A stretch of 64,000 bases of DNA from Salegentibacter echinorum (GTDB lineage Bacteria > Bacteroidota > Bacteroidia > Flavobacteriales > Flavobacteriaceae), in assembly GCF_900129445.1 (NCBI RefSeq), contig NZ_FQVT01000002.1:434001-498000 (forward strand), given 5' to 3'. The notes under the pieces were generated by a model that had not been told where the DNA came from, searched no databases, and was given only the letters and a program-made list of their open reading frames with translations. The stretch's first letter is position 1; every line of letters starts with the position of its first letter. Made by a program: the position numbers and the translations under genes. Shown here one piece after another: positions 1 through 64,000 of the stretch.

Positions 1-419
1 ATTATTATATGATTTAAGCTGAACATTTCCAAAGAAAAAAGAATAAAATGATGAATTAAAATGCTTAGAAAAATGTAAGTGAGTCTTGCCCCAAATGGGG
101 TAGTGGACAATCTAAGATTTTGGTGATCATAGCTTATCCCAAAAGAAAAGCGCAATAAGTGCGGTCTAACAAAAGCAATAACCACACAAGCTGCGGCGTG
201 AATCCCCCCGCTATCTTCAAAAAGATCTATGCTGAACCCCAGTAAAAATGCAAGTACTAGAAAAAGGCTATGATTGCTGTTAAAAGGATATAATAACAGA
301 AAGAGCACGTATAAATAGGGGTTTATATATCCTAAAAAATTAATGTTATTTAGAATAAGTACCTGTATGAGGACCAGCCCCACAAACCTAATGATATTTT
401 TAAAGATACTACTGTTCAT
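1..419 (-). CDS. mreD: Rod shape-determining protein MreD, partial (C-terminus cut by window edge)
   Basis: The minus-strand frame from an ATG at 419 stays open to the window edge, giving about 139 residues without a stop. The product is very hydrophobic, starting MNSSIFKNIIRFVGLVLIQV, with several membrane segments and a GFSIDLFEDSGGIHAAA stretch typical of MreD (family about 165 residues, so only a few dozen residues are missing). MreD is the inner-membrane member of the MreBCD elongasome, which guides lateral cell-wall synthesis. Its start overlaps the last 11 bases of mreC, which indicates translational coupling. The call rests on position and the membrane profile; primary sequence conservation in this family is low. 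Confidence 0.85.
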   Translation of the reverse strand, partial: MNSSIFKNIIRFVGLVLIQVLILNNINFLGYINPYLYVLFLLLYPFNSNHSLFLVLAFLLGFSIDLFEDSGGIHAAACVVIAFVRPHLLRFSFGISYDHQNLRLSTTPFGARLTYIFLSILIHHFILFSLEMFSLNHII

Positions 420-1233
420 TCTCGGCTTCTAAAGATCGTATTTCTTCCTTTTCCCGGTTTTCAATCACATATACGTAACCAATATTGGTCATATCATTGA
501 AAAGCTTCACGTTAATTTGATAATAGCTCTCGCTTTGGTCCAGTGTAAAGTCCTGGATGCTTCCAATGGGAATTCCTGCCGGGAAAATGAGTGATCTTCC
601 ACCGGTAACGATGGTGTCGCCTTCTTTTACAGGAGCCTGTCTTGGCACGTCTATAAGTTGTACCAGGTTGGGGTTTTTGCCATTCCAAACAAGGCTGCCA
701 AAATGATTCGTTTTATTTAATTGCGCATTAATTCGGGATTCTGAATTAAGAATAGAAATTACCCGGGAAAATTTATTGTTAACCCTATCTACAATGCCTA
801 TTACACCTTTACTGGTAATTACACCAAACTCTGATTCTATGCCGTTTGCAGCCCCTTGATTTAAAGTGAGGTAATTATTGGGCTTGGCATAATTGTTATT
901 GATTACCCTGGCGGTCCTAAAATAATATGTGCCTTCAAAACTACTGGTATCACTATGATTTTCTACCGAAATGGTATCACTAAGATTCGTGAGTGTATTG
1001 CGCAACTTTTTGTTTTCCTCCAGCAGGCGTTTATTGTATTCATCTAAATGCATATAAGTATCAAAATCATTGGCCCAGGAATAGATGCCCCCGGTAAGGC
1101 CATTGGCAGAACTTATAAATTTGCTTTTGTGAAAAGAATGGGTCTGGATGGTAAAAAAAATAGCTAATGCGAGCAGAAACAAGAATAGGATATTATTCTT
1201 ATTTCGGATAAGAAAATTAAAAATTTGCTGCAT
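409..1233 (-). CDS. mreC: Rod shape-determining protein MreC
   Basis: The 274-residue protein has the MreC layout: a short cytoplasmic N-terminus, one membrane helix at about residues 14-31, a coiled-coil segment around 60-90 (EEN-K-L repeats), and a periplasmic double beta-barrel domain with the conserved GAANGIESEFGVITSKGVIG region near 130 and a GGRSLIFPAGIPIG region near 210. MreC links the cytoplasmic MreB filament to periplasmic wall synthases. It lies 13 bases downstream of mreB and overlaps mreD, so the three form one transcription unit. The length is normal for Bacteroidota. The ATG start places the membrane helix correctly. Confidence 0.95.
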   Translation of the reverse strand: MQQIFNFLIRNKNNILFLFLLALAIFFTIQTHSFHKSKFISSANGLTGGIYSWANDFDTYMHLDEYNKRLLEENKKLRNTLTNLSDTISVENHSDTSSFEGTYYFRTARVINNNYAKPNNYLTLNQGAANGIESEFGVITSKGVIGIVDRVNNKFSRVISILNSESRINAQLNKTNHFGSLVWNGKNPNLVQLIDVPRQAPVKEGDTIVTGGRSLIFPAGIPIGSIQDFTLDQSESYYQINVKLFNDMTNIGYVYVIENREKEEIRSLEAENEQ

Positions 1234-1246
1234 AAAACTACCTCTC

Positions 1247-2275
1247 CTACTTTATCAAAATTCCCTTATAACGGTTTATGGTTTTTAAACATATTCCGGT
1301 TCCTCTTACTACTGCTCTCAAAGGATCTTCAGCAATGTAAACGGGCAAATCTGTTTTTTGCGATAATCTCTTGTCAAGACCTCTTAACATAGAACCTCCC
1401 CCGGCAAGATATATACCGGTATTATAAATATCGGCAGCGAGTTCTGGTGGAGTTTGTGATAAGGTTTCCATCACGGCATCCTCAATCCTTAAGATAGATT
1501 TATCTAAAGCTTTGGCGATTTCCCGATAGGAGATATTTACCTGTTTTGGTTTTCCGGTTAACAGGTCACGTCCCTGAACGCTCATTTCTTCTGGTGGGAC
1601 TTCTAGATCTTCAGTCGCAGCACCAATCTGTATTTTAATTTTTTCAGCAGTACGCTCTCCTACATATAGGTTATGCTGGGTGCGCATGTAATAAACAATA
1701 TCGTTGGTAAAGACATCGCCGGCAATTTTAACCGATTTATCGCAAACAATTCCGCCCAGCGCAAGTACTGCAATCTCTGTAGTACCACCACCTATATCTA
1801 CAATCATATTTCCTTTAGGCTGCATAATATCTACCCCAATACCAATTGCAGCAGCCATAGGTTCGTGAATTAAGTAAACCTCTTTTCCATTTACCCTTTC
1901 GGCACTTTCCTTTACCGCACGCATTTCTACCTCGGTAATTCCAGAAGGGATACAAATAACCATTCTAAGGGCCGGAGTGAACATTTTCTTTTTTAGCGCC
2001 GGGATTTCCTTAATGAACATAGTGAGCATTTTCTCACTCGCATCAAAATCTGCAATAACGCCATCTTTTAATGGCCTAATAGTCTTGATGTTCTCATGTG
2101 TTTTCCCCTGCATCATGGCAGCTTGTTTACCCACGGCGGTAATTTTACCGGTGGTGCGATCGCGCGCTACTATAGACGGACTGTCCACCACGACCTTATC
2201 GTTATGGATAATTAGCGTGTTGGCAGTTCCTAAATCTATTGCTATTTCTTCAATGAGAAAATCAAAAAATCCCAT
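1247..2275 (-). CDS. mreB: Rod shape-determining protein MreB (actin-like ATPase)
   Basis: The 342-residue protein carries the actin-fold nucleotide motifs: phosphate-1 EIAIDLGTANTLI (about 10-22), phosphate-2 DIGGGTTEIAVLALGG (about 160-175), and the adenosine loop GGGSMLRGLDKRL near 290. An N-terminal MGFFDFLIEE amphipathic stretch may bind the membrane. MreB polymerises under the inner membrane and organises the elongasome with MreC and MreD. It starts 38 bases after purH and no separate promoter is obvious, so read-through from purH is likely. Length and motifs are typical and nothing is missing. Confidence 0.97.
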   Translation of the reverse strand: MGFFDFLIEEIAIDLGTANTLIIHNDKVVVDSPSIVARDRTTGKITAVGKQAAMMQGKTHENIKTIRPLKDGVIADFDASEKMLTMFIKEIPALKKKMFTPALRMVICIPSGITEVEMRAVKESAERVNGKEVYLIHEPMAAAIGIGVDIMQPKGNMIVDIGGGTTEIAVLALGGIVCDKSVKIAGDVFTNDIVYYMRTQHNLYVGERTAEKIKIQIGAATEDLEVPPEEMSVQGRDLLTGKPKQVNISYREIAKALDKSILRIEDAVMETLSQTPPELAADIYNTGIYLAGGGSMLRGLDKRLSQKTDLPVYIAEDPLRAVVRGTGICLKTINRYKGILIK

Positions 2276-2313
2276 GTTTTATTCTGTATTGAGGTTTGGT
2301 AAATGTACTAATT

Positions 2314-3846
2314 TTAATGTTTAAAATGACGCGTTCCCGTCATCACCATTGCAATATTATTTTCATTACAGTAATCTATACTTAGTTGGTCTTTTATAGA
2401 ACCGCCCGGCTGGATTACTGCTGAAATCCCTGCTTTCCCCGCAATCTCCACACAATCTGGGAACGGGAAAAAAGCATCACTGGCCATTACTGCGCCTTTT
2501 AAGTCGAATTTAAAAGCCCTGGCTTTCACAATGCTCTGCTCTAAAGCATCTACACGCGAAGTTTGCCCCGTGCCACTGGCACATAATTGTTTGTTTTTTA
2601 CCAACACGATGGTATTGGACTTTGTGTGCTTGCAAATTTTTGAAGCGAACAGTAAATCAGATAACTCTGCGTTTGTGGGTTTATTGTTGGTCGCCTGCTT
2701 TAAATCTTCTGCTACATCGGTTTTAGTATTGGTGTCCTGCACTAAAACGCCGTTAAGACAGGTTCTTACCTGTTGTTTTGGTAATTCGGTTTCTTTCTGA
2801 ATTAATAAAATCCTGTTCTTCTTGCCTTTTAGGATTTCTTCAGCTTCCGAAGAAAACGAAGGAGCGATCACCACTTCACAAAAAAGCTTATGAATTTCCT
2901 CTGCAGTAGCTTTATCAATTTCCTGGTTGCTAATTAGAACCCCGCCAAATGCCGAAACAGGATCTCCGGCCAAAGCATCTGTATAAGCCTGGTGCAAGGT
3001 TTCCCTTTGAGCAAGTCCGCAAGCGTTATTGTGTTTTAGAATAGCGAATGTTGGCGCTTCCTCTTTAAATTCATTAATAAGGTTTACGGCCGCATCTAAG
3101 TCTAACAGGTTGTTATATGAAAGTTCCTTACCGTGAAGTTTGCTAAACATGGCATCAAAATCACCATAGAAAGTGCCTTTTTGGTGCGGATTTTCGCCAT
3201 ATCTTAAGGTTTTTCCTGTTTGGATGCTTTGTTTGTAAGCAGCAATATCACCTTCAGCATTAAAATAATTAAAAATTGCAGTATCGTAATGAGAAGAAAT
3301 ATTAAAAGCTTTCCCGGCATATAATTTACGATCTGCTAAGCTGGTTTCTCCATTTTTTTCTTCCAATAATTGCTGAAAATCGCTGTAATCTTCTACGGAA
3401 GAAACGCAGAGGACATCTTTAAAGTTCTTGGCTGCAGCGCGAATTAGGGAAATGCCGCCAATATCAATTTTTTCGATAATATCCTCTTCTGAAGCGCCTG
3501 AAGCTACGGTTTTTTCAAACGGATAAAGATCAACAATCACAATATCCAACTGTGGGATTTCATATTCGGTGAGCTCTTTAACATCACTTTCATTTTCCTG
3601 CCTGTTCAATATTCCGCCAAAAACTTTAGGGTGCAGGGTTTTTACCCTTCCGCCTAAAATAGAAGGATAGGAAGTAATATCTTCAACGGGGACAACATCA
3701 ATACCTAATTCTTTGATAAAATTTTCGGTACCTCCGGTAGAATAGATGGTGATTCCCAGTTCATTGAGTTTTTTAACAATAGGTTCCAGCCCCTCTTTAT
3801 TGAATACAGAAATTAAAGCACTTCCTGCTTTTTTTAAATCGCTCAT
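2314..3846 (-). CDS. purH: Bifunctional AICAR transformylase / IMP cyclohydrolase
   Basis: The 510-residue enzyme performs the last two steps of IMP synthesis: formyl transfer from 10-formyl-THF to AICAR, then ring closure. The N-terminal MGS-like cyclohydrolase domain (about 1-145) shows ALISVFNKEGLEPIV, the ISTGGT-like YSTGGTENFIKELG and the VDLYPFEKTV motif. The C-terminal transformylase domain has LKHNNACGLA (catalytic Lys-His; the usual form is KHxNPCG, here NNACG) and DPVSAFGG. Size is normal. It is the first gene of the purH-mreBCD unit, an order often seen in Bacteroidota. A sigma-type -10 element lies 23 bases upstream. Confidence 0.97.
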   Translation of the reverse strand: MSDLKKAGSALISVFNKEGLEPIVKKLNELGITIYSTGGTENFIKELGIDVVPVEDITSYPSILGGRVKTLHPKVFGGILNRQENESDVKELTEYEIPQLDIVIVDLYPFEKTVASGASEEDIIEKIDIGGISLIRAAAKNFKDVLCVSSVEDYSDFQQLLEEKNGETSLADRKLYAGKAFNISSHYDTAIFNYFNAEGDIAAYKQSIQTGKTLRYGENPHQKGTFYGDFDAMFSKLHGKELSYNNLLDLDAAVNLINEFKEEAPTFAILKHNNACGLAQRETLHQAYTDALAGDPVSAFGGVLISNQEIDKATAEEIHKLFCEVVIAPSFSSEAEEILKGKKNRILLIQKETELPKQQVRTCLNGVLVQDTNTKTDVAEDLKQATNNKPTNAELSDLLFASKICKHTKSNTIVLVKNKQLCASGTGQTSRVDALEQSIVKARAFKFDLKGAVMASDAFFPFPDCVEIAGKAGISAVIQPGGSIKDQLSIDYCNENNIAMVMTGTRHFKH

Positions 3847-3868
3847 TGTGTTGTGTTTGTTAAGGTTG

Positions 3869-3876
3869 CAAAAGTA
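3869..3876 (-). promoter_or_regulatory. Candidate -7 element for purH
   Basis: On the minus strand this reads TACTTTTG, matching the Bacteroidota consensus TAnnTTTG, 22 bases before the purH ATG. The expected TTG about 20 bases further upstream is only TTT, so the call is moderate. Confidence 0.5.
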
Positions 3877-4273
3877 AGTATTTAAGCGAAAAACTTAAAA
3901 GGCATTCCTTTTATTTATCCGGAAATTTTACAATCAATTTTATAGCCATAATTTGTGATTTAAGAATCAAGGCGAAACCCGTGTCGCGACTAAGAACCTT
4001 TTGCGATATTTAGTTCGAATAGTTGAGTTTTGTTTTTTTGAGTTGTTTATATATGGGAGTAGGGAAGTTTTATCACTCTATTGATTTTTAACGAATTCTT
4101 TTTTGGTTTAGGTAAGGGAGTTGAGAAATCAATAATTAATACTTTTCAGAGTGGACTTATATTGACTGCTTACTCTGTGATTTAGGTTTTTAGTAAACAA
4201 CTCTACACCATTAAAATTGGCTCGATTTCATAAAAATCAGTTTACTATTTATATTCATTTTAAATAAAAATTT
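3877..4273. other. Intergenic region between divergent purH and the 4301 gene
   Basis: About 400 bases carry no convincing reading frame. One weak inverted feature is visible: CACTCT followed by ATTGATTT near 4075-4090 is matched by AAATCAAT and AGAGTG near 4124-4153. No RNA gene or known repeat was recognised. Confidence 0.4.
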
Positions 4274-4281
4274 TATCTTTG
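4274..4281 (+). promoter_or_regulatory. Candidate -7 element upstream of the 4301 gene
   Basis: TATCTTTG matches TAnnTTTG exactly and ends 19 bases before the ATG at 4301. No clear TTG is present at the -33 position, so it is a half-supported promoter. Confidence 0.45.
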
Positions 4282-4300
4282 GGAAAACCGATTTTTAGAA

Positions 4301-4654
4301 ATGGAAGATGTTGAACTTATTTACCACAACAATTTAGGAATTGCTTTTAAATGGAAGCAAAATGTTCCCAATACAGATTCCCGCCGAATTCAAATGGTTT
4401 TTAAGGATATGGGATTCTATTTGTTGCCCTGTGAAATTCGCAACTTTTCCCATAATATAAAATCGGCCCGATACTACAACTGCGATAATTGTCCAAAAAA
4501 CAGGAACTGTAGAAATATCCTACTTAGAGCCCCTTTAGATAAAATGAATTTTAAAGTCAGTTTTGCTGAATTAGAGCAAATAAATGACCTGGTTGAAGGC
4601 GCTTTGTTTAAATTAAACCTGGAAGATTATATTAATGGGTGTGGGAGGAATTAG
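4301..4654 (+). CDS. Conserved hypothetical protein with a cysteine cluster
   Basis: I do not recognise this 117-residue protein with certainty; it looks like a small uncharacterised Bacteroidota family. It has no signal peptide or membrane segment, so it should be cytoplasmic. Four cysteines (C44, C61, C64, C70) include a CDNCPKNRNC cluster that could bind a metal. The C-terminal third is predicted helical (FAELEQINDLVEGALFKLNL). It has its own -7 element and precedes a copper-storage-like protein and a copper ATPase in the same direction, 175 bases apart. A metal-related role is therefore possible but unproven. Codon use and composition match the neighbours, which argues that it is a real gene. 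Confidence 0.7.
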   Translation: MEDVELIYHNNLGIAFKWKQNVPNTDSRRIQMVFKDMGFYLLPCEIRNFSHNIKSARYYNCDNCPKNRNCRNILLRAPLDKMNFKVSFAELEQINDLVEGALFKLNLEDYINGCGRN

Positions 4655-4829
4655 GTATTTAAGTTCACACAATTTTTCCAATTTCACAAGTGAAGTAGTT
4701 TTACACCAAAAGTTGGTCTCACAAAAAAAGTTCAAATTTCCCATTTTCTTAAAACTTCTTACCAAAATTTTAAAAGTCTGTTTCTCTAATTACCACTAAT
4801 TTTGAGATAAACCATAAAAAACCAATATT

Positions 4830-5150
4830 ATGAGAAATGAGAAATTGATTAGTGCGTTAGGAAATTGTATTAACCATTGCAATTATTGTGGTGATGCCTG
4901 TCTCGATGAAGACAACGTAAAGATGATGAAAGATTGCATTAGGTTGGACAAGGTTTGCGCAGAAGTTTGTTCTTCCCTTAGCCAAATTTTGGCCACGAGT
5001 TATAGCGATGTGAATGCCCTGGTTGAATACTGTAAAAAAGTTTGCCAGGAATGTGCAGATGAGTGCGGTAAGCACGATCACCAGCACTGTAAGGATTGCG
5101 CACAGGCTTGTAAAGAATGTGTTGAAGCTTGTGAAGCTTATTTGGCATAG
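4830..5150 (+). CDS. Four-helix-bundle copper-binding protein (DUF326 / Csp3-like)
   Basis: The 106-residue protein has 16 cysteines, most spaced CxxxC or CxxC along predicted helices (C13, C17, C20, C24; C43, C47; C68, C72, C75, C79; C87, C90, C94, C97, C101). This is the pattern of the DUF326 family, whose Csp members store many Cu(I) ions inside a four-helix bundle. No Tat or Sec signal is seen, so it resembles the cytosolic Csp3 type. It lies 171 bases upstream of a copper P-type ATPase in the same direction, which supports a copper buffering role. Metal specificity is inferred from the family and neighbours, not shown directly. Confidence 0.85.
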   Translation: MRNEKLISALGNCINHCNYCGDACLDEDNVKMMKDCIRLDKVCAEVCSSLSQILATSYSDVNALVEYCKKVCQECADECGKHDHQHCKDCAQACKECVEACEAYLA

Positions 5151-5164
5151 AAATTAAATTTTAT

Positions 5165-5304
5165 TAAGGCTGTTTGAATTTTCCCTGTTAGACGTCAACC
5201 TGAACTTGTTTCAGGTTCTAATTTTTATCAACTTAGATGCTGAAACAATCCCGAGGCTTCGGAACAGCATGACGTAACTAACAACAGGGGTTCAAACAGT
5301 CTTT
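5165..5304. repeat. Nested inverted-repeat element, cloverleaf-like
   Basis: The outer arms are AAGGCTGTTTGAA at 5165 and, as reverse complement, AAGACTGTTTGAA ending at about 5304; the arms continue inward through CCTGTTAG and ACGTCA matches. Inside are two separate hairpins: ACCTGAA-CTTGT-TTCAGGT (about 5198-5217) and ATGCTG...CAGCAT (about 5237-5270), the latter with an inner CCCGAGGCTTCGG stem. This resembles dispersed palindromic repeats of Flavobacteriia genomes. It fills nearly the whole gap between the Csp-like gene and copA and could affect read-through. Confidence 0.7.
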
Positions 5305-5321
5305 TCTCTTCAATAATACTT

Positions 5322-8024
5322 ATGAAACATACTTATCAAATTTCAGGAATGACCTGTATGGGTTGCAGGGGCCACGTTGAAAACTCCTTAAATAACGTGG
5401 AAGGCGTTACCAATGCTAAGGTAGATCTGGAAAAAGCTTCTGCCAAAATCGAGATGGGGAAACATATTCCGCTCGAGAAATTTCAGAATGCATTGGAAGA
5501 CAGCAATTATTCGATTTATTCTGATGAAGATATGGTCGAAATTTATCCCGTTAGCGGAATGACCTGTATGGGGTGTAGGTCCCATGTTGAGAAAACCCTC
5601 AAGAAAGTTGAAGGCGTTAAGTTTGCTGAAGTCAATTTGGAAAAATCTGAAGCACGAATAGTCTCAAAAGAGAATATCCCCTTAAAAAAACTGCAAAAAG
5701 CTTTAAAAGAAGATGACGGAGGTTATGAAATTCACGAACCCGGTAAAAAGGCAGAACCTAAAAAAAAGAAAACTTCCAATAGTGGGGAGGGTTCCGGTGT
5801 GTTTTATTGCCCTATGCATTGCGAAGGTGATAAAACCTATGATAAGCCCGGCGATTGCCCTGTTTGCGGAATGGATTTGGTAGAAGAGGCCAACCTAAAG
5901 CCGCAAGCCACCAAATATACCTGCCCTATGCACCCCGAAGTGGTACAGGATGGCCCGGGCGACTGCCCAAAATGTGGGATGGACCTGGTGCCAAAAGAAC
6001 CCGAAGAGTCTTCAGAAAACAAGTCATATAAAAAACTTCTAAAAAAGTTTAAAATCGCGGTTATTTTTACCTTGCCGATTTTCATTATCGCGATGTCTGA
6101 AATGATTCCGGGCAATCCTTTGTATGATATTCTGGATATTAAATATTGGAATTGGATTCAATTTGGGCTTTCACTGCCAGTTGTCTTTTACGCTACCTGG
6201 ATGTTTTTTGAAAGGGCTTACAGGTCTATAAAAACCTGGAACCTCAATATGTTTACGCTTATTGGTATTGGTGCCGGCGTGGCCTGGATTTTTAGTGTTT
6301 TTGGTTTATTGTTCCCCGATTTCTTTCCGCCCCAGTTCAAGACCGATGGAGGGGCTGTACACGTTTATTTTGAAGCTGCCACGGTGATCCTAACTCTTGT
6401 TTTGCTGGGCCAGGTTTTGGAAGCCCGCGCACATAGCAAAACCAATTCTGCGATAAAGGAATTATTGAAACTTGCACCCAACAAAGCGATTAAAGTAGTT
6501 AATGGCGAAGAAAAAGAAGTTTCGATAGATGAAATTCAGAAGGGGGATGTTTTAAGGGTAAAACCCGGTGATAAAATCCCGGTGGACGGAATTATTGAAA
6601 ACGGAAATTCTAATATAGACGAATCTATGATTACGGGAGAACCCATTCCTGTGGATAAAGCCGAAGGCGATAAAGTAAGTTCAGGAACCATTAACGGGAA
6701 CCGAAGTTTTACCATGAAAGCTGAAAAAGTTGGAGAGGAAACCCTGCTTTCTCAAATTATAAAAATGGTGAATGATGCCAGTCGCTCCCAGGCACCAATT
6801 CAGAAATTGGCCGATAGGATTTCGGCATATTTTGTCCCTGTAGTGGTAATTATTTCGGTAATCACATTTATTGTTTGGGCTGTTTACGGGCCCGAGCCGC
6901 AATATGTTTATGCCCTGGTAAATGCTATCGCGGTATTGATTATCGCCTGCCCCTGTGCTCTTGGTCTCGCCACACCAATGTCGGTAATGGTTGGGGTTGG
7001 GAAAGGTGCCCAAAACGGGGTGCTCATTAAAAATGCCCGTGTTCTTGAGCAAATGGATGATATAGACACCCTTATTATTGATAAAACGGGAACGATTACT
7101 GAAGGAAAACCCAGGGTAGAAAAGGTAGAAGTGATTTCTGATCAAAATAAAGATGAAATTATAAAGTATATCGCTTCGGTAAATTCCCAGAGCGAGCACC
7201 CTTTGGCCAGGGCTACCGTTGATTTCGCAAAAGAAAAGAAGCTTGAATTAATGGAAGCTTCAGACTTTAATTCAGTTACCGGTAAGGGAGTTACGGGAAT
7301 GGTAGAAAATAAAAAAGTAGCTATTGGTAATGATAAACTTATGGAGGCCGAAAGTGTCGCTATTCCTTCAGAAATAACCGAAAAAACAACAGCTGAACAA
7401 CAAGAGGGTAAAACCGTATCCTTTGTTTCTGTAAAAGGGGAAATTAAAGGTTATTTTACCATTACCGACCCGATTAAAAAAACGAGTAAAGAAGCACTAA
7501 GTTCGCTAATGGACGATGGTGTTGAGGTGTATATGTTTACCGGTGATAACGAAAGAACCGCAAAATCGGTGGCTGAAGAACTGGGATTAACCGGATTTAA
7601 AGCAGGAATGCTGCCCGAAGACAAGCAAAATGAAGTAAAAAAACTTCAAAATGAAGGAAAGAATGTTGCCATGGCAGGAGACGGAATTAACGATGCCCCT
7701 GCACTTGCCCAAGCCGATATAGGAATCGCTATGGGAACCGGGACAGATGTAGCCATAGAAAGCGCTGAGATCACGCTGGTAAAAGGAGATTTAAAAGCGG
7801 TAAAAAAGGCCAAAGAACTCAGTAAAAAGGTAATGCGCAATATAAAGGAAAACCTGTTTTTTGCTCTAATCTATAATACTATTGGTGTGCCAATTGCAGC
7901 CGGGGTTTTGTATCCGGTTTTCGGATTGTTGTTATCGCCAATGATTGCGGCCCTGGCAATGAGTTTTAGCTCGGTTTCGGTAATTGCAAATGCCCTAAGA
8001 TTAAGAGCTGCTAAGTTAGATTAA
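5322..8024 (+). CDS. copA: Copper-translocating P1B-type ATPase with two HMA and two HMBD domains
   Basis: The 900-residue pump exports Cu(I) across the inner membrane at the cost of ATP. In order it has: two N-terminal HMA domains with GMTCMGC motifs (C12/C15 and C82/C85; the usual form is CxxC, here CMGC), a lysine-rich linker, two short YHS-like heavy-metal-binding modules (about 161-186 and 199-223, each with CPMH and CGMDLV), then the membrane core. Core motifs are CPC at 543-545, the phosphorylated Asp in DKTGT (D587), SEHPLA (H626) and GDGIND (786-791). It follows the copper-storage-like gene and precedes a permease. All catalytic residues are present. Duplicated sensor domains make it longer than a basic CopA. 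Confidence 0.94.
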   Translation: MKHTYQISGMTCMGCRGHVENSLNNVEGVTNAKVDLEKASAKIEMGKHIPLEKFQNALEDSNYSIYSDEDMVEIYPVSGMTCMGCRSHVEKTLKKVEGVKFAEVNLEKSEARIVSKENIPLKKLQKALKEDDGGYEIHEPGKKAEPKKKKTSNSGEGSGVFYCPMHCEGDKTYDKPGDCPVCGMDLVEEANLKPQATKYTCPMHPEVVQDGPGDCPKCGMDLVPKEPEESSENKSYKKLLKKFKIAVIFTLPIFIIAMSEMIPGNPLYDILDIKYWNWIQFGLSLPVVFYATWMFFERAYRSIKTWNLNMFTLIGIGAGVAWIFSVFGLLFPDFFPPQFKTDGGAVHVYFEAATVILTLVLLGQVLEARAHSKTNSAIKELLKLAPNKAIKVVNGEEKEVSIDEIQKGDVLRVKPGDKIPVDGIIENGNSNIDESMITGEPIPVDKAEGDKVSSGTINGNRSFTMKAEKVGEETLLSQIIKMVNDASRSQAPIQKLADRISAYFVPVVVIISVITFIVWAVYGPEPQYVYALVNAIAVLIIACPCALGLATPMSVMVGVGKGAQNGVLIKNARVLEQMDDIDTLIIDKTGTITEGKPRVEKVEVISDQNKDEIIKYIASVNSQSEHPLARATVDFAKEKKLELMEASDFNSVTGKGVTGMVENKKVAIGNDKLMEAESVAIPSEITEKTTAEQQEGKTVSFVSVKGEIKGYFTITDPIKKTSKEALSSLMDDGVEVYMFTGDNERTAKSVAEELGLTGFKAGMLPEDKQNEVKKLQNEGKNVAMAGDGINDAPALAQADIGIAMGTGTDVAIESAEITLVKGDLKAVKKAKELSKKVMRNIKENLFFALIYNTIGVPIAAGVLYPVFGLLLSPMIAALAMSFSSVSVIANALRLRAAKLD

Positions 8025-8127
8025 TTTAGTTTAAGCGTTCCTTTGTCAATTGTTAATAGGAATGCTTTTGTTATTAACAACTAATTTATAAACGTAGATA
8101 AATATTGAAATAAACCAAAATTAAAAG

Positions 8128-9348
8128 ATGCAGGATTTTTTAAGTAAATGGGGAGAAGCGGCCTACACCAGTGCCGGATTTTTCTGGATGGCCTTATGGG
8201 CTTTTGTGTTAGGGTATGTGATTAGTAGTTGCATACAAATTTTTGTAACCGAAAAGCGTATGGAAAAAACTATGGGACGGGACGAATCCAAAAGTCTCCT
8301 ACTCGGTACTTTTTTTGGATTTATTAGTAGTTCCTGCAGTTTTTCTGCCCTGGCTTCTACCAAGAGTTTATTTAAAAAAGGAGCCAGTTTTACGTCTTCC
8401 ATAGCATTTTTGCTGGCTTCTACAAACCTGGTGATAGAGCTGGGAATTATTATCGCTATTTTTCTTGGATGGCAGTTTGTAGTTGGGGAATATATTGGAG
8501 GGCTGCTTTTAATTTTAATAAGCTGGCTCTTAATTAGAATTATAAACCCGAAAAAGCTCATTAAAAATGCAAGAAAAAACCTGAAAGATCAGGATGATGA
8601 TGCCTCAAATTCAGAAAAATCCTGGAAAAAGAAGGTAAAGTCGGAAACCAGCTGGGCTAAAGTGGCCAAACAGTATGCGATGGAGTGGAAAATGGTTTGG
8701 AAAGACGTAACCTTAGGATTTACCATCGCTGGAATTGTGGCAGTTTTTATTCCAGATTCTTTCTTCCAAACCTTGTTCATTAACACCGGAAACGGAAACA
8801 CCGATTTTGGTTTTTTTACAATTTTAGAGCATATAATCGTTGGTCCCGTGGTTGCTTTTTTAACTTTTATTGGTTCTATGGGAAATATACCTTTAGCGGC
8901 ACTACTTTTTGGAAAAGGGATAAGTTTTGCCGGGGTTATGGCTTTTATTTTTAGTGATTTGGTAGTGTTTCCTGTGCTTAGAATAAATGCCAAATACTAT
9001 GGCTGGAAAATGTCTTTTTTTATTTTATTTCTGCTTTTTACCGCGTTGGTAGGTACTTCCTTGCTATTGCATTACGGTTTTAATCTGTTTAATCTCCTGC
9101 CAGACCCTTCGGCTGTAAGTGTTACCAAAAGTGAGCACTTTAAAATTGATTATACTTTTTGGTTAAATATGGTATTTCTAATTATCTCTGGAATCTTAAT
9201 TTATCTGGGCTTTTTTAAAAGAACCGATGTAATGCAAATGAAAGAAATGGCGCCAAAAAGTAAGTTGTTGGAAAGTAGCTTAAAATATATAGCTTTTATT
9301 TGTTATGCCTGGTTAGCGGGAGGTCTTTTTATAAAGTTCTTTTTATAG
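8128..9348 (+). CDS. Permease of the UPF0718 / ArsP (DUF318) family
   Basis: The 406-residue membrane protein has about eight to ten helices in two similar halves. The first half has SSCSFSALASTKSLFKKGAS followed by LLASTNLVIELG; the second has GSMGNIPLAALLFGKGISFA and FSDLVVFPVLRI, the paired signature of this permease family. A charged cytoplasmic loop of about 50 residues separates the halves. Characterised relatives (ArsP) export trivalent organoarsenicals; others act on unknown substrates. It lies 103 bases behind copA in the same direction, so a role in metal or metalloid efflux is likely by context. The two internal SSCS cysteines could be functional. No individual gene name is justified. 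Confidence 0.85.
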   Translation: MQDFLSKWGEAAYTSAGFFWMALWAFVLGYVISSCIQIFVTEKRMEKTMGRDESKSLLLGTFFGFISSSCSFSALASTKSLFKKGASFTSSIAFLLASTNLVIELGIIIAIFLGWQFVVGEYIGGLLLILISWLLIRIINPKKLIKNARKNLKDQDDDASNSEKSWKKKVKSETSWAKVAKQYAMEWKMVWKDVTLGFTIAGIVAVFIPDSFFQTLFINTGNGNTDFGFFTILEHIIVGPVVAFLTFIGSMGNIPLAALLFGKGISFAGVMAFIFSDLVVFPVLRINAKYYGWKMSFFILFLLFTALVGTSLLLHYGFNLFNLLPDPSAVSVTKSEHFKIDYTFWLNMVFLIISGILIYLGFFKRTDVMQMKEMAPKSKLLESSLKYIAFICYAWLAGGLFIKFFL

Positions 9349-9400
9349 TTTTTTACTGAATAAAAATTACCGATTTATTTTAAAATTTCGGCAAAAAAAA

Positions 9401-9467
9401 AGAGCAGTGGGAAATATAATTTTATTGGCTCAGTCATAAAACTAGATTTTCGGTTCCCTTGCTGCTC
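9401..9467. repeat. Long-loop hairpin in the gap between the permease and the metalloprotease
   Basis: GAGCAG at about 9402 pairs with CTGCTC at about 9462, and GGGAA pairs with TTCCC just inside, with a loop of about 40 bases. The gap 9349-9705 holds no reading frame; a second small hairpin (ACCTTTAA / TAAAGGT) lies near 9571-9592. The function is unknown; it could be a 3' processing or RNA element for the copA-permease transcript. Confidence 0.4.
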
Positions 9468-9661
9468 CTTATTCAAAAAACTCAAACAAATTTAACTAAC
9501 TAAAACTAAATTATTTTTTTTAATCTAAGAATCTTTTTCATAGCAATTCTTCGAGCCGTTGTTTTTTAGACCTTTAATTTTTCTAAAGGTTTAATTGATG
9601 AGGTAAAGTTTAGATAATATGTTTTTGGATAAAAGTTTCTACTCTAATTATTCACTTTAAA

Positions 9662-9692
9662 ACCTGCCGGGTTTTTAAAAACCCCGGCAGGT
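9662..9692 (-). terminator. Intrinsic terminator after the metalloprotease gene
   Basis: Perfect 10-base arms ACCTGCCGGG and CCCGGCAGGT enclose an AT-rich loop, followed on the minus strand by TTTTAAAG. It lies 14 bases past the stop codon of the gene at 9706. Confidence 0.85.
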
Positions 9693-9705
9693 AAAGCTAT
9701 TTCAT

Positions 9706-12192
9706 TTATTTAATAGGGTTTAAAATTAGATCAATACGCTCTAATGCATCCTGAAGGTGGTATCTTGTTAAGCGATCCCCGCTGCGGGTTAACGACCTCT
9801 TTATTTGACGCTCCAAAGTCTTTAATTCTCCGCGCACTACAGGTCTAATATCACTTTGCGCTACATCTACATCGCTTTGTCCTATCCAATCTCTGTATTT
9901 TGCTGGGATGGCATCCTGCTCTTCGTTCATTAAATGCTCCATACGCTCTATATAAGCGCGTTGTAAATTACGGCGGTAACGATCTATTTTTTTGCCAGAA
10001 GAAAGTTCACTCCAAATTCCCTTTCTTACATCGGTCATCATATCCAGTAACCCGTAAGCTTCTTTTCCATTTATTTCTTCATTTTCCATTAAACGGGCCA
10101 TTCTTCCAAAGTCCAATAAGTTATTAAGGGAACGAACCTGCATTTTTCTAATCCGTTCTATTTGTCCGTCGAATTCAATTTTATTGAAGATTTCCTGATC
10201 TATCATCCATTCCGGCGTTTCAAAAAGCTGTTTTTGTAAGAAATCCATAGCTTTTTGCTGGTGAGCTGCATCTACGTGAGAATAAACTGCACCTTCCTGG
10301 TCGTAGGTTTTATAATATTCATAAACCCCGCCAATATTAGCAGTCACGTGTCCCATGTAGCGGTTGAATTGCGCTAATACCTGGCCGTAAAGATCGTCTA
10401 GATCATCATAGTTCTTACCATCTTCGGCCGTCCACTCAATTAATTTTGGCAGAATTCGCTTCAGGTTTTTAATTCCGTATTCACTGGCTAAAACTGCATC
10501 GTCCCCAAGATCTTCGGTTTGAGAACTGGGGTCTATTACATTGCCCTGTTGCTTTCCGAAGCGATATAAAGGACTTCCGGCTTTCTCGAGGATCCACTCA
10601 TCTAAAACCGACTTTTCTTCTTTAGCAGATTTATCTAAAATAGGACGATAGCCCCATTCAATAGCGTATTTATCGTAAGGCCCAATATCTGGCATTAAAG
10701 CCACATCACCATCTTCGGGCTGTGCGATATAATTGAATCGCGCATAATCCATGATAGATGGTGCGGTGCCGTATTCTGCAGTGAATTCAGGATCTCGCAG
10801 GTCTTCTACCGCATAAGCAACACTACTTCCCATATTGTGGGGAAGTCCCAGCGTATGCCCTACTTCGTGGGAAGAAACAAACCTAATTAAGCGGCCCATC
10901 ACTTCATCTTTAAACTCAACTCCACGTGCATCTTCATTAATAGCTGCGGTTTGTACAAAAAACCAGTTTCTAAGCAACGTCATTACGTTATGGTACCAGT
11001 TAATATCTGATTCCAAAATCTCTCCGGAACGTGGATCGCTTACGTGAGGTCCATTGGCATTAGGAATAGGGGAAGCCAAATATCGTACAACAGAGTAGCG
11101 AACATCCTCTGGGCTCCAGTCCGGGTCTTCTTCTTTGCTGGGAGGGTCTTTAGCGATAATAGCGTTTTTAAATCCGGCAGCTTCAAAGGCCACCTGCCAG
11201 TCTTCTATTCCTTCTTTGATATATGGAACCCACTTTTTTGGCGTGGCACGATCTATATAATAAACTATAGGTTCTTTGGGTTCTACTAATTCCCCATTTT
11301 CAAACTTTTCTTTGTCTTCCTCCTTTACTTCCAGCCTCCAGCGATCCAGGTATTTCACCTCTTTACTTTTTTGAGCATCCAGGCCGTAATCTGTTTGGCC
11401 ACGAGCAAACCAACCAACCCGTTCATCGAAATAACGTCGTTTCATAGGCTCTTTAGGCAATAGGATCATAGAATTACTAAACTCTAAAGAGATAGAACCG
11501 GTACTGGCATTAGAAGGTGGTTCTCCCGCACTATAAGTTTTTACGTGTCGCACTTCAATATTTTCTGGATAGCTGCGAATAGTATCGATATATGACCGGC
11601 CTTCATCTAAGCGCGATACTTTATATTGCTTTCTTCTGCCATCTCCCAGCCCCAGGGCTTTCACGTCTTTAGTGTAAAGATCCGTTACTTCTATCACCGT
11701 GGTTTTATTCACCGAATCTTTTCCTATGGTTTTAATAGGAAAACGTTCTAAAACCGGCTCAAAGTTAGAATTTACCACTGCTTCGTGCACCGGCAGGGAA
11801 TCTGCTGCATAAATTTCGTGAGATACAACTCTTAGCAAGACATGGCCGTCTTTTTTCTGCCAACGGTGTACCTGGGTATTTTGTTTGCCACCACCAAAAC
11901 CAATGCCGGTGGCGGTTTTTGCAATTCTGGTTACGGTGAGCATTTCGCGGTTAAAAAGGCTATCGGGGATTTCATAAAAATACTTATCATCTACTCTATG
12001 CACCGTAAACAGGCCTTTGTCAGATTTTGCATCTTTTGTTATTACCTTGGAGTAAGGCTTGAGATCCCCGTCTTTTTTGGTTTCTTTTTTAGCGCTTTCA
12101 GCCGAAGATTTTTTAGGCTGAAATATAGCACAACTGGAAACCGAAATAGATAGTGCTAATAACAATAGTCTATTCGTAATTCTTTTGTTCAT
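9706..12192 (-). CDS. Zinc-dependent metalloprotease lipoprotein (DUF5117/DUF5118 family)
   Basis: The 828-residue protein begins with a lipoprotein signal (LALSISVSSC, acylated Cys21), so it is anchored in the envelope. The zinc motif HEVGHTLGLPH (H442, E443, H446, H452) is the metzincin form HExxHxxGxxH and is followed by a Met-turn candidate, SIMDYARFNY, about 35 residues later. The N-terminal 300 residues match DUF5117/DUF5118 domains (FEIPDSLFNREML-like segment), as in large Bacteroidota metalloproteases of about 800 residues. It probably degrades proteins at the cell surface or in the periplasm; the substrate is unknown. It stands alone with its own terminator. The family call is strong. 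Confidence 0.9.
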   Translation of the reverse strand: MNKRITNRLLLLALSISVSSCAIFQPKKSSAESAKKETKKDGDLKPYSKVITKDAKSDKGLFTVHRVDDKYFYEIPDSLFNREMLTVTRIAKTATGIGFGGGKQNTQVHRWQKKDGHVLLRVVSHEIYAADSLPVHEAVVNSNFEPVLERFPIKTIGKDSVNKTTVIEVTDLYTKDVKALGLGDGRRKQYKVSRLDEGRSYIDTIRSYPENIEVRHVKTYSAGEPPSNASTGSISLEFSNSMILLPKEPMKRRYFDERVGWFARGQTDYGLDAQKSKEVKYLDRWRLEVKEEDKEKFENGELVEPKEPIVYYIDRATPKKWVPYIKEGIEDWQVAFEAAGFKNAIIAKDPPSKEEDPDWSPEDVRYSVVRYLASPIPNANGPHVSDPRSGEILESDINWYHNVMTLLRNWFFVQTAAINEDARGVEFKDEVMGRLIRFVSSHEVGHTLGLPHNMGSSVAYAVEDLRDPEFTAEYGTAPSIMDYARFNYIAQPEDGDVALMPDIGPYDKYAIEWGYRPILDKSAKEEKSVLDEWILEKAGSPLYRFGKQQGNVIDPSSQTEDLGDDAVLASEYGIKNLKRILPKLIEWTAEDGKNYDDLDDLYGQVLAQFNRYMGHVTANIGGVYEYYKTYDQEGAVYSHVDAAHQQKAMDFLQKQLFETPEWMIDQEIFNKIEFDGQIERIRKMQVRSLNNLLDFGRMARLMENEEINGKEAYGLLDMMTDVRKGIWSELSSGKKIDRYRRNLQRAYIERMEHLMNEEQDAIPAKYRDWIGQSDVDVAQSDIRPVVRGELKTLERQIKRSLTRSGDRLTRYHLQDALERIDLILNPIK

Positions 12193-12259
12193 AAATTGAA
12201 TTTTGATTTTTTTGATTATTGAAGTGATGTTTTTCTTTAGCGGTTACTAAAAAACGAAA

Positions 12260-12283
12260 AAAGACCACCATTTAGTGGTCTTT
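12260..12283. terminator. Hairpin in the gap upstream of the metalloprotease
   Basis: AAAGACCAC and GTGGTCTTT are perfect 9-base arms with a six-base loop, followed on the plus strand by TTAGACTTATTTTT. It could stop read-through in either direction between divergent genes; no plus-strand gene ends here. Confidence 0.5.
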
Positions 12284-12402
12284 AGACTTATTTTTCTTAA
12301 AAAGGTTTAAAAGAGCGTTAAAAAAAATTGATGTTTTACCATAGGTGGTAAGTTGAGATTTAAATTTTTATCTTTAAATATAATCTTAAAATTATAATAG
12401 TA

Positions 12403-12615
12403 ATGGACAAAATAGTAAAATTAGTTTCCGAAAAGGCTGGAATTAGTGAAGAACAAGCACAAACCGCGGTTACTACCGTAGCCTCATTTCTCAAAGACCG
12501 CATGCCAGAACCTCTGGCCGGCCAGGTAGATAAATATCTTAGGGGAGAGGAAGGTGATAAAGGTGGTTTAGGAGATACTCTGGGGAACGTAGGAGGAATG
12601 TTCGGAAAGAAATAA
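12403..12615 (+). CDS. Small helical protein, DUF2267/DUF2780-like
   Basis: The 70-residue protein begins MDKIVKLVSEKAGISEEQAQ, continues with a second helix (TAVTTVASFLKDRMPEPLAG), and ends in a glycine-rich tail (GGLGDTLGNVGGMFGKK). This pattern, with alternating helices followed by a Gly tail, is common in small cytoplasmic proteins related to DUF2267 or DUF2780 domains. No catalytic motif is visible and the function is unknown. It is monocistronic, sits between divergent and convergent neighbours, and is followed by a clear hairpin terminator, which supports it being a genuine expressed gene. Confidence 0.75.
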   Translation: MDKIVKLVSEKAGISEEQAQTAVTTVASFLKDRMPEPLAGQVDKYLRGEEGDKGGLGDTLGNVGGMFGKK

Positions 12616-12639
12616 TCTTTAGGAAAATTTGAAAATTAA

Positions 12640-12671
12640 ATAAGGCATTTTAAAGTAATAAAATGCCTTAT
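12640..12671. terminator. Bidirectional terminator between the 12403 gene and lysS
   Basis: Perfect 13-base arms ATAAGGCATTTTA and TAAAATGCCTTAT with a six-base loop lie between two convergent genes, 25 bases after the 12403 gene and 23 bases past the lysS stop. Confidence 0.85.
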
Positions 12672-12693
12672 CAATTTAGAAAGATAATTATTT

Positions 12694-14385
12694 TTAAACC
12701 GCTTTTATCTTCATGTTTTCATCTTCCTTATAAACATCTATCAGCTTATGTTTTCTAAGGGATTTAAGGGTTTTATCCCATTTTTTATTACTTAGCCCAG
12801 AGTCTGCTTTTATTGTGTTTAGGTCGTGAATTTCATTATCCTTTAAAAGATTGAATACCGCTTTTTCTTCTTCGCTTAGCTCTACCGCTTTTTTCTCGGG
12901 TTTCATTTGCGGGAAGAAAAGTACTTCCTGTATAGACTGGTTATTGGTAAGGAACATAATCAACCGGTCCATTCCAATTCCAAGTCCAGAGGTTGGGGGC
13001 ATTCCATATTCCAATGCCCTTAAGAAATCCTGATCTATAAATTCTGTCGCTTCATCATCTCCTTTTTGCGCTAACTTTAGTTGTTCTTCAAAACGTTCGC
13101 GCTGGTCTATGGGATCATTTAGTTCTGAATAAGCATTAGCGATCTCTTTTCCGCAAACCATAAGTTCAAAACGCTCGGTTAGCTCGGGATTTTCCCGGTG
13201 TTCTTTACAAAGCGGACTCATCTCTTTAGGATAATCGGTGATGAATGTAGGTTGTATATAATTTCCTTCACATTTTTCACCAAAGATCTCATCAATTAGC
13301 TTTCCTTTTCCCATAGTCTCATCTACCTCAATATTCATATCTTCGGCAGCTTTTCTAATTTCGGCTTCAGATTTTCCGGTAATATCAAATCCGGTGAAAT
13401 CTTTAATAGCCTGGGTCATGGTCACGCGTTTGTATGGCGCTTTAAAATCTATTTTGTGCTCGCCAAAAACAGCTTCGGTAGTATTATTTACAGCTATGGC
13501 GCAGTGCTCCAATAGATTTTCTGTAAATTCCATCATCCAGTTGTAGTCCTTATAGGCCACGTAAATTTCCATTGCGGTAAATTCCGGATTATGGGTCCTG
13601 TCCATACCTTCATTCCTAAAGTTTTTAGAAAACTCATAAACCCCGTCAAAACCACCAACGATAAGACGTTTTAAATAAAGCTCGTTGGCAATTCTTAAAT
13701 ACAACGGAATATCTAAAGCGTTGTGGTGTGTTACAAATGGCCTGGCCGCAGCACCTCCCGGAATTGACTGTAAAATAGGGGTTTCAACTTCAAAATACTC
13801 CCGTTCGTTAAAGAAATTACGCATGGCCGTAAAAAGCTTGGTACGTTTTACGAAAATCTCTTTAACCTGTGGGTTCACAGCGAGATCGGCATATCGTTGA
13901 CGATAACGATGCTCTGGGTCGGTAAATCCGTCGTAGATATTTCCATCCTTGTCGGTTTTAGGAAGGGGGAGTGGCCTAATCGACTTACTAAGTAAGGTGA
14001 AGTCATGAACCATCACGGTCATTTCACCTACCTGGGTTTTAAAAAGTTCACCCTCAATTCCTATGAAATCGCCAATATCGAGTAACTTTTTATAAACATC
14101 ATTGTACTTGCTTTTATCTTCCCCGGTGCAAATTTCATCCCGGTTAAAATATACCTGAATTTTACCTTTGGAATCCTGAATTTCGGCAAAAGAAGCTTTT
14201 CCCTGTATTCTTCGAGACATAAGTCTCCCTGCAAGCTTTACCTTCTTTCCATCTTCAAAATTCTCCTTAATTTCCTTACTGGTGTTCTCTACCGCATACA
14301 AATTGGCGGGATAAGGGTTTATACCTGCTTTTCTCAATGCGGAAAGCTTTTCTCTTCTTACTTTTTCCTGTTCAGATAACTGCAT
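12694..14385 (-). CDS. lysS: Lysyl-tRNA synthetase, class II
   Basis: The 563-residue enzyme charges tRNA-Lys. It has an N-terminal OB-fold anticodon-binding domain (about 55-150, with KVKLAGRLMSRRIQGKASFA) and a class II catalytic core: motif 2 in FRNEGMDRTHNPEFTAMEIY (about 255-275) and motif 3 in GLGIGMDRLIMFLTN (about 470-485). After the normal end near residue 500 it carries an additional C-terminal segment of about 55 residues that looks like a small winged-helix (AVFNLLKDNEIHDLNTIKAD followed by KKWDKTLKSLRKHKLI). That extension is common in Bacteroidota LysS. The gene is monocistronic. Confidence 0.97.
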   Translation of the reverse strand: MQLSEQEKVRREKLSALRKAGINPYPANLYAVENTSKEIKENFEDGKKVKLAGRLMSRRIQGKASFAEIQDSKGKIQVYFNRDEICTGEDKSKYNDVYKKLLDIGDFIGIEGELFKTQVGEMTVMVHDFTLLSKSIRPLPLPKTDKDGNIYDGFTDPEHRYRQRYADLAVNPQVKEIFVKRTKLFTAMRNFFNEREYFEVETPILQSIPGGAAARPFVTHHNALDIPLYLRIANELYLKRLIVGGFDGVYEFSKNFRNEGMDRTHNPEFTAMEIYVAYKDYNWMMEFTENLLEHCAIAVNNTTEAVFGEHKIDFKAPYKRVTMTQAIKDFTGFDITGKSEAEIRKAAEDMNIEVDETMGKGKLIDEIFGEKCEGNYIQPTFITDYPKEMSPLCKEHRENPELTERFELMVCGKEIANAYSELNDPIDQRERFEEQLKLAQKGDDEATEFIDQDFLRALEYGMPPTSGLGIGMDRLIMFLTNNQSIQEVLFFPQMKPEKKAVELSEEEKAVFNLLKDNEIHDLNTIKADSGLSNKKWDKTLKSLRKHKLIDVYKEDENMKIKAV

Positions 14386-14712
14386 GTTACTAATTTGATG
14401 TTTCTTAATTGCTCGGTATGCGGACTTATTTCTGCAATAAAATAGATTATTTGTAACTAATCAATTTAAAACTTTAGGCTCCATTTTCTCTGCTGAAAAA
14501 AATGAGCTATAACAGAAACTTTTATTAACCTGATTGTTACAATTATTTATATTCTTTGATTTTGTCCATAAATGCCGTTCTGGTTTTGCTTACTGGCAAA
14601 ACGAATGCAAATATAGTGACAATCAGACTACCAACCAATGCTTGTTAAATCTGAATTTTCCTATTTATAATCTTACCTTTGTGCGATTAAGAAATCAAAA
14701 ATTAAGAGTGAA
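14386..14712. other. Intergenic region upstream of yqaE and lysS
   Basis: This divergent promoter region of about 327 bases has no credible coding frame. A TACCTTTG at 14674-14681 matches the TAnnTTTG promoter element and ends 31 bases before the yqaE start. No -33 TTG lies at the right distance. Confidence 0.45.
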
Positions 14713-14877
14713 ATGAGTGTTTGGCGTGTAATTCTTTCTGTTTTGTTTCCCCCACTGGCGGTTTACGATCGCGGATGTGGTTCTATTTTAATTGTATTGA
14801 TTCTTACTGTTTTAGGTTGGATTCCGGGAGTTATTGCTGCGCTTATTATTCTAAACAATCCTAAAAAAGGTGTATGA
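14713..14877 (+). CDS. YqaE/Pmp3 family small membrane protein
   Basis: The 54-residue product begins MSVWRVILSVLFPPLAVYDR and ends in a second hydrophobic helix (VLGWIPGVIAALIILNNPKK). FPPLAV, the central RGCG turn and LGWIPGVIAA are the signature of the UPF0057 / Pmp3 proteolipid family (bacterial YqaE), which sits in the cytoplasmic membrane and affects membrane potential under salt or cold stress in yeast. It is shorter than 60 codons, so it is easily missed. Its TGA overlaps the lipB start codon (ATGA, 14874-14877), showing translational coupling to lipB. Confidence 0.93.
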   Translation: MSVWRVILSVLFPPLAVYDRGCGSILIVLILTVLGWIPGVIAALIILNNPKKGV

Positions 14878-15614
14878 ATAAAAAAGTAGAGCTACAGAAT
14901 TTAGGAGTTAGAAATTATAAAGAGACCTGGGATTATCAGGAGCTTCTTTTTAAGAGAATTCTGGATCTAAAGATTAAGAACCGACGTGAAAAATTAAACG
15001 TTGAAACACCAAATTTCCTGCTTATGGTGGAGCATCCCCACGTCTACACCCTTGGAAAAAATGGGGATATAGAAAACCTGCTTATTTCTAAAGAAGAACT
15101 GGCGAAAATAAACGCGACTTATTATAAGATAAACCGCGGTGGTGATATTACTTATCACGGTCCCGGTCAGCTAATTGGCTATCCCATTTTGGACCTCGAT
15201 AATTTTTTTACCGATATTCATAAATACTTACGCTTTCTGGAAGAAGTAATTATACTTACCCTGGCTGAGTATGACCTAAAAGCTGAGAGAAGCGAAGGCG
15301 AAACCGGCGTGTGGTTAGACGTGGGCACTCCTTTTGCCAGGAAGATATGCGCTATGGGTGTTAGGGCCAGTAGATGGGTGACTATGCATGGTTTTGCGCT
15401 AAATGTAAATACCAATCTTGGTTATTTTGATCATATTATTCCCTGCGGAATTAAAGGTAAAGCGGTAACTTCCTTAAATGTAGAGTTAAATAGAAAAGAA
15501 GTTCCTTTGGCTGAAGTTCAGGAGAAGGTTTTAAAACATTTTAATCACTTATTTGAAGCTGAATTTTTTAAGTCTGAAACTAAAAGTCTCAAATTCACTA
15601 ATAAATTTAAATAG
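14874..15614 (+). CDS. lipB: Octanoyltransferase (lipoate biosynthesis)
   Basis: The 246-residue enzyme moves octanoyl from acyl-carrier protein to lipoyl domains, the first step of lipoate cofactor assembly in the cytoplasm. The substrate-binding motif RGGDITYHGPGQL (about 88-100), the catalytic lysine in KICAMG (K147) and the thioester cysteine in IPCGI (C181) are all present and in order. Length is normal for Bacteroidota. It shares an ATGA overlap with yqaE, forming a two-gene unit. A dispersed repeat follows its stop codon. No lipA is visible in the window. Confidence 0.96.
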   Translation: MNKKVELQNLGVRNYKETWDYQELLFKRILDLKIKNRREKLNVETPNFLLMVEHPHVYTLGKNGDIENLLISKEELAKINATYYKINRGGDITYHGPGQLIGYPILDLDNFFTDIHKYLRFLEEVIILTLAEYDLKAERSEGETGVWLDVGTPFARKICAMGVRASRWVTMHGFALNVNTNLGYFDHIIPCGIKGKAVTSLNVELNRKEVPLAEVQEKVLKHFNHLFEAEFFKSETKSLKFTNKFK

Positions 15615-15623
15615 CATCTCATC

Positions 15624-15723
15624 AAGATTTCAAATAACAAGGAGGATAATTATGAAATCGCTTTAAGTCTTTGTTATAAAAGAGAACATACTAATTAGTT
15701 ATATTTTTATGGAAGATCAATGA
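15624..15723. repeat. Dispersed 100-base structured repeat, copy A
   Basis: This segment matches 19152-19250 at roughly 88% over 100 bases with a single one-base gap. It contains an inverted pair ATAACAAGG / CTTTGTTAT around a loop of about 27 bases and ends in a conserved TAATTAGTTATATTTTTAT and AGATCAATGA tract. It lies between the convergent lipB and cls genes. Confidence 0.85.
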
Positions 15724-15732
15724 CTAAAAATC

Positions 15733-17187
15733 TCATAAGAAAGGTGATAACAAGCGAACAAATTTCTCCCAGAGATGAATATACTTAGGACGGTTTAACC
15801 ACTTCTCAGCATTGATTTTTGATGCTACTGTCAAATCGTATTCGAAGGCTTTTTGAAGTTTTTTATTGATGTTTTCACTAAAGAGGACAGCGTTTACTTC
15901 AAAATTTAAATCAAAGCTCCGATAGTCCATATTGGCAGAACCTACAACCGCGAGCTTATCATCTACCACCATCGTTTTTGCGTGTACAAAGCCTTTGTTA
16001 TAGAGATAGATTTGTACTCCGTGTGGCAATAATTCAGAATAATAAGAGCGCGCCGCAGCATTTACCATTTTAGAATCTGAAATTCCCGGTACCAATAATT
16101 TCACTTCAACGCCACTTTTTGCAGCGATAATCAAGGCGTCCATCAAGCTTTCTCCCGGAATAAAATAAGGACTGGTGATCCAAATTTTTTCTTTCGCCGA
16201 TGCGATTGCTTGCATTAAAGAATAGAAAATAACCGGCAGGTTAGAATCCGGGCCCGAGGGCACAATTTGCAGTAGTTCTTTTTCAATAGTTTTATTTTCT
16301 GGCTGCTCCGGAAAGTACTTTGGGCCAAACTCCAGTTGTTGTTTGCTACAAAAATTCCAGTCGCATAGAAAAAGATATTGCAGGTAAAGACTGGCCGGAC
16401 CTTTAAGCATTAAATGCGTATCCCGCCAATATAAACTGTCTTGGTTTTTTGTATCATTTCTGTATTTATCGCTCATATTAATACCGCCTACAAAAGAACG
16501 TTCCCCATCTATCACGATTATTTTGCGGTGATTGCGGTAATTTAACCTATTGGCTAGCGCATATAATTTTATCTTATAAAACGGTGCTGTGGCCACCCCG
16601 GCGTTTTCTAATTTTTTGATGAATTTCTTCCTTAAATCGTGGCTTCCAAAATCGTCGTATAAAAAACGAACCTCAACACCTTCTTGTGCCTTTTTTATAA
16701 GAAGCGCTGCAATTTCATTTCCGGTTTTGTCATCTTCGTAAATATAATATTCCAGGTGGATGTGGGACTTAGCAGCTTCTATGGCAGCCAAAACTTTTGG
16801 GAATTTTTCTTCACCGTTTAAAAGTAATTCTACTTCGTTATTCCCGGTCAGGGGGCTTCCGGAGGTGCTATTTATAAAGTTGGATAAATTATGATGCGCT
16901 TTAGATAGAAGGCCTAATGTGTCCAATTTTTCTTTATATACCTGAAGCCGGTTTTTTATTTCTTTCCGAAGCGGTTCATCGGCTACAAGTTTTTTGCTGT
17001 ACAATTTCCGCTTTCTGTAATTTATTCCGAAGGAAAAATAAAAAAGCATTCCCACTACAGGCACTAACACAATAAATAAAATATAGGCCAGGATCTTAGA
17101 ACCACTTCGGGTATCATACAACACACGCAAAATTGTAAGCACCAGGATAATAATATAGATGATTTCAAAAAGAAGAATCCAGGACAT
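15733..17187 (-). CDS. cls: Cardiolipin synthase, PLD superfamily
   Basis: The 484-residue protein makes cardiolipin from phosphatidylglycerol in the inner membrane. Two N-terminal membrane helices (about 1-55) are followed by two phospholipase-D domains, each with an HKD motif: HRKIIVIDG (about H220, K222, D227) and HAKTMVVDDK (about H402, K404, D409). Length is typical of ClsA-type enzymes (about 480). An in-frame TTG lies seven codons upstream, but the ATG at 17187 leaves the first helix intact and is preferred. It is monocistronic and convergent with lipB. Confidence 0.94.
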   Translation of the reverse strand: MSWILLFEIIYIIILVLTILRVLYDTRSGSKILAYILFIVLVPVVGMLFYFSFGINYRKRKLYSKKLVADEPLRKEIKNRLQVYKEKLDTLGLLSKAHHNLSNFINSTSGSPLTGNNEVELLLNGEEKFPKVLAAIEAAKSHIHLEYYIYEDDKTGNEIAALLIKKAQEGVEVRFLYDDFGSHDLRKKFIKKLENAGVATAPFYKIKLYALANRLNYRNHRKIIVIDGERSFVGGINMSDKYRNDTKNQDSLYWRDTHLMLKGPASLYLQYLFLCDWNFCSKQQLEFGPKYFPEQPENKTIEKELLQIVPSGPDSNLPVIFYSLMQAIASAKEKIWITSPYFIPGESLMDALIIAAKSGVEVKLLVPGISDSKMVNAAARSYYSELLPHGVQIYLYNKGFVHAKTMVVDDKLAVVGSANMDYRSFDLNFEVNAVLFSENINKKLQKAFEYDLTVASKINAEKWLNRPKYIHLWEKFVRLLSPFL

Positions 17188-17696
17188 AGGCTCTACCCTT
17201 AAAAGCAATTTTGATTACAATTTAAAAGGTACAATTTAACTCCGACTTAGATGAGGTTAAACTCTCGAAAAAGTTTTTACGTAATCTTTATCGCCCTCAG
17301 TGACTAGGATTATTCTCGAATAATCTGTGTTAAACCTTTCAGATTAAAAATGAAGAAAATAATTTCTGAAAATTTTAAATAACAGCTGCTATAGTTTAGC
17401 TTGTTAACTTTCGTTAAACCAAGTTAAAACTCACTTAATACAAGGGTTTCAAGTCTTAACTCTCCCCTGCTTCCATTTTTTAAACAGCTCATTTTCAGTA
17501 TATTTGAATTGGAAAAATGATGGGGTGAAAAGAGACTCATTTCGAGTTACTTAAACTTGTAAATAACAGGCTGTGAGTTGCAGGTTTCTAATTTTTACCC
17601 ATTGTATTTTCTCAACTAAACAACCAATTATTTATCCTAAACTTATTTTAGCAGAGCCTTGAATAAGTTTATGGGTAATTGTAAAAACCAGAAAAA
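17188..17696. other. Intergenic region between cls and ndh
   Basis: This divergent region of about 500 bases has no credible reading frame. A strong inverted pair GATTATTC-TC-GAATAATC lies at 17308-17325 and could be an operator or hairpin. No full TTG/TAnnTTTG promoter was recognised. Confidence 0.4.
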
Positions 17697-18998
17697 ATGC
17701 GAAATAAAGAGATAGTAATTATTGGCGGTGGATTTGCCGGGATTAACCTTGCTAAAGAACTTGGTAATAAAGAAGGGCTTCAGGTTACTTTAGTAGATAA
17801 AAACAATTATAACTTTTTTACGCCACTTTTATACCAGGTAAGTACGGGGATGTTAGATGTTTCCAGTATTACTATTCCTTTTCGTACCCTTTTTAAAAAG
17901 AAGAAAAATTTAAGGTACCGCTTAGGGAAATTAATAGAAGTGCGAGCAGAAGAAAACAAAGTTTTGTTGAGTACCGGCGAGCTTAAATATGATTACCTGG
18001 TGATGGCTCTGGGAACAAAGAGTAATTTCTTCGGAATGGAAAATATAGAAAAGAATGCCCTGCCCATGAAATCGATTAACCAGGCTGTAAAACTGCGAAA
18101 CTATCTCCTGCGTGAGGCTGAAAGATCTATCTATATTAAAGATGATGTTGAAAGACGTAAAATGGGAAATATCGTGATTTCTGGCGCAGGACCTTCTGGA
18201 GTTGAGGTTGCCGGGATGCTCGCAGAAATGCGTAATAATATCCTCAATGATATTTATCCTGAATTAAAAGATGAAAAACTGAACATCTACCTTGTAGATG
18301 GAGCTCCCAATGTGCTGCCTCCTATGAGTGAAAAAGCCCAGAAATATTCTAAGGAAAGCCTGGAAGGAATGGGGATTATCGTAAAGCTGGACAAAATGGT
18401 TTCAGATTATAAGGACGATAAAGTGATTTTTAAAGACGGTGACAGCATAGAAACCAAAACTTTAATCTGGACGGCTGGAGTGACAGGGATGAAATTTGAC
18501 GGACTTCCCGAAGACAGCTACGAAAAAGGAAACAGGTTGCGGGTTAATGAATATTTTAAGGTTGATCATACCGAGAATATTTATGCGATAGGAGATGCCT
18601 GTGTGTTATATTCAGACCCAGATTTCCCCAAAGGACACCCACAATTGGCAAGTGTTGCTACCCAACAAGGAAGTGCACTCGCTAAGAATTTTGAAGCTAT
18701 GGTTAATAATAAAGAACCAAAAGCTTTTACCTATAACGATAAGGGAACCATGGCGATAATAGGAAGAAGTAAAGCCGTGGCAGACCTTACCACGCCAAAA
18801 AAGACCATGACCGGTTGGTTCGCCTGGATGGCGTGGCTTTTTGTACACCTGTTTCTATTAATTAATTACAGAAACAGAATCAGTACGATGTGGAACTGGA
18901 CGACTGCTTATTTTAGTAAAGGCCAGGCCAATGGATTGCTTATTGGTAAAACTGCAAACGGAAGTATGCCAGAATTAAAGAAACAAACTGAAGTATAA
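17697..18998 (+). CDS. ndh: Type II NADH dehydrogenase (NDH-2)
   Basis: The 433-residue flavoprotein oxidises NADH and reduces quinone without pumping protons. An FAD-binding Rossmann motif GGGFAGINLA starts at residue 10, a second dinucleotide motif ISGAGPSGVEVAG lies near 160-173, and the quinone-site region IYAIGDACV and LASVATQQGSALAKN are at about 295-330. The C-terminal hydrophobic segment (GWFAWMAWLFVHLFLLINYR) is the membrane-binding part of NDH-2. Length and motifs are typical. It is monocistronic, followed after about 150 bases by a dispersed repeat and a terminator. Confidence 0.94.
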   Translation: MRNKEIVIIGGGFAGINLAKELGNKEGLQVTLVDKNNYNFFTPLLYQVSTGMLDVSSITIPFRTLFKKKKNLRYRLGKLIEVRAEENKVLLSTGELKYDYLVMALGTKSNFFGMENIEKNALPMKSINQAVKLRNYLLREAERSIYIKDDVERRKMGNIVISGAGPSGVEVAGMLAEMRNNILNDIYPELKDEKLNIYLVDGAPNVLPPMSEKAQKYSKESLEGMGIIVKLDKMVSDYKDDKVIFKDGDSIETKTLIWTAGVTGMKFDGLPEDSYEKGNRLRVNEYFKVDHTENIYAIGDACVLYSDPDFPKGHPQLASVATQQGSALAKNFEAMVNNKEPKAFTYNDKGTMAIIGRSKAVADLTTPKKTMTGWFAWMAWLFVHLFLLINYRNRISTMWNWTTAYFSKGQANGLLIGKTANGSMPELKKQTEV

Positions 18999-19151
18999 TT
19001 TTTTTGATAAACAACTATAAATTATTCACTATTGTACGGTAAAGAAGTAAGATCGCTTTGCTGAAAGAAAAAAGAGAAAAGACTAAACTCTAACTAACTG
19101 AGAATCCTGCCTTTTTTATAAGTGATATTCTTCAATTAACTCTTTTTCGTG

Positions 19152-19250
19152 AAGATTTCTAATAGCAAAGAGGATAATTATAAAATCGCTTTCGGGCTTT
19201 GCTATAAAGAGAACATGCTAATTAGTTATATTTTTATATTAGATCAATGA
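19152..19250. repeat. Dispersed 100-base structured repeat, copy B
   Basis: This is the second copy of the element at 15624-15723. Its stem arms are ATAGCAAAG and CTTTGCTAT, a perfect nine-base pair; relative to copy A one A-T pair has become G-C on both sides, a compensatory change. It lies 154 bases after ndh. Confidence 0.85.
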
Positions 19251-19264
19251 AAATTATTATTCGT

Positions 19265-19305
19265 AAAAAAAGATTTTGCAGGTCACTACTTGCAAAATCT
19301 TTTTT
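19265..19305. terminator. Strong bidirectional intrinsic terminator
   Basis: Arms AAAAGATTTTGCA and TGCAAAATCTTTT are perfect over at least 13 bases with a ten-base loop, preceded by A's and followed by T's. It probably ends the ndh transcript. Confidence 0.85.
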
Positions 19306-19619
19306 AATTTCTGCTGACTGCGGTTTAACAAACTAAATTGCCTCGCCGAGCCTGTCGTTCCAATTCGTAGCCTCTTTAACAAGCTAGGGCTTTGTTAGTC
19401 GAAGTCTTAAACCTAACATAGAACCTGGTTTTTTATTAAATTATAAGGTTAGTTCTAGCGCAGTTGAGAAGTTTTTCTACGACGTGTTTAGTGCGATAAA
19501 TATTTCGAATATAATTGATGCAAGATGTTATAGGTCAGTAATTAACATTATTTTATTTTTTTCTGATATATTTAATGTTTAACTTCAAGCAATGCGAAAT
19601 AATCATATTTCGCCAATAA

Positions 19620-21113
19620 TTGCTTATGAAGCACATTTACAAACTTAAAATAATAGTATTTTTCTCATTATTTCTGCTTTTTTCTTGCGATAATAAAGAA
19701 AGCAGTCCTGCCAATGTTATAATCAAAAATAAAATTGAACGTGACCTACCAGAAATAAAGGAAGATGGCGTTCTTAATGTAATTACCCTATATAATTCTA
19801 CCAGTTATTTCCTCTACCGCGGCGAAACTATGGGCTTTGAATATGAAATGGCCGAACGTCTTGCCAAAAGCCTGGGTTTAGAATTGGATATTAAAGTAGC
19901 CAATAATTTTGATGAAGTTTTTAATATGTTAGAATCTGGTGAGGGTGATATCGTGGCTTTTGGTCTATCGATCACAGAATCCAGAAAGCAAAGGGTAGCA
20001 TTTACAGATTACCTTTATCTTACCCATCAGGTTTTAGTGCAGCGAATGCCCAAAAATTGGCGAAAGCTTCCCGGTTATAAAATAAAGCGTGAGTTAATTA
20101 ACGATCCTATTGAATTGATTGATGATACCGTGCACGTAAGAAAAAGTACTTCTTATTATACCCGTTTAAAGAATTTAGAAAAAGAAATTGGAGGTAAAAT
20201 TCACGTAAAAGAAGTAGGGGGCAACAAGACAACCGATGATATTATTAATATGGTGGTAAACGGGGAAATTGACTATACCGTAGCCGATTATAATCTTGCT
20301 TCGGTCAATAAAACCTTTCATCCTATTCTTGATATTAGTACCAATGTGAGTTTTTCGCAACGCATAGCCTGGGCTGTACGCAAAGATTCTCCAAAGTTGC
20401 TTAAGGCAGCAAATGCCTGGATAGAAACTTCTAAGAAAAAAAATTTCTACTATGCTCTTTACGATAAATACTTTAAAGATAAAAAGCGTTATCGGCGACG
20501 TATTGCCAGTGATTTATTCAGTAAAAATGAAGGAAAAATTAGTTCTTACGATGAGATAATTCGCAGTAATGCAGAAAACTTAGGCTGGGATTGGCGCCTT
20601 ATTTCCTCTTTGATCTATCAGGAGTCGCGTTTTAACCAACAAGTGAAGTCCTGGGCGGGTGCGGGTGGCTTAATGCAACTTATGCCGGCAACCGCAAAAG
20701 AGCTTGGGGTGACAAATATTAATGATCCGGTAGATAATATTCGTGGTGGGACAAATTATTTGAAGAATCTTTATAAGCGTTTTGACAACATAAAAGATAG
20801 TATACAGCGAATTAAATTTACAATGGCTTCTTATAACTGTGGCTTTGGTCATGTGCGCGATGCGCAACGACTGGCCGAAGCCCTGGGTGATGACCCAGAG
20901 CGCTGGGATGATCACGTAGAAAATTCTATTTTAAAACTGCGACAACGTAAATATTTTAGCAGACCCGAAGTTCACTACGGACTTGTTCGTGGTTCAGAGC
21001 CTTTCAATTATGTACGGGATATTTTCCGCCGATACGACCATTATCGTGAATTAGTTCCTTTTAAACCTTTTGAAAAAACCAAAGATGAAAATGAGCAAAT
21101 TGCCGCAAATTAG
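19620..21113 (+). CDS. Membrane-bound lytic transglycosylase F-like lipoprotein
   Basis: The 497-residue protein combines a periplasmic solute-binding (SBP_bac_3) domain (about 50-290) with a soluble lytic transglycosylase domain (about 315-450), the MltF architecture. It cleaves peptidoglycan glycosidic bonds, forming 1,6-anhydro-muropeptides. The catalytic glutamate is in SSLIYQESRF (E335), followed by GAGGLMQLMPAT and ASYNCGFGHV. A lipobox (LLFSC, Cys23) indicates membrane anchoring. The second in-frame ATG at 19626 is also possible as a start. The SBP domain likely senses or positions substrate. It stands alone. Confidence 0.93.
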   Translation: MLMKHIYKLKIIVFFSLFLLFSCDNKESSPANVIIKNKIERDLPEIKEDGVLNVITLYNSTSYFLYRGETMGFEYEMAERLAKSLGLELDIKVANNFDEVFNMLESGEGDIVAFGLSITESRKQRVAFTDYLYLTHQVLVQRMPKNWRKLPGYKIKRELINDPIELIDDTVHVRKSTSYYTRLKNLEKEIGGKIHVKEVGGNKTTDDIINMVVNGEIDYTVADYNLASVNKTFHPILDISTNVSFSQRIAWAVRKDSPKLLKAANAWIETSKKKNFYYALYDKYFKDKKRYRRRIASDLFSKNEGKISSYDEIIRSNAENLGWDWRLISSLIYQESRFNQQVKSWAGAGGLMQLMPATAKELGVTNINDPVDNIRGGTNYLKNLYKRFDNIKDSIQRIKFTMASYNCGFGHVRDAQRLAEALGDDPERWDDHVENSILKLRQRKYFSRPEVHYGLVRGSEPFNYVRDIFRRYDHYRELVPFKPFEKTKDENEQIAAN

Positions 21114-21273
21114 CCTGTTTGAAACATTGGAAAATTGTTAAGCTGAATTTGCGTCATTTTTAATCATTATCATCCGAAAGTTTAAATGAGTTCAATTATA
21201 AGTTTTTAAAACTTCAAAACCTACCGTACCGGAAGCCCCGGTGAATAAAACTGATTTTTTAGGTATCGTTCTA

Positions 21274-22071
21274 TTAAAAATAAACGGCTTCAAAAACAGC
21301 CAGTGAAGCTCTTCTTCCCACATTTAGCGTCAATTCATCTCCATTGATACTGTAATTATTGGCTTGTTCAAATACTTTTAAGAATTCAGCTTCATTTACA
21401 GATACATCGGGACAGGATTTCATGGTAGTCGCCACGTAAGAAAAACTAATACGTTGGGCATCTTCCAGTTTGTAACTTCCAGAAAGTGAATTACAGCCGG
21501 CAAATCCCTGTAGCCTGTTGTCATTAGCTTTCAGCATAAAGAATATTTCTTTTTCCTGATTGTTGGCCATTGTCACTTCCTTACCTTCCAGTTTTTTAAG
21601 TTTCCAGTATTTTTCTACAATTTTATCTTTAGGAGCTACTTTTTTAAAAACAGCTAAAGGTGCACGTTTTCCAATATTCAGCATTAATTTATTACCATTT
21701 ACCGTGTAATTATCTGTTTTGTTAAAAACGTCTAATACTTCCTGCTCATTTATCTCATTTTCGGGACAGGCCATTCTTGTACTGGCTATTTGAGAAAACT
21801 TAATGCGCAGTCCATCTTCCAGATTATAACTTCCGTTGAAATTATTACAGCCAGAATTACCAAAAACACGTTGGTCTGTGCTATTTAAAGTAAACTGAAT
21901 CTTTTTACCTTCAATGTTGGTTTGATCAATTTTAGATCCGTCCAATTCCACAAGTTCCCAGGTAGTATTGGTAATTTGTGCATTTGCATTTTGACCGCTG
22001 GTTTTTTTTGTTGTATTACAACTTACCAGGACTAAAGTTAAAACGGTTAGTATTACAAGTTTAAATTTCAT
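21274..22071 (-). CDS. Lipoprotein with two tandem META (HslJ-like) domains
   Basis: The 265-residue protein has a lipobox (VLVSC, Cys18) and two copies of a META domain, about 33-145 and 152-265. Both copies show a W-[E/K]L start, a GxxGCNxxxGSY core with DGLRI/DAQRI, a [TS]xxxxCP motif and a closing GxRA[PS]LAVF. META domains are found in HslJ, a heat-inducible lipoprotein linked to novobiocin resistance in E. coli, and are often in envelope lipoproteins of unknown function. The duplication is clear from sequence. No enzyme motif is seen. It is monocistronic. A separate one-domain META lipoprotein lies in the suf operon. Confidence 0.9.
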   Translation of the reverse strand: MKFKLVILTVLTLVLVSCNTTKKTSGQNANAQITNTTWELVELDGSKIDQTNIEGKKIQFTLNSTDQRVFGNSGCNNFNGSYNLEDGLRIKFSQIASTRMACPENEINEQEVLDVFNKTDNYTVNGNKLMLNIGKRAPLAVFKKVAPKDKIVEKYWKLKKLEGKEVTMANNQEKEIFFMLKANDNRLQGFAGCNSLSGSYKLEDAQRISFSYVATTMKSCPDVSVNEAEFLKVFEQANNYSINGDELTLNVGRRASLAVFEAVYF

Positions 22072-22257
22072 GATTCTTAGTGTTTAGATTACAAAGGTAT
22101 ATTCGGTTCGGAACTTTTTGAACCAATTAAAACTAAAGCTTTGTTAATCTTTAATTATTGATTTTTTTATAATATTCTATAGAACTCATTTAAACTGTTC
22201 ACTTTGAAGCAAAATTCAGCCATTTTTTGTTCATTTGAAGGGTTTTTTTTTGACTTG

Positions 22258-22283
22258 CATAGTCCCGAAACTTCGGGGCTATG
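22258..22283. repeat. Hairpin with 12-base arms in intergenic region
   Basis: CATAGTCCCGAA pairs with TTCGGGGCTATG with one wobble and a two-base loop. No U tract follows it on either strand in the usual place, so it is not a normal terminator. Its CCCGA...TTCGG core resembles the inner hairpin of the element at 5165. The rest of 22072-22471 has no convincing gene. Confidence 0.6.
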
Positions 22284-22471
22284 GAAGGAATAAAAAGACA
22301 GGAAATGGGCAAAAAAGGGGAATTTTTCAGCCAATGGAGAAAGTTTAAACGAGTTCATTTCTTCTGAACCAAAATTAAAACTTGGAAAGGATAAATAATA
22401 TCGAAAACTAAAAAAGTACCTTACACCTACCAAAACGTCACTATTTTGTCCGAGAGAAATATAAATCATAT

Positions 22472-23974
22472 TTAACGTTCAGGCTTTATCGTAGGATAAA
22501 GTTCCTCATATGGCAGCACATCGTCCATTACCCGTTTTTCAATTAGGGATCTGTTTAACTGACTTAGATCTGTACAGCCGGCTGCTGCAAAAAGCTCCAA
22601 AAATTCATTCACCGTCTGCTCCTGATAGTTTTTAACACGTTTCCACTTTTCTTCTACCGCAAGACCACGCATAAAAGAGGGATCGTTACTGGTAACGCCG
22701 GTAGGACATTTATTCGTATCACATTTTAAAGCCTGGATACAGCCCAGGGCAAGCATCATTCCACGGGCAGAATTGCAAATATCTGCTCCTATACACAGCG
22801 CTTTAAAAATATCGAAAGCGGTAAAGATTTTAGTAGCAGTAATTATAGTAATCTCTTCTTTTAATCCGTATTGATTTAAAGTATCTACTACAAAAATTAA
22901 AGCCTGTTCCCATGGCATTCCTACATAATTTGAGAAATCTATGGGTGCCGCCCCGGTACCACCTTCGGCGCCATCTACAGTGATAAAGTCTGGTTTTATA
23001 TCGGTTGCCAGCATCTCCTTACAAATTTCAATAAATTCCTCCTTGCTTCCAATACAGAGTTTAAAACCAACGGGTTTTCCATCAGAAAGTTCTCTTAATT
23101 CCTTTACAAATTCTAATAAACCTTTGGCATCACTAAATGCACTGTGACCGGGAGGGGATAGTACAGTGGTATGGGGTTCTACTCCCCTAATTTTGGCAAT
23201 TTCCTCATTATTTTTACTTGCAGGTAAAACGCCGCCATGACCGGGTTTTGCGCCCTGGGAGATTTTAATTTCTATCATTTTTACTTCAGGAAGGGAGGCG
23301 TTTTCTTTAAATTTTTCCGCAGAAAAATTCCCGTCTTCAGTGCGACAGCCAAAGTAACCCGTTCCTATTTCCCAAACCAGGTCCCCACCTTTGCGGTGAT
23401 ATTCAGAAATTCCACCTTCCCCGGTATCGTGAAAAAAGTTTCCGGCTTTTGCTCCCATATTCAAAGCCATTATTGCATTTTTACTAAGGGCACCATAACT
23501 CATTGCCGAGATATTAAAAATACTTGAGGAATAAGGCTTGGTACAGTCAGGGCCACCAACCACCATCCTTGGTGCTTCTGTATGTACTTTACTGGGATAA
23601 ATACTGTGCTTCATCCATTTGTAATTATCTTCCTCTACATCGAGCTCTGTACCGTAAGGATGCGTGTTCCGCTCTAGTTTAGATCGCTGGTAAATATAAG
23701 AACGGTGATTCCTGTCAATAGGTTTTCCATCGGTGCCATCTTCCACAAAATATTGATGCAGTTCTGGCCCTATCATTTCCAGCAAATACCGCATGTGACC
23801 CAATACCGGGAAATTGCGTAAAATGGTATGCTCTTTTTGCGTAATATCATAAATTCCCAGCCCGAAAATTAAAACAGCCAGGGTAGAAAATCCAATAATA
23901 GGCCATACGATTGTAATAATAATTACGCCTATTATTAAGAGGATAATAAGTGTAAAATGTATAGCTTTTCTCAT
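22472..23974 (-). CDS. FMN-binding glutamate synthase family protein
   Basis: The 500-residue protein matches the FMN/iron-sulfur domain of glutamate synthase large subunit without the glutaminase domain. Two N-terminal membrane helices (about 6-45) distinguish it from GltB. Visible motifs are FNISAMSYGALSKNA, SQGAKPGHGGVLP, VDGAEGGTGAAP and CIQALKCDTNKCPTGV, the last supplying the cysteines for a 3Fe-4S cluster. The family is usually annotated as glutamate synthase-like; its real substrate is not established. It is 34 bases upstream, with same orientation, of nothing but the deaminase start region (the deaminase lies upstream of it), so the two may be cotranscribed. Confidence 0.87.
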   Translation of the reverse strand: MRKAIHFTLIILLIIGVIIITIVWPIIGFSTLAVLIFGLGIYDITQKEHTILRNFPVLGHMRYLLEMIGPELHQYFVEDGTDGKPIDRNHRSYIYQRSKLERNTHPYGTELDVEEDNYKWMKHSIYPSKVHTEAPRMVVGGPDCTKPYSSSIFNISAMSYGALSKNAIMALNMGAKAGNFFHDTGEGGISEYHRKGGDLVWEIGTGYFGCRTEDGNFSAEKFKENASLPEVKMIEIKISQGAKPGHGGVLPASKNNEEIAKIRGVEPHTTVLSPPGHSAFSDAKGLLEFVKELRELSDGKPVGFKLCIGSKEEFIEICKEMLATDIKPDFITVDGAEGGTGAAPIDFSNYVGMPWEQALIFVVDTLNQYGLKEEITIITATKIFTAFDIFKALCIGADICNSARGMMLALGCIQALKCDTNKCPTGVTSNDPSFMRGLAVEEKWKRVKNYQEQTVNEFLELFAAAGCTDLSQLNRSLIEKRVMDDVLPYEELYPTIKPER

Positions 23975-24008
23975 AGTTAAATAGTGCTTTTAATCTAATT
24001 CAGTTTTA

Positions 24009-24500
24009 TCACTGATAATACTTTCTATGAAGGTTCTTTATTTTCTCAAGCATAGGTCCTTTTGCCGGGCCCTTAATTGCAGAATTCTTAATTATTTCTT
24101 CGGAAGGTATAAATTTGATAGGGGCAGGCTCTGCGCCAAACTCATTCAGCCAGGTGTTTAGCTGTTTCCCGGAACTCAAATAAACTAAACTCCCAATACC
24201 TACCCAACCGTGGGCAGCGGCACACATAGGACAATGCTCGCCGGTAGTGTACATCGTGATATTTTTTCGCTCCTGTACATTTAAGTTATCGGCTGCCCAC
24301 TGCGCAAGTTCAATTTCCGGATGTGCAAGGGCAGTTTTCTCGTTTACCCTATTTCTGGCTTCAGCAATAACATTATTATTAGCATCTACCAGGATAGAAC
24401 CAAAAGGTTCATCACCGGCATTTAGCGCTTCTTTTGCCAGGGAAAGACAATACCTTAAATGTTCGGTGTCTTTTTTAGTGATATTAGTTGATGTTTGCAT
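24009..24500 (-). CDS. Nucleoside/guanine deaminase-like zinc enzyme
   Basis: The 163-residue protein belongs to the CMP/dCMP deaminase superfamily. The zinc site is seen as HPE (H60, E62; family form HAE) and CPMC (C90, C93), with the general structure EPFGSILVDANNNV near 31-44. The size and N-terminal region resemble guanine deaminase GuaD and tRNA-independent nucleoside deaminases. It would hydrolyse an amino group from a purine or cytosine base in the cytoplasm; the exact substrate cannot be told. The HPE variant, with Pro in place of Ala, is a small oddity. It precedes the FMN-binding protein by 34 bases on the same strand. Confidence 0.85.
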   Translation of the reverse strand: MQTSTNITKKDTEHLRYCLSLAKEALNAGDEPFGSILVDANNNVIAEARNRVNEKTALAHPEIELAQWAADNLNVQERKNITMYTTGEHCPMCAAAHGWVGIGSLVYLSSGKQLNTWLNEFGAEPAPIKFIPSEEIIKNSAIKGPAKGPMLEKIKNLHRKYYQ

Positions 24501-24952
24501 TATCGATTAAAGTATATTTTTGCTTTTTCGTGAGAAAAAGTTTGTTTTCCATTTTTAAAACTTACCAGGTGTTGTGCAATTATCCTCATGGTCTTAACAG
24601 CATTTTTTGCTTCCGGGATTACAAAATTTGCCGGAATATTTCTTTCCCGTTTTGTATATTTAATCGTGCGGCATTTTTGAGTATTAGATCAAGCATAAAC
24701 TTTAGCCGGGTTATTCAACAAGAAGTCTTTTCGAAGATTAAATTGGTTTTAATTCAGCTTCAAAAAACCTTCTGAACTAATGATTCCTAAAATTATAGAA
24801 TTTATTAAAGCTTTCCCTTCTGGCGTCTCATAAAAAATATACAAACCTTAATCTTAAATTAACTAGGTATTAAGAGATTAACAAGGTTTAAACTGATTTT
24901 TTATCCTGATTTATAACTCCCAAAATATAAAACTACCTACAACGAAAAAGAG
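24501..24952. other. Intergenic region upstream of the deaminase
   Basis: About 450 bases of AT-rich sequence with no coding frame that resembles a protein family. One inverted-looking stretch (GAAGTCTTTTCGAAGATTAA region, about 24722) was seen, with no clear function. Confidence 0.4.
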
Positions 24953-24982
24953 TTGTCTATTTTAAAGAAAATCCTATCTTTA
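24953..24982 (+). promoter_or_regulatory. Candidate promoter for the 25076 gene
   Basis: TTG at 24953-24955, 19 bases, then TATCTTTA at 24975-24982: close to the Bacteroidota TTG-N(17-23)-TAnnTTTG pattern, with one mismatch at the last base. It leaves a leader of about 90 bases. Confidence 0.6.
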
Positions 24983-25002
24983 CTCATTAAAATTTAGATT
25001 AG

Positions 25003-25018
25003 GATTTTGCGCAAAATC
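25003..25018. promoter_or_regulatory. Perfect 16-base palindrome in the leader of the 25076 gene
   Basis: GATTTTGCGCAAAATC is its own reverse complement. It lies about 14 bases past the presumed start of transcription, a suitable place for an operator that binds a dimeric regulator. No gene for that regulator is adjacent. Confidence 0.5.
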
Positions 25019-25075
25019 GCTGCAAAGTTTTAAGTTTTATAAACATTCGGTTTAGGCCGTAAAAATTGCAAAAAA

Positions 25076-25513
25076 ATGTATCCAACTGTACAATTTATAC
25101 ATTCTTACTGGGCTTATTTAGTAGTGCTCGTTTTATTTGTCGCTTCCATAAATGCTATTATTGGCTATGCTTCCAACAAAGAATATGGCGCTACAAATTT
25201 CAGAATTGCTTTATTTACACTAATCATTTCCCATATTCAATTGTTAATTGGAATTGTATTGTACTTTGTAGCTCCTTATTTTCAAGTTTTACTGGAAAAA
25301 GGAATGGGCGAGGTTATGGGCGATTCTACTTTGCGATTGTATATTATGGAGCACCCGTTAATGATGATTATAGCCTTGGTTTTAATCACCATAGGATACT
25401 CAAAACATAAATCAAAGCTTACCTCTAAGCCTAAATTTAAAACCCTGGCGATTTTTTATACCCTTGGTTTGTTAGTGATGCTTAGTCGTATTCCCTGGAG
25501 CGCCTGGTTGTAG
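25076..25513 (+). CDS. Small four-helix membrane protein, cytochrome b-like
   Basis: The 145-residue protein has four predicted membrane helices (about 8-28, 45-68, 92-110, 122-142). Histidines fall at or near helix ends (H9, H54, H93), a pattern that could ligate haem, and Flavobacteriaceae relatives are commonly called cytochrome B. That label is from recall of the family and not proven by motif. The sequence LRLYIMEHPLMMIIALVLIT is the most distinctive. It has its own promoter-like element and a palindrome in the leader, and is convergent with the secreted nuclease gene. Confidence 0.7.
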   Translation: MYPTVQFIHSYWAYLVVLVLFVASINAIIGYASNKEYGATNFRIALFTLIISHIQLLIGIVLYFVAPYFQVLLEKGMGEVMGDSTLRLYIMEHPLMMIIALVLITIGYSKHKSKLTSKPKFKTLAIFYTLGLLVMLSRIPWSAWL

Positions 25514-25540
25514 ATGGTTGTAGCATTGCTATGAAGTGTT

Positions 25541-26626
25541 TTATTCTTCCTTATAGGAGGAGTTAGAGGGAACTTCTTTTATTAAATAAACATATACCGG
25601 AAAGTGATCGCTGTAACCGCCCTGGTAGCCTGAACTACCATAACTTCTAAACGGATAGCCTTTAAACTTCCCGTTTTGGTTAATCAGGTATTTCTTATTG
25701 AAAATCCCTGCTTTATAATATTGAAAAGTTTCATAGCTTTTGGTAGTGAAGCCTCCCGAAAGTATAATTTGGTCGAATAAATTCCAGCCATCCCGATAAG
25801 CTAAAGTTCCCAGGCCTTTTTTTCGCATTTTCTCCATAGGATTATACAATTGATGTAGATTTAAGTTTTTGGGGCTTTTCTTGGTTTCAAGAATTTTTTT
25901 AAAGCTACTATTGGTAGGGTCATCGTTAAAATCGCCCATACTAATAATCCGGGCCAGGGGTTCTTTATTAAAAATAGAGTCTATAATTTTATGGTTTAAT
26001 GCAGCTGCTTTTTCCCGTTTGTAATTGCTGGCAGCCTGCCCACCGCTGCGAGAAGGCCAATGGTTTACAATAAGGTGAAAGGTTTCCCCATCCAAAATAC
26101 CGCTTACCACCAATTGATCCCTGGTGTACACTCTTTTATTAGATTTATTGCTGTTAAAAATAAGTAGTTCCCGGGATTGTGAATGCTTCGGAAAAAAGAA
26201 GTCTTTCCGATACAATAAAGCTACATCAATTCCCCTCCTATCTGGGGAATCGTAATGAATAATCCCATAATTATATTGCTGTAAATCCGGTTGTTTAATT
26301 AGGTCTTCTACTACTTCGCGATTTTCCACCTCGCAAATACCAATAAGCACCGGCGGTTGCTGAATTTCGGCTATTCCAATTTCTGAAATCACTTTTGCCA
26401 AATGCTGTAATTTCTCGTGGTATTTAGGTGTTGTCCAAACGTCATCACCTTCTGGCGTGCGATCGTCATCAAAAGTAAATGGGTTGTTCTTAGTATCAAA
26501 AAGGTTTTCCAAATTATAAAAAGCGATGCTTACAATTTTGAATTCCCGCTCTTGTGCACAAAGCTTTTCAGAAGCCAATAGCAACAGCAAATTAATTATA
26601 AAAAGGGGGAAATTACGAATAAGCAT
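25541..26626 (-). CDS. Secreted endonuclease/exonuclease/phosphatase family protein
   Basis: The protein of about 361 residues begins with a signal peptide (FPLFIINLLLLLASEKLCAQ) and has the EEP fold motifs in order: AFYNLENLFD, GICEVENREVV, GIDVALLYR, VNHWPSRSGG, GDFNDDP and SDHFPVYVYL, which supply the metal and catalytic residues. It should hydrolyse phosphodiester bonds, in DNA, RNA or phospholipid, outside the inner membrane. A TTG lies five codons upstream; the ATG at 26626 is preferred. It is divergent from a TonB-dependent receptor 98 bases away, which together with a DUF5689 protein suggests an uptake locus. Confidence 0.9.
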   Translation of the reverse strand: MLIRNFPLFIINLLLLLASEKLCAQEREFKIVSIAFYNLENLFDTKNNPFTFDDDRTPEGDDVWTTPKYHEKLQHLAKVISEIGIAEIQQPPVLIGICEVENREVVEDLIKQPDLQQYNYGIIHYDSPDRRGIDVALLYRKDFFFPKHSQSRELLIFNSNKSNKRVYTRDQLVVSGILDGETFHLIVNHWPSRSGGQAASNYKREKAAALNHKIIDSIFNKEPLARIISMGDFNDDPTNSSFKKILETKKSPKNLNLHQLYNPMEKMRKKGLGTLAYRDGWNLFDQIILSGGFTTKSYETFQYYKAGIFNKKYLINQNGKFKGYPFRSYGSSGYQGGYSDHFPVYVYLIKEVPSNSSYKEE

Positions 26627-26724
26627 TTTCTGATAGTTCAACTAATTTATGAATTTAAATTACTCATTTTTTGCAAGTTATCTGTTTTTAGTTGAAAATT
26701 AACCGGCTATTTTGTGTTAAACCG

Positions 26725-29535
26725 ATGAAAATATTCTTATTTCTACTTTTTGGATGCGTTATGTTTTCAACATTGTTTGCGCAGGAAACTTCGCTACACG
26801 GAAGTCTAGCCGATGCACAATCGGCTAAAAAACTAACAGGGGCAAAAATTTGGTTAGAGAATAGTTTTGTTGAAACCCGCTCTAAGGAAAATGGAGAATT
26901 TAAGCTTTTGGGTGATTTTCCTGCCGGTGAGTCTTTACTAATTATTGAACTTCCGGATTATAAAACGCTGCGGGTGCCCATAATAATAGTTCCGAATACC
27001 ACAAAAGACCTTGGTCTTATCCTGATGCAGCCCGTACTTTCTAACCTGGCCGATCAAATTAGTACCATTCAACTTTCTACTGTCCAATTGGATGAAGAAG
27101 AAGCTAATATCGATAATTTATCGGGCTTGTTGCAGGCTTCCCGTGACGTGTTTTTAAATGCAGCTGCCTTCGATTTTAGTCAGACCTTTTTTAGGCCCAG
27201 AGGTTTGGATAGCGAACATGGAAAAGTGCTTATTAACGGCGTGGAAATGAATAAAATCTATACCGGGCGTCCCCAGTGGAGCAATTGGGGCGGACTTAAT
27301 GATGTGCAACGCAACCAGATTTTTAGCATGGGCTTGCAGCCTTCCAATGTTAGTTTTGGTGGGCTGGCCGGCACCACAAATATTATAATGCGCGCTTCAA
27401 AATATGCTAAAGGAGGTAAAGCTTCCCTGGCGGCTGCCAATAGAAGTTACTCCGGCCGGTTAATGGCAAGTTATGGTTCCGGCGAGTTAAAAAATGGTTG
27501 GGCTTATGCGGTTTCGGCCTCCAGACGTTTTGCCAAAGAAGCCTATGTTGATGGTAGCTTGTATGATGCCAATGGCTTTTTTATTTCCGTGGAAAAAACT
27601 TTTAATGAGCGGCATAGGTTGAATTTCACCGGTTTTTATACCCCGAATATCCGCGGAAAATCCTCTCCCAATACCGAAGAAGTTTATGAACTAAAAAACA
27701 GGAAATACAATGCCTATTGGGGCTATCAGAATGGTGAAATAAGGAATTCCAGGATTAGGGAAATTAAAGAACCTGTCTTTATGCTGAATCATTTCTACAC
27801 GGTTTCAGAAGAAACAAAAATTAATGCTAATGTTGCGCTGCAGTTGGGTAAAACCGGTAATTCGAGAATAGATTTTGGGGGAACAAGGCTTTCAGCAATA
27901 AATGAACAAAATTCTTATGTTGGCGGAGGCACTAACCCAGATCCTACTTATTATCAGAAGTTGCCCGGTTATTTTTTGCGTTTTAAAGACAATCCCAATT
28001 ATGAGGCAGCCTACTTGGTACAGGAAGATTTTAAACAAAACGGCCAATTAGATTGGGAGAAACTATATGCCGCCAATGCCCGCGCCGGCTATACAGTTTA
28101 TTCACTTTCTGAAGATAGAAATGATGATATAAAGTTTGATGTTAACACTTTACTTGACACCAGGTTAAATGAACATCTTAAGCTGAATACAAAATTAGCT
28201 TACAGCCGTTTAAAGAGTCATAATTTTGCTTCGATTAAGGATATGCTGGGCGGAAAAACTTATCTTGACGTAGATTTTTTTGCTGAAGGTGATGCTGAAA
28301 ATAGCCTGGAGAAAAGAGCCCAAAGTGATTTGCAAAATCCTAATCGTAGCGTTGGGGTAGGAGAACCTTATAAATACAATTTTAACTTTTACGCTAATCT
28401 TTACAAAGCTTTTGGGCAGCTGGAGTTTGAATACGATCGTTTAGATTTTTACATCGGTATAAAAGCATCTCAAACCAGTTATGAAAGGGAAGGTCTTTTT
28501 CAAAACGGTAATTACCCTGATAATTCCTTAGGAAAAAGTGAGAAACTTCAGTTTACCGATTTCGGACTTAAATTTGGCGGAAATTATAAATTCACCGCAA
28601 AACATTTGCTGGGCGTAAACGCTGCTTACCTTACCAAACCTCCCAATCTTAGAAATTCATTTTCCAATTCGAGACAAAATAATGCAGTAGTTGAAGATTT
28701 GAAAAGTGAAAACATCAGCAATTTAGATTTTAGCTATCGGTTTAGATCAGCCTTAATCAAGGCGAGGTTAACCGGTTATTTCTCTCAAATTAAAGATGCC
28801 ACAGAAATTTCATTTTACTATGCCGATGGTCTTTCGGGTTTGGGAAGAAACAGCACTACGGCCTTTGTGCAGGAGGTTTTAAGTGGAATTGATAAACAAT
28901 ATTTTGGTTTGGAATTTGGGATTGAAGCTCAAATCACACCAGCTATAAAACTAAAAGCAGCGGGAGCAATGGGGCAATTTACCTATAATAATAATCCCAA
29001 TTTGTACCTAACTTCAGATGATTTTAAGGAAACAGTAGATTATGGCACTGCTTATCTAAAAAATTATCGAATAGCGGGTGGTCCCCAGCAAGCTGCCCAG
29101 TTGGGAGTAGAATATCGCGATCCCGATTATTGGTGGTTTGGAACCACAGTGAACTTTTTTAGTCACGCATTTTTAGATATTAGTCCGTTAACCAGAACAG
29201 CTAATTTTCTTAATGATACCGATGGTTTGCCTATTCTGGAATACGATGAAAATATTGCTGAGAAACTATTAAAACAAGAACAATTTGGCGACTACATTTT
29301 GGTAAATGCCATTGGTGGTAAATCCTGGTTGATAAAAGGCAAGTTTATCGGCTTTTTTGTGAGCCTGAACAATATTTTTGACAAACGCTATAAAACCGGC
29401 GGATTTGAACAATCCCGGAATGCTAATTATCGCACACTAAAAGAAGACCGGGAGCGATCAAAACCCATATTTTCCCCTAAATACTGGTTGGGTGCCGGTG
29501 CTTCTTATTATGCGATGGTCTATGTGAGATTTTAA
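26725..29535 (+). CDS. TonB-dependent outer membrane receptor
   Basis: The 936-residue protein starts with a signal peptide (MKIFLFLLFGCVMFSTLFAQ) and a carboxypeptidase-regulatory-like beta-sandwich domain (about 20-105: SLADAQSAKKLTGAKIWLEN), then a plug (about 120-235, with RPRGLDSEHGKVLINGVEMN) and a large beta-barrel ending in ASYYAMVYVRF, with the aromatic C-terminus needed for insertion. The in-frame TTG 11 codons upstream is unlikely as a start, since the ATG at 26725 places the signal peptide correctly. It transports a substrate across the outer membrane with TonB energy. A downstream DUF5689 lipoprotein 45 bases away and the divergent nuclease suggest a joint function. Confidence 0.93.
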   Translation: MKIFLFLLFGCVMFSTLFAQETSLHGSLADAQSAKKLTGAKIWLENSFVETRSKENGEFKLLGDFPAGESLLIIELPDYKTLRVPIIIVPNTTKDLGLILMQPVLSNLADQISTIQLSTVQLDEEEANIDNLSGLLQASRDVFLNAAAFDFSQTFFRPRGLDSEHGKVLINGVEMNKIYTGRPQWSNWGGLNDVQRNQIFSMGLQPSNVSFGGLAGTTNIIMRASKYAKGGKASLAAANRSYSGRLMASYGSGELKNGWAYAVSASRRFAKEAYVDGSLYDANGFFISVEKTFNERHRLNFTGFYTPNIRGKSSPNTEEVYELKNRKYNAYWGYQNGEIRNSRIREIKEPVFMLNHFYTVSEETKINANVALQLGKTGNSRIDFGGTRLSAINEQNSYVGGGTNPDPTYYQKLPGYFLRFKDNPNYEAAYLVQEDFKQNGQLDWEKLYAANARAGYTVYSLSEDRNDDIKFDVNTLLDTRLNEHLKLNTKLAYSRLKSHNFASIKDMLGGKTYLDVDFFAEGDAENSLEKRAQSDLQNPNRSVGVGEPYKYNFNFYANLYKAFGQLEFEYDRLDFYIGIKASQTSYEREGLFQNGNYPDNSLGKSEKLQFTDFGLKFGGNYKFTAKHLLGVNAAYLTKPPNLRNSFSNSRQNNAVVEDLKSENISNLDFSYRFRSALIKARLTGYFSQIKDATEISFYYADGLSGLGRNSTTAFVQEVLSGIDKQYFGLEFGIEAQITPAIKLKAAGAMGQFTYNNNPNLYLTSDDFKETVDYGTAYLKNYRIAGGPQQAAQLGVEYRDPDYWWFGTTVNFFSHAFLDISPLTRTANFLNDTDGLPILEYDENIAEKLLKQEQFGDYILVNAIGGKSWLIKGKFIGFFVSLNNIFDKRYKTGGFEQSRNANYRTLKEDRERSKPIFSPKYWLGAGASYYAMVYVRF

Positions 29536-29580
29536 AACATTCAGTAATTTTTATAAATAATCTGGATTAAATGATTAAAA

Positions 29581-30957
29581 ATGAAGAGAAAGTTTTACAT
29601 ACCGATACTCGTGTTTTTCACCTGTATTTCCTGTGTAAAAACAGACGATTTTGAGTTACCGAAATCTGAAAGCAAGGAAATTTCCATAACCGGCGATATT
29701 ACGGGAATTTCTGCGGTGAAAAGCAACTTTAATCCGGAAACCGAAGATATTTATGTTTTTTCTGAAACCAATACCTGGATGGAAGCTTATGTGGTCTCCA
29801 GTGATGAAGGTGGCAACTTTTATAAAGAATTGGTGTTGCAGGATAAACCCGAAAATCCCACTGCCGGCATCCTCTTATTAATTGATGACAACTCCCTTTT
29901 TGAAACTTATAATTTTGGCCGAAAAATCTATGTGAAATTAGATGGTTTGGCTTTATGGAGTAATAATGGTGTGCATCAATTGGGAATTCAGAATAGGGGA
30001 GATGTGCTGGCGATACCCTCCTCCAGGATTGATGATCATATTTTAAGAACCGAAGAAACCGCTGAAATAATTCCGCTGGAATTGGAGATTTCAGAATTCA
30101 CAGAGGCACATGAGAATTTGTTTATTAAGTTAAAAAAGGTGCAATTTAACCGCAATTTGTTCAGAGCAAATCATCACTTCACTTTTGCAGGAGAAACAAC
30201 AGATGAATATGATGGGGAACGGCAATTGGAAAGTTGTGAAACCGAGGCGACCACGACCTTGAGTAGCAGCACTTTTTCTGGTTTTAAATCATTGTATCTT
30301 CCGAAGAACTCAGGCAGTGTGGAAGGAGTTTTAAGCAGAAACTTCTACGACGATTATTTTGTCATTTCTGTAAACTCCCCCGATGCTTTTAATTTTGATG
30401 CTGAACGATGTGACCCGGAATTTTTGGACTGCGGAAACCAAACAAATCAAGGTCTTGAGGTGCTTTTTGAGGAGGATTTTAGTACAATTACAACCCTGGA
30501 TAAATTGGAAAATAAAGGCTGGAGCAATGTAAATGTAAACGGTGGACAGGGGTTTAAAACCAGTACCTTTAATGGAGATCGTCATATTAGGATTTCAGCA
30601 TTTAATACTGAAGAAACGCTGTTGGAAGCCTGGTTGGTGAGTCCGCCAATCGATTTGCAAGGGGCAACCGATATAGCCTTATCTTTTGAGGTTATGGCAT
30701 CTTATGATAACGCCAGTATTTTGGGCCTGTGGGTAACCGAGGATTATTCCGGGAACCCGTTAAGCACAGCATGGAAGCAAATGGACGCAAAAATTCCGGT
30801 AGGTCCCACCAATCAATACGGAAAGCATTTTTTAAAAACTGAATTGAATATTTCCTGTTTGCGCGGAGAGATACACTTTGCTTTTAAGTATTTGGGTGGC
30901 GCCCCCGATAAAACCACAACTTATGATATTGATAATATTCGAATAACCGGAAATTGA
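29581..30957 (+). CDS. DUF5689 domain lipoprotein with C-terminal adhesin-like domain
   Basis: The 458-residue protein has a lipobox (FTCISC, Cys18), an N-terminal DUF5689 domain (about 35-275; EAYVVSSDEGGNFYKELVLQ is a typical OB-like segment), and a C-terminal jelly-roll of the cleaved-adhesin or choice-of-anchor type (about 295-458: EEDFSTITTLDKLENKGWSN and SPPIDLQGATDIALSF). It is probably displayed on the outer face of the outer membrane as a partner of the TonB-dependent receptor 45 bases upstream. The ligand is unknown; pairing with a nuclease suggests nucleic acid or phosphate. Confidence 0.87.
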   Translation: MKRKFYIPILVFFTCISCVKTDDFELPKSESKEISITGDITGISAVKSNFNPETEDIYVFSETNTWMEAYVVSSDEGGNFYKELVLQDKPENPTAGILLLIDDNSLFETYNFGRKIYVKLDGLALWSNNGVHQLGIQNRGDVLAIPSSRIDDHILRTEETAEIIPLELEISEFTEAHENLFIKLKKVQFNRNLFRANHHFTFAGETTDEYDGERQLESCETEATTTLSSSTFSGFKSLYLPKNSGSVEGVLSRNFYDDYFVISVNSPDAFNFDAERCDPEFLDCGNQTNQGLEVLFEEDFSTITTLDKLENKGWSNVNVNGGQGFKTSTFNGDRHIRISAFNTEETLLEAWLVSPPIDLQGATDIALSFEVMASYDNASILGLWVTEDYSGNPLSTAWKQMDAKIPVGPTNQYGKHFLKTELNISCLRGEIHFAFKYLGGAPDKTTTYDIDNIRITGN

Positions 30958-30989
30958 GTATATTTAACAGATAATTTTAAAAATACTCA

Positions 30990-31394
30990 ATGAAGCATAT
31001 TTTACTATTCCTCTTTTTCTTACTTACTTTTAATGCTTCAAGCCAAAACTCCCAGGAAATGTCTGGCACGTGGTTTTGGGAGTCTACCAATGGTCAAAAC
31101 ACCATGAAATTAGATTTAGAATATGAAAATCAAAAAATAATAAAAGGAAATCATTGTGTAGTTTTTGGACAGGAAAAGAATACCGACTGTAAAAGAACCG
31201 AGCAGGGATTTAGCCTTAATTTGGTTCGTATCGCCAATGGTATTTACGATGGAACCATAGAAAGTGCGGTAAGCGCAACTATCGGAAAAATTAGGCTGCA
31301 ATATTTAAAGAAGGAGAAAGCTATTCGATTTTATCTAAAAAAAGCACCACCCGGCAAATTTTATCTACCTAAAGAAGCCTTCTTGGTGAGGTAG
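30990..31394 (+). CDS. Small secreted protein of unknown function
   Basis: The 134-residue protein has a signal peptide (HILLFLFFLLTFNASSQ) and a single predicted beta-barrel-like domain with a SGTWFWESTNGQNTMKLDLE beginning and two cysteines (C about 57 and 67) that may form a disulfide. Similar Bacteroidota proteins are described only by DUF6705-like domains; I cannot assign a function. It lies 33 bases after the DUF5689 gene in the same direction and may be the third gene of that operon. Its 3' end is close to a repeat-rich gap. Confidence 0.75.
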   Translation: MKHILLFLFFLLTFNASSQNSQEMSGTWFWESTNGQNTMKLDLEYENQKIIKGNHCVVFGQEKNTDCKRTEQGFSLNLVRIANGIYDGTIESAVSATIGKIRLQYLKKEKAIRFYLKKAPPGKFYLPKEAFLVR

Positions 31395-31399
31395 AAACG

Positions 31400-31617
31400 G
31401 TTGTGGGTTATCGGTTCTCAGATTGTTCGATAAGTTGATTTTAAACTTACTATCTATTGATTTTGTTTTGAGTTTGTGGTTAGGTGTTCTGCCCACTGAG
31501 AACTGCGACTGCCAACTGATGTTTGTTGCGGGTTGCGTCATTGCGAGCGACGTAAGGAGCGCGGCAATCTCTTGTTGTTTATTATCCTGTCTACTGCCCA
31601 CTGGTACTGCCAACTGA
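31400..31617. repeat. Repeat-rich intergenic segment with heptamer arrays and a GC-rich palindrome
   Basis: Three GTT heptamers (GTTGTGG, GTTATCG, GTTCTCA) lie at 31400-31420. Two related tracts rich in CTGCCCACTG and CTGCCAACTG lie at 31489-31519 and 31587-31617, roughly direct repeats of each other and, as reverse complement, built of GTTGGCA and GTGGGCA units. GTTCTCAG at 31414 is inverted at 31497. Between the last two tracts is the widespread GTCATTGCGAGCGACG...GGCAATCTC palindrome (31537-31571). Confidence 0.75.
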
Positions 31618-31623
31618 ATTGAC

Positions 31624-34600
31624 CTAAACCGTAGCTTCCTGTTTTTTCCTAGCATCAAGGGGTTCCAAAACTTTTAGCGCACTTTCAATAGAAGTGATCT
31701 TCTCGAATGTCAAGAGCAAACGCAATCCATTTCTGGTTTTCTTTTCTTTCATTGTGCATTTATGCGGATGGGATTGCACATACTGTAACACTTTAGTAAA
31801 AGCCTGGGTTTGGTAGAACCTGGACTGCTGGTCGGCGATGAAATACCCTATCATCTTATTTTGCTTCAGGATCACTTTTTCTAACCCTATGCTGGCTGCG
31901 ATCCATTTAATACGTACACTGTTAAGAAGATCTTCACCTTGTGTGGGTACTTCTCCAAACCTGTCTATTAGTTCACCTTCAAACTTTTGCAGTTCTTCTT
32001 CCGAAGAAATTTTATTTAACTGGGTGTATAAGTTTAAACGCTCAGTAATATTATTGATATAATCATCTGGGAACAGGATTTCAAAATCGGTGTCGATTTG
32101 CGTATCTTTTACGAAGCTCTTTTCCTCAATATTATCGGTTTCTTTATAGAGTTCCTGGAACTCATTTTCTTTTAATTCCTCTATAGCCTCATTTAATATT
32201 TTCTGGTACGTATCAAAACCAATTTCATTGATAAACCCGCTTTGTTCCCCGCCCAATAAGTCCCCGGCACCGCGAATTTCGAGATCTTTCATTGCAATAT
32301 TAATTCCGCTACCAAGTTCAGAAAATTGTTCTAAAGCGCTAATTCGCTTGCGGGCATCTTCGGTCATTACCGAATATGGCGGGGTAATAAAATAGCAAAA
32401 CGCCTTTTTATTACTTCGGCCTACCCTGCCTCGCATTTGGTGTAGATCTGAAACCCCAAAATTATTCGCGTTATTAATAAAAATAGTATTGGCATTGGTC
32501 ACATCCAGGCCACTTTCTACAATGGTGGTAGAAACCAGTACATCAAACTCGCCGTTTATAAAACTGAGCATCAATTTTTCGAGTTTTTTTCCTTCCATCT
32601 GGCCGTGGCCAATTCCTATTTTGGCATCTGGTACTACCCGCTGAATTAATCCCGCGACTTCCTTGATGTTTTCAATTCGATTATGGATAAAAAATACCTG
32701 CCCACCGCGCTGAATTTCATAAGAAATCGCATCGCGAATGGTTTCTTCAGAAAACCGCACCACATTGGTTTCTATGGGATACCTATTTGGAGGCGGAGTG
32801 GTAATGGTCGATAAATCCCGGGCGGCCATAAGGCTAAACTGAAGCGTACGCGGAATAGGTGTAGCCGTGAGCGTGAGGGTATCTACATTTTCTTTTATTG
32901 TTTTTAATTTATCTTTTACCGAAACACCAAATTTTTGTTCTTCATCTACAATGAGCAAGCCCAGGTCTTTAAACTTCACGGTTTTATTGACTAATTGGTG
33001 CGTACCAATAATAATATCTACTTTTCCGCTTTCGAGATCGGCGAGGGTTTCGCGACGTTCTTTTGCGGTTCTAAACCTATTTAAATAATCTACGCTAATG
33101 GCAAAATCTTTTAATCGTTCAGAAAAAGTTTGGTGGTGCTGAAAAGCCAAAATCGTAGTAGGCACTAAAACGGCAACTTGTTTTCCATTATCCACTGCTT
33201 TGAAAGCAGCTCTTATGGCAACCTCTGTTTTGCCAAAACCAACATCCCCACAAACCAATCGGTCCATTGGTCTTTCGCTTTCCATATCTTCTTTTACGGC
33301 TTGGGTCGCAGTACTTTGGTCTGGCGTGTCTTCATACATAAAAGAAGCTTCCAACTCGTGCTGCAAATAAGAATCGGGACCAAAAGCATATCCTTTTTGA
33401 AGCCTTCTTTTTGCGTAAAGTTCTATTAAATTATACGCAATGTGTTTTACACGGGCTTTGGTCTTTTTCTTTAGGTTTTTCCAGGCATTGCTGCCCAGTT
33501 TGTAAATTTTTGGCTCTTTTCCGTCTTTTCCGTTGTACTTTGAAATTTTATGAAGGGAATGAATGCTAAGGTAAAGGATATCGCGCTCGCCGTAGAACAG
33601 CTTAATGGCTTCCTGTTTTTTCCCTTCTACATCTATTTTTTGAAGTCCGCCAAATTTACCAATTCCGTGGTCTATATGGGTGACATAGTCGCCAACCTCT
33701 AAATTACTAAGCTCTTTTATGGTAATTGCCTGCTTTTTGGCATAACCATTTTTAAGCTGAAATTTATGATAACGCTCAAAGATTTGATGATCTGTATAAC
33801 ATACATTTTTCCCCGTTTCATCTATAAAGCCTTGAAATAGTGATAATGTAACAGTTTCATACTTAAGCTTCCTTTCCTGGTCTTGAAAAATGTCGTGGAA
33901 ACGTTTTGCCTGTTGCTCGCTTACGCAAAAAATATAATTTGTATAACCATTTTCCTGATTTTCAATTAAATTATCGGTTAATAACTCAAATTGTTTGTTG
34001 AAAGAAGGTTGAGGTTTGGTATTAAATTGAATAGTTTTGTCTATCTCAAGAAAAGCCTGATTGCTTAATTCGGCTATCGTAAAACCCTGTAATTGCTGTT
34101 TGATTAATTCGCCATTGCAAAATAATTCTTTAGGCTCACTCTGCTTTAATTCTCCGGAAAGGTTTTGAAAAGCTTCTTCTGCCTTTTCGAATAACTTATC
34201 GGCTTGCGCGGTAAACAAGTCCAGGTTTTTTAAAAATATCGCTGTTTCTGTTGATATATACTGAAGAAAACTAACCCTTGTTTTATGCATCGCGGTTGAA
34301 GTGTCGTCCAACTGCTTATTTTCCACATTAGGCATCACCGAAATTTTCTTCACTTTTTCTGTAGAAAGCTGCGTTTCAATATCAAAACTTCTAATGCTAT
34401 CTACTTCATCACCAAAAAATTCAATGCGGTAAGGCTCGTCGTTACTAAAGGAAAAAACGTCTATAATTCCCCCTCTCACCGAAAATTCTCCAGGTTCGGT
34501 TACAAAATCGACACGTTTAAACTTGTATTCAAATAGCACTTCATTAATAAAATCTATAGAAAGCTCATCTTCTACAGCTATTTTTAAAATACTTTCTTCC

Positions 34601-35046
34601 AGTTCCTTTCGGGTGACTACTTTTTCAAATAGAGCATCGGGATAGGTGACGATTATTGCCGGTTTCTTACGCGAATTAATTCTATTTAAAACCTCTGCCC
34701 GCAACAGAACATTTGCATTATCGGTTTCTTCTAATTGATAAGGCCGGCGGTAGCTGCCTGGATAAAAAAGAACATTCTTTTCACCAACCAGTTGTTCCAG
34801 GTCGTTTAAATGATAAGCAGCTTCTTCTTTATCATTAAAAATTAGTAGGAAAGGTCTATCGGTATCCCTAAATGCATTGGCTGCAACAAAGGAAAATGAA
34901 GAGCCAATAAGTCCTTTTAAGTGAATTTTAGAATGTTTTCTTTCTTCTTTGCTACCTTTGATCGTTTCAGATAAAACAAGGGAATCCCTCAATTCCTGCT
35001 GTTGCGGGGATTGTGCAAAGCTTTCGGCAATATTATTTTTAGTCAT
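31624..35046 (-). CDS. mfd: Transcription-repair coupling factor
   Basis: The 1140-residue enzyme removes RNA polymerase stalled at DNA damage and recruits UvrA. It has the UvrB-homology region (about 1-330; TDNANVLLRAEVLNRI), the RNA-polymerase-interacting CarD-like domain (LEVGDYVTHIDHGIGKFGGL, about 450-520), the helicase motor with Walker A in CGDVGFGKTEVAIR, DEEQ and ATPIPRTL, the TRG motif region and a C-terminal D7 domain. The reading frame extends 12 codons further to a TTG, but that TTG is the promoter -33 element, so the ATG at 35046 is chosen. Length is normal. Confidence 0.96.
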   Translation of the reverse strand: MTKNNIAESFAQSPQQQELRDSLVLSETIKGSKEERKHSKIHLKGLIGSSFSFVAANAFRDTDRPFLLIFNDKEEAAYHLNDLEQLVGEKNVLFYPGSYRRPYQLEETDNANVLLRAEVLNRINSRKKPAIIVTYPDALFEKVVTRKELEESILKIAVEDELSIDFINEVLFEYKFKRVDFVTEPGEFSVRGGIIDVFSFSNDEPYRIEFFGDEVDSIRSFDIETQLSTEKVKKISVMPNVENKQLDDTSTAMHKTRVSFLQYISTETAIFLKNLDLFTAQADKLFEKAEEAFQNLSGELKQSEPKELFCNGELIKQQLQGFTIAELSNQAFLEIDKTIQFNTKPQPSFNKQFELLTDNLIENQENGYTNYIFCVSEQQAKRFHDIFQDQERKLKYETVTLSLFQGFIDETGKNVCYTDHQIFERYHKFQLKNGYAKKQAITIKELSNLEVGDYVTHIDHGIGKFGGLQKIDVEGKKQEAIKLFYGERDILYLSIHSLHKISKYNGKDGKEPKIYKLGSNAWKNLKKKTKARVKHIAYNLIELYAKRRLQKGYAFGPDSYLQHELEASFMYEDTPDQSTATQAVKEDMESERPMDRLVCGDVGFGKTEVAIRAAFKAVDNGKQVAVLVPTTILAFQHHQTFSERLKDFAISVDYLNRFRTAKERRETLADLESGKVDIIIGTHQLVNKTVKFKDLGLLIVDEEQKFGVSVKDKLKTIKENVDTLTLTATPIPRTLQFSLMAARDLSTITTPPPNRYPIETNVVRFSEETIRDAISYEIQRGGQVFFIHNRIENIKEVAGLIQRVVPDAKIGIGHGQMEGKKLEKLMLSFINGEFDVLVSTTIVESGLDVTNANTIFINNANNFGVSDLHQMRGRVGRSNKKAFCYFITPPYSVMTEDARKRISALEQFSELGSGINIAMKDLEIRGAGDLLGGEQSGFINEIGFDTYQKILNEAIEELKENEFQELYKETDNIEEKSFVKDTQIDTDFEILFPDDYINNITERLNLYTQLNKISSEEELQKFEGELIDRFGEVPTQGEDLLNSVRIKWIAASIGLEKVILKQNKMIGYFIADQQSRFYQTQAFTKVLQYVQSHPHKCTMKEKKTRNGLRLLLTFEKITSIESALKVLEPLDARKKQEATV

Positions 35047-35051
35047 TGACG

Positions 35052-35082
35052 CAAAGATAATTGCAGAAATTTTGTTCCGCAA
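35052..35082 (-). promoter_or_regulatory. Promoter of mfd
   Basis: On the minus strand: TTG at 35082-35080, 20 bases, then TATCTTTG at 35059-35052, an exact Bacteroidota primary-sigma promoter. Five bases separate it from the ATG at 35046, so the transcript is nearly or fully leaderless. Confidence 0.8.
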
Positions 35083-35176
35083 CCCCTGGGTCTATTTTTA
35101 ACTTAAAAACCTAAAAATTTGACGGTTCGATACTTATACTTTTTTCTTTATCTTTAAAGGGTAAAAGTCACTAGAA

Positions 35177-35524
35177 ATGCCAAAAGCCTGTTTGGAATGT
35201 GGAGATAAGATTGTAGGGCGTGTAGATAAGAAGTTCTGCAGCGATTATTGTCGCAATGCATTTCATAACAATCGCAATAAAGACAGGAAAAACCTGGTTC
35301 GTAATGTAAATAACCAGTTGCGGAAGAATTATAGAATTTTGGAAAGTCTTAATCCCCATGAAAAAACCACGGTGAGCAAAAATAAATTACTCGAGCGTGG
35401 CTTTAATTTTGAATATCTTACCAATCTTTATACAACAAAAACCGGCAAGGTCTATTATTTTGTTTACGACCAGGGTTACCTACCGTTAGATAACGGAATT
35501 TATGCTTTGGTAAAACGTAATTAA
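35177..35524 (+). CDS. Zinc-ribbon protein, DUF2116-like
   Basis: The 115-residue cytoplasmic protein has an N-terminal zinc ribbon with C5, C8, C21 and C25 (CLECGDK ... FCSDYCRNAFHN), followed by a basic helix (NRNKDRKNLVRNVNNQLRKN) and a small C-terminal domain. The zinc ribbon resembles DUF2116. Basic composition suggests nucleic-acid binding, an inference only. It is divergent from mfd and overlaps the next gene's stop by four bases in convergent orientation (TTAA). No enzymatic motif is seen. Confidence 0.82.
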   Translation: MPKACLECGDKIVGRVDKKFCSDYCRNAFHNNRNKDRKNLVRNVNNQLRKNYRILESLNPHEKTTVSKNKLLERGFNFEYLTNLYTTKTGKVYYFVYDQGYLPLDNGIYALVKRN

Positions 35525-35988
35525 GGATGCCAGTCGTTTGCTTTTAGCCTGGAAGCAGCCCTTAAAACATCACTCTGACTAAGTTGACCAACGAGTTTTC
35601 CATACTCTACAATAGGAAATCTTCTAAAACGCTTTTCAATAAAAAGTTTGGCGGCATCCATAATATTCATATTTCCGTCTATGGTTTCTACATTGCACGT
35701 CATTCTTTTTTTCACCGTAGCATCGTCCATGGGCATGTTGTAATAGCGGCTGTCTGAAATTTGTTTCATACAATCCCCTTCAGAAATAAGCCCAATTAAT
35801 TTATGATTTTCATCTACCACGCACCCGCCAGATATTTTATTAGCAATTAATTTTTCAGCCACATCCATAATATTTTCGTGCTCCATAAACGTCACTAAAT
35901 TGGTGCTCATATAATCTTTTACCAACATGGGCACGTGCTGAGGTTTCTCTGGCGCTGCCCTTTTTCCCTGAAAACTTTTAATACCCAT
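35521..35988 (-). CDS. CBS-domain protein
   Basis: The 155-residue protein consists of a tandem pair of CBS domains (about 22-80 and 88-148), with MSTNLVTFMEHENIMDVAEK and TIDGNMNIMDAAKLFIEKRF as the typical starts and GCVVDENHKLIGLISEGDCM and FPIVEYGKLVGQLSQSDVLR as the second strands. Such pairs bind adenine nucleotides and act as energy or redox sensors. No attached catalytic domain is present. It converges with the zinc-ribbon gene. Partner enzyme unknown. Confidence 0.92.
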   Translation of the reverse strand: MGIKSFQGKRAAPEKPQHVPMLVKDYMSTNLVTFMEHENIMDVAEKLIANKISGGCVVDENHKLIGLISEGDCMKQISDSRYYNMPMDDATVKKRMTCNVETIDGNMNIMDAAKLFIEKRFRRFPIVEYGKLVGQLSQSDVLRAASRLKANDWHP

Positions 35989-36162
35989 ATTCTACTTTTT
36001 TGATTGTTAAGTAGTTAAATATAGCGAAAATTAAATTATAAATGAAATTTATACTTATGCTGAAAACACTGTTGGGTTTTGAATGAAAGGAGTGTTGAAA
36101 TTATATTTTTCTTTACTATTCTGTATCTTTAAAGTCTTAAATCCTTTTCTTTTTCCTGAATT

Positions 36163-38478
36163 ATGCTGAAAAACATCCCACGAATTTTTTCACTTTTACT
36201 TATCTGTGTCGCAGTTTGGTTTAGCTTTTATAGCAGCCAACCGGTTAGCATTGAAGCTTTAGATGCCCCAGAAACTACATTTTCTACCCAACGAGCCTTT
36301 ACACACGTTGAAGCTATTGCCCAGAAACCGCATTATGTAGGTACACAAGCCCATAGCCAGGTTCGCAATTATATAGTAGCCCAATTGCAAGAAATGGGAT
36401 TGCAGCCCCAAACCCACGAAGATTATAGCCTTACAAAAAATGGCACTTTAGTACGACCACAAAATATTTTGGCCAGGCTGGCAGGATCGGGAGATGGAGA
36501 AGCGCTGGTAATTATGACGCATTATGACAGTAACCCGCATTCTTCCTATGGTGCAAGTGATGCCGGGAGTGGGGTTGGTGCTATCCTAGAAGGAATTCGT
36601 GCTTTTTTAGCAAAGAATGAAACGCATAAAAACGATATTATCATTCTCTTTACCGATGCCGAAGAATTGGGTTTAAATGGTGCTGAATTGTTTATAAAAG
36701 ATCATCCCTGGGCCGGTGATGTAAAACTCGCTCTTAATTTTGAAGCCCGCGGCAGTGGTGGGGATTCTTTTATGTTTTTGGAAACAAACTCCGGTAATGC
36801 TGCGCTTATAGATGGTTTTAAGAAAGCCAATCCCAGGTTTCCGGTAACCAATTCCCTGGTGTATAGTGTTTATAAAATGCTCCCAAATGACACCGATCTA
36901 ACGGTGTTGCGGGAGCAGGGAGATATTCCCGGGTACAATTTTGCTTTTATTGACGATCATTTTGATTACCACGCTGCCACCGATATTCCTAAAAACCTGG
37001 ACAAAGAGAGCCTGGCGCACCAGGGTAGTTATTTGATGCCATTGCTTGATTATTTTAAAGATGCCCCGTTATCCAAAGTCAAATCTGATGAGGAGGTGCT
37101 ATTTTTCAACCTGCCCGGCGGAGAGATTATTAGTTATCCGTTTTCCTGGATATTTCCCTTACTTATTTTAGCTTTTATTGTTTTTATAGGACTTGTTATT
37201 TATGGCTTTAACCAAAATAAACTGCAGGGAAGCAGTATTGTGAAAAGTTTAGTTCCATTTTCGCTTAGTCTAATTTTCGCCGGTTTGCTTTCCTTCTTTC
37301 TTTGGAAATTAATTTTGTATAGTTATCCGGAATATTCAGAAATGGAGCAGGGCTTTACCTACAATGGTTATTATTATATCGCTGCTTTTGTATTTTTAGC
37401 TTTATTTATTTCATTTTTCGCCTATCATAGGTTCAGGCATATAAAGTTGAAGGCCAACCTTTACGTAATTCCGCTATTTTTCTGGCTTTTATTATGCACT
37501 TTGCTGGCTTTTGTTCTAAAAGGAGCAGCTTATTTTATTATTCCGGTTTATTTTGGATTGCTCCAATTCTTTGTGATGTTGCGACAAAAAAATCCGGCTT
37601 CGCTGCTTATGGCTTTTCTAAGTTTGCCGGCAATTTTTATTTTAACGCCATTCATAAAAATGTTTCCCGTGGCTTTGGGATTAAAAATACTGTTTGTTTC
37701 TGTTTTACTAAGCGTTTTGTTGTTTCAGCTTTTATTACCTGTTTTTGTTTACTTAAAAAGCAATAAAACAATAGCGGTGATTTGTTTCTTGATTTTTAAT
37801 ATTCTACTTATTACAGCTCATTTTAAAGCCGATTTCACTTCGGAACATCCTAAACCTAATTCCCTGGTTTATCTCGCCGATGCCGATAAAGAAACCACCA
37901 ACTGGTATTCTTATGACAAGATGCCCGATGAATGGACTAAAGAGTATTTTGGAGAAGAGCCATTAAATGCCCCGCCAAAAGGTAATACTCTAAGCAGTAA
38001 ATATGGCACCCGCTTTACCTGGAAAGCAGATGCGCCTAAAATTGATTTACCGGAACCGGGAATTGTTTGGGAAAAAACCGATTCTACTGAATCTACAAAT
38101 TCCTATTTATTAAAAATAGCCGCAAACAGGGAAGTGGATAGAATAGAACTTTTCGCAGATAGAACTATGGATTTTGATAATTTTAAATTGAATAATAAAA
38201 CAGCCGACAGCGTTTATTTGGGGCAGAATAAATTCCATATTCATACTCACCGCTGGCAGGAGCGTTTGCTCACTTATCACGTCTCCAGTAATGACACCCT
38301 GCGAATAGCATTTAGTTTAAAGAAAGATAAAGTTCCGGAATTTACGCTTTATGAATCCAGCTATAAGCTACTTGAAAATGAGGAATTGAATATTGCGCCA
38401 CGGCCAAAAAATATGATTCCCAGGCCTTTTGTGCTTAATGATGCTATTATATTTAAGAAGACCATAACAGCCCCCTAG
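36163..38478 (+). CDS. M28 family peptidase fused to a multi-pass membrane domain
   Basis: The 771-residue protein starts with a membrane helix (about 8-24) and an M28 zinc aminopeptidase domain (about 45-300) with ligands in MTHYDSN (H120), GASDAGSG (D133) and FTDAEELG (E167/E168) and a later FDYHAATD. The middle (about 315-550) has roughly eight membrane helices, and the C-terminal 200 residues form an outside domain. The layout matches fungal vacuolar membrane protease Pff1 and its bacterial relatives. It would trim peptides on the periplasmic side. Its stop codon lies inside a dispersed repeat (see 38465). Confidence 0.88.
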   Translation: MLKNIPRIFSLLLICVAVWFSFYSSQPVSIEALDAPETTFSTQRAFTHVEAIAQKPHYVGTQAHSQVRNYIVAQLQEMGLQPQTHEDYSLTKNGTLVRPQNILARLAGSGDGEALVIMTHYDSNPHSSYGASDAGSGVGAILEGIRAFLAKNETHKNDIIILFTDAEELGLNGAELFIKDHPWAGDVKLALNFEARGSGGDSFMFLETNSGNAALIDGFKKANPRFPVTNSLVYSVYKMLPNDTDLTVLREQGDIPGYNFAFIDDHFDYHAATDIPKNLDKESLAHQGSYLMPLLDYFKDAPLSKVKSDEEVLFFNLPGGEIISYPFSWIFPLLILAFIVFIGLVIYGFNQNKLQGSSIVKSLVPFSLSLIFAGLLSFFLWKLILYSYPEYSEMEQGFTYNGYYYIAAFVFLALFISFFAYHRFRHIKLKANLYVIPLFFWLLLCTLLAFVLKGAAYFIIPVYFGLLQFFVMLRQKNPASLLMAFLSLPAIFILTPFIKMFPVALGLKILFVSVLLSVLLFQLLLPVFVYLKSNKTIAVICFLIFNILLITAHFKADFTSEHPKPNSLVYLADADKETTNWYSYDKMPDEWTKEYFGEEPLNAPPKGNTLSSKYGTRFTWKADAPKIDLPEPGIVWEKTDSTESTNSYLLKIAANREVDRIELFADRTMDFDNFKLNNKTADSVYLGQNKFHIHTHRWQERLLTYHVSSNDTLRIAFSLKKDKVPEFTLYESSYKLLENEELNIAPRPKNMIPRPFVLNDAIIFKKTITAP

Positions 38479-38607
38479 CCCCCAAAGGGGGAACTCATTG
38501 AATAAAATATTGGTGCAAATTGCAGAACATAAATAGAAAAACAACAATAAAAATAATTAAATTATAAAATCTAAAAACACCTCCCCTTCGGGGAGCCTGG
38601 GAGGAAC
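38465..38607. repeat. Inverted-repeat element between the M28 peptidase and the next gene
   Basis: The left arm AGCCCCCTAGCCCCCAAAGG (from 38469) and the right arm (about 38581-38606, ACCTCCCCTTCGGGGAG) are imperfect inverted copies; each also forms its own CCCC/GGGG hairpin. The loop is about 80 AT-rich bases. The M28 stop codon TAG is part of the left arm. This class of C-rich/G-rich repeat is common in Flavobacteriia genomes. Confidence 0.7.
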
Positions 38608-38614
38608 TTATATT

Positions 38615-39418
38615 ATGAATATATCTATATTGGGAGCCGGCTGGTTGGGATTACCACTGGCAAAAATGTTACAGGAAGAAGAACACGTGGTAAAAGCGTC
38701 TGTTACCAGCCGCGAAAAGATGCAGATACTACAAGAAGCTGGCCTTACACCTTATGAATTAAAAGTTCTTGCTGAAGGAGTGCAGGGAGATCTTACGGCG
38801 TTTTTAGCAAACTCAGAGCTGTTGATTATCGACATTCCGCCGGGATTGCGGAGTAACCCTGAAGCTGATTTTGTAGGAAAAATAGAACGAATTATTACAT
38901 ACGTGGAAAAATCGGTGGTGGAAAAGGTAATTTTTATAAGCTCTACCTCGGTATATAAAGATGATGAAAACTTTCCTGAATACACCGAAGAAGATAAACC
39001 CAATGGCATCACAAATGCAGCGCGACAACTTAGTGAATCTGAAGAGAAGCTCTTGGGCATAAAAGAAGTTCAAACTTCTATAATCCGGTTTGGGGGCTTA
39101 ATTGGCCCGGGGAGGCATCCCGTAAATTACCTGACGAACAAAACAGGGGTTAAAAATCCTAAAGCTCCGGTAAACCTTATTCACCAAAAGGATTGTATAG
39201 CCATTATTCAGCAAATTATTGAAAAAGAAGCCTGGGGTAAAGTTTTTAATGCAGCGTATCCTGAGCATCCTACCAAAGAGGATTATTATACTGAGACAGC
39301 CAAAAAGCTAAACTTAAATACACCATCCTTTGATCTAACAGCGGTATCTAAAGGGAAAATAATAGGTTCTGTGAATTTAAAAAAAGAGTTGGAATTCGAA
39401 TTTACGGCTCCTATATAA
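38615..39418 (+). CDS. NAD(P)-dependent epimerase/dehydratase-like protein (YeeZ type SDR)
   Basis: The 267-residue protein has an N-terminal Rossmann fold starting at residue 1 with the nucleotide-binding motif ILGAGWLGLPLAKML (about 4-18), then a STSVYKDD region (about 108-115) and a downstream RFGGLIGPGRHPVNYL segment. This matches the YeeZ-type extended short-chain dehydrogenases, which lack a proven substrate. It begins soon after the 38465 repeat, 137 bases from the M28 gene, in the same direction. Catalytic Tyr of classical SDRs is not clearly placed, so activity is open. Confidence 0.82.
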   Translation: MNISILGAGWLGLPLAKMLQEEEHVVKASVTSREKMQILQEAGLTPYELKVLAEGVQGDLTAFLANSELLIIDIPPGLRSNPEADFVGKIERIITYVEKSVVEKVIFISSTSVYKDDENFPEYTEEDKPNGITNAARQLSESEEKLLGIKEVQTSIIRFGGLIGPGRHPVNYLTNKTGVKNPKAPVNLIHQKDCIAIIQQIIEKEAWGKVFNAAYPEHPTKEDYYTETAKKLNLNTPSFDLTAVSKGKIIGSVNLKKELEFEFTAPI

Positions 39419-39517
39419 AAAATTACCACGAATGCACGACTTTGTAAAATTATGGAATGTAAATAGCGAAGATTTAAGCCGATAACTTTTTAGATAATTG
39501 GTGTATCCAGAAAGTAA

Positions 39518-40246
39518 TTATTCTTTATATGCTTCGTTATATGGCGACCATATTTCGTAAATAGGATCACCTTTAGAGCTTTTACCTTTGTGGTGCCATT
39601 TGCCATCTTTTACTTCATATTGAAACTCCAAACTTGCTCCTACCCGAGTGGCATCTTTAGAAAAGAATTCAATGTTTTCAGTATATGTGCCATTTTTGGC
39701 AGTATAAGTTCCGCCGCCGGTGGCATTAAATTTTTTGGTAGCGGAGTTAAAGGCCACCCATTGAAACCTGCCGCCGCTTAAAATCTTAATCGTTCGCCTG
39801 TCGTCTGGGGTCATTGTGTTTATTTCGCCATTTCGTTCCCGGCCGGTAATTACCCAGTTTCTGGTGAGATCATCGCTTTTATCAGAAATTCTTTCCCAGG
39901 TTTTTGTAGTTCTTCCATCAGAAACCTCCATTTTATTATCGCCCTCCCACGAAATATTGTAATCCTGCTCGCTGCCAATATTTTTTTCTTCATAAGTATC
40001 AAAATCCCTTACTTCTGTGAGTGTTTCGTCTTCCAGGTTAAATTCACCTCCGGCAGCACCTAAAAAAGTATTATCACTAAGATTTTTAGACCCCAGGGCA
40101 AAATAGCCATCTTGAATAATTTTAATGACTTCGCGATCATTAACTGGTTTACCGTCTTTTTCGACTAATTTCCAGGCTCCTTTCAGGTCTTGTGCCGATA
40201 TCATTCCGAAGCAGAAAATAAATGCTAATAGGGTTAATTTTTCCAT
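39518..40246 (-). CDS. Secreted protein with two lipocalin-like repeats
   Basis: The 242-residue protein has a signal peptide (LLAFIFCFGMISAQ) and two similar modules, about 20-115 and 125-215. Each starts with a W (GAWKLVEKDG; RNWVITGRER) and contains a DGYFALGS or GGRFQWVAFN strand and a GGxF/GGxY element followed by TLTE / TYTEN. This is the pattern of small secreted beta-barrel lipocalin-like proteins of Bacteroidota, sometimes called membrane or secreted proteins. No catalytic motif is seen. The internal duplication is visible by eye. It stands alone. Confidence 0.7.
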   Translation of the reverse strand: MEKLTLLAFIFCFGMISAQDLKGAWKLVEKDGKPVNDREVIKIIQDGYFALGSKNLSDNTFLGAAGGEFNLEDETLTEVRDFDTYEEKNIGSEQDYNISWEGDNKMEVSDGRTTKTWERISDKSDDLTRNWVITGRERNGEINTMTPDDRRTIKILSGGRFQWVAFNSATKKFNATGGGTYTAKNGTYTENIEFFSKDATRVGASLEFQYEVKDGKWHHKGKSSKGDPIYEIWSPYNEAYKE

Positions 40247-40453
40247 TATGAAAGTTCTTAATACATTACTAATTTATAAAAAAATTATAAAATAAATTAG
40301 TTTTTTAACTAGCGAGTCTTTTCTGAATGTAAGAGGTGTTTTAGACCCGTCTCCAGGATTAATTAGAAAAATTACGTTATAGAATTCCGGAGTAATTCAA
40401 AATAAGATCTGAAATCAATTCGGCTTGAGATCATAAAATTCGCAATCCGGGAT

Positions 40454-41674
40454 CTACTTTTCTTCGCCGTATTTATCATATTCAGGGTACAGAAAGTCGT
40501 TGTAAGGAAAGCGGGTGACGTGTATTTTTCTCACAGCTTCATAAACCTTCTTTCTAAAATCTTCCATATTCTCGTTGTTTAAAGCCGAAATAAACAATAC
40601 ATTGTCGCCCAATTTGTTCATCCAGGTCTGCTTCCATTCTTTAAGCGTGTAATGCGCCTTGGTTCTTTCGGTCATTAAATCATCTTCCTCAATTTCTTCA
40701 GCTTCATATTGGTCAATTTTATTAAAAACCATAATGGTTGGCTTATCTCCACTTTTTATCTCACTCATGATCTGATTTACAGATTCTATATGATCTTCAA
40801 AATTTGGATGAGAGATATCGACCACGTGCAACAATAAATCTGACTCCCTAACTTCGTCTAAAGTAGATTTAAACGATTCTACCAGCTGGGTAGGCAACTT
40901 TCTTATAAAACCAACGGTATCTGTTAATAAAAAGGGAAGGTTGCGAATTACTACTTTTCTAACCGTGGTATCCAGCGTTGCAAACAATTTATTTTCAGCA
41001 AAAACCTCGCTTTTGCTTATGGTGTTCATTAAAGTAGATTTCCCAACGTTGGTGTAACCAACCAGGGCAACCCGCACCAATTGTCCGCGGTTTCCTCGTT
41101 GCACTTCCATTTGTTTATCTATGGTTGCCAGTTTTTTCTTTAACAAAGCAATTTTATCCCGAACAATCCTACGGTCGGTTTCAATCTCTGTTTCTCCGGG
41201 ACCGCGCATCCCAATACCTCCACGTTGACGTTCCAGGTGAGTCCACATTCCGGCAAGCCTGGGTAAAAGGTATTCGTATTGGGCTAATTCTACCTGTGTT
41301 CTCGCGTAACTGGTTTGTGCCCTTTGGGCAAAAATATCGAGGATTAAGGTTGTTCTATCAAGAACCTTACATTTAAGGATTTTTTCGATATTTTTTTGTT
41401 GACCGGGCGAAAGTTCGTCATCAAAAATAGCGGTACCAATCTCGTTTTCGATAACGAATTCTTTAACCTGGTCCATTTTTCCGCTGCCTATAAATGTCTT
41501 AGGATTGGGTTTGTCCATATTCTGGCTAAAGCGTTTTACCACTTCACCTCCCGCGGTATAAGTGAGAAACTCTAACTCGTCCAGGTATTCTTTTAATTTA
41601 TCCTGTCCCTGTTCTTTGGTGATGATACCAATTAATACAGATTTTTCGTGACTTAGGTCGGTTTTTTCAATCAT
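40454..41674 (-). CDS. hflX: GTPase HflX
   Basis: The 406-residue protein is a ribosome-associated GTPase that splits stalled or heat-damaged ribosomes. N-terminal HflX domain about 10-180 with GSGKMDQVKEFV; linker coiled coil; then GTP-binding motifs G1 GYTNVGKST (about 208), G3 DTVGFIRKLP and G4 NKIDQ. The C-terminus is short, as usual in Bacteroidota. An in-frame TTG six codons upstream overlaps the promoter element, so the ATG at 41674 is chosen. It is preceded by an isolated -7 element only five bases away, giving a near-leaderless transcript. Confidence 0.95.
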   Translation of the reverse strand: MIEKTDLSHEKSVLIGIITKEQGQDKLKEYLDELEFLTYTAGGEVVKRFSQNMDKPNPKTFIGSGKMDQVKEFVIENEIGTAIFDDELSPGQQKNIEKILKCKVLDRTTLILDIFAQRAQTSYARTQVELAQYEYLLPRLAGMWTHLERQRGGIGMRGPGETEIETDRRIVRDKIALLKKKLATIDKQMEVQRGNRGQLVRVALVGYTNVGKSTLMNTISKSEVFAENKLFATLDTTVRKVVIRNLPFLLTDTVGFIRKLPTQLVESFKSTLDEVRESDLLLHVVDISHPNFEDHIESVNQIMSEIKSGDKPTIMVFNKIDQYEAEEIEEDDLMTERTKAHYTLKEWKQTWMNKLGDNVLFISALNNENMEDFRKKVYEAVRKIHVTRFPYNDFLYPEYDKYGEEK

Positions 41675-41679
41675 AGATA

Positions 41680-41687
41680 CAAAGTTA
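41680..41687 (-). promoter_or_regulatory. Candidate -7 element for hflX
   Basis: On the minus strand TAACTTTG matches TAnnTTTG exactly and ends five bases before the ATG. No TTG is found at the -33 distance. If real, the mRNA begins at or next to the start codon. Confidence 0.5.
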
Positions 41688-41764
41688 CACAATAGATTGC
41701 TATTGTGATTTTTGTGGAAATTATTTCAACATTTATTTAACTAAAAATGCTTTAATTTATTATA

Positions 41765-41803
41765 AAATAAAAGCCAGCTCCGTTTAAATAGGAAGCTGGC
41801 TTT
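41765..41803 (-). terminator. Intrinsic terminator after the DUF3078 gene
   Basis: Arms AAAGCCAGCT and AGCTGGCTTT pair over ten bases, with a further CC/GG; the minus-strand 3' side continues TTTTATTTT. It lies 25 bases past the DUF3078 stop and closes the transcript coming from suf. Confidence 0.9.
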
Positions 41804-41827
41804 GAAAATATAAGTAAGATTTAAGCC

Positions 41828-42721
41828 TTAAAATGCATAATTAAAGCCGAGTCCAAAAACTTCCCGTATTTGAAAGCCCTGCACTGCATTATCGTCATAA
41901 ATAGCCTGGATTACCAAATTAGTAGAAAGGTACTCATTAATCTTCATCTTTAGATTCATCGTATAATCAATGTCAACGTTTTTAGCATCTTCCAGGTAGT
42001 TGGAATAAAGATTAAGCATATTCTCCATAGTCACGTTTTTAATGACTTCAAATTTAGCATAACCAGATACAGATGCACCCAACTCAAAGCGCATGGCTTT
42101 CCCTGCGTCGAGTCCAAAATAATCCCCATCTTCATAATTGGGGCCAGAAGTAAAGTCTTTATCAACAAAGACCATTCTCCCAGTCGCGGGCGCTATATTT
42201 ACGTAGAAATTCTCATTCTTTTTCCAAAGCATACCGGGTCCAAATTGTAAATAACCGGGAGAAAGGAAATGTGTATATTCTCTTCTAGTGGTTTTTCCAG
42301 TTTCTTCATTTTCACCAAATTTATAACCTTTAGTAATTTGGGTCCTAAAATTTAAAAATAAGGAGTAATACCAATTGGATTCCTCAATTTGCTTACCTGC
42401 GATAGAGTTAAACTCCAGGCGGTCACTGGTTTTTCTTTTAAAATCATCACCTTTTTGCTTGGTAAGACCGTAGTCTAACATAAGTTTATTGTCCCAGGTA
42501 AAATCGTCTTTTAAATAATTGAAATTATAATTTACCAGGATGTTTCCGGCAAGATTCGAAGTCCCGCCTCCGGTCCATTCTGCGTTAAAAGCAGATTGGT
42601 TAAAAAGTAGCGAAATATCGCCTTCCCTGCTCCAACCTTGTTTTTGCTCTTCGTCTTCTTCCTGAGCCGATAGACTCATTATTCCGCCAAATAAGGCGAA
42701 TGCAAGTAAGAATTTCTTCAT
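41828..42721 (-). CDS. DUF3078 domain outer-membrane beta-barrel-like protein
   Basis: The 297-residue protein begins with a signal peptide (KKFLLAFALFGGIMSLSAQ) and has alternating aromatic strands ending in GFNYAF, a C-terminal Phe typical of outer-membrane barrels. The DUF3078 family is restricted to Bacteroidota and of unknown function. The longer frame upstream adds 17 residues without a signal and overlaps DUF2480, so the ATG at 42721 is chosen. It begins 2 bases past the DUF2480 stop, and the pair is probably the 3' end of the suf transcript. Confidence 0.88.
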   Translation of the reverse strand: MKKFLLAFALFGGIMSLSAQEEDEEQKQGWSREGDISLLFNQSAFNAEWTGGGTSNLAGNILVNYNFNYLKDDFTWDNKLMLDYGLTKQKGDDFKRKTSDRLEFNSIAGKQIEESNWYYSLFLNFRTQITKGYKFGENEETGKTTRREYTHFLSPGYLQFGPGMLWKKNENFYVNIAPATGRMVFVDKDFTSGPNYEDGDYFGLDAGKAMRFELGASVSGYAKFEVIKNVTMENMLNLYSNYLEDAKNVDIDYTMNLKMKINEYLSTNLVIQAIYDDNAVQGFQIREVFGLGFNYAF

Positions 42722-42722
42722 T

Positions 42723-43235
42723 TTATTTTCTGGGTTTTTTATAGAGTGGTACAGAGGAGCAAGCCTCTCCATACATTAAAGTTTTTACTACGGGTTGTAA
42801 TTTTTCAATTAATAATAGATATGCATTGGTGGGTACAGGTTTATTAGCGCAACCTTTTACGATTACCGGTTTATCCTTTAAATCATCTATATTTAGATTT
42901 TGAAGTACCTCGGTGTAGATAACGGTTTCCAGGGTTTCCAGGTCGCCAGCGACTACCTTTTTTGCATAAGGCTGTAAATATGTGGTGATTAACATATAAG
43001 CCCAGGCAGGAATAATTGCGTCACTAGAACAGGTTAAAGCGACAAATTTGTCTTTATAATTAGCCCAGTTATGAGCTTTTGCCTCTTTTCTAAACTCTTT
43101 TTCACGCAATACAAATCCTTCCAGTAACCAATCTTTAACATCAAATACTACACGTTCTCCCGCAGGATAGTGATCCTCCAGGTTAAACGTGATTAATTTA
43201 CTGTTGGCTACCCGGTTTACAATTTCTTCGGCCAT
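42723..43235 (-). CDS. DUF2480 family protein
   Basis: The 170-residue cytoplasmic protein belongs to DUF2480, a small Bacteroidota family with no known function. Recognisable parts are NLEDHYPAGERVVFDVKDWL (about 19-38), LREKEFRKEAKAHNWANYKD (about 43-62) and CSSDAIIPAWAYMLI with a later KGCANKPVPTNAYLLL. The conserved cysteines C79 and about C149 are not close to each other. It is commonly found next to suf genes in flavobacteria, as here, so a link to iron-sulfur maturation is plausible but unproven. A heptamer array lies just upstream. Confidence 0.85.
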   Translation of the reverse strand: MAEEIVNRVANSKLITFNLEDHYPAGERVVFDVKDWLLEGFVLREKEFRKEAKAHNWANYKDKFVALTCSSDAIIPAWAYMLITTYLQPYAKKVVAGDLETLETVIYTEVLQNLNIDDLKDKPVIVKGCANKPVPTNAYLLLIEKLQPVVKTLMYGEACSSVPLYKKPRK

Positions 43236-43242
43236 ATTTGAA

Positions 43243-43277
43243 GTTAAAAGTTAGGGGTTAAAAGTTATTAGTTTATA
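43243..43277. repeat. Solo array of five GTT heptamers
   Basis: On the plus strand five units in exact 7-base register: GTTAAAA, GTTAGGG, GTTAAAA, GTTATTA, GTTTATA. It lies between the DUF59 and DUF2480 genes of the suf region, has the same unit type as the arrays that bracket the four-helix genes at 50057 and 59762, but no gene is enclosed. Confidence 0.85.
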
Positions 43278-43331
43278 CAATTTTTGAAGCAAATGTTTTA
43301 ATTTCCCCTTGGGGATTAGGAGCTTTTATTT

Positions 43332-43655
43332 TTACAATAGCCCCAGTTCCAATCTTGCTTCCTCGCTAATAAGATCCTGGCTCCACGGTGGATCGAAAGT
43401 GATTTCAACTTCGGCGTCTTTTACCATATCTATAGAAGCTACTTTTTCTTTTACTTCCTGGGGTAAACTCTCAGCAACCGGGCAGTTTGGGGTAGTAAGG
43501 GTCATTAAAATTTTCACTTCCCTGTCTGTATTTACCATGACATCATAAATAAGCCCCAGTTCGTATATATCTACAGGGATTTCGGGGTCATAAATGGTTT
43601 TTATAACCTTAACGATTTTTTCTCCCAGTTCTTGTGTATCTATTTCTTGTTCCAT
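43332..43655 (-). CDS. SUF-associated DUF59 / MIP18 family protein
   Basis: The 107-residue protein starts MEQEIDTQELGEKIVKVIKT and contains the DUF59 core YDPEIPVDIYELGLIYD (about 21-37) and MTLTTPNCPVAESLP with its cysteine. Such proteins (SufT, PaaD, Cia2/MIP18) assist transfer of iron-sulfur clusters to target proteins. The ATG at 43655 is preferred over the longer frame that starts inside sufE. One base separates it from the sufE stop, so the genes are cotranscribed and probably coupled. Confidence 0.92.
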   Translation of the reverse strand: MEQEIDTQELGEKIVKVIKTIYDPEIPVDIYELGLIYDVMVNTDREVKILMTLTTPNCPVAESLPQEVKEKVASIDMVKDAEVEITFDPPWSQDLISEEARLELGLL

Positions 43656-43656
43656 G

Positions 43657-44085
43657 TTAATCGAGTTGTGTTTGGTATGCCACAGCATACATTTTAAGTT
43701 GTTTAATCATACTAACCAAACCATTTGCCCTTGTTGGGGATAAATGTTCCTTCAGTCCTATTTCGTCAATAAATTTGGTATCGGCTTCAATAATTTCAGA
43801 GGGATGATGATTGGAAAATGCCCTTATTAGAATGGCAACTATGCCTTTGGTGATTATCGCATCACTATCTGCCGTGAAGACTAATTTCTCATCTTCTAAT
43901 TCGGCGTGAACCCAAACTCTACTTTGGCATCCTTTAATTAAGTTTTCTTCTATTTTGTATTGCTCGTCGATAAGGGGAAGTGCTTTTCCCAATTCTATCA
44001 TATATTCATAGCGCTGCATCCAATCTTCAAACATCGCAAATTCATCTACTATCTCTTCCTGTATTTCCTGTATGGTCTTACTCAC
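43657..44085 (-). CDS. sufE: Cysteine desulfuration protein SufE
   Basis: The 142-residue protein accepts persulfide sulfur from SufS. The active cysteine is in LIKGCQSRVW (C53), the family's hallmark, followed by the ITKGIVAILI segment. The start codon is GTG at 44085 and overlaps the last eight bases of the META lipoprotein gene, so translation is coupled to it. Length and fold are normal. In this operon sufS and sufE are separated by the META gene. Confidence 0.95.
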   Translation of the reverse strand: MSKTIQEIQEEIVDEFAMFEDWMQRYEYMIELGKALPLIDEQYKIEENLIKGCQSRVWVHAELEDEKLVFTADSDAIITKGIVAILIRAFSNHHPSEIIEADTKFIDEIGLKEHLSPTRANGLVSMIKQLKMYAVAYQTQLD

Positions 44086-44506
44086 TTTGTTCTTGTTTTT
44101 CGAGGTTTAAAAGTTGCTCGTTATTTTGCGACAAAAATATTAAATCTTTATCGCTAATGCGAAGGTTTCTAACTTTAGGAAGTATTTTATTGAAGGTATC
44201 TTCATACTCCATTTCTCCTTCACAGTACATTTTTGTTCCCAGCGGCGGATTAAACTTTATGATTGAATCCTGAATTTTATAGCTTGCCACAAAATTATTA
44301 CAACCGGTTTTCCCAGCCAATTGCTGTTTTTTACCGTTGAAATTAAGTATAAAGCCTTCAGAAGAAATATTTTCTCCATCTAACGCAATTAGATTATAAT
44401 CTCCCTGTAAATTATTGAGATCTGCAGGATCTTCTGAAACCTTTTCTTCGGAATTTCCGCAGGAAAATATCACAAGTGTAATACATAGGATTAAGATTTT
44501 CTTCAT
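44078..44506 (-). CDS. Single META-domain lipoprotein inside the suf operon
   Basis: The 142-residue protein has a lipobox (LVIFSC, Cys16) and one META domain with TGCNNFVASYKI (about 75-86), PPLGTKMYCEGEMEYED and the end LIFLSQNNEQLL. It is anchored in the envelope, unlike the cytoplasmic Suf proteins on both sides. It overlaps sufE by eight bases and lies nine bases after sufS, so it is firmly part of the operon. The role is unknown; an HslJ-like response to envelope stress is possible. Confidence 0.9.
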   Translation of the reverse strand: MKKILILCITLVIFSCGNSEEKVSEDPADLNNLQGDYNLIALDGENISSEGFILNFNGKKQQLAGKTGCNNFVASYKIQDSIIKFNPPLGTKMYCEGEMEYEDTFNKILPKVRNLRISDKDLIFLSQNNEQLLNLEKQEQSE

Positions 44507-44515
44507 AACAGTAAT

Positions 44516-45754
44516 TTATGAAAGCATCATTTTTGCTTTCTTCAACGCTTCAATAAAACGGTCTATTTCTTCTTTGGTATTATAGAACGAAAAAGATGCC
44601 CGAACCGTACCCGGAATTTTATAAAAATCCATTATGGGTTGCGCACAATGATGCCCGGTTCTAACCGCTATGCCCATCTTATCTACAAGTGTTCCGATAT
44701 CGTAGGGGTGAAGCCCTTCAATATTAAAAGAAATTACCGCTGTTTTTTCGCGGGATGTGCCGTAGAACTGCATACCTTCAATCTCCTGAAGTTTTAATGT
44801 TGCATAGTTCAGCAATTCTTCTTCGTAGCGCGCAATAGGCTCAAAACCTATGGCATTCATATAATCTAAGGCTGCGCCAAATGCGATACCACCACAAATA
44901 TTTGGCGTTCCCGCTTCAAATTTATGCGGAAGATCGGCATAAGTGGTTTTATCGAAACTTACCGTTGCAATCATTTCGCCACCACCCTGGTAAGGAGGCA
45001 TTTTATTAAGCCATTCTTCTTTTCCATATAAAATACCAACCCCTGTTGGTCCACACATTTTATGGGCAGAAACCACGTAAAAATCTGCATCTAATGCCTG
45101 TACATCGGCTTTAATATGCGGTGCTGCCTGGGCGCCGTCAATCAAAACCGCTGCGTTGTATTCGTGGGCTTTATCAATTATCTTCTTAATAGGATTGATA
45201 GTGCCCAAAGCGTTGGAAACGTGATTCACGAAAACCATTTTAGTTTTTTCTGAAAGTAAGGCCTCAAATTCCTCATAAACAAGTTCACCTTCCTGGTTCA
45301 TGGGAATCACTTTTAGAACGGCCCCGGTTTTCTCACAAAGTATTTGCCAGGGAACAATATTGGAATGGTGTTCCATCGCCGAAACCAGAATTTCATCACC
45401 TTTTTTTAGAATAGAGGCGAATCCATTGGCAACGAGATTTATCCCATGGGTGGTGCCGGCAGTGAATATAATTTCATGTAATTTTTCAGCGTTAAAATGT
45501 TGTTGAATGGTTTTTCGGGCAGCCTCATATTTATCGGTCGCTTCTTGTGAGAGACTGTGCACGCCCCGGTGAATGTTTGCATTGTAGTTAGAATAATAAT
45601 CTACAATAGCATCCATCACCTGCTTAGGGGTTTGCGAAGTAGCCGCATTGTCCAGGTAAACCAGTGGATAACCATTCACTTCCCTGTTTAGCACAGGAAA
45701 ATCCTTTCTTATCTTTTCCAGGTTTAAAGCTATATTATTGGTAGCAATACTCAT
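44516..45754 (-). CDS. sufS: Cysteine desulfurase SufS
   Basis: The 412-residue PLP enzyme takes sulfur from cysteine and hands it to SufE. The PLP lysine lies in SAHKMCGPTG (K232) and the active-site cysteine in RTGHHCAQP (C370), both at SufS-like (group II) spacing. Motifs YLDNAATSQTP and AMEHHSNIVPW are present. Length is normal. It follows sufD after 174 bases that contain a hairpin. Confidence 0.96.
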   Translation of the reverse strand: MSIATNNIALNLEKIRKDFPVLNREVNGYPLVYLDNAATSQTPKQVMDAIVDYYSNYNANIHRGVHSLSQEATDKYEAARKTIQQHFNAEKLHEIIFTAGTTHGINLVANGFASILKKGDEILVSAMEHHSNIVPWQILCEKTGAVLKVIPMNQEGELVYEEFEALLSEKTKMVFVNHVSNALGTINPIKKIIDKAHEYNAAVLIDGAQAAPHIKADVQALDADFYVVSAHKMCGPTGVGILYGKEEWLNKMPPYQGGGEMIATVSFDKTTYADLPHKFEAGTPNICGGIAFGAALDYMNAIGFEPIARYEEELLNYATLKLQEIEGMQFYGTSREKTAVISFNIEGLHPYDIGTLVDKMGIAVRTGHHCAQPIMDFYKIPGTVRASFSFYNTKEEIDRFIEALKKAKMMLS

Positions 45755-45796
45755 TTTCTTAAATTTAGTTTGAGGGTTTCTTTTATGCTACGCTCT

Positions 45797-45842
45797 AATT
45801 GATATTAATCCCGACTCGCACCAGGCTCACCGGGATCAATTC
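45797..45842. repeat. Hairpin between sufS and sufD
   Basis: AATTGAT and TCCCG (with a five-base bulge) pair with CGGGATCAATT at 45831-45841; the loop carries a second CTCGCACCAGGCTCAC pattern. It may slow transcription or be an RNA-processing site. No long U tract follows. Confidence 0.5.
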
Positions 45843-45928
45843 ACTTAGACGGGTCTGCGACTTTTCTTGAGTAATCTTGGCTCAAATCAAATAATCAGGT
45901 TATTTAATTTTAAGACCGTAGCCCGAAT

Positions 45929-47245
45929 TTATAGGTGAAACCCTAATTCGATACCTAATTTTTTAGCGATAAGTTTATTAATTCGCTTTTTGATCTCTGG
46001 AATTTTTACACTTTCCAGTACATTATTGGCAAAAGCATACATCAACAGACCTCTGGCTTCTTTCTTCGGAATCCCGCGGGACTCTAGATAAAATAAAGCT
46101 TCTTCGTCTAATTGGCCAATGGTACAGCCGTGACTACATTTTACATCGTCTGCAAAAATTTCCAGCTGAGGTTTGGAGTTAATCGTAGCTCTGTCGCTTA
46201 ATAAAACATTATTGTTAGATTGATAAGCATTAATCTTTTGCGCTATCTTATCTACATAAACCTTTCCATTAAAAACACCCACCGATTTATCATCAAAAAT
46301 ACCTTTGTAATCCTGATGTGATTCACAGTTAGGCTGGGTATGGTGTACCAAAGTATTGTGATCTACATGTTGTTTTCCTTCAATAAGGGTGATTCCTTTC
46401 ATCGTAGAATCTATACGTTCTCCTTTTTGATAGAAGTTAAGGTTGTTACGCGTTAATTTTCCGCCCAGGGAAAAAGTATGCACAGAGCAAAAACTTTCAG
46501 ACTGCTGCTCTATAAACGTATTATCTATTAGAGAAGCTGAAAGATTATCATTTTGAATTTTGTAGTAGTCAACAATCGCGCGTTTATCTGCAAATACCTC
46601 GGTGACACTGTTGGTCAACACCGGTTGTTCGGTTAAGCTTTGGTGACGCTCAATAATTTGACAATGTGAATTTTCATCTACCACGATTAAATTACGTGGT
46701 TGAACAAATAGTGAAGATTCATTGCCGGTAGAGAAATTTATGATCTGGATGGGCTTATCGGCCATCGTGTTTTTGTGAATGTGTATAAATGCCCCTTCTT
46801 TAGTAAAAGCGGTGTTTAGGGAATTTAAGCCATTTTTGGGCGCTATTTTGTTAAAATAGTTGTCAATTACCGGTTTGTATTGATCTTTATTTATGGCCGA
46901 AGACATTAGACAAGCGTCAATCTTATCATGGGTGGTGCTGGATAAATGGGAGGAATATACCCCATCTATAAACACCAAATCATAAGTATCTATCTCGTGA
47001 ATAAGATACTTTTGAATATCCCGGTATTCCAAAGAATTCTCTCCTTTAGGAAAGATATTATAGTCTTCCTTTAATACGCTTTTAAGTGAAGTATATTTGT
47101 AAGCTTCTTCCTTTTTACCCGGAAAACCTATAGTTTCAAAATCCTTTATGGCCTGGCTTCTTATATTTCTAAGATCATCGTTACTTCCTGTATATTCTTC
47201 TTCAAAAGCCAGGAAAGATGATACTAATTTTTCTTTAAAATCCAT
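45929..47245 (-). CDS. sufD: SUF scaffold subunit SufD
   Basis: The 438-residue protein is part of the SufBC2D scaffold that assembles Fe-S clusters. It has the beta-helix core (about 150-370) and the C-terminal SufBD segment with KCSHGCTIGQLDEEALFYLE and SRGIPKKEARGLLMYAFANN, the latter two being diagnostic. The ATG at 47245 is used; the preceding in-frame TTG adds only eight residues. It is followed by sufS and preceded by sufC, in the usual Suf order sufCDS. Confidence 0.95.
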   Translation of the reverse strand: MDFKEKLVSSFLAFEEEYTGSNDDLRNIRSQAIKDFETIGFPGKKEEAYKYTSLKSVLKEDYNIFPKGENSLEYRDIQKYLIHEIDTYDLVFIDGVYSSHLSSTTHDKIDACLMSSAINKDQYKPVIDNYFNKIAPKNGLNSLNTAFTKEGAFIHIHKNTMADKPIQIINFSTGNESSLFVQPRNLIVVDENSHCQIIERHQSLTEQPVLTNSVTEVFADKRAIVDYYKIQNDNLSASLIDNTFIEQQSESFCSVHTFSLGGKLTRNNLNFYQKGERIDSTMKGITLIEGKQHVDHNTLVHHTQPNCESHQDYKGIFDDKSVGVFNGKVYVDKIAQKINAYQSNNNVLLSDRATINSKPQLEIFADDVKCSHGCTIGQLDEEALFYLESRGIPKKEARGLLMYAFANNVLESVKIPEIKKRINKLIAKKLGIELGFHL

Positions 47246-47376
47246 TTTCAATTCTTTTGTGCTTTCCAATATATACTATTGGTGCAGTTTTATAATATTG
47301 CCAATTTCAATTATTTCAGTCTTACAAGTTTCCTGTTTTCAAATAAACCTGAGACTTTTACTGAAATCTTTCTGAA

Positions 47377-48129
47377 TTAAACCGCTTTTTCGGTTTTAAT
47401 CCATTCGTAACCTCTTTCGTCTAACTCTTTGGCAAGATCTTTTCCACCAGATTTTACAATCTTACCATCTACCATTACGTGCACAAAATCTGGCACGATA
47501 TAATTTAGCAATCTTTGGTAGTGGGTAATAAGTAATACAGATTTGTCTTTAGATTTAAGACTATTTACACCATCGGCCACAGTTTTAAGAGCATCAATAT
47601 CCAAACCAGAATCTGTTTCGTCCAGTATGGAAAGTTTTGGGTCTAACATAGCCATTTGAAAAATCTCATTTCTTTTCTTTTCTCCTCCCGAAAAACCTTC
47701 GTTTAAAGATCTGGACAAAAATTTACGATCTATGCCCAGCATTTCAGATTTCTCACGAATTTTCTTCAGCATTTCATTGGCAGGCATATTTTCCTGTCCA
47801 TTGGCATTTCTGTGCGCGTTGATAGCTGTTCTTATAAAGTTGGTTACTGAAACCCCTGGAATCTCTACCGGATATTGAAAGGAAAGAAAGATACCTCTAT
47901 GCGCTCTTTCATCTGGATCCATTTCTGAAATTTCTGTATCTTCAAAAATGATTTCTCCCTGGGTTTGATCAAACTCCTCTCTCCCGGCAATAATTGAAGA
48001 AAGAGTACTTTTTCCAGAACCGTTTGGTCCCATAATGGCGTGAACTTCCCCTGCGTTGATCTCTAAATCAATACCTTTAAGGATTTCTTTATCTTCTATA
48101 CTTGCGTGTAAATTCTTTATTTTTAGCAT
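47377..48129 (-). CDS. sufC: Fe-S assembly ATPase SufC
   Basis: The 250-residue ABC-type ATPase powers SufBC2D. Walker A is GPNGSGKST (about 35-43), the signature is SGGEKKRNE (about 148) and Walker B is LSILDETDSGLD. It binds SufB and SufD, encoded on both sides. The protein lacks membrane domains, as expected. It begins 36 bases after the NlpE-like lipoprotein gene. A small CCCG/CGGG hairpin lies in between. Confidence 0.96.
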   Translation of the reverse strand: MLKIKNLHASIEDKEILKGIDLEINAGEVHAIMGPNGSGKSTLSSIIAGREEFDQTQGEIIFEDTEISEMDPDERAHRGIFLSFQYPVEIPGVSVTNFIRTAINAHRNANGQENMPANEMLKKIREKSEMLGIDRKFLSRSLNEGFSGGEKKRNEIFQMAMLDPKLSILDETDSGLDIDALKTVADGVNSLKSKDKSVLLITHYQRLLNYIVPDFVHVMVDGKIVKSGGKDLAKELDERGYEWIKTEKAV

Positions 48130-48144
48130 AAATTCTCGGTATGC

Positions 48145-48161
48145 ATCCCGAAAAACGGGAT
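48145..48161. repeat. Small hairpin between the NlpE-like gene and sufC
   Basis: ATCCCG and CGGGAT enclose five A residues. It fills the gap between the stop of the 48166 gene and the sufC start, so it could influence relative sufC expression. Confidence 0.55.
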
Positions 48162-48165
48162 TAGT

Positions 48166-48555
48166 TTATTTATTATCTTTTTTTTCTGAAACATTTTCAG
48201 TTTCCAATATTTCTAATATCTCGCGTATTTCTATATTTTCACTCCAGCTATCCCTGTGATCACTGGGAACAATTTTTCCTTTAACCTTAACTGAAACCAT
48301 ATCAAAATCTTCTTTTTTGTAAGGTACAATTTTTTCTGCCAAAACTTTAGACATTGAATCTACGGTTACCCCATATACAAAATCACTTCCTCTAAGTACT
48401 GCTGCATCCCCGGCATAAATAAACTTCCCGGTGAGCACTTGAATACTATCGGGTACTTTTTCAGTTTCAGGCTGGTTCATTAGTTCCTCGCGACCTTCAT
48501 CCTGGCAGGAGAAAGCTGTTATAGCGAGCGTTAATATGAACAAAATCTTCTTCAT
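48166..48555 (-). CDS. Lipoprotein with an NlpE-C-like OB domain inside the suf operon
   Basis: The 129-residue protein has a lipobox (TAFSC, Cys17). Residues about 40-112 read LTGKFIYAGDAAVLRGSDFV, then a GKI strand, which resembles the C-terminal OB domain of NlpE (where a GRFTYMADAAxF start is typical). NlpE is an outer-membrane sensor of envelope and copper stress. The match is by eye and partial; the Cpx-type N-terminal domain of NlpE is absent. It lies 23 bases downstream of sufB. Like the META lipoprotein it is an envelope gene in a cytoplasmic assembly operon. Confidence 0.7.
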   Translation of the reverse strand: MKKILFILTLAITAFSCQDEGREELMNQPETEKVPDSIQVLTGKFIYAGDAAVLRGSDFVYGVTVDSMSKVLAEKIVPYKKEDFDMVSVKVKGKIVPSDHRDSWSENIEIREILEILETENVSEKKDNK

Positions 48556-48578
48556 TATTTCAGGCTTTAATTCCTGTT

Positions 48579-50024
48579 TTATCCTACAGAACCTTCCAAA
48601 GAAATCTCCAATAGTTTTTGGGCTTCTACCGCAAACTCCATTGGTAATTTGTTTAATACCTCTTTACTAAATCCATTTACTATAAGTGCAATGGCTTTTT
48701 CGGTATCAATTCCTCTTTGGTTACAATAGAAAATTTGGTCTTCTCCAATTTTACTCGTTGTGGCTTCGTGTTCTACCTGTCCCGTTTTGTTTTTTACTTC
48801 AATATAAGGGAAGGTATGCGCGCCACATTTGTTACCCATTAACAGGGAGTCACATTCTGAGAAGTTACGAGCGTTCTTTGCCCGGCTGTTTATCTGTACC
48901 AATCCGCGGTAAGAGTTCTGCGACTCACCGGCAGAAATACCTTTAGAGATAATTGTACTTTTTGTGTTTTTGCCAAGGTGGATCATTTTAGTACCGGTAT
49001 CGGCCTGCTGGAAATTATTGGTTACTGCGATAGAGTAAAATTCTCCAATAGAATTATCCCCTTTTAACACACAGGATGGATATTTCCATGTTACTGCAGA
49101 ACCGGTTTCCACTTGGGTCCAGGAAATTTTTGCATTTTTTTCGCAAAGTCCGCGTTTGGTTACAAAGTTAAATACGCCGCCTTTTCCATCTTTAGATCCC
49201 GGGAACCAGTTTTGAACGGTACTGTATTTAATTTCGGCATCATCCAAAGCAATCAATTCTACCACCGCAGCGTGTAGTTGATTCTCGTCCCGCATTGGCG
49301 CGGTGCATCCTTCCAGGTAGCTTACGTAACTTTCGGGTTCTGCGATTACAAGGGTACGCTCAAATTGTCCTGTTCCAGCCTGATTAATTCTAAAATAGGT
49401 AGATAGTTCCATTGGGCAACGCACGCCTTTTGGGATATAACAGAAAGAACCATCGCTAAATACGGCCGAGTTTAACGCGGCATAGAAGTTATCTGTTTTT
49501 GGAACTACGGTTCCCAAATATTTCTTTACCAACTCGGGATGCTCTCTTATCGCTTCTGATATAGAGCAGAATATAATTCCTTTCTCGGCGAGGTTCTTTT
49601 TAAAAGTTGTTGTAACAGATACAGAGTCCATTACCACATCTACTGCTACGCCAGCCAGTTTTTTCTGTTCATCTACAGAAATACCCAGTTTTTTAAAAGT
49701 ATCCAAAAGCTCTGGATCTACTTCATCTAAACTATCGTATTTTGGTTTCTTATTAGGCGCAGAATAGTAGGAAATATCCTGAAAATCTGGTTTCGGATAA
49801 TTCACATTAGGCCAATCTGGCTCCTCCAGGGTTTGCCAGTGGCGAAACGCCTCCAGGCGCCACTCTGTCATCCACTCGGGCTCCTCTTTCTTTTTAGAAA
49901 TCGCCCTCACAATATCTTCATCTAAGCCCACAGGAAAGGTGTCTGACTCAATATCGGTGTAAAACCCATACTCATACTCCTTAGTCTCGAGCTCTTTTTT
50001 TAAATCATCTTCAGTATATGCCAT
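48579..50024 (-). CDS. sufB: SUF scaffold subunit SufB
   Basis: The 481-residue protein is the main scaffold of SufBC2D and holds the nascent cluster. It has the SufB N-terminal motif ([20 protein letters not shown], about 55-74), the beta-helix core with [17 protein letters not shown], and the C-terminal [20 protein letters not shown]. The cysteines in CNQRG and elsewhere are at known positions. It starts 33 bases from the stop codon of the four-helix-bundle gene, whose downstream heptamer arm reaches to within ten bases of the SufB ATG. Confidence 0.97.
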
Positions 50025-50033
50025 CTCTTATTA

Positions 50034-50486
50034 GTTCAAAGTTTAAAGTTTCGGGTTCAAGGTTCATTCCTGAATTTTGTTCCCTTCATATCACATTTTT
50101 GCAAATAGTTCATTAAAGAACTTATTTGCTTACTAAGCGCTATTATTTTTTTTCGATAAATATTAATTTCATCCTGATTTATATAATCGCGATCAAAAGC
50201 TCTGTAAAGCTGTGATCTTGTTTCGCCACAAGATGCTTTGGCTATAGACAAAAATTGATTAAATTCTTTATTGCCATTTCTCTCAAAACCCTCGGCTATA
50301 TTGTCCATAATTGAACCGGAGGATCCATTTAATTGGTCGTACAGTCTAAAATCAGATTTAAGGTTGGATTTTTCTTTTATCTGATAAACAATTTGACAAA
50401 TCTCCCTGGCACCTTGCCAAATTTCTAAATCCTCAAATTGTTTAATTGTTCCCATAACCTTAAACTTTGAACTTTAAACCTTGAAC
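50034..50486 (-). mobile_element. Heptamer-bracketed four-helix-bundle cassette in the suf operon
   Basis: Plus-strand units at 50034-50068 are GTTCAAA, GTTTAAA, GTTTCGG, GTTCAAG, GTTCATT. Minus-strand units from 50486 to 50452 are GTTCAAG, GTTTAAA, GTTCAAA, GTTTAAG, GTTATGG. So five heptamers face five inverted ones around the gene 50057-50455, and the last upstream unit contains the start codon. The arrangement resembles rRNA intervening sequences, in which a stem brackets a gene of this family. Mobility is inferred. Confidence 0.65.
50057..50455 (-). CDS. Four-helix-bundle protein (23S rRNA intervening-sequence protein family)
   Basis: The 132-residue protein belongs to the S23/IVP family (four-helix bundle) known from 23S rRNA intervening sequences and related to the Avd accessory protein of diversity-generating retroelements. 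Motifs are FEDLEIWQGAREIC at the start and SIMDNIAEGFERN in the middle. It has no enzyme motif; it is basic enough to bind RNA. It sits between sufA and sufB, in the same direction, and no rRNA is near. Heptamer arms overlap its start codon and its stop codon. Its relation to the copy in sdh is clear but distant. Confidence 0.88.
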   Translation of the reverse strand: MGTIKQFEDLEIWQGAREICQIVYQIKEKSNLKSDFRLYDQLNGSSGSIMDNIAEGFERNGNKEFNQFLSIAKASCGETRSQLYRAFDRDYINQDEINIYRKKIIALSKQISSLMNYLQKCDMKGTKFRNEP

Positions 50487-50490
50487 CAAT

Positions 50491-50820
50491 TTATAAAGAG
50501 AAACTCTCTCCACAGCCGCAGGTTCTTTCTGCATTGGGGTTGTTGAAAACAAATCCTTTTCCATTGAGACCTCCCGAATATTCTAAAATAGTGCCCGCGA
50601 GGTACAAAACGCTGCGCTTGTTCACTACAATTTTAACTTCATTATCTTCAAAAAGTTTGTCATCGTTGGTTTGGGCTTTATCAAAATTTAATTCATAAGA
50701 TAAACCAGAACATCCTCCGCTTTTAACGCCTACCCGAACGAAGTCCTGAGTATTGTCAAAACCTCCTTCCAGCATTAAAGCGGCAATCTTTTTCTTAGCG
50801 TCTTCGCTTACTTTTATCAT
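50491..50820 (-). CDS. sufA: A-type Fe-S carrier (SufA/IscA-like)
   Basis: The 109-residue protein carries Fe-S clusters from the scaffold to targets. The three ligand cysteines are in SGGCSGLSYEL (C37) and TCGCGESF (C101 and C103). Size and fold are normal for HesB/IscA. It is the first gene of the suf operon. SufA and IscA cannot be told apart by sequence alone; the name follows the operon context. A promoter-like element lies 30 bases upstream. Confidence 0.93.
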   Translation of the reverse strand: MIKVSEDAKKKIAALMLEGGFDNTQDFVRVGVKSGGCSGLSYELNFDKAQTNDDKLFEDNEVKIVVNKRSVLYLAGTILEYSGGLNGKGFVFNNPNAERTCGCGESFSL

Positions 50821-50850
50821 AGCTTAAAAAGATTAATTCTAAATTAGGCA

Positions 50851-50858
50851 CAAATATA
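50851..50858 (-). promoter_or_regulatory. Candidate -7 element of the suf operon
   Basis: On the minus strand TATATTTG matches TAnnTTTG. It lies 30 bases before the sufA ATG. No TTG occurs at the expected distance, and no Fur or IscR-like site was recognised. Confidence 0.5.
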
Positions 50859-51318
50859 CTATAAAACAAGCGTATTACCATAAAGCATTTATATGTTTTA
50901 AGAATAGTTTGATAGGTCTTATCAATTCTGAAATCAATCGAAATTATTTTCTTATTTAACTGAAAATAAGCTGGTTTCTATAAGAAATTAAACGGAAGTG
51001 ATAATTTCTCCTGGCCGAAGATTATGTTTTGTGGAAGGTTTCTGAAGAAACGGTTTAGGAGATTTTAAAAATAATTGAATTTGATATTTTTTTCCGAAGA
51101 AATGGAACCGGAAAACTAACAAAATAAACAGTGTTATTTCTTGTTTCTTTGTTCTCTAATCTTTAACCAGGCGTTACTGAAAAACTATAAACTTCGCTGA
51201 ATGGAAAGCAGCTACAATAAATCCTTAAAAAAATATATACTTGAGCTTAATCTAACGGAAGCTTTATGTGGAGAGTTTCAGAATATTCGTTTATTTTGCA
51301 GAACTAAATTAGCGAGAT
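50859..51318. other. Intergenic region between sufA and thiL
   Basis: About 460 bases separate the divergent genes. A 41-codon open frame (51201-51326) overlaps the thiL start by eight bases but resembles no family. No RNA element or thiamine riboswitch pattern was recognised. Confidence 0.4.
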
Positions 51319-52371
51319 ATGTTTGAGAATAATCAGGAAATGCGTACAAACCTTTCAGAATTAGGAGAGTTTGGATTGATAGATCATTTAACTAAAGGTT
51401 TTACGCCAAAACTGCCTTCTACAATAAAAGGGATTGGGGACGATGCCGCCGTGCTGGATTTTAAAGAAAAACAAACCCTGGTTTCAACCGATCTTTTAGT
51501 AGAAGGCGTGCATTTTGATCTGGCTTATATGCCTTTAAAACATTTGGGATATAAAGCTGTAATGGTAAATGTATCTGATATTTATGCGATGAACGCCAGG
51601 GCTACCCAGATTACGGTTTCTATCGCTGCTTCAAACAGGTTTCCGGTAGAGGCGCTTGAGGAATTGTATGCCGGGATCGAGCTGGCAGCAAAACTTTATA
51701 ACGTAGATGTGGTTGGCGGGGATACTACTTCTTCTACTTCTGGCTTAATGATTAGTATTACTGCTTTAGGGGAAGCGGAAAAAGAAGATGTGGTGTATCG
51801 TAGCGGGGCAAAACCCAATGATTTGCTGGTGGTAACCGGTGATCTTGGCGCTGCTTATATGGGCTTGCAAATCCTGGAACGAGAAAAAGAGGTATTTAAA
51901 GCTAATCCCAATGCGCAGCCAGACCTGGATCCTTATACATATCTTATTGAACGCCAGTTAAAACCTGAAGCTAGAAAAGATATTCCGCCTTTGCTAGAAG
52001 AATTGGAAGTAAAACCGACTTCCATGATAGACATTAGCGACGGACTCTCTTCTGAAATAATTCATCTTTGTAAAAACTCTCAGGTAGGTGCAAACTTATT
52101 TGAAGAGAAAATTCCTTTAGATCCTGCGGTAATTTCCGTTTGTGAGGAATTTGATTTAGATAGCACCACCATCGCCTTAAGTGGGGGGGAAGATTATGAG
52201 TTACTATTTAGTATTTCCCAGGATGATTATGATAAGATAAAAGCAAATCCTAATTTATCAATAATTGGTCACATAACCGAAGAAAAAGAAGGCATGCATT
52301 TAATCACCCGTGCCAGCCAAAAATTACCACTTATCGCAAAAGGTTGGAATTCTATGGAAGGTAAAGAGTAA
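51319..52371 (+). CDS. thiL: Thiamine-monophosphate kinase
   Basis: The 350-residue enzyme phosphorylates thiamine monophosphate to thiamine diphosphate, the active cofactor. The N-terminal AIR-synthase-like domain shows GIGDDAAVLD (about 32-41) and VSTDLLVEGVHFD (about 49-61), and later VVGGDTTSS (about 131-139). The C-terminal half has DISDGLSSEIIHLC and ALSGGEDYELLF, both diagnostic. Length is slightly longer than in E. coli (325). It is monocistronic. The preceding 41-codon frame is not supported. Confidence 0.95.
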   Translation: MFENNQEMRTNLSELGEFGLIDHLTKGFTPKLPSTIKGIGDDAAVLDFKEKQTLVSTDLLVEGVHFDLAYMPLKHLGYKAVMVNVSDIYAMNARATQITVSIAASNRFPVEALEELYAGIELAAKLYNVDVVGGDTTSSTSGLMISITALGEAEKEDVVYRSGAKPNDLLVVTGDLGAAYMGLQILEREKEVFKANPNAQPDLDPYTYLIERQLKPEARKDIPPLLEELEVKPTSMIDISDGLSSEIIHLCKNSQVGANLFEEKIPLDPAVISVCEEFDLDSTTIALSGGEDYELLFSISQDDYDKIKANPNLSIIGHITEEKEGMHLITRASQKLPLIAKGWNSMEGKE

Positions 52372-52411
52372 AGTTTCCTTTTTCCTAAAATTAAATTTGA
52401 AGATTTTGCGC

Positions 52412-52663
52412 TTAAGAGGCGTGCTTAAGGTGTTTACGCTTTCTTTTTTGATGAATTTGTGCAATATACTCGTTGGTTTCTTTAAACTTAGGAGTTAAAC
52501 GAGCTAGAAGGCCATTGGCGGTATCGGTCATTTCCATGCCGCACTTTCTGCAAGTATATTCGTGTACATGATCTGTCACATTTTTTGATACCACTAACTT
52601 GTGTCCAAAAATGCTGCAAAAAACTTTGGCGAACGAAAATGTTTTGGGGTTTCTTTCCTTCAT
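52412..52663 (-). CDS. Small zinc-finger-like protein, DUF1660-like
   Basis: The 83-residue protein has C16, H21, C38 and C41 in the pattern CSIFGHK ... CRKCGME, as in DUF1660-like proteins. The C-terminal half is strongly basic (HQKRKRKHLKHAS). It may bind a zinc ion and nucleic acid. No signal peptide. It converges with thiL with 40 bases between stop codons and probably is a genuine gene, but function is unknown. Confidence 0.68.
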   Translation of the reverse strand: MKERNPKTFSFAKVFCSIFGHKLVVSKNVTDHVHEYTCRKCGMEMTDTANGLLARLTPKFKETNEYIAQIHQKRKRKHLKHAS

Positions 52664-52734
52664 AAAAGTTTGATTTTATTTTAATTGTGTCTATAAAATA
52701 TTCTAAAAAGCTAACTTTTAATTAAACGTTTATA

Positions 52735-53508
52735 TTAATCGATAAATTGCAAAATTTCCAGCAGTTCCTTTTTGTTTTCTAAAAAAGATAAATGCCCGTC
52801 TGGGAGACTTTTAAACTCACTTCCACAACGTTTTGAAATCAGTTTTATTGTATTGTAATCTACAATGGGATCATTAATCCCCGCCACAATAATTTTTTGA
52901 TGTTCAAAGTTAGCAAAAAGTTCGAGATGGTCTTTGCGAACTTTCATACCTTTTATTGCTGCATAAATCCCGGTCTTAGGAATGTTGAGCGCGCGCAGCT
53001 TTATCACTTCCAGTTGAGGTTTAAAGCGCTTATAATTTTCGCGGGTCATTAAATTGGCAATGGCCATCTTAACAAAAGCATTTTTATTTCGTAAAACAAA
53101 ATTTGCAGCCCTATCCCGGTTTATTTTGCGTTTGTCATCGTCTGCAAAAGGAGTGGAGTTTACTAGCACCAATGCATTTAATAGCATAGGGAATTTATAA
53201 CACAATTCCAAACCCACATAACCACCCATGGAATGTCCCGCCAGTGCCACTTTTTTAATGTTTAACTCGTCTAAAACGGTTTTTACAGCTTCTGCCATTT
53301 CCCCCATGCTGTGAATACTTCCAAAACTACCCGAGTCTCCATGACCCGGCAAATCAATACAAACGACCTGGCGTTTTAAAGAAAGTTCTTCAGCAAAATC
53401 TGTCCAAATTTCTTTGCTTTCCAGGAAGCCGTGAAGGAGCACAAGCGGATTTCCGGTTCCTTTAACGGTATAGTGAATAGCGGCCTTTTTGTAGGTTGTT
53501 TTTCTCAA
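52735..53508 (-). CDS. Alpha/beta hydrolase
   Basis: The 257-residue hydrolase has the classical fold: oxyanion region LVLLHGFLESKEIW (about 22-35), nucleophile elbow GHSMGG (S93), acid VAGINDPIVD (about D212) and final histidine in PDGHLSFLE (about H238). Substrate unknown; such proteins may be esterases or cofactor hydrolases. The start is a TTG at 53508, because no in-frame ATG occurs before residue 68 and the N-terminus is otherwise standard. A terminator of the upstream gene lies only eight bases away. Confidence 0.88.
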   Translation of the reverse strand: MRKTTYKKAAIHYTVKGTGNPLVLLHGFLESKEIWTDFAEELSLKRQVVCIDLPGHGDSGSFGSIHSMGEMAEAVKTVLDELNIKKVALAGHSMGGYVGLELCYKFPMLLNALVLVNSTPFADDDKRKINRDRAANFVLRNKNAFVKMAIANLMTRENYKRFKPQLEVIKLRALNIPKTGIYAAIKGMKVRKDHLELFANFEHQKIIVAGINDPIVDYNTIKLISKRCGSEFKSLPDGHLSFLENKKELLEILQFID

Positions 53509-53515
53509 TTTTAAA

Positions 53516-53553
53516 TATATAAAAAGCCACGAATCTAAAGGAAATCCGTGGCT
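53516..53553 (-). terminator. Intrinsic terminator after pepP
   Basis: On the minus strand AGCCACG and CGTGGCT form the stem and are followed by TTTTTATAT. It lies about 155 bases past the pepP stop and directly before the hydrolase start, so it separates the two transcripts; the hydrolase promoter must overlap or follow it. Confidence 0.8.
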
Positions 53554-53707
53554 CTGATTCTAATAATTTGTTGAATTCGCAATTCTAAAAGTTTCACTTC
53601 GAAGACGCTAGTACAGTAGCAGTCTTTCTTTTATGAGTCGAATTAACCAATCACAACAAATTGCTGCGCTGCTAATGCCACTCGCAAAAACTTTCAGGTT
53701 TAACGAA

Positions 53708-55000
53708 TTAAGAATTCATGATCTCTTCAATTTCTTCAACTTCAATTGGGATGTTGCCCATTAAATTGAATGGTTCGCCTTCTTTTTGGATCACCACGTC
53801 ATCTTCCAGACGAATTCCAAAACCTTCATCTGGTAAATAAATACCGGGTTCTACGGTAAAAACCTGATTTGGTTTCATGGGTTCTGTTAGAATACCATAA
53901 TCATGCGTATCTAAACCTATGTTATGCGCGGTACCGTGCATAAAGTATTTTTTATAAGCCGGCCATTTTGGGTTTTCATTTTGTACATCGGCTTTATCTA
54001 AAAGCCCAAGATCCAGTAATTCGGAAGTCATTAGTTTTCCAACTTCTTTATGGTATTCGGCCCAAATTGTTCCAGGTACCAACCATTTGGTAGCTTCTTT
54101 TTTCACCTTGTTTACCGTATTGTAAATTTGCTTCTGCCGCTGGCTAAATTTTCCTGAAACCGGGATGGTGCGCGTCATATCGCTGGAATAGTTGGCATAT
54201 TCTGCTCCGGTGTCCAATAAAATTAAGTCCCCGGCTTTACATTCCTGGTTATTTTCGGTGTAATGTAAAACATTAGCATTGTTTCCGCTGGCAATTATTG
54301 GGGTGTAAGCAAATCCCCGGCTGCGGTTTCTAATCATTTCGTGCCAGTATTCAGCTTCAATTTCATGTTCCCAAACTCCGGGTTTAGTGAATTTTAAAGC
54401 TCTACGGAAAGCTTTTTCGGTAATGTTGCAAGCCTTTTGCATTAAATCTAATTCAATAGGATCTTTTACCGAACGTAAGCGTTGTAAGATAGGATTACTT
54501 TTTGCTACCCGGTGCGCAGGATATTTCTCTTTACACCATTTTATAAACCTATCGTCCCGGGTTTCGGTTTGTACGCTGGCCCTGTAGTGCTCGTTGGTAT
54601 TAAAATATACGGTTTCGCACTGGGACATCAATTCAAAAAAAACTTTTTCGAAATCCTGAAGCCAGTAAACTGTTTCTATTCCGCTTACTTCCAGTGCTTT
54701 TTCTTTGGTTAGTTTTGCTCCTTCCCAAACGGCAATATGCGGGTTGGTCTCGGTGAGAAAAAGAATCTCGCGATGTTCTGGTTTTGGCGCGTCTGGAAAT
54801 AATACTAAAATAGCCTCTTCCTGATCTACCCCACTAAGATAAAATAGATCGCGGTTTTGTTGAAACGGCAAAGTGCTATCGGCGCCAATGGGATAAATGT
54901 CATTAGCATTAAAAACAGCAAGGCTGCTGGATTTCATGCCCGCCATAAAACTTTTGCGGTTTTTTATAAAAAGTTTGCTGTCAATCTGTTCGTATCTCAT
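53708..55000 (-). CDS. pepP: Xaa-Pro aminopeptidase (M24 family)
   Basis: The 430-residue enzyme removes an N-terminal residue before proline. It has the creatinase-like N-domain (about 1-165, with FYLSGVDQEEAILVLF-like segment LFYLSGVDQEEA) and the pita-bread catalytic domain with metal ligands in LLDTGAEYANYSSDMTR (two Asp), GTAHNIGLDTHD (His), TVEPGIY (Glu) and IRLEDDVV (Glu). Length equals the E. coli enzyme (441). A promoter-like element lies 67 bases upstream. Confidence 0.95.
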   Translation of the reverse strand: MRYEQIDSKLFIKNRKSFMAGMKSSSLAVFNANDIYPIGADSTLPFQQNRDLFYLSGVDQEEAILVLFPDAPKPEHREILFLTETNPHIAVWEGAKLTKEKALEVSGIETVYWLQDFEKVFFELMSQCETVYFNTNEHYRASVQTETRDDRFIKWCKEKYPAHRVAKSNPILQRLRSVKDPIELDLMQKACNITEKAFRRALKFTKPGVWEHEIEAEYWHEMIRNRSRGFAYTPIIASGNNANVLHYTENNQECKAGDLILLDTGAEYANYSSDMTRTIPVSGKFSQRQKQIYNTVNKVKKEATKWLVPGTIWAEYHKEVGKLMTSELLDLGLLDKADVQNENPKWPAYKKYFMHGTAHNIGLDTHDYGILTEPMKPNQVFTVEPGIYLPDEGFGIRLEDDVVIQKEGEPFNLMGNIPIEVEEIEEIMNS

Positions 55001-55067
55001 AAATAGCTATTTTTATACCTTACTGGTTCTAAAAACCATTAAGGCTTTAAATTTTGAATTCGAATTG

Positions 55068-55075
55068 CAAAGTTA
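55068..55075 (-). promoter_or_regulatory. Candidate -7 element for pepP
   Basis: TAACTTTG on the minus strand matches TAnnTTTG; a TTG lies 25 bases further upstream, slightly outside the normal 17-23 range. The 55076-55342 remainder of the gap has no recognised feature. Confidence 0.45.
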
Positions 55076-55342
55076 TTAATATTCTGGGGAGTTGAAGGTT
55101 CAAATGGTCCAATCTAAATAATTGTTTCTTTTATAGTCTAAAGGTTGTATCGAGGGTTATGTCGCATGGAAGTTATGTCAATTTAACTTTGTAAAATCGC
55201 ATGTAAAAGGCGAAGTCCCTTTTTTTGTTCTGTAATGCTGCGATTGGTTTGCTTGGAAATTAGAAATAAGAAAATAGCACGACCTTGAAGGTTCTATGGT
55301 TAAATTGGTATTAAACTACAGCTCCTATGTGCTAAAGCTTGC

Positions 55343-55633
55343 TTACTCATATAAATTCAACTTATTTTTAAGCGCTACATTTTGGTTTTGTAGCTTCTTT
55401 ACCTGGCTCAATAAATTCTGAATAGCTTCGAGACCTTCCAGGTTAATATCGAGTTCATAATGTAGCCTTCTTAGTTTTTCAAATTCAGAAATCTCGTCAC
55501 AATGTACATAGGTTATTTTTTGGACGGTTACTGTATGTAAAAGTCCGCTCTCAGTTAATGCATGAACAAAATTGCGTTCCACTTTGTAGCGGGTGCAAAT
55601 CTCATCGGTTGGTATTAAATCTTCTAAATTCAT
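55343..55633 (-). CDS. cbpM: Chaperone modulator CbpM
   Basis: The 96-residue protein is a MerR-like helical modulator of the DnaJ homologue CbpA. It has [20 protein letters not shown] near 12-31 (the winged-helix part), a [20 protein letters not shown] segment and a short coiled coil ([20 protein letters not shown]). It overlaps the cbpA stop by four bases (ATGA type), so expression is coupled, as in other bacteria. Confidence 0.92.
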
Positions 55634-56571
55634 GAGCGTAATTTTTGAAGTTCTTTAATTAATTCTTTCTCCCTGTTACTTAGTTTAGTGGGCATTTTGA
55701 TGTTGTAGGTGATAATTAAATCCCCAAATTCGCCTTTCTTTTTGTATTTAGGGAAGCCTTTACCTTTAAGCCTTACTTTATTGCCGGGTTGGGTTTCGGG
55801 TTTAACATTTAACTTTACCGAGCCATCAAAGGTTTTGGTAGTAATTTCTCCACCTAGCAGCGCTGTGTAAAGATCTAACTCCACGTTTTGATATAAATTT
55901 TCTTTTTCTCGTTTAAAGCTGGTATCATTAAGGATGTTGAATGTAATATAAAGGTCGCCTTTTGGTCCACCTTGAACGCCTGGGCCGCCGTGTCCCTTAA
56001 TTTTTATGGTTTGTCCATTTTCTACTCCCGCTGGGATGGTTAACCTAATATTTTTGCCATTTACGGTAATAGTTTGTTTGTGACTGGTGTAAACATCACT
56101 AAGCCTAAGCTGAAGTTCTGCATTAAAATCCTGGCCTTTAAAATGACCTCCTCTTCCAGCACCTTGCGATCTTGCGCGGCTACCAAACATATCTCCAAAA
56201 AAGTCTGAAAAAGTGTCTTCATCAAAATTGCCAGAATAGGAATAGTCTCCCTGGTTGCCGCCAAAACCTGCATTTTGGTTAAATCCGCCGCCGGCATAAT
56301 TTCCGCTACTTTGCTGTTGTTTTTTAGCTTCTTCATAAGCATCGGCGTGTTGCCAGTCTTTTCCGTATTGATCGTATTTTTTTCGTTTTTCAGGATCGCT
56401 CAATACCTCGTGCGCTTCATTTATTTGTTGAAATTTATGCTGGGCTTCTTTATTGTTGGGATTTAAATCTGGATGATATTTTCGGGCTAACTTGCGATAG
56501 GCCTTTTTAATATCGGACTCGCTGGCGCCTTTATCCAAATTAAGCAGCTTATAATAATCTATAAAATCCAT
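55630..56571 (-). CDS. cbpA: DnaJ-family co-chaperone CbpA
   Basis: The 313-residue protein has an N-terminal J domain (about 1-70) with the HPD motif in KYHPDLN, a Gly/Phe-rich linker (about 75-140) and two C-terminal beta-sandwich domains, without the zinc-finger cysteines of DnaJ, so it is the CbpA type. It stimulates DnaK and binds substrates. The gene precedes cbpM. Length is normal (CbpA 306). Confidence 0.93.
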
Positions 56572-56991
56572 AAAATTTGGTTGTTTCGATTGATTAACAA
56601 ACTATTTTCCTTTCAGGTTAAGTTCTTTTAGGGCGGGACCAGAGCCGGGGATTTAATTGCCCGGAGCTTGCCTCGATATAAAAGAGCTTTCTTCGGAAGC
56701 ATACCTCGTAGCTTAAGGTCGAGGTTGTTGATTTCCGAAGAATAAATAGAAAGCTATTGCTAAAATAAACCCTGTTTATTGTTAACCTGGCTTTACGTTT
56801 AAAATAGTTTGGATGAATTTACTAAAAAACAAGCATAGTCTTCGTTAAGCTTTTGTAAAATCAAAAAAATGCATTAATTGCACCTCGTTTAATGATTTAT
56901 GTAGGGACAGATTAAATTTTCTTTCTGTATTTGCAGCTTTCTCGTCTTCTTTGTATTGGTTCTAAATAGCGGCTATTTTGGCAGGCAAAAG
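56572..56991. other. Intergenic region between cbpA and sdhC
   Basis: About 420 bases upstream of the sdhC promoter hold the hairpin repeat copy C (56666-56742) and otherwise AT-rich sequence without a coding frame. A cbpA promoter must lie in the left part but no match to consensus was recognised. Confidence 0.45.
56666..56742. repeat. Dispersed hairpin repeat, copy C
   Basis: This copy is about 75% identical over 70 bases to 62912-62980. Outer arms TTCTTCGGAA (56689) and TTCCGAAGAA (to 56742) are perfect; inner arms ACCTCG (56703) and CGAGGT (to 56725) are also perfect. It lies in the divergent cbpA/sdhC region. Confidence 0.8.
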
Positions 56992-57022
56992 TTGTACGTA
57001 ACTAAATTGAGCTGTATTTTTG
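56992..57022 (+). promoter_or_regulatory. Promoter of the sdh operon
   Basis: TTG at 56992-56994, 20 bases, then TATTTTTG at 57015-57022: a full match to the Bacteroidota sigma consensus TTG-N(17-23)-TAnnTTTG. Transcription should start at about 57029, giving a 5' leader of about 24 bases before sdhC. Confidence 0.85.
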
Positions 57023-57052
57023 ACGTAAATTTTCTATAAAATAATCATACCA

Positions 57053-57715
57053 ATGAGTGGATTTCTAAATTCAACTATAGCAAGAAAATTTGCTATGGCC
57101 TTATCGGGACTTTTTCTGGTCTTATTTTTAGCTCAGCATTTTACAATCAATTTTACTTCGGTTATTAGCAAGGACCTATTCAATGATATCTCTCATTTTA
57201 TGGGGACTAACTTTGTAGTCCAGGCATTCTTACAGCCTATTTTAATTCTTGGGGTTATTTTTCACTTTGTAATGGGTTTTATTCTGGAAGCTAAAAACAG
57301 AAGTGCCAGGAACATTTCTTACGTTAAATTTAACGGTAGTGCAAATTCCAGTTGGATGTCCAGGAATATGATTTATTCTGGTTTAGTGGTTTTGGCTTTC
57401 CTGGGCTTGCATTTTTACGATTTCTGGTTTCCCGAGATGGTTCATAAGTATTTTGAATCTAATCCAGAGGATGTCGCCAGATATTATGATGAGTTAGTTG
57501 TGAAATTTCAAAGCCCGGTTAGAACCATATTATATGTAATCTCATTTGTGTTTTTAAGTCTTCACCTTATTCACGGTTTTTCTTCTTCATTCCAGTCTGT
57601 GGGGTGGAGTAACAAATATGCCAAAGGTCTACGGGGCTTTACTGTAGCTTATGCGATTATTATTCCACTAGGATTTATTTTTATAGCCCTTTTTCACTAT
57701 ATTAATAACCTTTAA
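57053..57715 (+). CDS. sdhC: Succinate dehydrogenase cytochrome b subunit
   Basis: The 220-residue membrane protein anchors SdhAB and transfers electrons to menaquinone. Five membrane helices (about 15-35, 57-77, 100-120, 155-175, 195-215) with histidines FLAQHFTINF (H28), FHFVMGF (H72), LHFYDFW (H122) and LHLIHGF (H167/H170) that ligate haems match the B-type single-subunit anchor used by Bacteroidota. It begins the sdhCAB operon. Length is typical. Confidence 0.94.
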   Translation: MSGFLNSTIARKFAMALSGLFLVLFLAQHFTINFTSVISKDLFNDISHFMGTNFVVQAFLQPILILGVIFHFVMGFILEAKNRSARNISYVKFNGSANSSWMSRNMIYSGLVVLAFLGLHFYDFWFPEMVHKYFESNPEDVARYYDELVVKFQSPVRTILYVISFVFLSLHLIHGFSSSFQSVGWSNKYAKGLRGFTVAYAIIIPLGFIFIALFHYINNL

Positions 57716-57727
57716 AACTTAAGATTT

Positions 57728-59731
57728 ATGTCAGTTTTAGACTCCAAAGAACCAAAAGGGCCTCTAGCAGAAAAGTGGACCAATCATAAGAATAATATTA
57801 ATCTTGTAAACCCTGCCAATAAGCGTAATATAGATATTATTGTAGTTGGAACCGGGTTAGCCGGTGGTAGTGCCGCCGCAACCCTGGCAGAATTGGGCTA
57901 TAATGTAAAAACTTTTTGTTACCAGGATTCTCCAAGACGTGCTCACTCTATTGCGGCGCAGGGAGGTATTAACGCTTCTAAGAACTACCAGGGTGATGGC
58001 GATTCAGACTATCGCTTATTCTATGATACTGTAAAAGGAGGCGACTACCGCTCCCGCGAATCTAATGTTTATAGATTGGCCGAGGTTTCCGGTAATATTA
58101 TAGACCAGTGTGTAGCGCAAGGCGTTCCTTTTGCGCGGGAGTATGGAGGTTATTTAGATAACCGTTCATTTGGCGGGGTTTTAGTGTCCCGTACGTTCTA
58201 TGCTAAAGGACAAACAGGTCAGCAATTATTGTTGGGCGCTTATTCTGCTATGAACCGTCAAATTAATCGTGGTAAGATTCAGCCTTGCAACCGTCATGAA
58301 ATGATGGATTTGGTTTTGGTAGACGGCAAAGCCCGAGGAATTATCGCCAGGGATATGATTACCGGCGAGATTGAACGTCACTCTGCTCACGCAGTAGTGC
58401 TTGCTTCCGGTGGGTACGGTAACGTATTTTTCCTTTCTACAAATGCGATGGGATGTAACGTGATGGCAGCCTGGAGGGCACACCGTAAAGGAGCTTACTT
58501 TGCCAATCCTTGCTATACTCAAATTCACCCAACCTGTATTCCGGTTACGGGAGATCATCAGTCTAAGCTAACCCTTATGTCTGAATCTCTTCGGAATGAC
58601 GGACGAATCTGGGTTCCCAAAAAGAAAGAAGATGCTGAAGCTATTAGGAAAGGAGAGAAGAAGCCAACTGAACTTTCAGAAGAGGAAAGAGATTATTATT
58701 TAGAAAGACGATATCCCGCTTTTGGTAACCTCGTGCCTCGTGATGTGGCTTCCAGGGCTGCTAAAGAACGTTGCGATGCCGGGTTTGGTGTAAATAAAAC
58801 CGGGCAGGCAGTATTTTTGGATTTTAAGAGCGCTATACAACGCTACGGAAAAGAAAAAGCTTTTACCGCGGGACATAAAAATCCATCTAAAGAGGAAATT
58901 ACACGATTGGGGAAAGAAGTGGTTGCTTCAAAATATGGAAACCTCTTTGACATGTACAATAAAATTGTAGATCAAAATCCTTATGAAACCCCAATGATGA
59001 TCTACCCGGCTGTACATTACACCATGGGCGGACTTTGGGTAGATTATAACCTGCAAACCACAGTGCCCGGATGTTATGCAACAGGAGAAGCTAATTTCTC
59101 AGACCATGGAGCCAATAGATTAGGAGCTTCAGCTTTAATGCAGGGTCTGGCCGATGGTTATTTTGTGCTACCATATACCATAGGTGATTACCTGTCTAAT
59201 GATATTCGTACCGGGAAAATAGAAAGCGATACTAAAGAATTTGATGAAGCTGAAAAAGCTGTAAAAGATCGTATCGAGAAATTGATGAATGCCGGTGGAA
59301 AAAAATCTGTAGATTCTTATCACAAGGAATTAGGGCAAATCATGTGGAATAAATGTGGAATGGCCCGTAATGCTAAAGATCTTGAAGATGCAATTGGCGA
59401 AATAGCTGTTTTGCGTGAAGATTTTTGGAAAAACGTAAAAGTACCCGGAAAAGCAAACGGGAAAAATGCCGAGCTTGAAAAAGCCGGTAGGGTAGCAGAT
59501 TTCTTAGAATTAGGAGAGTTATTTGCTAAGGATGCCCTGCATAGAAATGAATCTTGTGGAGGTCACTTTAGGGAAGAATATCAAACTGAAGAAGGAGAAG
59601 CTTTAAGGGACGACGAAAACTTTAAATATGTAGCGGCCTGGGAATATACCGGCAACCCTAGAGAAGCAAAACTTCACAAGGAAGATCTGGTATTTGAAAA
59701 TATAGAATTGAAAACAAGAAGTTATAAGTAG
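57728..59731 (+). CDS. sdhA: Succinate dehydrogenase/fumarate reductase flavoprotein subunit
   Basis: The 667-residue subunit oxidises succinate to fumarate. The FAD dinucleotide motif [19 protein letters not shown] (about 39-57) and the covalent-FAD histidine in [11 protein letters not shown] (H73) are present. Active-site residues lie in HPTCIPVTG and [12 protein letters not shown], and the ligand motif [12 protein letters not shown] follows. The length is typical of B-type enzymes (about 660). It is 12 bases from sdhC. A four-helix-bundle gene separates it from sdhB. Confidence 0.97.
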
Positions 59732-60181
59732 GTTATTAGTTAGGGGTTATGCGTTAATCATATGGGGAATATTCTATCTTTTGAAGAATTAGAGTGCTGG
59801 AAAGCCTCGCGAGAACTTAGAAGATTTGTTTCTGAGATAGTGCTTCCCAGATTCCCTGAATTTGAAAAATATTCCCTAACAAGTCAACTACGTCGTTCTT
59901 CGAGATCAATAGGTGACAACATAGCCGAAGGTTTTGGAAGATTTAATTATCAGGAAAACATTCAGGCTTGTAGAATTGCTCGTGGTTCGCTTTGTGAAGC
60001 ATTAAATCAAGTTATAACCGCGAAAGATGAAAATTATATTGATATAAAAACTTTGGAAGAATTTAGAAATAGATTCAATAGTACCAAAGCAATTTTAAAT
60101 GGTTATATTAATTATTTAAAGAATGCTAAAAATGGTTAGGAAGAAGAGGGTGCACTTTACCCTTAACTCATAACCCATAAC
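59732..60181 (+). mobile_element. Heptamer-bracketed four-helix-bundle cassette in the sdh operon
   Basis: Plus-strand units 59732-59759 are GTTATTA, GTTAGGG, GTTATGC, GTTAATC. Minus-strand units from 60181 down to 60154 are GTTATGG, GTTATGA, GTTAAGG, GTAAAGT. The arms share a 19-base inverted repeat (59739-59757 with 60163-60181) with 17 matches. The first array starts immediately after the sdhA stop codon TAG. The gene 59762-60139 lies between the arms. Mobility is inferred. Confidence 0.68.
59762..60139 (+). CDS. Four-helix-bundle protein (23S rRNA intervening-sequence protein family)
   Basis: The 125-residue protein is of the same IVP family as the one at 50057. Matching motifs are FEELECWKASRELRR at the start and SIGDNIAEGFGRFN near 50-63. 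The two proteins look about 30% identical, so the two cassettes are not recent duplicates. It interrupts the common sdhA-sdhB order, in the direction of the operon. The ATG is three bases past the upstream heptamer array and no ribosome-binding site is visible. Function unknown; RNA binding is a family-based inference. Confidence 0.88.
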   Translation: MGNILSFEELECWKASRELRRFVSEIVLPRFPEFEKYSLTSQLRRSSRSIGDNIAEGFGRFNYQENIQACRIARGSLCEALNQVITAKDENYIDIKTLEEFRNRFNSTKAILNGYINYLKNAKNG

Positions 60182-60192
60182 AGATTACAATT

Positions 60193-60939
60193 ATGAAGTT
60201 AACACTTAAAATATGGCGTCAGGAAAATGCCACTGCTAAAGGGAAAATGGTTGACTATCCTATAGATGGGATAGAAGGTGATATGTCGTTTTTGGAGATG
60301 CTGGACATTCTTAATGAGCAGTTAGTAGAAAAAGGTGAAGATACCGTTGAATTTGATCACGACTGTCGTGAAGGGATTTGCGGTTCCTGTTCTTTGCAAA
60401 TAAACGGCGAACCTCACGGTCCAGATAAGTTGGTGGCCACCTGCCAGTTGCATATGCGTTCTTTTAACGATGGGGACACAATATATATAGAGCCTTTTAG
60501 GGCAAAGGCCTTTCCTGTGATAAAAGACCTTATTGTAGATAGAACTGCTTTTGATAGGATACAGCAGGCATGGGGATATGTTTCGGTAAATACTTCCGGA
60601 AACACTGTAGATGCCAATACTATTCCGGTTGAAAAAGCTAATGCCGATGAATCTTTTAATGCAGCGACCTGTATTGGTTGTGGCGCTTGTGTAGCAGCTT
60701 GTAAAAATGCGAGTGCAATGCTATTTACTTCGGCAAAAGTTTCACAATACGCTTTACTGCCACAAGGACGTATTGAGGCTACAGAAAGGGTGCAGGCCAT
60801 GGTTAGACAAATGGATGATGAAGGTTTTGGAAACTGTAGTAATACCGGTGCTTGTGAGTTAGAATGTCCTAAAGGAATTTCTTTAGATAATATCGCTAGA
60901 ATGAACCGGGAATATCTTTCAGCGAGTACAAAAAGATAA
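60193..60939 (+). CDS. sdhB: Succinate dehydrogenase/fumarate reductase iron-sulfur subunit
   Basis: The 248-residue subunit carries electrons from SdhA to SdhC. Cysteines C58, C63, C66 and C84 bind the 2Fe-2S cluster (CREGICGSC and ATCQL). C160, C163, C166 (CIGCGAC) with C170, and C215, C221, C225 ([11 protein letters not shown]) bind the 4Fe-4S and 3Fe-4S clusters. Length is normal. It begins 12 bases past the cassette arm. A terminator follows within 25 bases of its stop codon. Confidence 0.97.
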
Positions 60940-60961
60940 ATCTTTTAAATATCGATAAATC

Positions 60962-60996
60962 AAATCCCAAATTCTTTTAGAGTTTGGGATTTTTTA
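60962..60996 (+). terminator. Intrinsic terminator of the sdh operon
   Basis: Arms AAATCCCAAA and TTTGGGATTT with an eleven-base loop are followed by a run of T. It lies 23 bases past the sdhB stop and before the aminotransferase gene. Confidence 0.9.
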
Positions 60997-61020
60997 TGCA
61001 TCTTATTTAAAAATAAGCCG

Positions 61021-62175
61021 ATGCCAAACTTTAACCAATTACCTTCAAAACTCCCAGCAGGAAAAACCAGTATTTTTTCTGTGATGAGCAGCCTGGCCAG
61101 AAAGCATAACGCGATAGACCTTTCACAAGGCTTTCCAAATTTTGAAACCGATAGGAAGCTTAAAGAATTGGTTTATAAAGCGATGAAAGAAGGCTATAAT
61201 CAATATCCGCCAATGAATGGTATCCCGGAGTTAAGAGAGCAGGTGGTTGCTAAGATTGAAAAGCTCTACGGAAAAAAATATAATGAAGCTTCAGAAATTA
61301 TCTTTACCGCTGGCGCTACCCAGGCTTTGTACTGTGCTATAACCGCTTTTGTGCACCCGGGAGATGAAGTGATTGTATTTAAACCGGCTTATGATTCCTA
61401 TGAACCCGATATTAAATTAGCCGGCGGAAAAACGGTGTTGATAGAATTAAAAGGAGAAGATTTTAAAATTAACTGGGAGGAACTGGAACAAAAGATCAGT
61501 TCGAAAACCAGGATGGTCATTATCAATACGCCACATAATCCTACCGGCACGATTTTGAATAAAGAAGATATGTTGCGTTTGGAAAAATTGCTTAACAATA
61601 CCAATATCATTTTACTAAGCGATGAGGTTTACGAACACTTGATTTATGATGATGCTCAACACCAGAGCGCTTCAAAGTTTCCCGGCCTGGCAGAAAGAGC
61701 GATTGTTTGTGCTTCTTTTGGAAAGACTTTCCATAATACCGGTTGGAAAATGGGCTATTGTGTTGCGCCGGAAGTTCTAATGAACGAAATTATTAAATTT
61801 CACCAGGCCACGGTCTTTTGTGTAAACCACCCTATGCAATGGGCTTTCGCGGATTATTTAAAGAACCCTGACCACTATCTTGAACGGGGGGATTTTTATC
61901 AGCAGAAACGGGATAAGTTTTTGGAACTAATGCATGGCTCAAAATTTAAAGGAACTCCCTCTAAAGGTACTTATTTTCAGGTAATGGATTATTCAGCAAT
62001 AACCGATGAGCACGATGTAGATTTTGCAAAACGTTTGATTACTGAAAATGGTTTGGCCAGTATCCCGATTTCAGTATTTAATAAGGATGGGAAAGATGAT
62101 AAAAAACTACGTTTTTGCTTTGCTAAAACCGAAGAAACCCTGGAGAAAGCAGCCGAAATACTTCATAAATTATAA
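61021..62175 (+). CDS. Class I/II PLP aminotransferase (methionine/kynurenine aminotransferase-like)
   Basis: The 384-residue enzyme has the fold I PLP site: PHNPTG (about 167-172), the YEHLI region, and lysine in CASFGKTFHNTGWKMGY (about K240). Residues match the YbdL / kynurenine aminotransferase subgroup (SQGFPNFETD near the N-terminus). YbdL prefers methionine, consistent with but not proven for this enzyme. It starts soon after the sdh terminator, with its own promoter not recognised. Confidence 0.9.
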   Translation: MPNFNQLPSKLPAGKTSIFSVMSSLARKHNAIDLSQGFPNFETDRKLKELVYKAMKEGYNQYPPMNGIPELREQVVAKIEKLYGKKYNEASEIIFTAGATQALYCAITAFVHPGDEVIVFKPAYDSYEPDIKLAGGKTVLIELKGEDFKINWEELEQKISSKTRMVIINTPHNPTGTILNKEDMLRLEKLLNNTNIILLSDEVYEHLIYDDAQHQSASKFPGLAERAIVCASFGKTFHNTGWKMGYCVAPEVLMNEIIKFHQATVFCVNHPMQWAFADYLKNPDHYLERGDFYQQKRDKFLELMHGSKFKGTPSKGTYFQVMDYSAITDEHDVDFAKRLITENGLASIPISVFNKDGKDDKKLRFCFAKTEETLEKAAEILHKL

Positions 62176-62253
62176 CGTTGAATAATACATTACAAGGGGC
62201 CTCATAGTTCTGATAACTATACGGGTTCAAAACGTTGGAACTTCAACAAATAA

Positions 62254-62886
62254 ATGACCATAAACCTTCAAAATCAAAATTTTCAACTACATCCAAGTGG
62301 TGCTGCTTTTTGGCAGGAGAAAGAAATCCTGTTAATTAGTGATGTGCACCTTGGGAAAATTTCCCACTTTAGAAAATTTGGAAGTGCCGTACCCCTTAAA
62401 GCCATTAATGCTAATTTTTTAAGATTAAACGAAGTGGTTGCTAAATATCAACCGAAGATTATTTGCTTTTTGGGTGACCTTTTTCATAGCAGCATAAATA
62501 AGGAATGGGATTTGTTTGAAAATTGGTTGGAAACTTTAGAAGCTAAAGTAATCCTCATAGCCGGTAACCACGATATCATTTCTCCTTTAAAATACCGGGA
62601 ATTAGGCGTTGCTATACATTCAGAGTGGCAATTGAGTGGATTTCTGCTCACGCATCACCCCGAAGATAGAAGCGACTTCTTTAATATTTGTGGACATATT
62701 CACCCTGGTTATCGATTAGTGGGGATGGCGAAACAGCAGCTTAAACTGCCGTGTTTCTTTCAAAAAAAACAACAACTTATACTCCCTGCTTTTGGGGAAT
62801 TTACCGGGAACTATATAATGCAGCTAAAAGAAGGGGAGAAGGCTTACGCAATTACACAAAAAGAAGTAATTTTAATCCCAGGGTGA
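62254..62886 (+). CDS. pdeM: Ligase-associated DNA-damage-response metallophosphoesterase
   Basis: The 210-residue protein is a calcineurin-like phosphoesterase with all metal motifs: DVHLGK (about D31, H33), GDLFH (about D74), GNHD (about N109, H110), THHP and CGHIHP. Size and sequence match the PdeM family (TIGR04123) of short endonucleases that are often encoded with a ligase, a DEXH helicase and a second exonuclease. Those partners are not in this window. The substrate is DNA ends by family inference. Confidence 0.88.
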   Translation: MTINLQNQNFQLHPSGAAFWQEKEILLISDVHLGKISHFRKFGSAVPLKAINANFLRLNEVVAKYQPKIICFLGDLFHSSINKEWDLFENWLETLEAKVILIAGNHDIISPLKYRELGVAIHSEWQLSGFLLTHHPEDRSDFFNICGHIHPGYRLVGMAKQQLKLPCFFQKKQQLILPAFGEFTGNYIMQLKEGEKAYAITQKEVILIPG

Positions 62887-62911
62887 TAGCCACGGGTTGA
62901 ATTCTCTGGTG

Positions 62912-62980
62912 GCTTGGTTCGAAATAAAAGAGTTATTTTTTGGAAGCATACCTCGCACCCCTGGGTCGAGGTTGGTGATT
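62912..62980. repeat. Dispersed hairpin repeat, copy D
   Basis: This is the partner of 56666-56742. It keeps ATAAAAGAG, GGAAGCATACCTCG and GGTCGAGGTTG, with the inner stem ACCTCG (62950) and CGAGGT (to 62972) intact and an added ACCC/GGGT pair. The outer arms of copy C are degenerate here. It lies between pdeM and the TspO-like gene. Confidence 0.8.
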
Positions 62981-63049
62981 AGTTAAGGATAATGAAACTA
63001 AAGTTATTCTTAAAGTATAGATATAAATCGAAATCTTTGTCATTATATT

Positions 63050-63844
63050 ATGGAAAAACGATTAGCAGTATTAAATTTTCTTTCGGTGGTTTTAGCAATT
63101 GCTGTGAGTTACATTTCACAAACCGGAATTATAAACGGCAATACCATGGGAAGCCTAAGTGCTGAATATTATAATCTTTTCACACCAGATGGTTATGCTT
63201 TTGCTATTTGGGGCATTATATTCTTATCGCTTTTGGTTTTTTCTGGACATCAGTTGTTTCAGGCTTTTTTCGCCCGTAAAGAGTTAAGGTTTTTAGAGGA
63301 ATCTGGATATTGGTTTTTTATCGCAAACCTGGCGAATGTGGGCTGGGTTGTTACCTGGTTATACGAACTCACAGGCCTTTCGGTTTTGCTTATGCTTTTA
63401 ATCCTTTTCGCATTAATTAAAGTGATCTTAAATACCAATATGGAGCGATGGGACGCGCCACTTAAGATACTTGCCCTAAGTTGGTGGCCAATTTGTTTGT
63501 ATTCGGGATGGATAGCGGTAGCAACTATTGCCAATATCTCTGCCTACCTTGTAAAAATTGAATGGAATGCTCCTTTTTTTTCTGAAGAAATCTGGACGGT
63601 TATTATGTTAACCGTGGCAAGCGTTTTAAATATCGCAATGATATGGCGCAGGAATATGCGGGAGTTTGCCGCAGTAGGAGTTTGGGCGTTAATAGCTATT
63701 TATTTTAGGCATTTTGCGGAAATTCCTTTAATCGCTTATGCTGCTTTAATTGGAGCGGTAGCTATTTTCTCCAATATTATTTATCACGCCTGGATGAATA
63801 AAGACACAAACCCCATAACGAGATTATTTAAGAATAAAGTCTAA
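63050..63844 (+). CDS. Tryptophan-rich sensory protein (TspO/MBR-like)
   Basis: The 264-residue membrane protein has about seven helices and many tryptophans (YAFAIWGIIFLSLLVFSGHQ, ANVGWVVTWLYE and ALSWWPICLYSGWIA). The pattern matches the long bacterial TspO/MBR relatives often annotated as tryptophan-rich sensory protein. TspO binds tetrapyrroles in the membrane; the longer type here has no proven ligand. It is monocistronic and followed by a hairpin terminator. The assignment is by sequence similarity in the first 60 residues. Confidence 0.78.
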   Translation: MEKRLAVLNFLSVVLAIAVSYISQTGIINGNTMGSLSAEYYNLFTPDGYAFAIWGIIFLSLLVFSGHQLFQAFFARKELRFLEESGYWFFIANLANVGWVVTWLYELTGLSVLLMLLILFALIKVILNTNMERWDAPLKILALSWWPICLYSGWIAVATIANISAYLVKIEWNAPFFSEEIWTVIMLTVASVLNIAMIWRRNMREFAAVGVWALIAIYFRHFAEIPLIAYAALIGAVAIFSNIIYHAWMNKDTNPITRLFKNKV

Positions 63845-63866
63845 AGGATATTTATATTTCTATCAG

Positions 63867-63904
63867 GCTTCCCCTCCTTTAGAGTGGCGGGGGAGGCTTT
63901 TTCT
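63867..63904 (+). terminator. Terminator-like hairpin after the 63050 gene
   Basis: GCTTCCCC pairs with GGGGAGGC (one G-U) and is followed by TTTTTCT. It lies 23 bases past the stop codon and ends at the convergent flavoprotein gene's stop. Confidence 0.75.
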
Positions 63905-64000
63905 AAACCATTCCTTTAATGTCGCTTGCCCAGCTGGGATAGGTGAAGATCATTTTTTTAATGCTTAAAGAATCCAGTTTTCCACACATCGCCATTGCAA
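63903..64000 (-). CDS. C-terminal end of a pyridine-nucleotide-disulfide oxidoreductase-type flavoprotein, partial
   Basis: A minus-strand frame is open from the window edge to a TAG at 63903, giving about 31 residues: KLDSLSIKKMIFTYPSWASD then IKGMV. The [FIV]xxYP[ST]xxxDIK ending is common to the dimerisation domains of dihydrolipoamide dehydrogenase, mercuric reductase and glutathione reductase relatives. The rest of the gene is beyond the window, so the exact enzyme is unknown. Confidence 0.6.
   Translation of the reverse strand, partial: AMAMCGKLDSLSIKKMIFTYPSWASDIKGMV

Follow-up and report, generated by a model that had tools for sequence, protein, structure and literature searches.

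In Salegentibacter echinorum, a gene of the IVP family (23S_rRNA_IVP) sits within the suf operon between two mirrored arrays of tandem heptamers. This cassette is read here, with moderate confidence, as an operon-borne variant of the intervening sequences (IVSs) of 23S rRNA, namely an RNA hairpin that holds an IVP gene in its loop and is probably cut in its stem. The same arrangement is also present in operons of bacteria that are only distantly related, and so it looks like a type of genetic element, resident in operons, that has been overlooked.

Anatomy of the suf cassette

The window, i.e. the whole 64-kb stretch of DNA analyzed, contains an IVP gene flanked on each side by five inverted GTT heptamers (Table 1). 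Read directly on the minus strand, the 5' arm consists of the units GTTCAAG, GTTTAAA, GTTCAAA, GTTTAAG and GTTATGG, the fifth of which holds the start ATG of the gene (50455-50453). The 3' arm, in plus-strand reading, consists of GTTCAAA, GTTTAAA, GTTTCGG, GTTCAAG and GTTCATT, with the stop codon (50057-50059) inside the fourth unit. Such a fusion of gene and arms into a single IVP-family unit, lying between sufA and sufB in operon direction, had been described in the first-pass annotation; the anatomy is confirmed by the arm sequences, by the profile matches of the protein and by the minus-strand orientation of all three genes. The upstream and downstream proteins are presumably of the SufA and SufB types, the second on the basis of its sequence. 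The 5' arm begins 4 nt past the SufA-type stop codon and runs straight into the IVP ATG, while the 3' array ends 9 nt ahead of the SufB-type ATG, leaving gaps of 35 nt (sufA stop to IVP ATG) and 32 nt (IVP stop to sufB ATG).

Table 1. Features of the suf cassette and its surroundings in the window
Feature	Position	Strand	Basis
5' arm, five tandem GTT heptamers	50452..50486	-	sequence; pairs with 3' arm in predicted fold
IVP gene, 132 aa, four-helix bundle	50057..50455	-	PF05635 1.6e-31; TIGR02436 1.5e-28; AlphaFold pLDDT 91.4
3' arm, five inverted heptamers holding stop codon	50034..50068	-	sequence; predicted fold
Upstream host gene, presumed SufA-type iron-sulfur assembly protein, 109 aa	50491..50820	-	ORF reading
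Downstream host gene, presumed SufB-type protein, 481 aa	48579..50024	-	ORF reading
Sister IVP cassette between sdhA-type and sdhB-type genes	59762..60139	+	TIGR02436 match

With at most one mismatch, GTTYRARGTTYRARGTT matches four times in the window, always within the arms of the suf cassette (0.07 matches expected by chance; at least four in 0 of 100 shuffles). No second ORF of at least 60 aa lies between the arms, where the IVP ORF stands alone, and Rfam returned for window positions 45000-62000 one weak match, below the gathering score and away from the cassette. The arms of the sister sdh cassette, at approximately 59721-59759 and 60163-60181, are built of GTTATRN units. The upstream SufA-type protein matches once per genome in 28 of 31 genomes, and at locus L324 the IVP gene follows one whose product is annotated as 'iron-sulfur cluster assembly accessory protein'. 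The latter locus comes from a so-called Riemerella plasmid record that also carries lepA and looks chromosomal.

The encoded protein scores well above the curated cut-offs of PF05635 (109.1 versus 33.8 bits) and of TIGR02436, the 'four helix bundle protein' family (99.2 versus 24 bits). Its AlphaFold model places helices at residues 11-29, 36-58, 62-88 and 94-123 and matches the four-helix bundle of solved members (Foldseek best: 2gsc and 2rld), both of whose entries contain five chains; 2gsc is called a homopentamer in a published account. The IVP protein is under purifying selection, with a median dN/dS of 0.09 (range 0.03-0.47) over the 87 of 152 same-site pairs that had dS under 1.6.

Copies and distribution

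The source genome contains seven TIGR02436 matches, including the suf copy. By eye, all seven sit between codirectional genes (the ORFs of four were examined), at junctions that we take to be sufA|sufB, ffh|folD, sdhA|sdhB, hisH|hisA, CoA-transferase subunits, thiolase|acyl-CoA dehydrogenase and an ABC-type ATPase|unnamed gene. Each copy has its own repeat unit, and the inverted-arm score is 13-17.5 in six copies and 9.5 in one (L006). TIGR02436 was found in 14/15 genomes of the genus, 89/120 of the family and 65/148 of the order, and in none of 14 well-known control genomes included in the same searches. Four identically scoring matches near contig ends of one genus genome (G005:C5:119128, C7:1396, C32:1396 and C32:11145) perhaps reflect a duplicated region or an assembly repeat.

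The full set comprises 217 IVP genes, retained from 245 matching ORFs after removal of overlapping calls, short flanks and identical proteins, and includes seven genes on plasmids, six of them cyanobacterial. Sites, defined as clusters of neighbours by BLAST, number 81, an over-count because some single sites are split, such as (6,2)/(6,21) and (49,48)/(48,49); they vary widely, with cas, nos, his and sdh junctions among them. Both neighbours lie on the strand of the IVP gene itself in 201 of the 210 cases in which both are known, versus 88/135 for other genes of the same loci, a control that takes in genes adjoining cassettes (Fisher p 1e-13). Only three IVP genes are antisense among the 204 between codirectional genes, and the median gaps to the neighbouring stop and start codons are 51 and 47 nt.

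IVP matches occur in 21 plasmid records, of which seven were examined, namely six cyanobacterial ones and that of L324. Among the six cyanobacterial ones, mirrored arrays have inverted scores of 26 (L319), 23 (L323) and 17.5 (L320), as well as 14.5 with a period of 8 (L325). Another (L321) has very long arrays whose nearest pair is not mirrored by score (4), and the last (L322) lies between opposite-strand genes and gives a weak signal (8). Three of the six IVP genes lie inside cas operons (L320, L321 and L325; cas6|cas4 twice, cas10|cmr3), where they may have been inserted and not be components of the cas system.

Heptamer arms around IVP genes

IVP genes usually have periodic, mirrored flanks. 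In the first, smaller locus set (99 IVP genes and 77 control genes), the best tandem period was 7, 14 or 21 in 65/99 upstream and 65/99 downstream IVP flanks versus 19/77 and 18/77 control flanks, respectively. An inverted-arm score of at least 12 was reached by 69/99 IVP genes, 0/77 control genes and 17/400 arm pairs drawn from different loci, and 30/99 IVP genes have no good inverted arm pair. Across the 217 genes, at least four identical triplets occur at spacing 7 in 86 5' and 89 3' flanks and at spacing 8 in 14 and 11, respectively, every other spacing from 4 to 12 yielding at most four such flanks. Arms therefore surround most other copies tested, and the refuting outcome named beforehand, absence of GTT arms from most other copies in Flavobacteriaceae, was not found, but the unit is often not GTT and varies by site and protein group. 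A fixed triplet core in each heptamer with the remaining positions free is unsupported, as mismatches fall evenly over the seven phases (2.43 invariant phases observed versus 2.37 expected in 313 imperfect arrays).

The unit is related to the protein. In two groups defined here by a short motif, arms are GTT or ATT in 46/58 cases (IMDN group) or GTT in 5/72 and AGA, AGC, TAG or GTA in 36 (SxPxNIAEG group); among IVPs of neither group GTT occurs in 22/37 arms, so that the link is not clean. Arms of different sites are more alike the higher the protein identity, the likeness increasing from 7.1 below 40% and 7.3 at 40-50% to 9.3 at 50-60%, 10.8 at 60-70% and 12.2 at 70-80%, at which identity same-site arms reach 14.4; the value for the class of at least 80% (22.2, 14 pairs) is swollen by split sites. 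Such a relation is expected alike if arms travel with the gene and if the protein recognizes them, and does not separate these two possibilities.

Arm pairing and the start codon

The proposal that the arms can pair agrees with the predicted fold of the window cassette, in which helices of 21 and 10 bp join the arms (-117.4 kcal/mol; z -5.3; 0/100 shuffles as good). When one cassette was taken from each of the 81 sites, the predicted duplex of a cassette's own arms beat that with arms from other sites in 66 and that with shuffled arms in 69. Minimum-energy folds contain at least 15 arm-to-arm base pairs at 49/81 sites, versus 19 after swapping between sites and 21 after shuffling, with fewer than 15 linking pairs at the remaining 32. 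Within orthologous groups of three or more (146 of the 217 cassettes, 21 groups), own arms outpair arms swapped in from orthologues in 106/146 cassettes, with the opposite result in 40 (means -23.2 versus -18.7 kcal/mol; binomial p 4e-8, which ignores relatedness); in two of the groups, (26,27) and (36,37), the own-arm mean is weaker than the swapped mean. Since own arms outpair swapped orthologous arms, the two arms tend to change together, as those of a constrained stem would. DNA-level copying between arms could be an alternative source of this advantage.

Concealment of the start codon in the stem, also suggested in the first-pass annotation, is not supported. In the window cassette, the predicted stem stops just before the AUG, which lies at the loop edge and is touched by a 2-bp helix only, while the stop codon UGA is paired within the stem. 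Over the 81 sites, the start AUG is paired in 70, a frequency close to that of the genes' remaining AUGs (375/459), and pairs with the 3' side at 11; start-codon hiding as a general device was accordingly rejected. A duplex-based count of paired start codons (158/217) was set aside, as the program extends weak pairing into the coding sequence.

Inheritance, loss and relics

The nearest relative of an IVP occupies the same site in 136/202 cases and another site in 66, some of which are split sites. The IMDN group has 59 proteins, of which the 55 with a site label occupy 23 sites and therefore require at least 22 site changes on any tree; the tree obtained needs 22 (it was built quickly, has 7 starred branches among its 56 inner ones and includes one of the three Flavobacterium turcicum copies). 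On it, the window copy groups among the sufA|sufB copies of Salinimicrobium, Aequorivita and Christiangramia, and the sufA|sufB site needs 2 changes for 13 rows versus a shuffled mean of 11.9. We interpret this pattern as largely vertical descent, combined with recurrent arrival at new junctions. In F. turcicum (L185), IVPs occupy all three suf junctions (sufA|sufB, sufB|sufC and sufC|sufD), and the latter two, at 82% identity, are mutual nearest relatives in the set.

Loss has been repeated and has left relics. The spacing of sufA and sufB in relatives, a check proposed in the first-pass annotation, ranges from 44 to 133 nt over the 13 other genomes of the genus in which the junction could be read, all of which lack an intact suf IVP gene. 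A KGTKF-like C-terminal scrap is kept in 4/13 of these junctions, and the match to the 3' arm is better than in all of 50 shuffles in 10/13, so that most carry relics. In view of these relics, the suf insert looks ancestral and decayed in the genus rather than newly inserted. Outside the genus the junction is occupied again, for example at L132 and in a large number of named flavobacteria. Of 14 genus genomes, three have an IVP at sdhA|sdhB (with two different arm units), two are unreadable there and nine have, by eye, gene-less heptamer hairpins, eight of them AGTATTGAG-like and one GTTATAA-like.

A comparable case is a Flavobacterium junction with IVP cassettes bearing GTTGCGG-type arms in two genomes and a gene-less hairpin of CAGTTTA-type units in a third (L333). 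Gene-less mirrored hairpins are thus seen, with a different unit, at junctions that are IVP-occupied in other genomes (L265-L272, L275; L333). At nosD|nosF, two genomes carry a cassette and in a third (L344), whose NosD is 72% identical, the genes overlap by 4 nt; this is the best empty site, and a clean recent insertion with a matching empty site was not found among the junctions compared.

Period-7 arrays and hairpins without a gene

Period-7 repeats are also frequent in the source genome away from IVP genes. In 800 kb, noncoding tandem arrays number 18 for period 7 and 12 for period 14, versus at most 4 for each of the other periods from 4 to 13 and 3 for period 15; four identical triplets at spacing 7 form 25 noncoding sets, at least one of which is an IVP arm, versus 1-6 sets at other spacings and 2.1 in shuffles. 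Several arrays lie 5-26 nt beyond a called gene end. One-sided arrays on contig C28, for example at 416884-417092, 512690-512717, 554964-554998 and 591217-591261 (within L299-L308), have neither an IVP gene nor a mirrored partner within 900 nt. Profile searches around 11 one-sided arrays revealed no convincing IVP remains (best E 0.44), and the idea that they are scars could be compared at 8 junctions only in this genome. The one-sided arrays may represent scars or seeds, or else a separate tendency of such genomes. In the window itself, an array of GTTAAAAGTTAGGGGTTAAAAGTTA at 43243-43267 lies beside a gene end and lacks a mirrored partner. A dispersed REP-like hairpin (variants of ATTGCCGCGCTCC..CGTCGCTCGCAATGA) occurs near several CAGT-unit heptamer arrays on C28 (near 260450, 417165, 550240 and 620760).

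Mirrored arrays without a gene are rare by comparison. None of 33 long ungapped hairpins in C28 has periodic arms, and the window has no such hairpin. A scan for three units a side over 864 kb, which misses known gene-less hairpins when the three known sdhA|sdhB ones are scored, found one convergent hairpin (C28:653252), a count equalled at spacings 5 and 11. A scan of junctions of 40-200 nt for two units a side found 1/229 in C28 (800 kb) and 0/23 in the window, with one each at the control spacings 6 and 8.

Comparison with known systems

The closest known counterpart is the IVS of Coxiella 23S rRNA. In the available portion of PMC4990558, it is described as 428 nt long, located in 23S helix 45, with an IVP ORF in the loop of a 28-bp inverted-repeat stem cleaved by RNase III and with tandem heptamers, variable in number among strains, before the ORF start codon. 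The same text treats IVP-family proteins as lacking a known function, and its authors consider that S23p is not made in vivo and that the ORF is decaying. As far as this account extends, the two elements share an IVP ORF in the loop of an inverted-repeat stem (for the suf cassette, in the predicted fold), a similar size and heptamers ahead of the ORF. In contrast, the suf cassette lies outside the 23S rRNA gene, between genes of the sufA and sufB types; both of its arms contain heptamers, and its protein family is under purifying selection.

Avd of diversity-generating retroelements has the same fold as IVP, with weak E-values (Foldseek: 4dwl, TMq 0.69, E 0.28; 8ub7, E 0.43). Avd works together with a reverse transcriptase, a template and variable repeats at its own locus; the window contig (C29) has no reverse transcriptase match, and both PF00078 matches of the source genome are on contig C30. 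PF00078 matches occur in 11/15 genus genomes. Three near-complete ones without a reverse transcriptase match (G007, G008 and G010) hold 12, 9 and 6 IVP matches; a fourth, 61% complete (G013), has no reverse transcriptase match and two IVP matches, and G011 has eight reverse transcriptase matches and no IVP. A reverse transcriptase partner was rejected on the evidence of the three near-complete genomes, which implies that copies can be retained without such a partner in their own genome.

Heptamer repeats are known from other settings, among them the cyanobacterial STRRs, a comparison system alongside the seven-nucleotide repeats of Nostoc. The P6b stem of the Nostoc trnL intron is built of seven-nucleotide repeats (PMC4476775); like the predicted cassette stem, it is an RNA stem of complementary repeats that shifts between two unit classes, but it is part of a group I intron, and the accessible text mentions no IVP gene. 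Intergenic TAACTGA arrays, often before start codons, have been described in Beggiatoaceae, cyanobacteria and Bacteroidetes; in Gramella forsetii and A. sublithincola, the intergenic regions concerned also contain direct repeats of other heptamers (PMC4679880). That work, in the part available, searched one unit, found nearly all sets to be direct and draws no link to IVP, and 'S23' is absent from its main text. In the available text of PMC3936711, 18 IVP genes in cas loci are treated as having a cas-associated function; like the cassettes they lie among operon genes, and arms are absent from that text. Titles and abstract openings in PMC, which leave most subscription journals outside, yielded no report of heptamer arms around IVP genes outside rRNA.

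Explanations

In the preferred reading, the cassette is an element about 450 nt long that comprises a 5' heptamer array, the IVP gene and a 3' inverted array. Once transcribed within the suf mRNA, the arrays would pair to form a long imperfect stem, whose loop holds the IVP gene. A double-strand-specific RNase, such as the RNase III of the 23S case as given in the available account, would then probably cut the stem, parting sufA from the sufBCD message and freeing the IVP message. The protein, a four-helix bundle whose solved relatives are pentamers, probably binds its own kind of arm or loop RNA. A bolder version holds that hairpin-armed IVP cassettes are a previously undescribed class of RNA-level mobile element, which copy themselves into mRNAs at gene junctions and are converted back to DNA by a shared reverse transcriptase or repair pathway. 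Each protein group would recognize its own heptamer unit, and the 23S rRNA IVS would be one special case. Copying into mRNAs would explain why cassettes are placed only in sense and close up to stop and start codons. We regard this version as unlikely.

A DNA element, whose inverted arrays serve as terminal inverted repeats and which a transposase encoded at another place mobilizes in trans, with RNA pairing as a mere by-product, would accord with inverted ends, a single ORF, the many sites (23 for the 55 IMDN proteins) and the tracking of protein likeness by arm likeness across sites. Against it stand the nearly exclusive sense orientation, end units that differ by site and so lack a fixed sequence, the close fit to stop and start codons and the IVP as the sole ORF of at least 60 aa between the window arms, with no transposase; we consider such an element quite improbable. 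If IVP and hairpin had instead settled in some operons as a host-used regulator that tunes sufA versus sufBCD and spreads mostly vertically, same-site clustering across genera (the 2 changes in 13 rows at sufA|sufB), purifying selection and the triple occupancy of the F. turcicum suf junctions would fit. The lack of an intact suf copy at 13/13 other readable genus junctions and the diversity of sites argue against this, and we hold it distinctly doubtful. Neutral slippage, in which common period-7 microsatellites are mirrored by palindrome correction around an IVP that is an ordinary gene, fits the abundance of period-7 arrays without IVP and the even spread of mismatches. It seems the least credible reading, as inverted period-7 signatures are rare elsewhere (1/229 junctions, the same as for spacings 6 and 8), mirrored arms flank none of the 77 control genes and the association of IVP with arrays holds on cyanobacterial plasmids with other units.

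Implications

The arms give an anatomy to the frequent genes annotated as 'S23 ribosomal' or 'four helix bundle' and tie operon-borne IVP copies to the long-puzzling intervening sequences of 23S rRNA. They also allow the IVP genes described from cas loci to be interpreted differently. As protein group and heptamer unit are related, RNA recognition by IVP can be tested directly, and the cassette provides a model of the possible splitting of operon messages.
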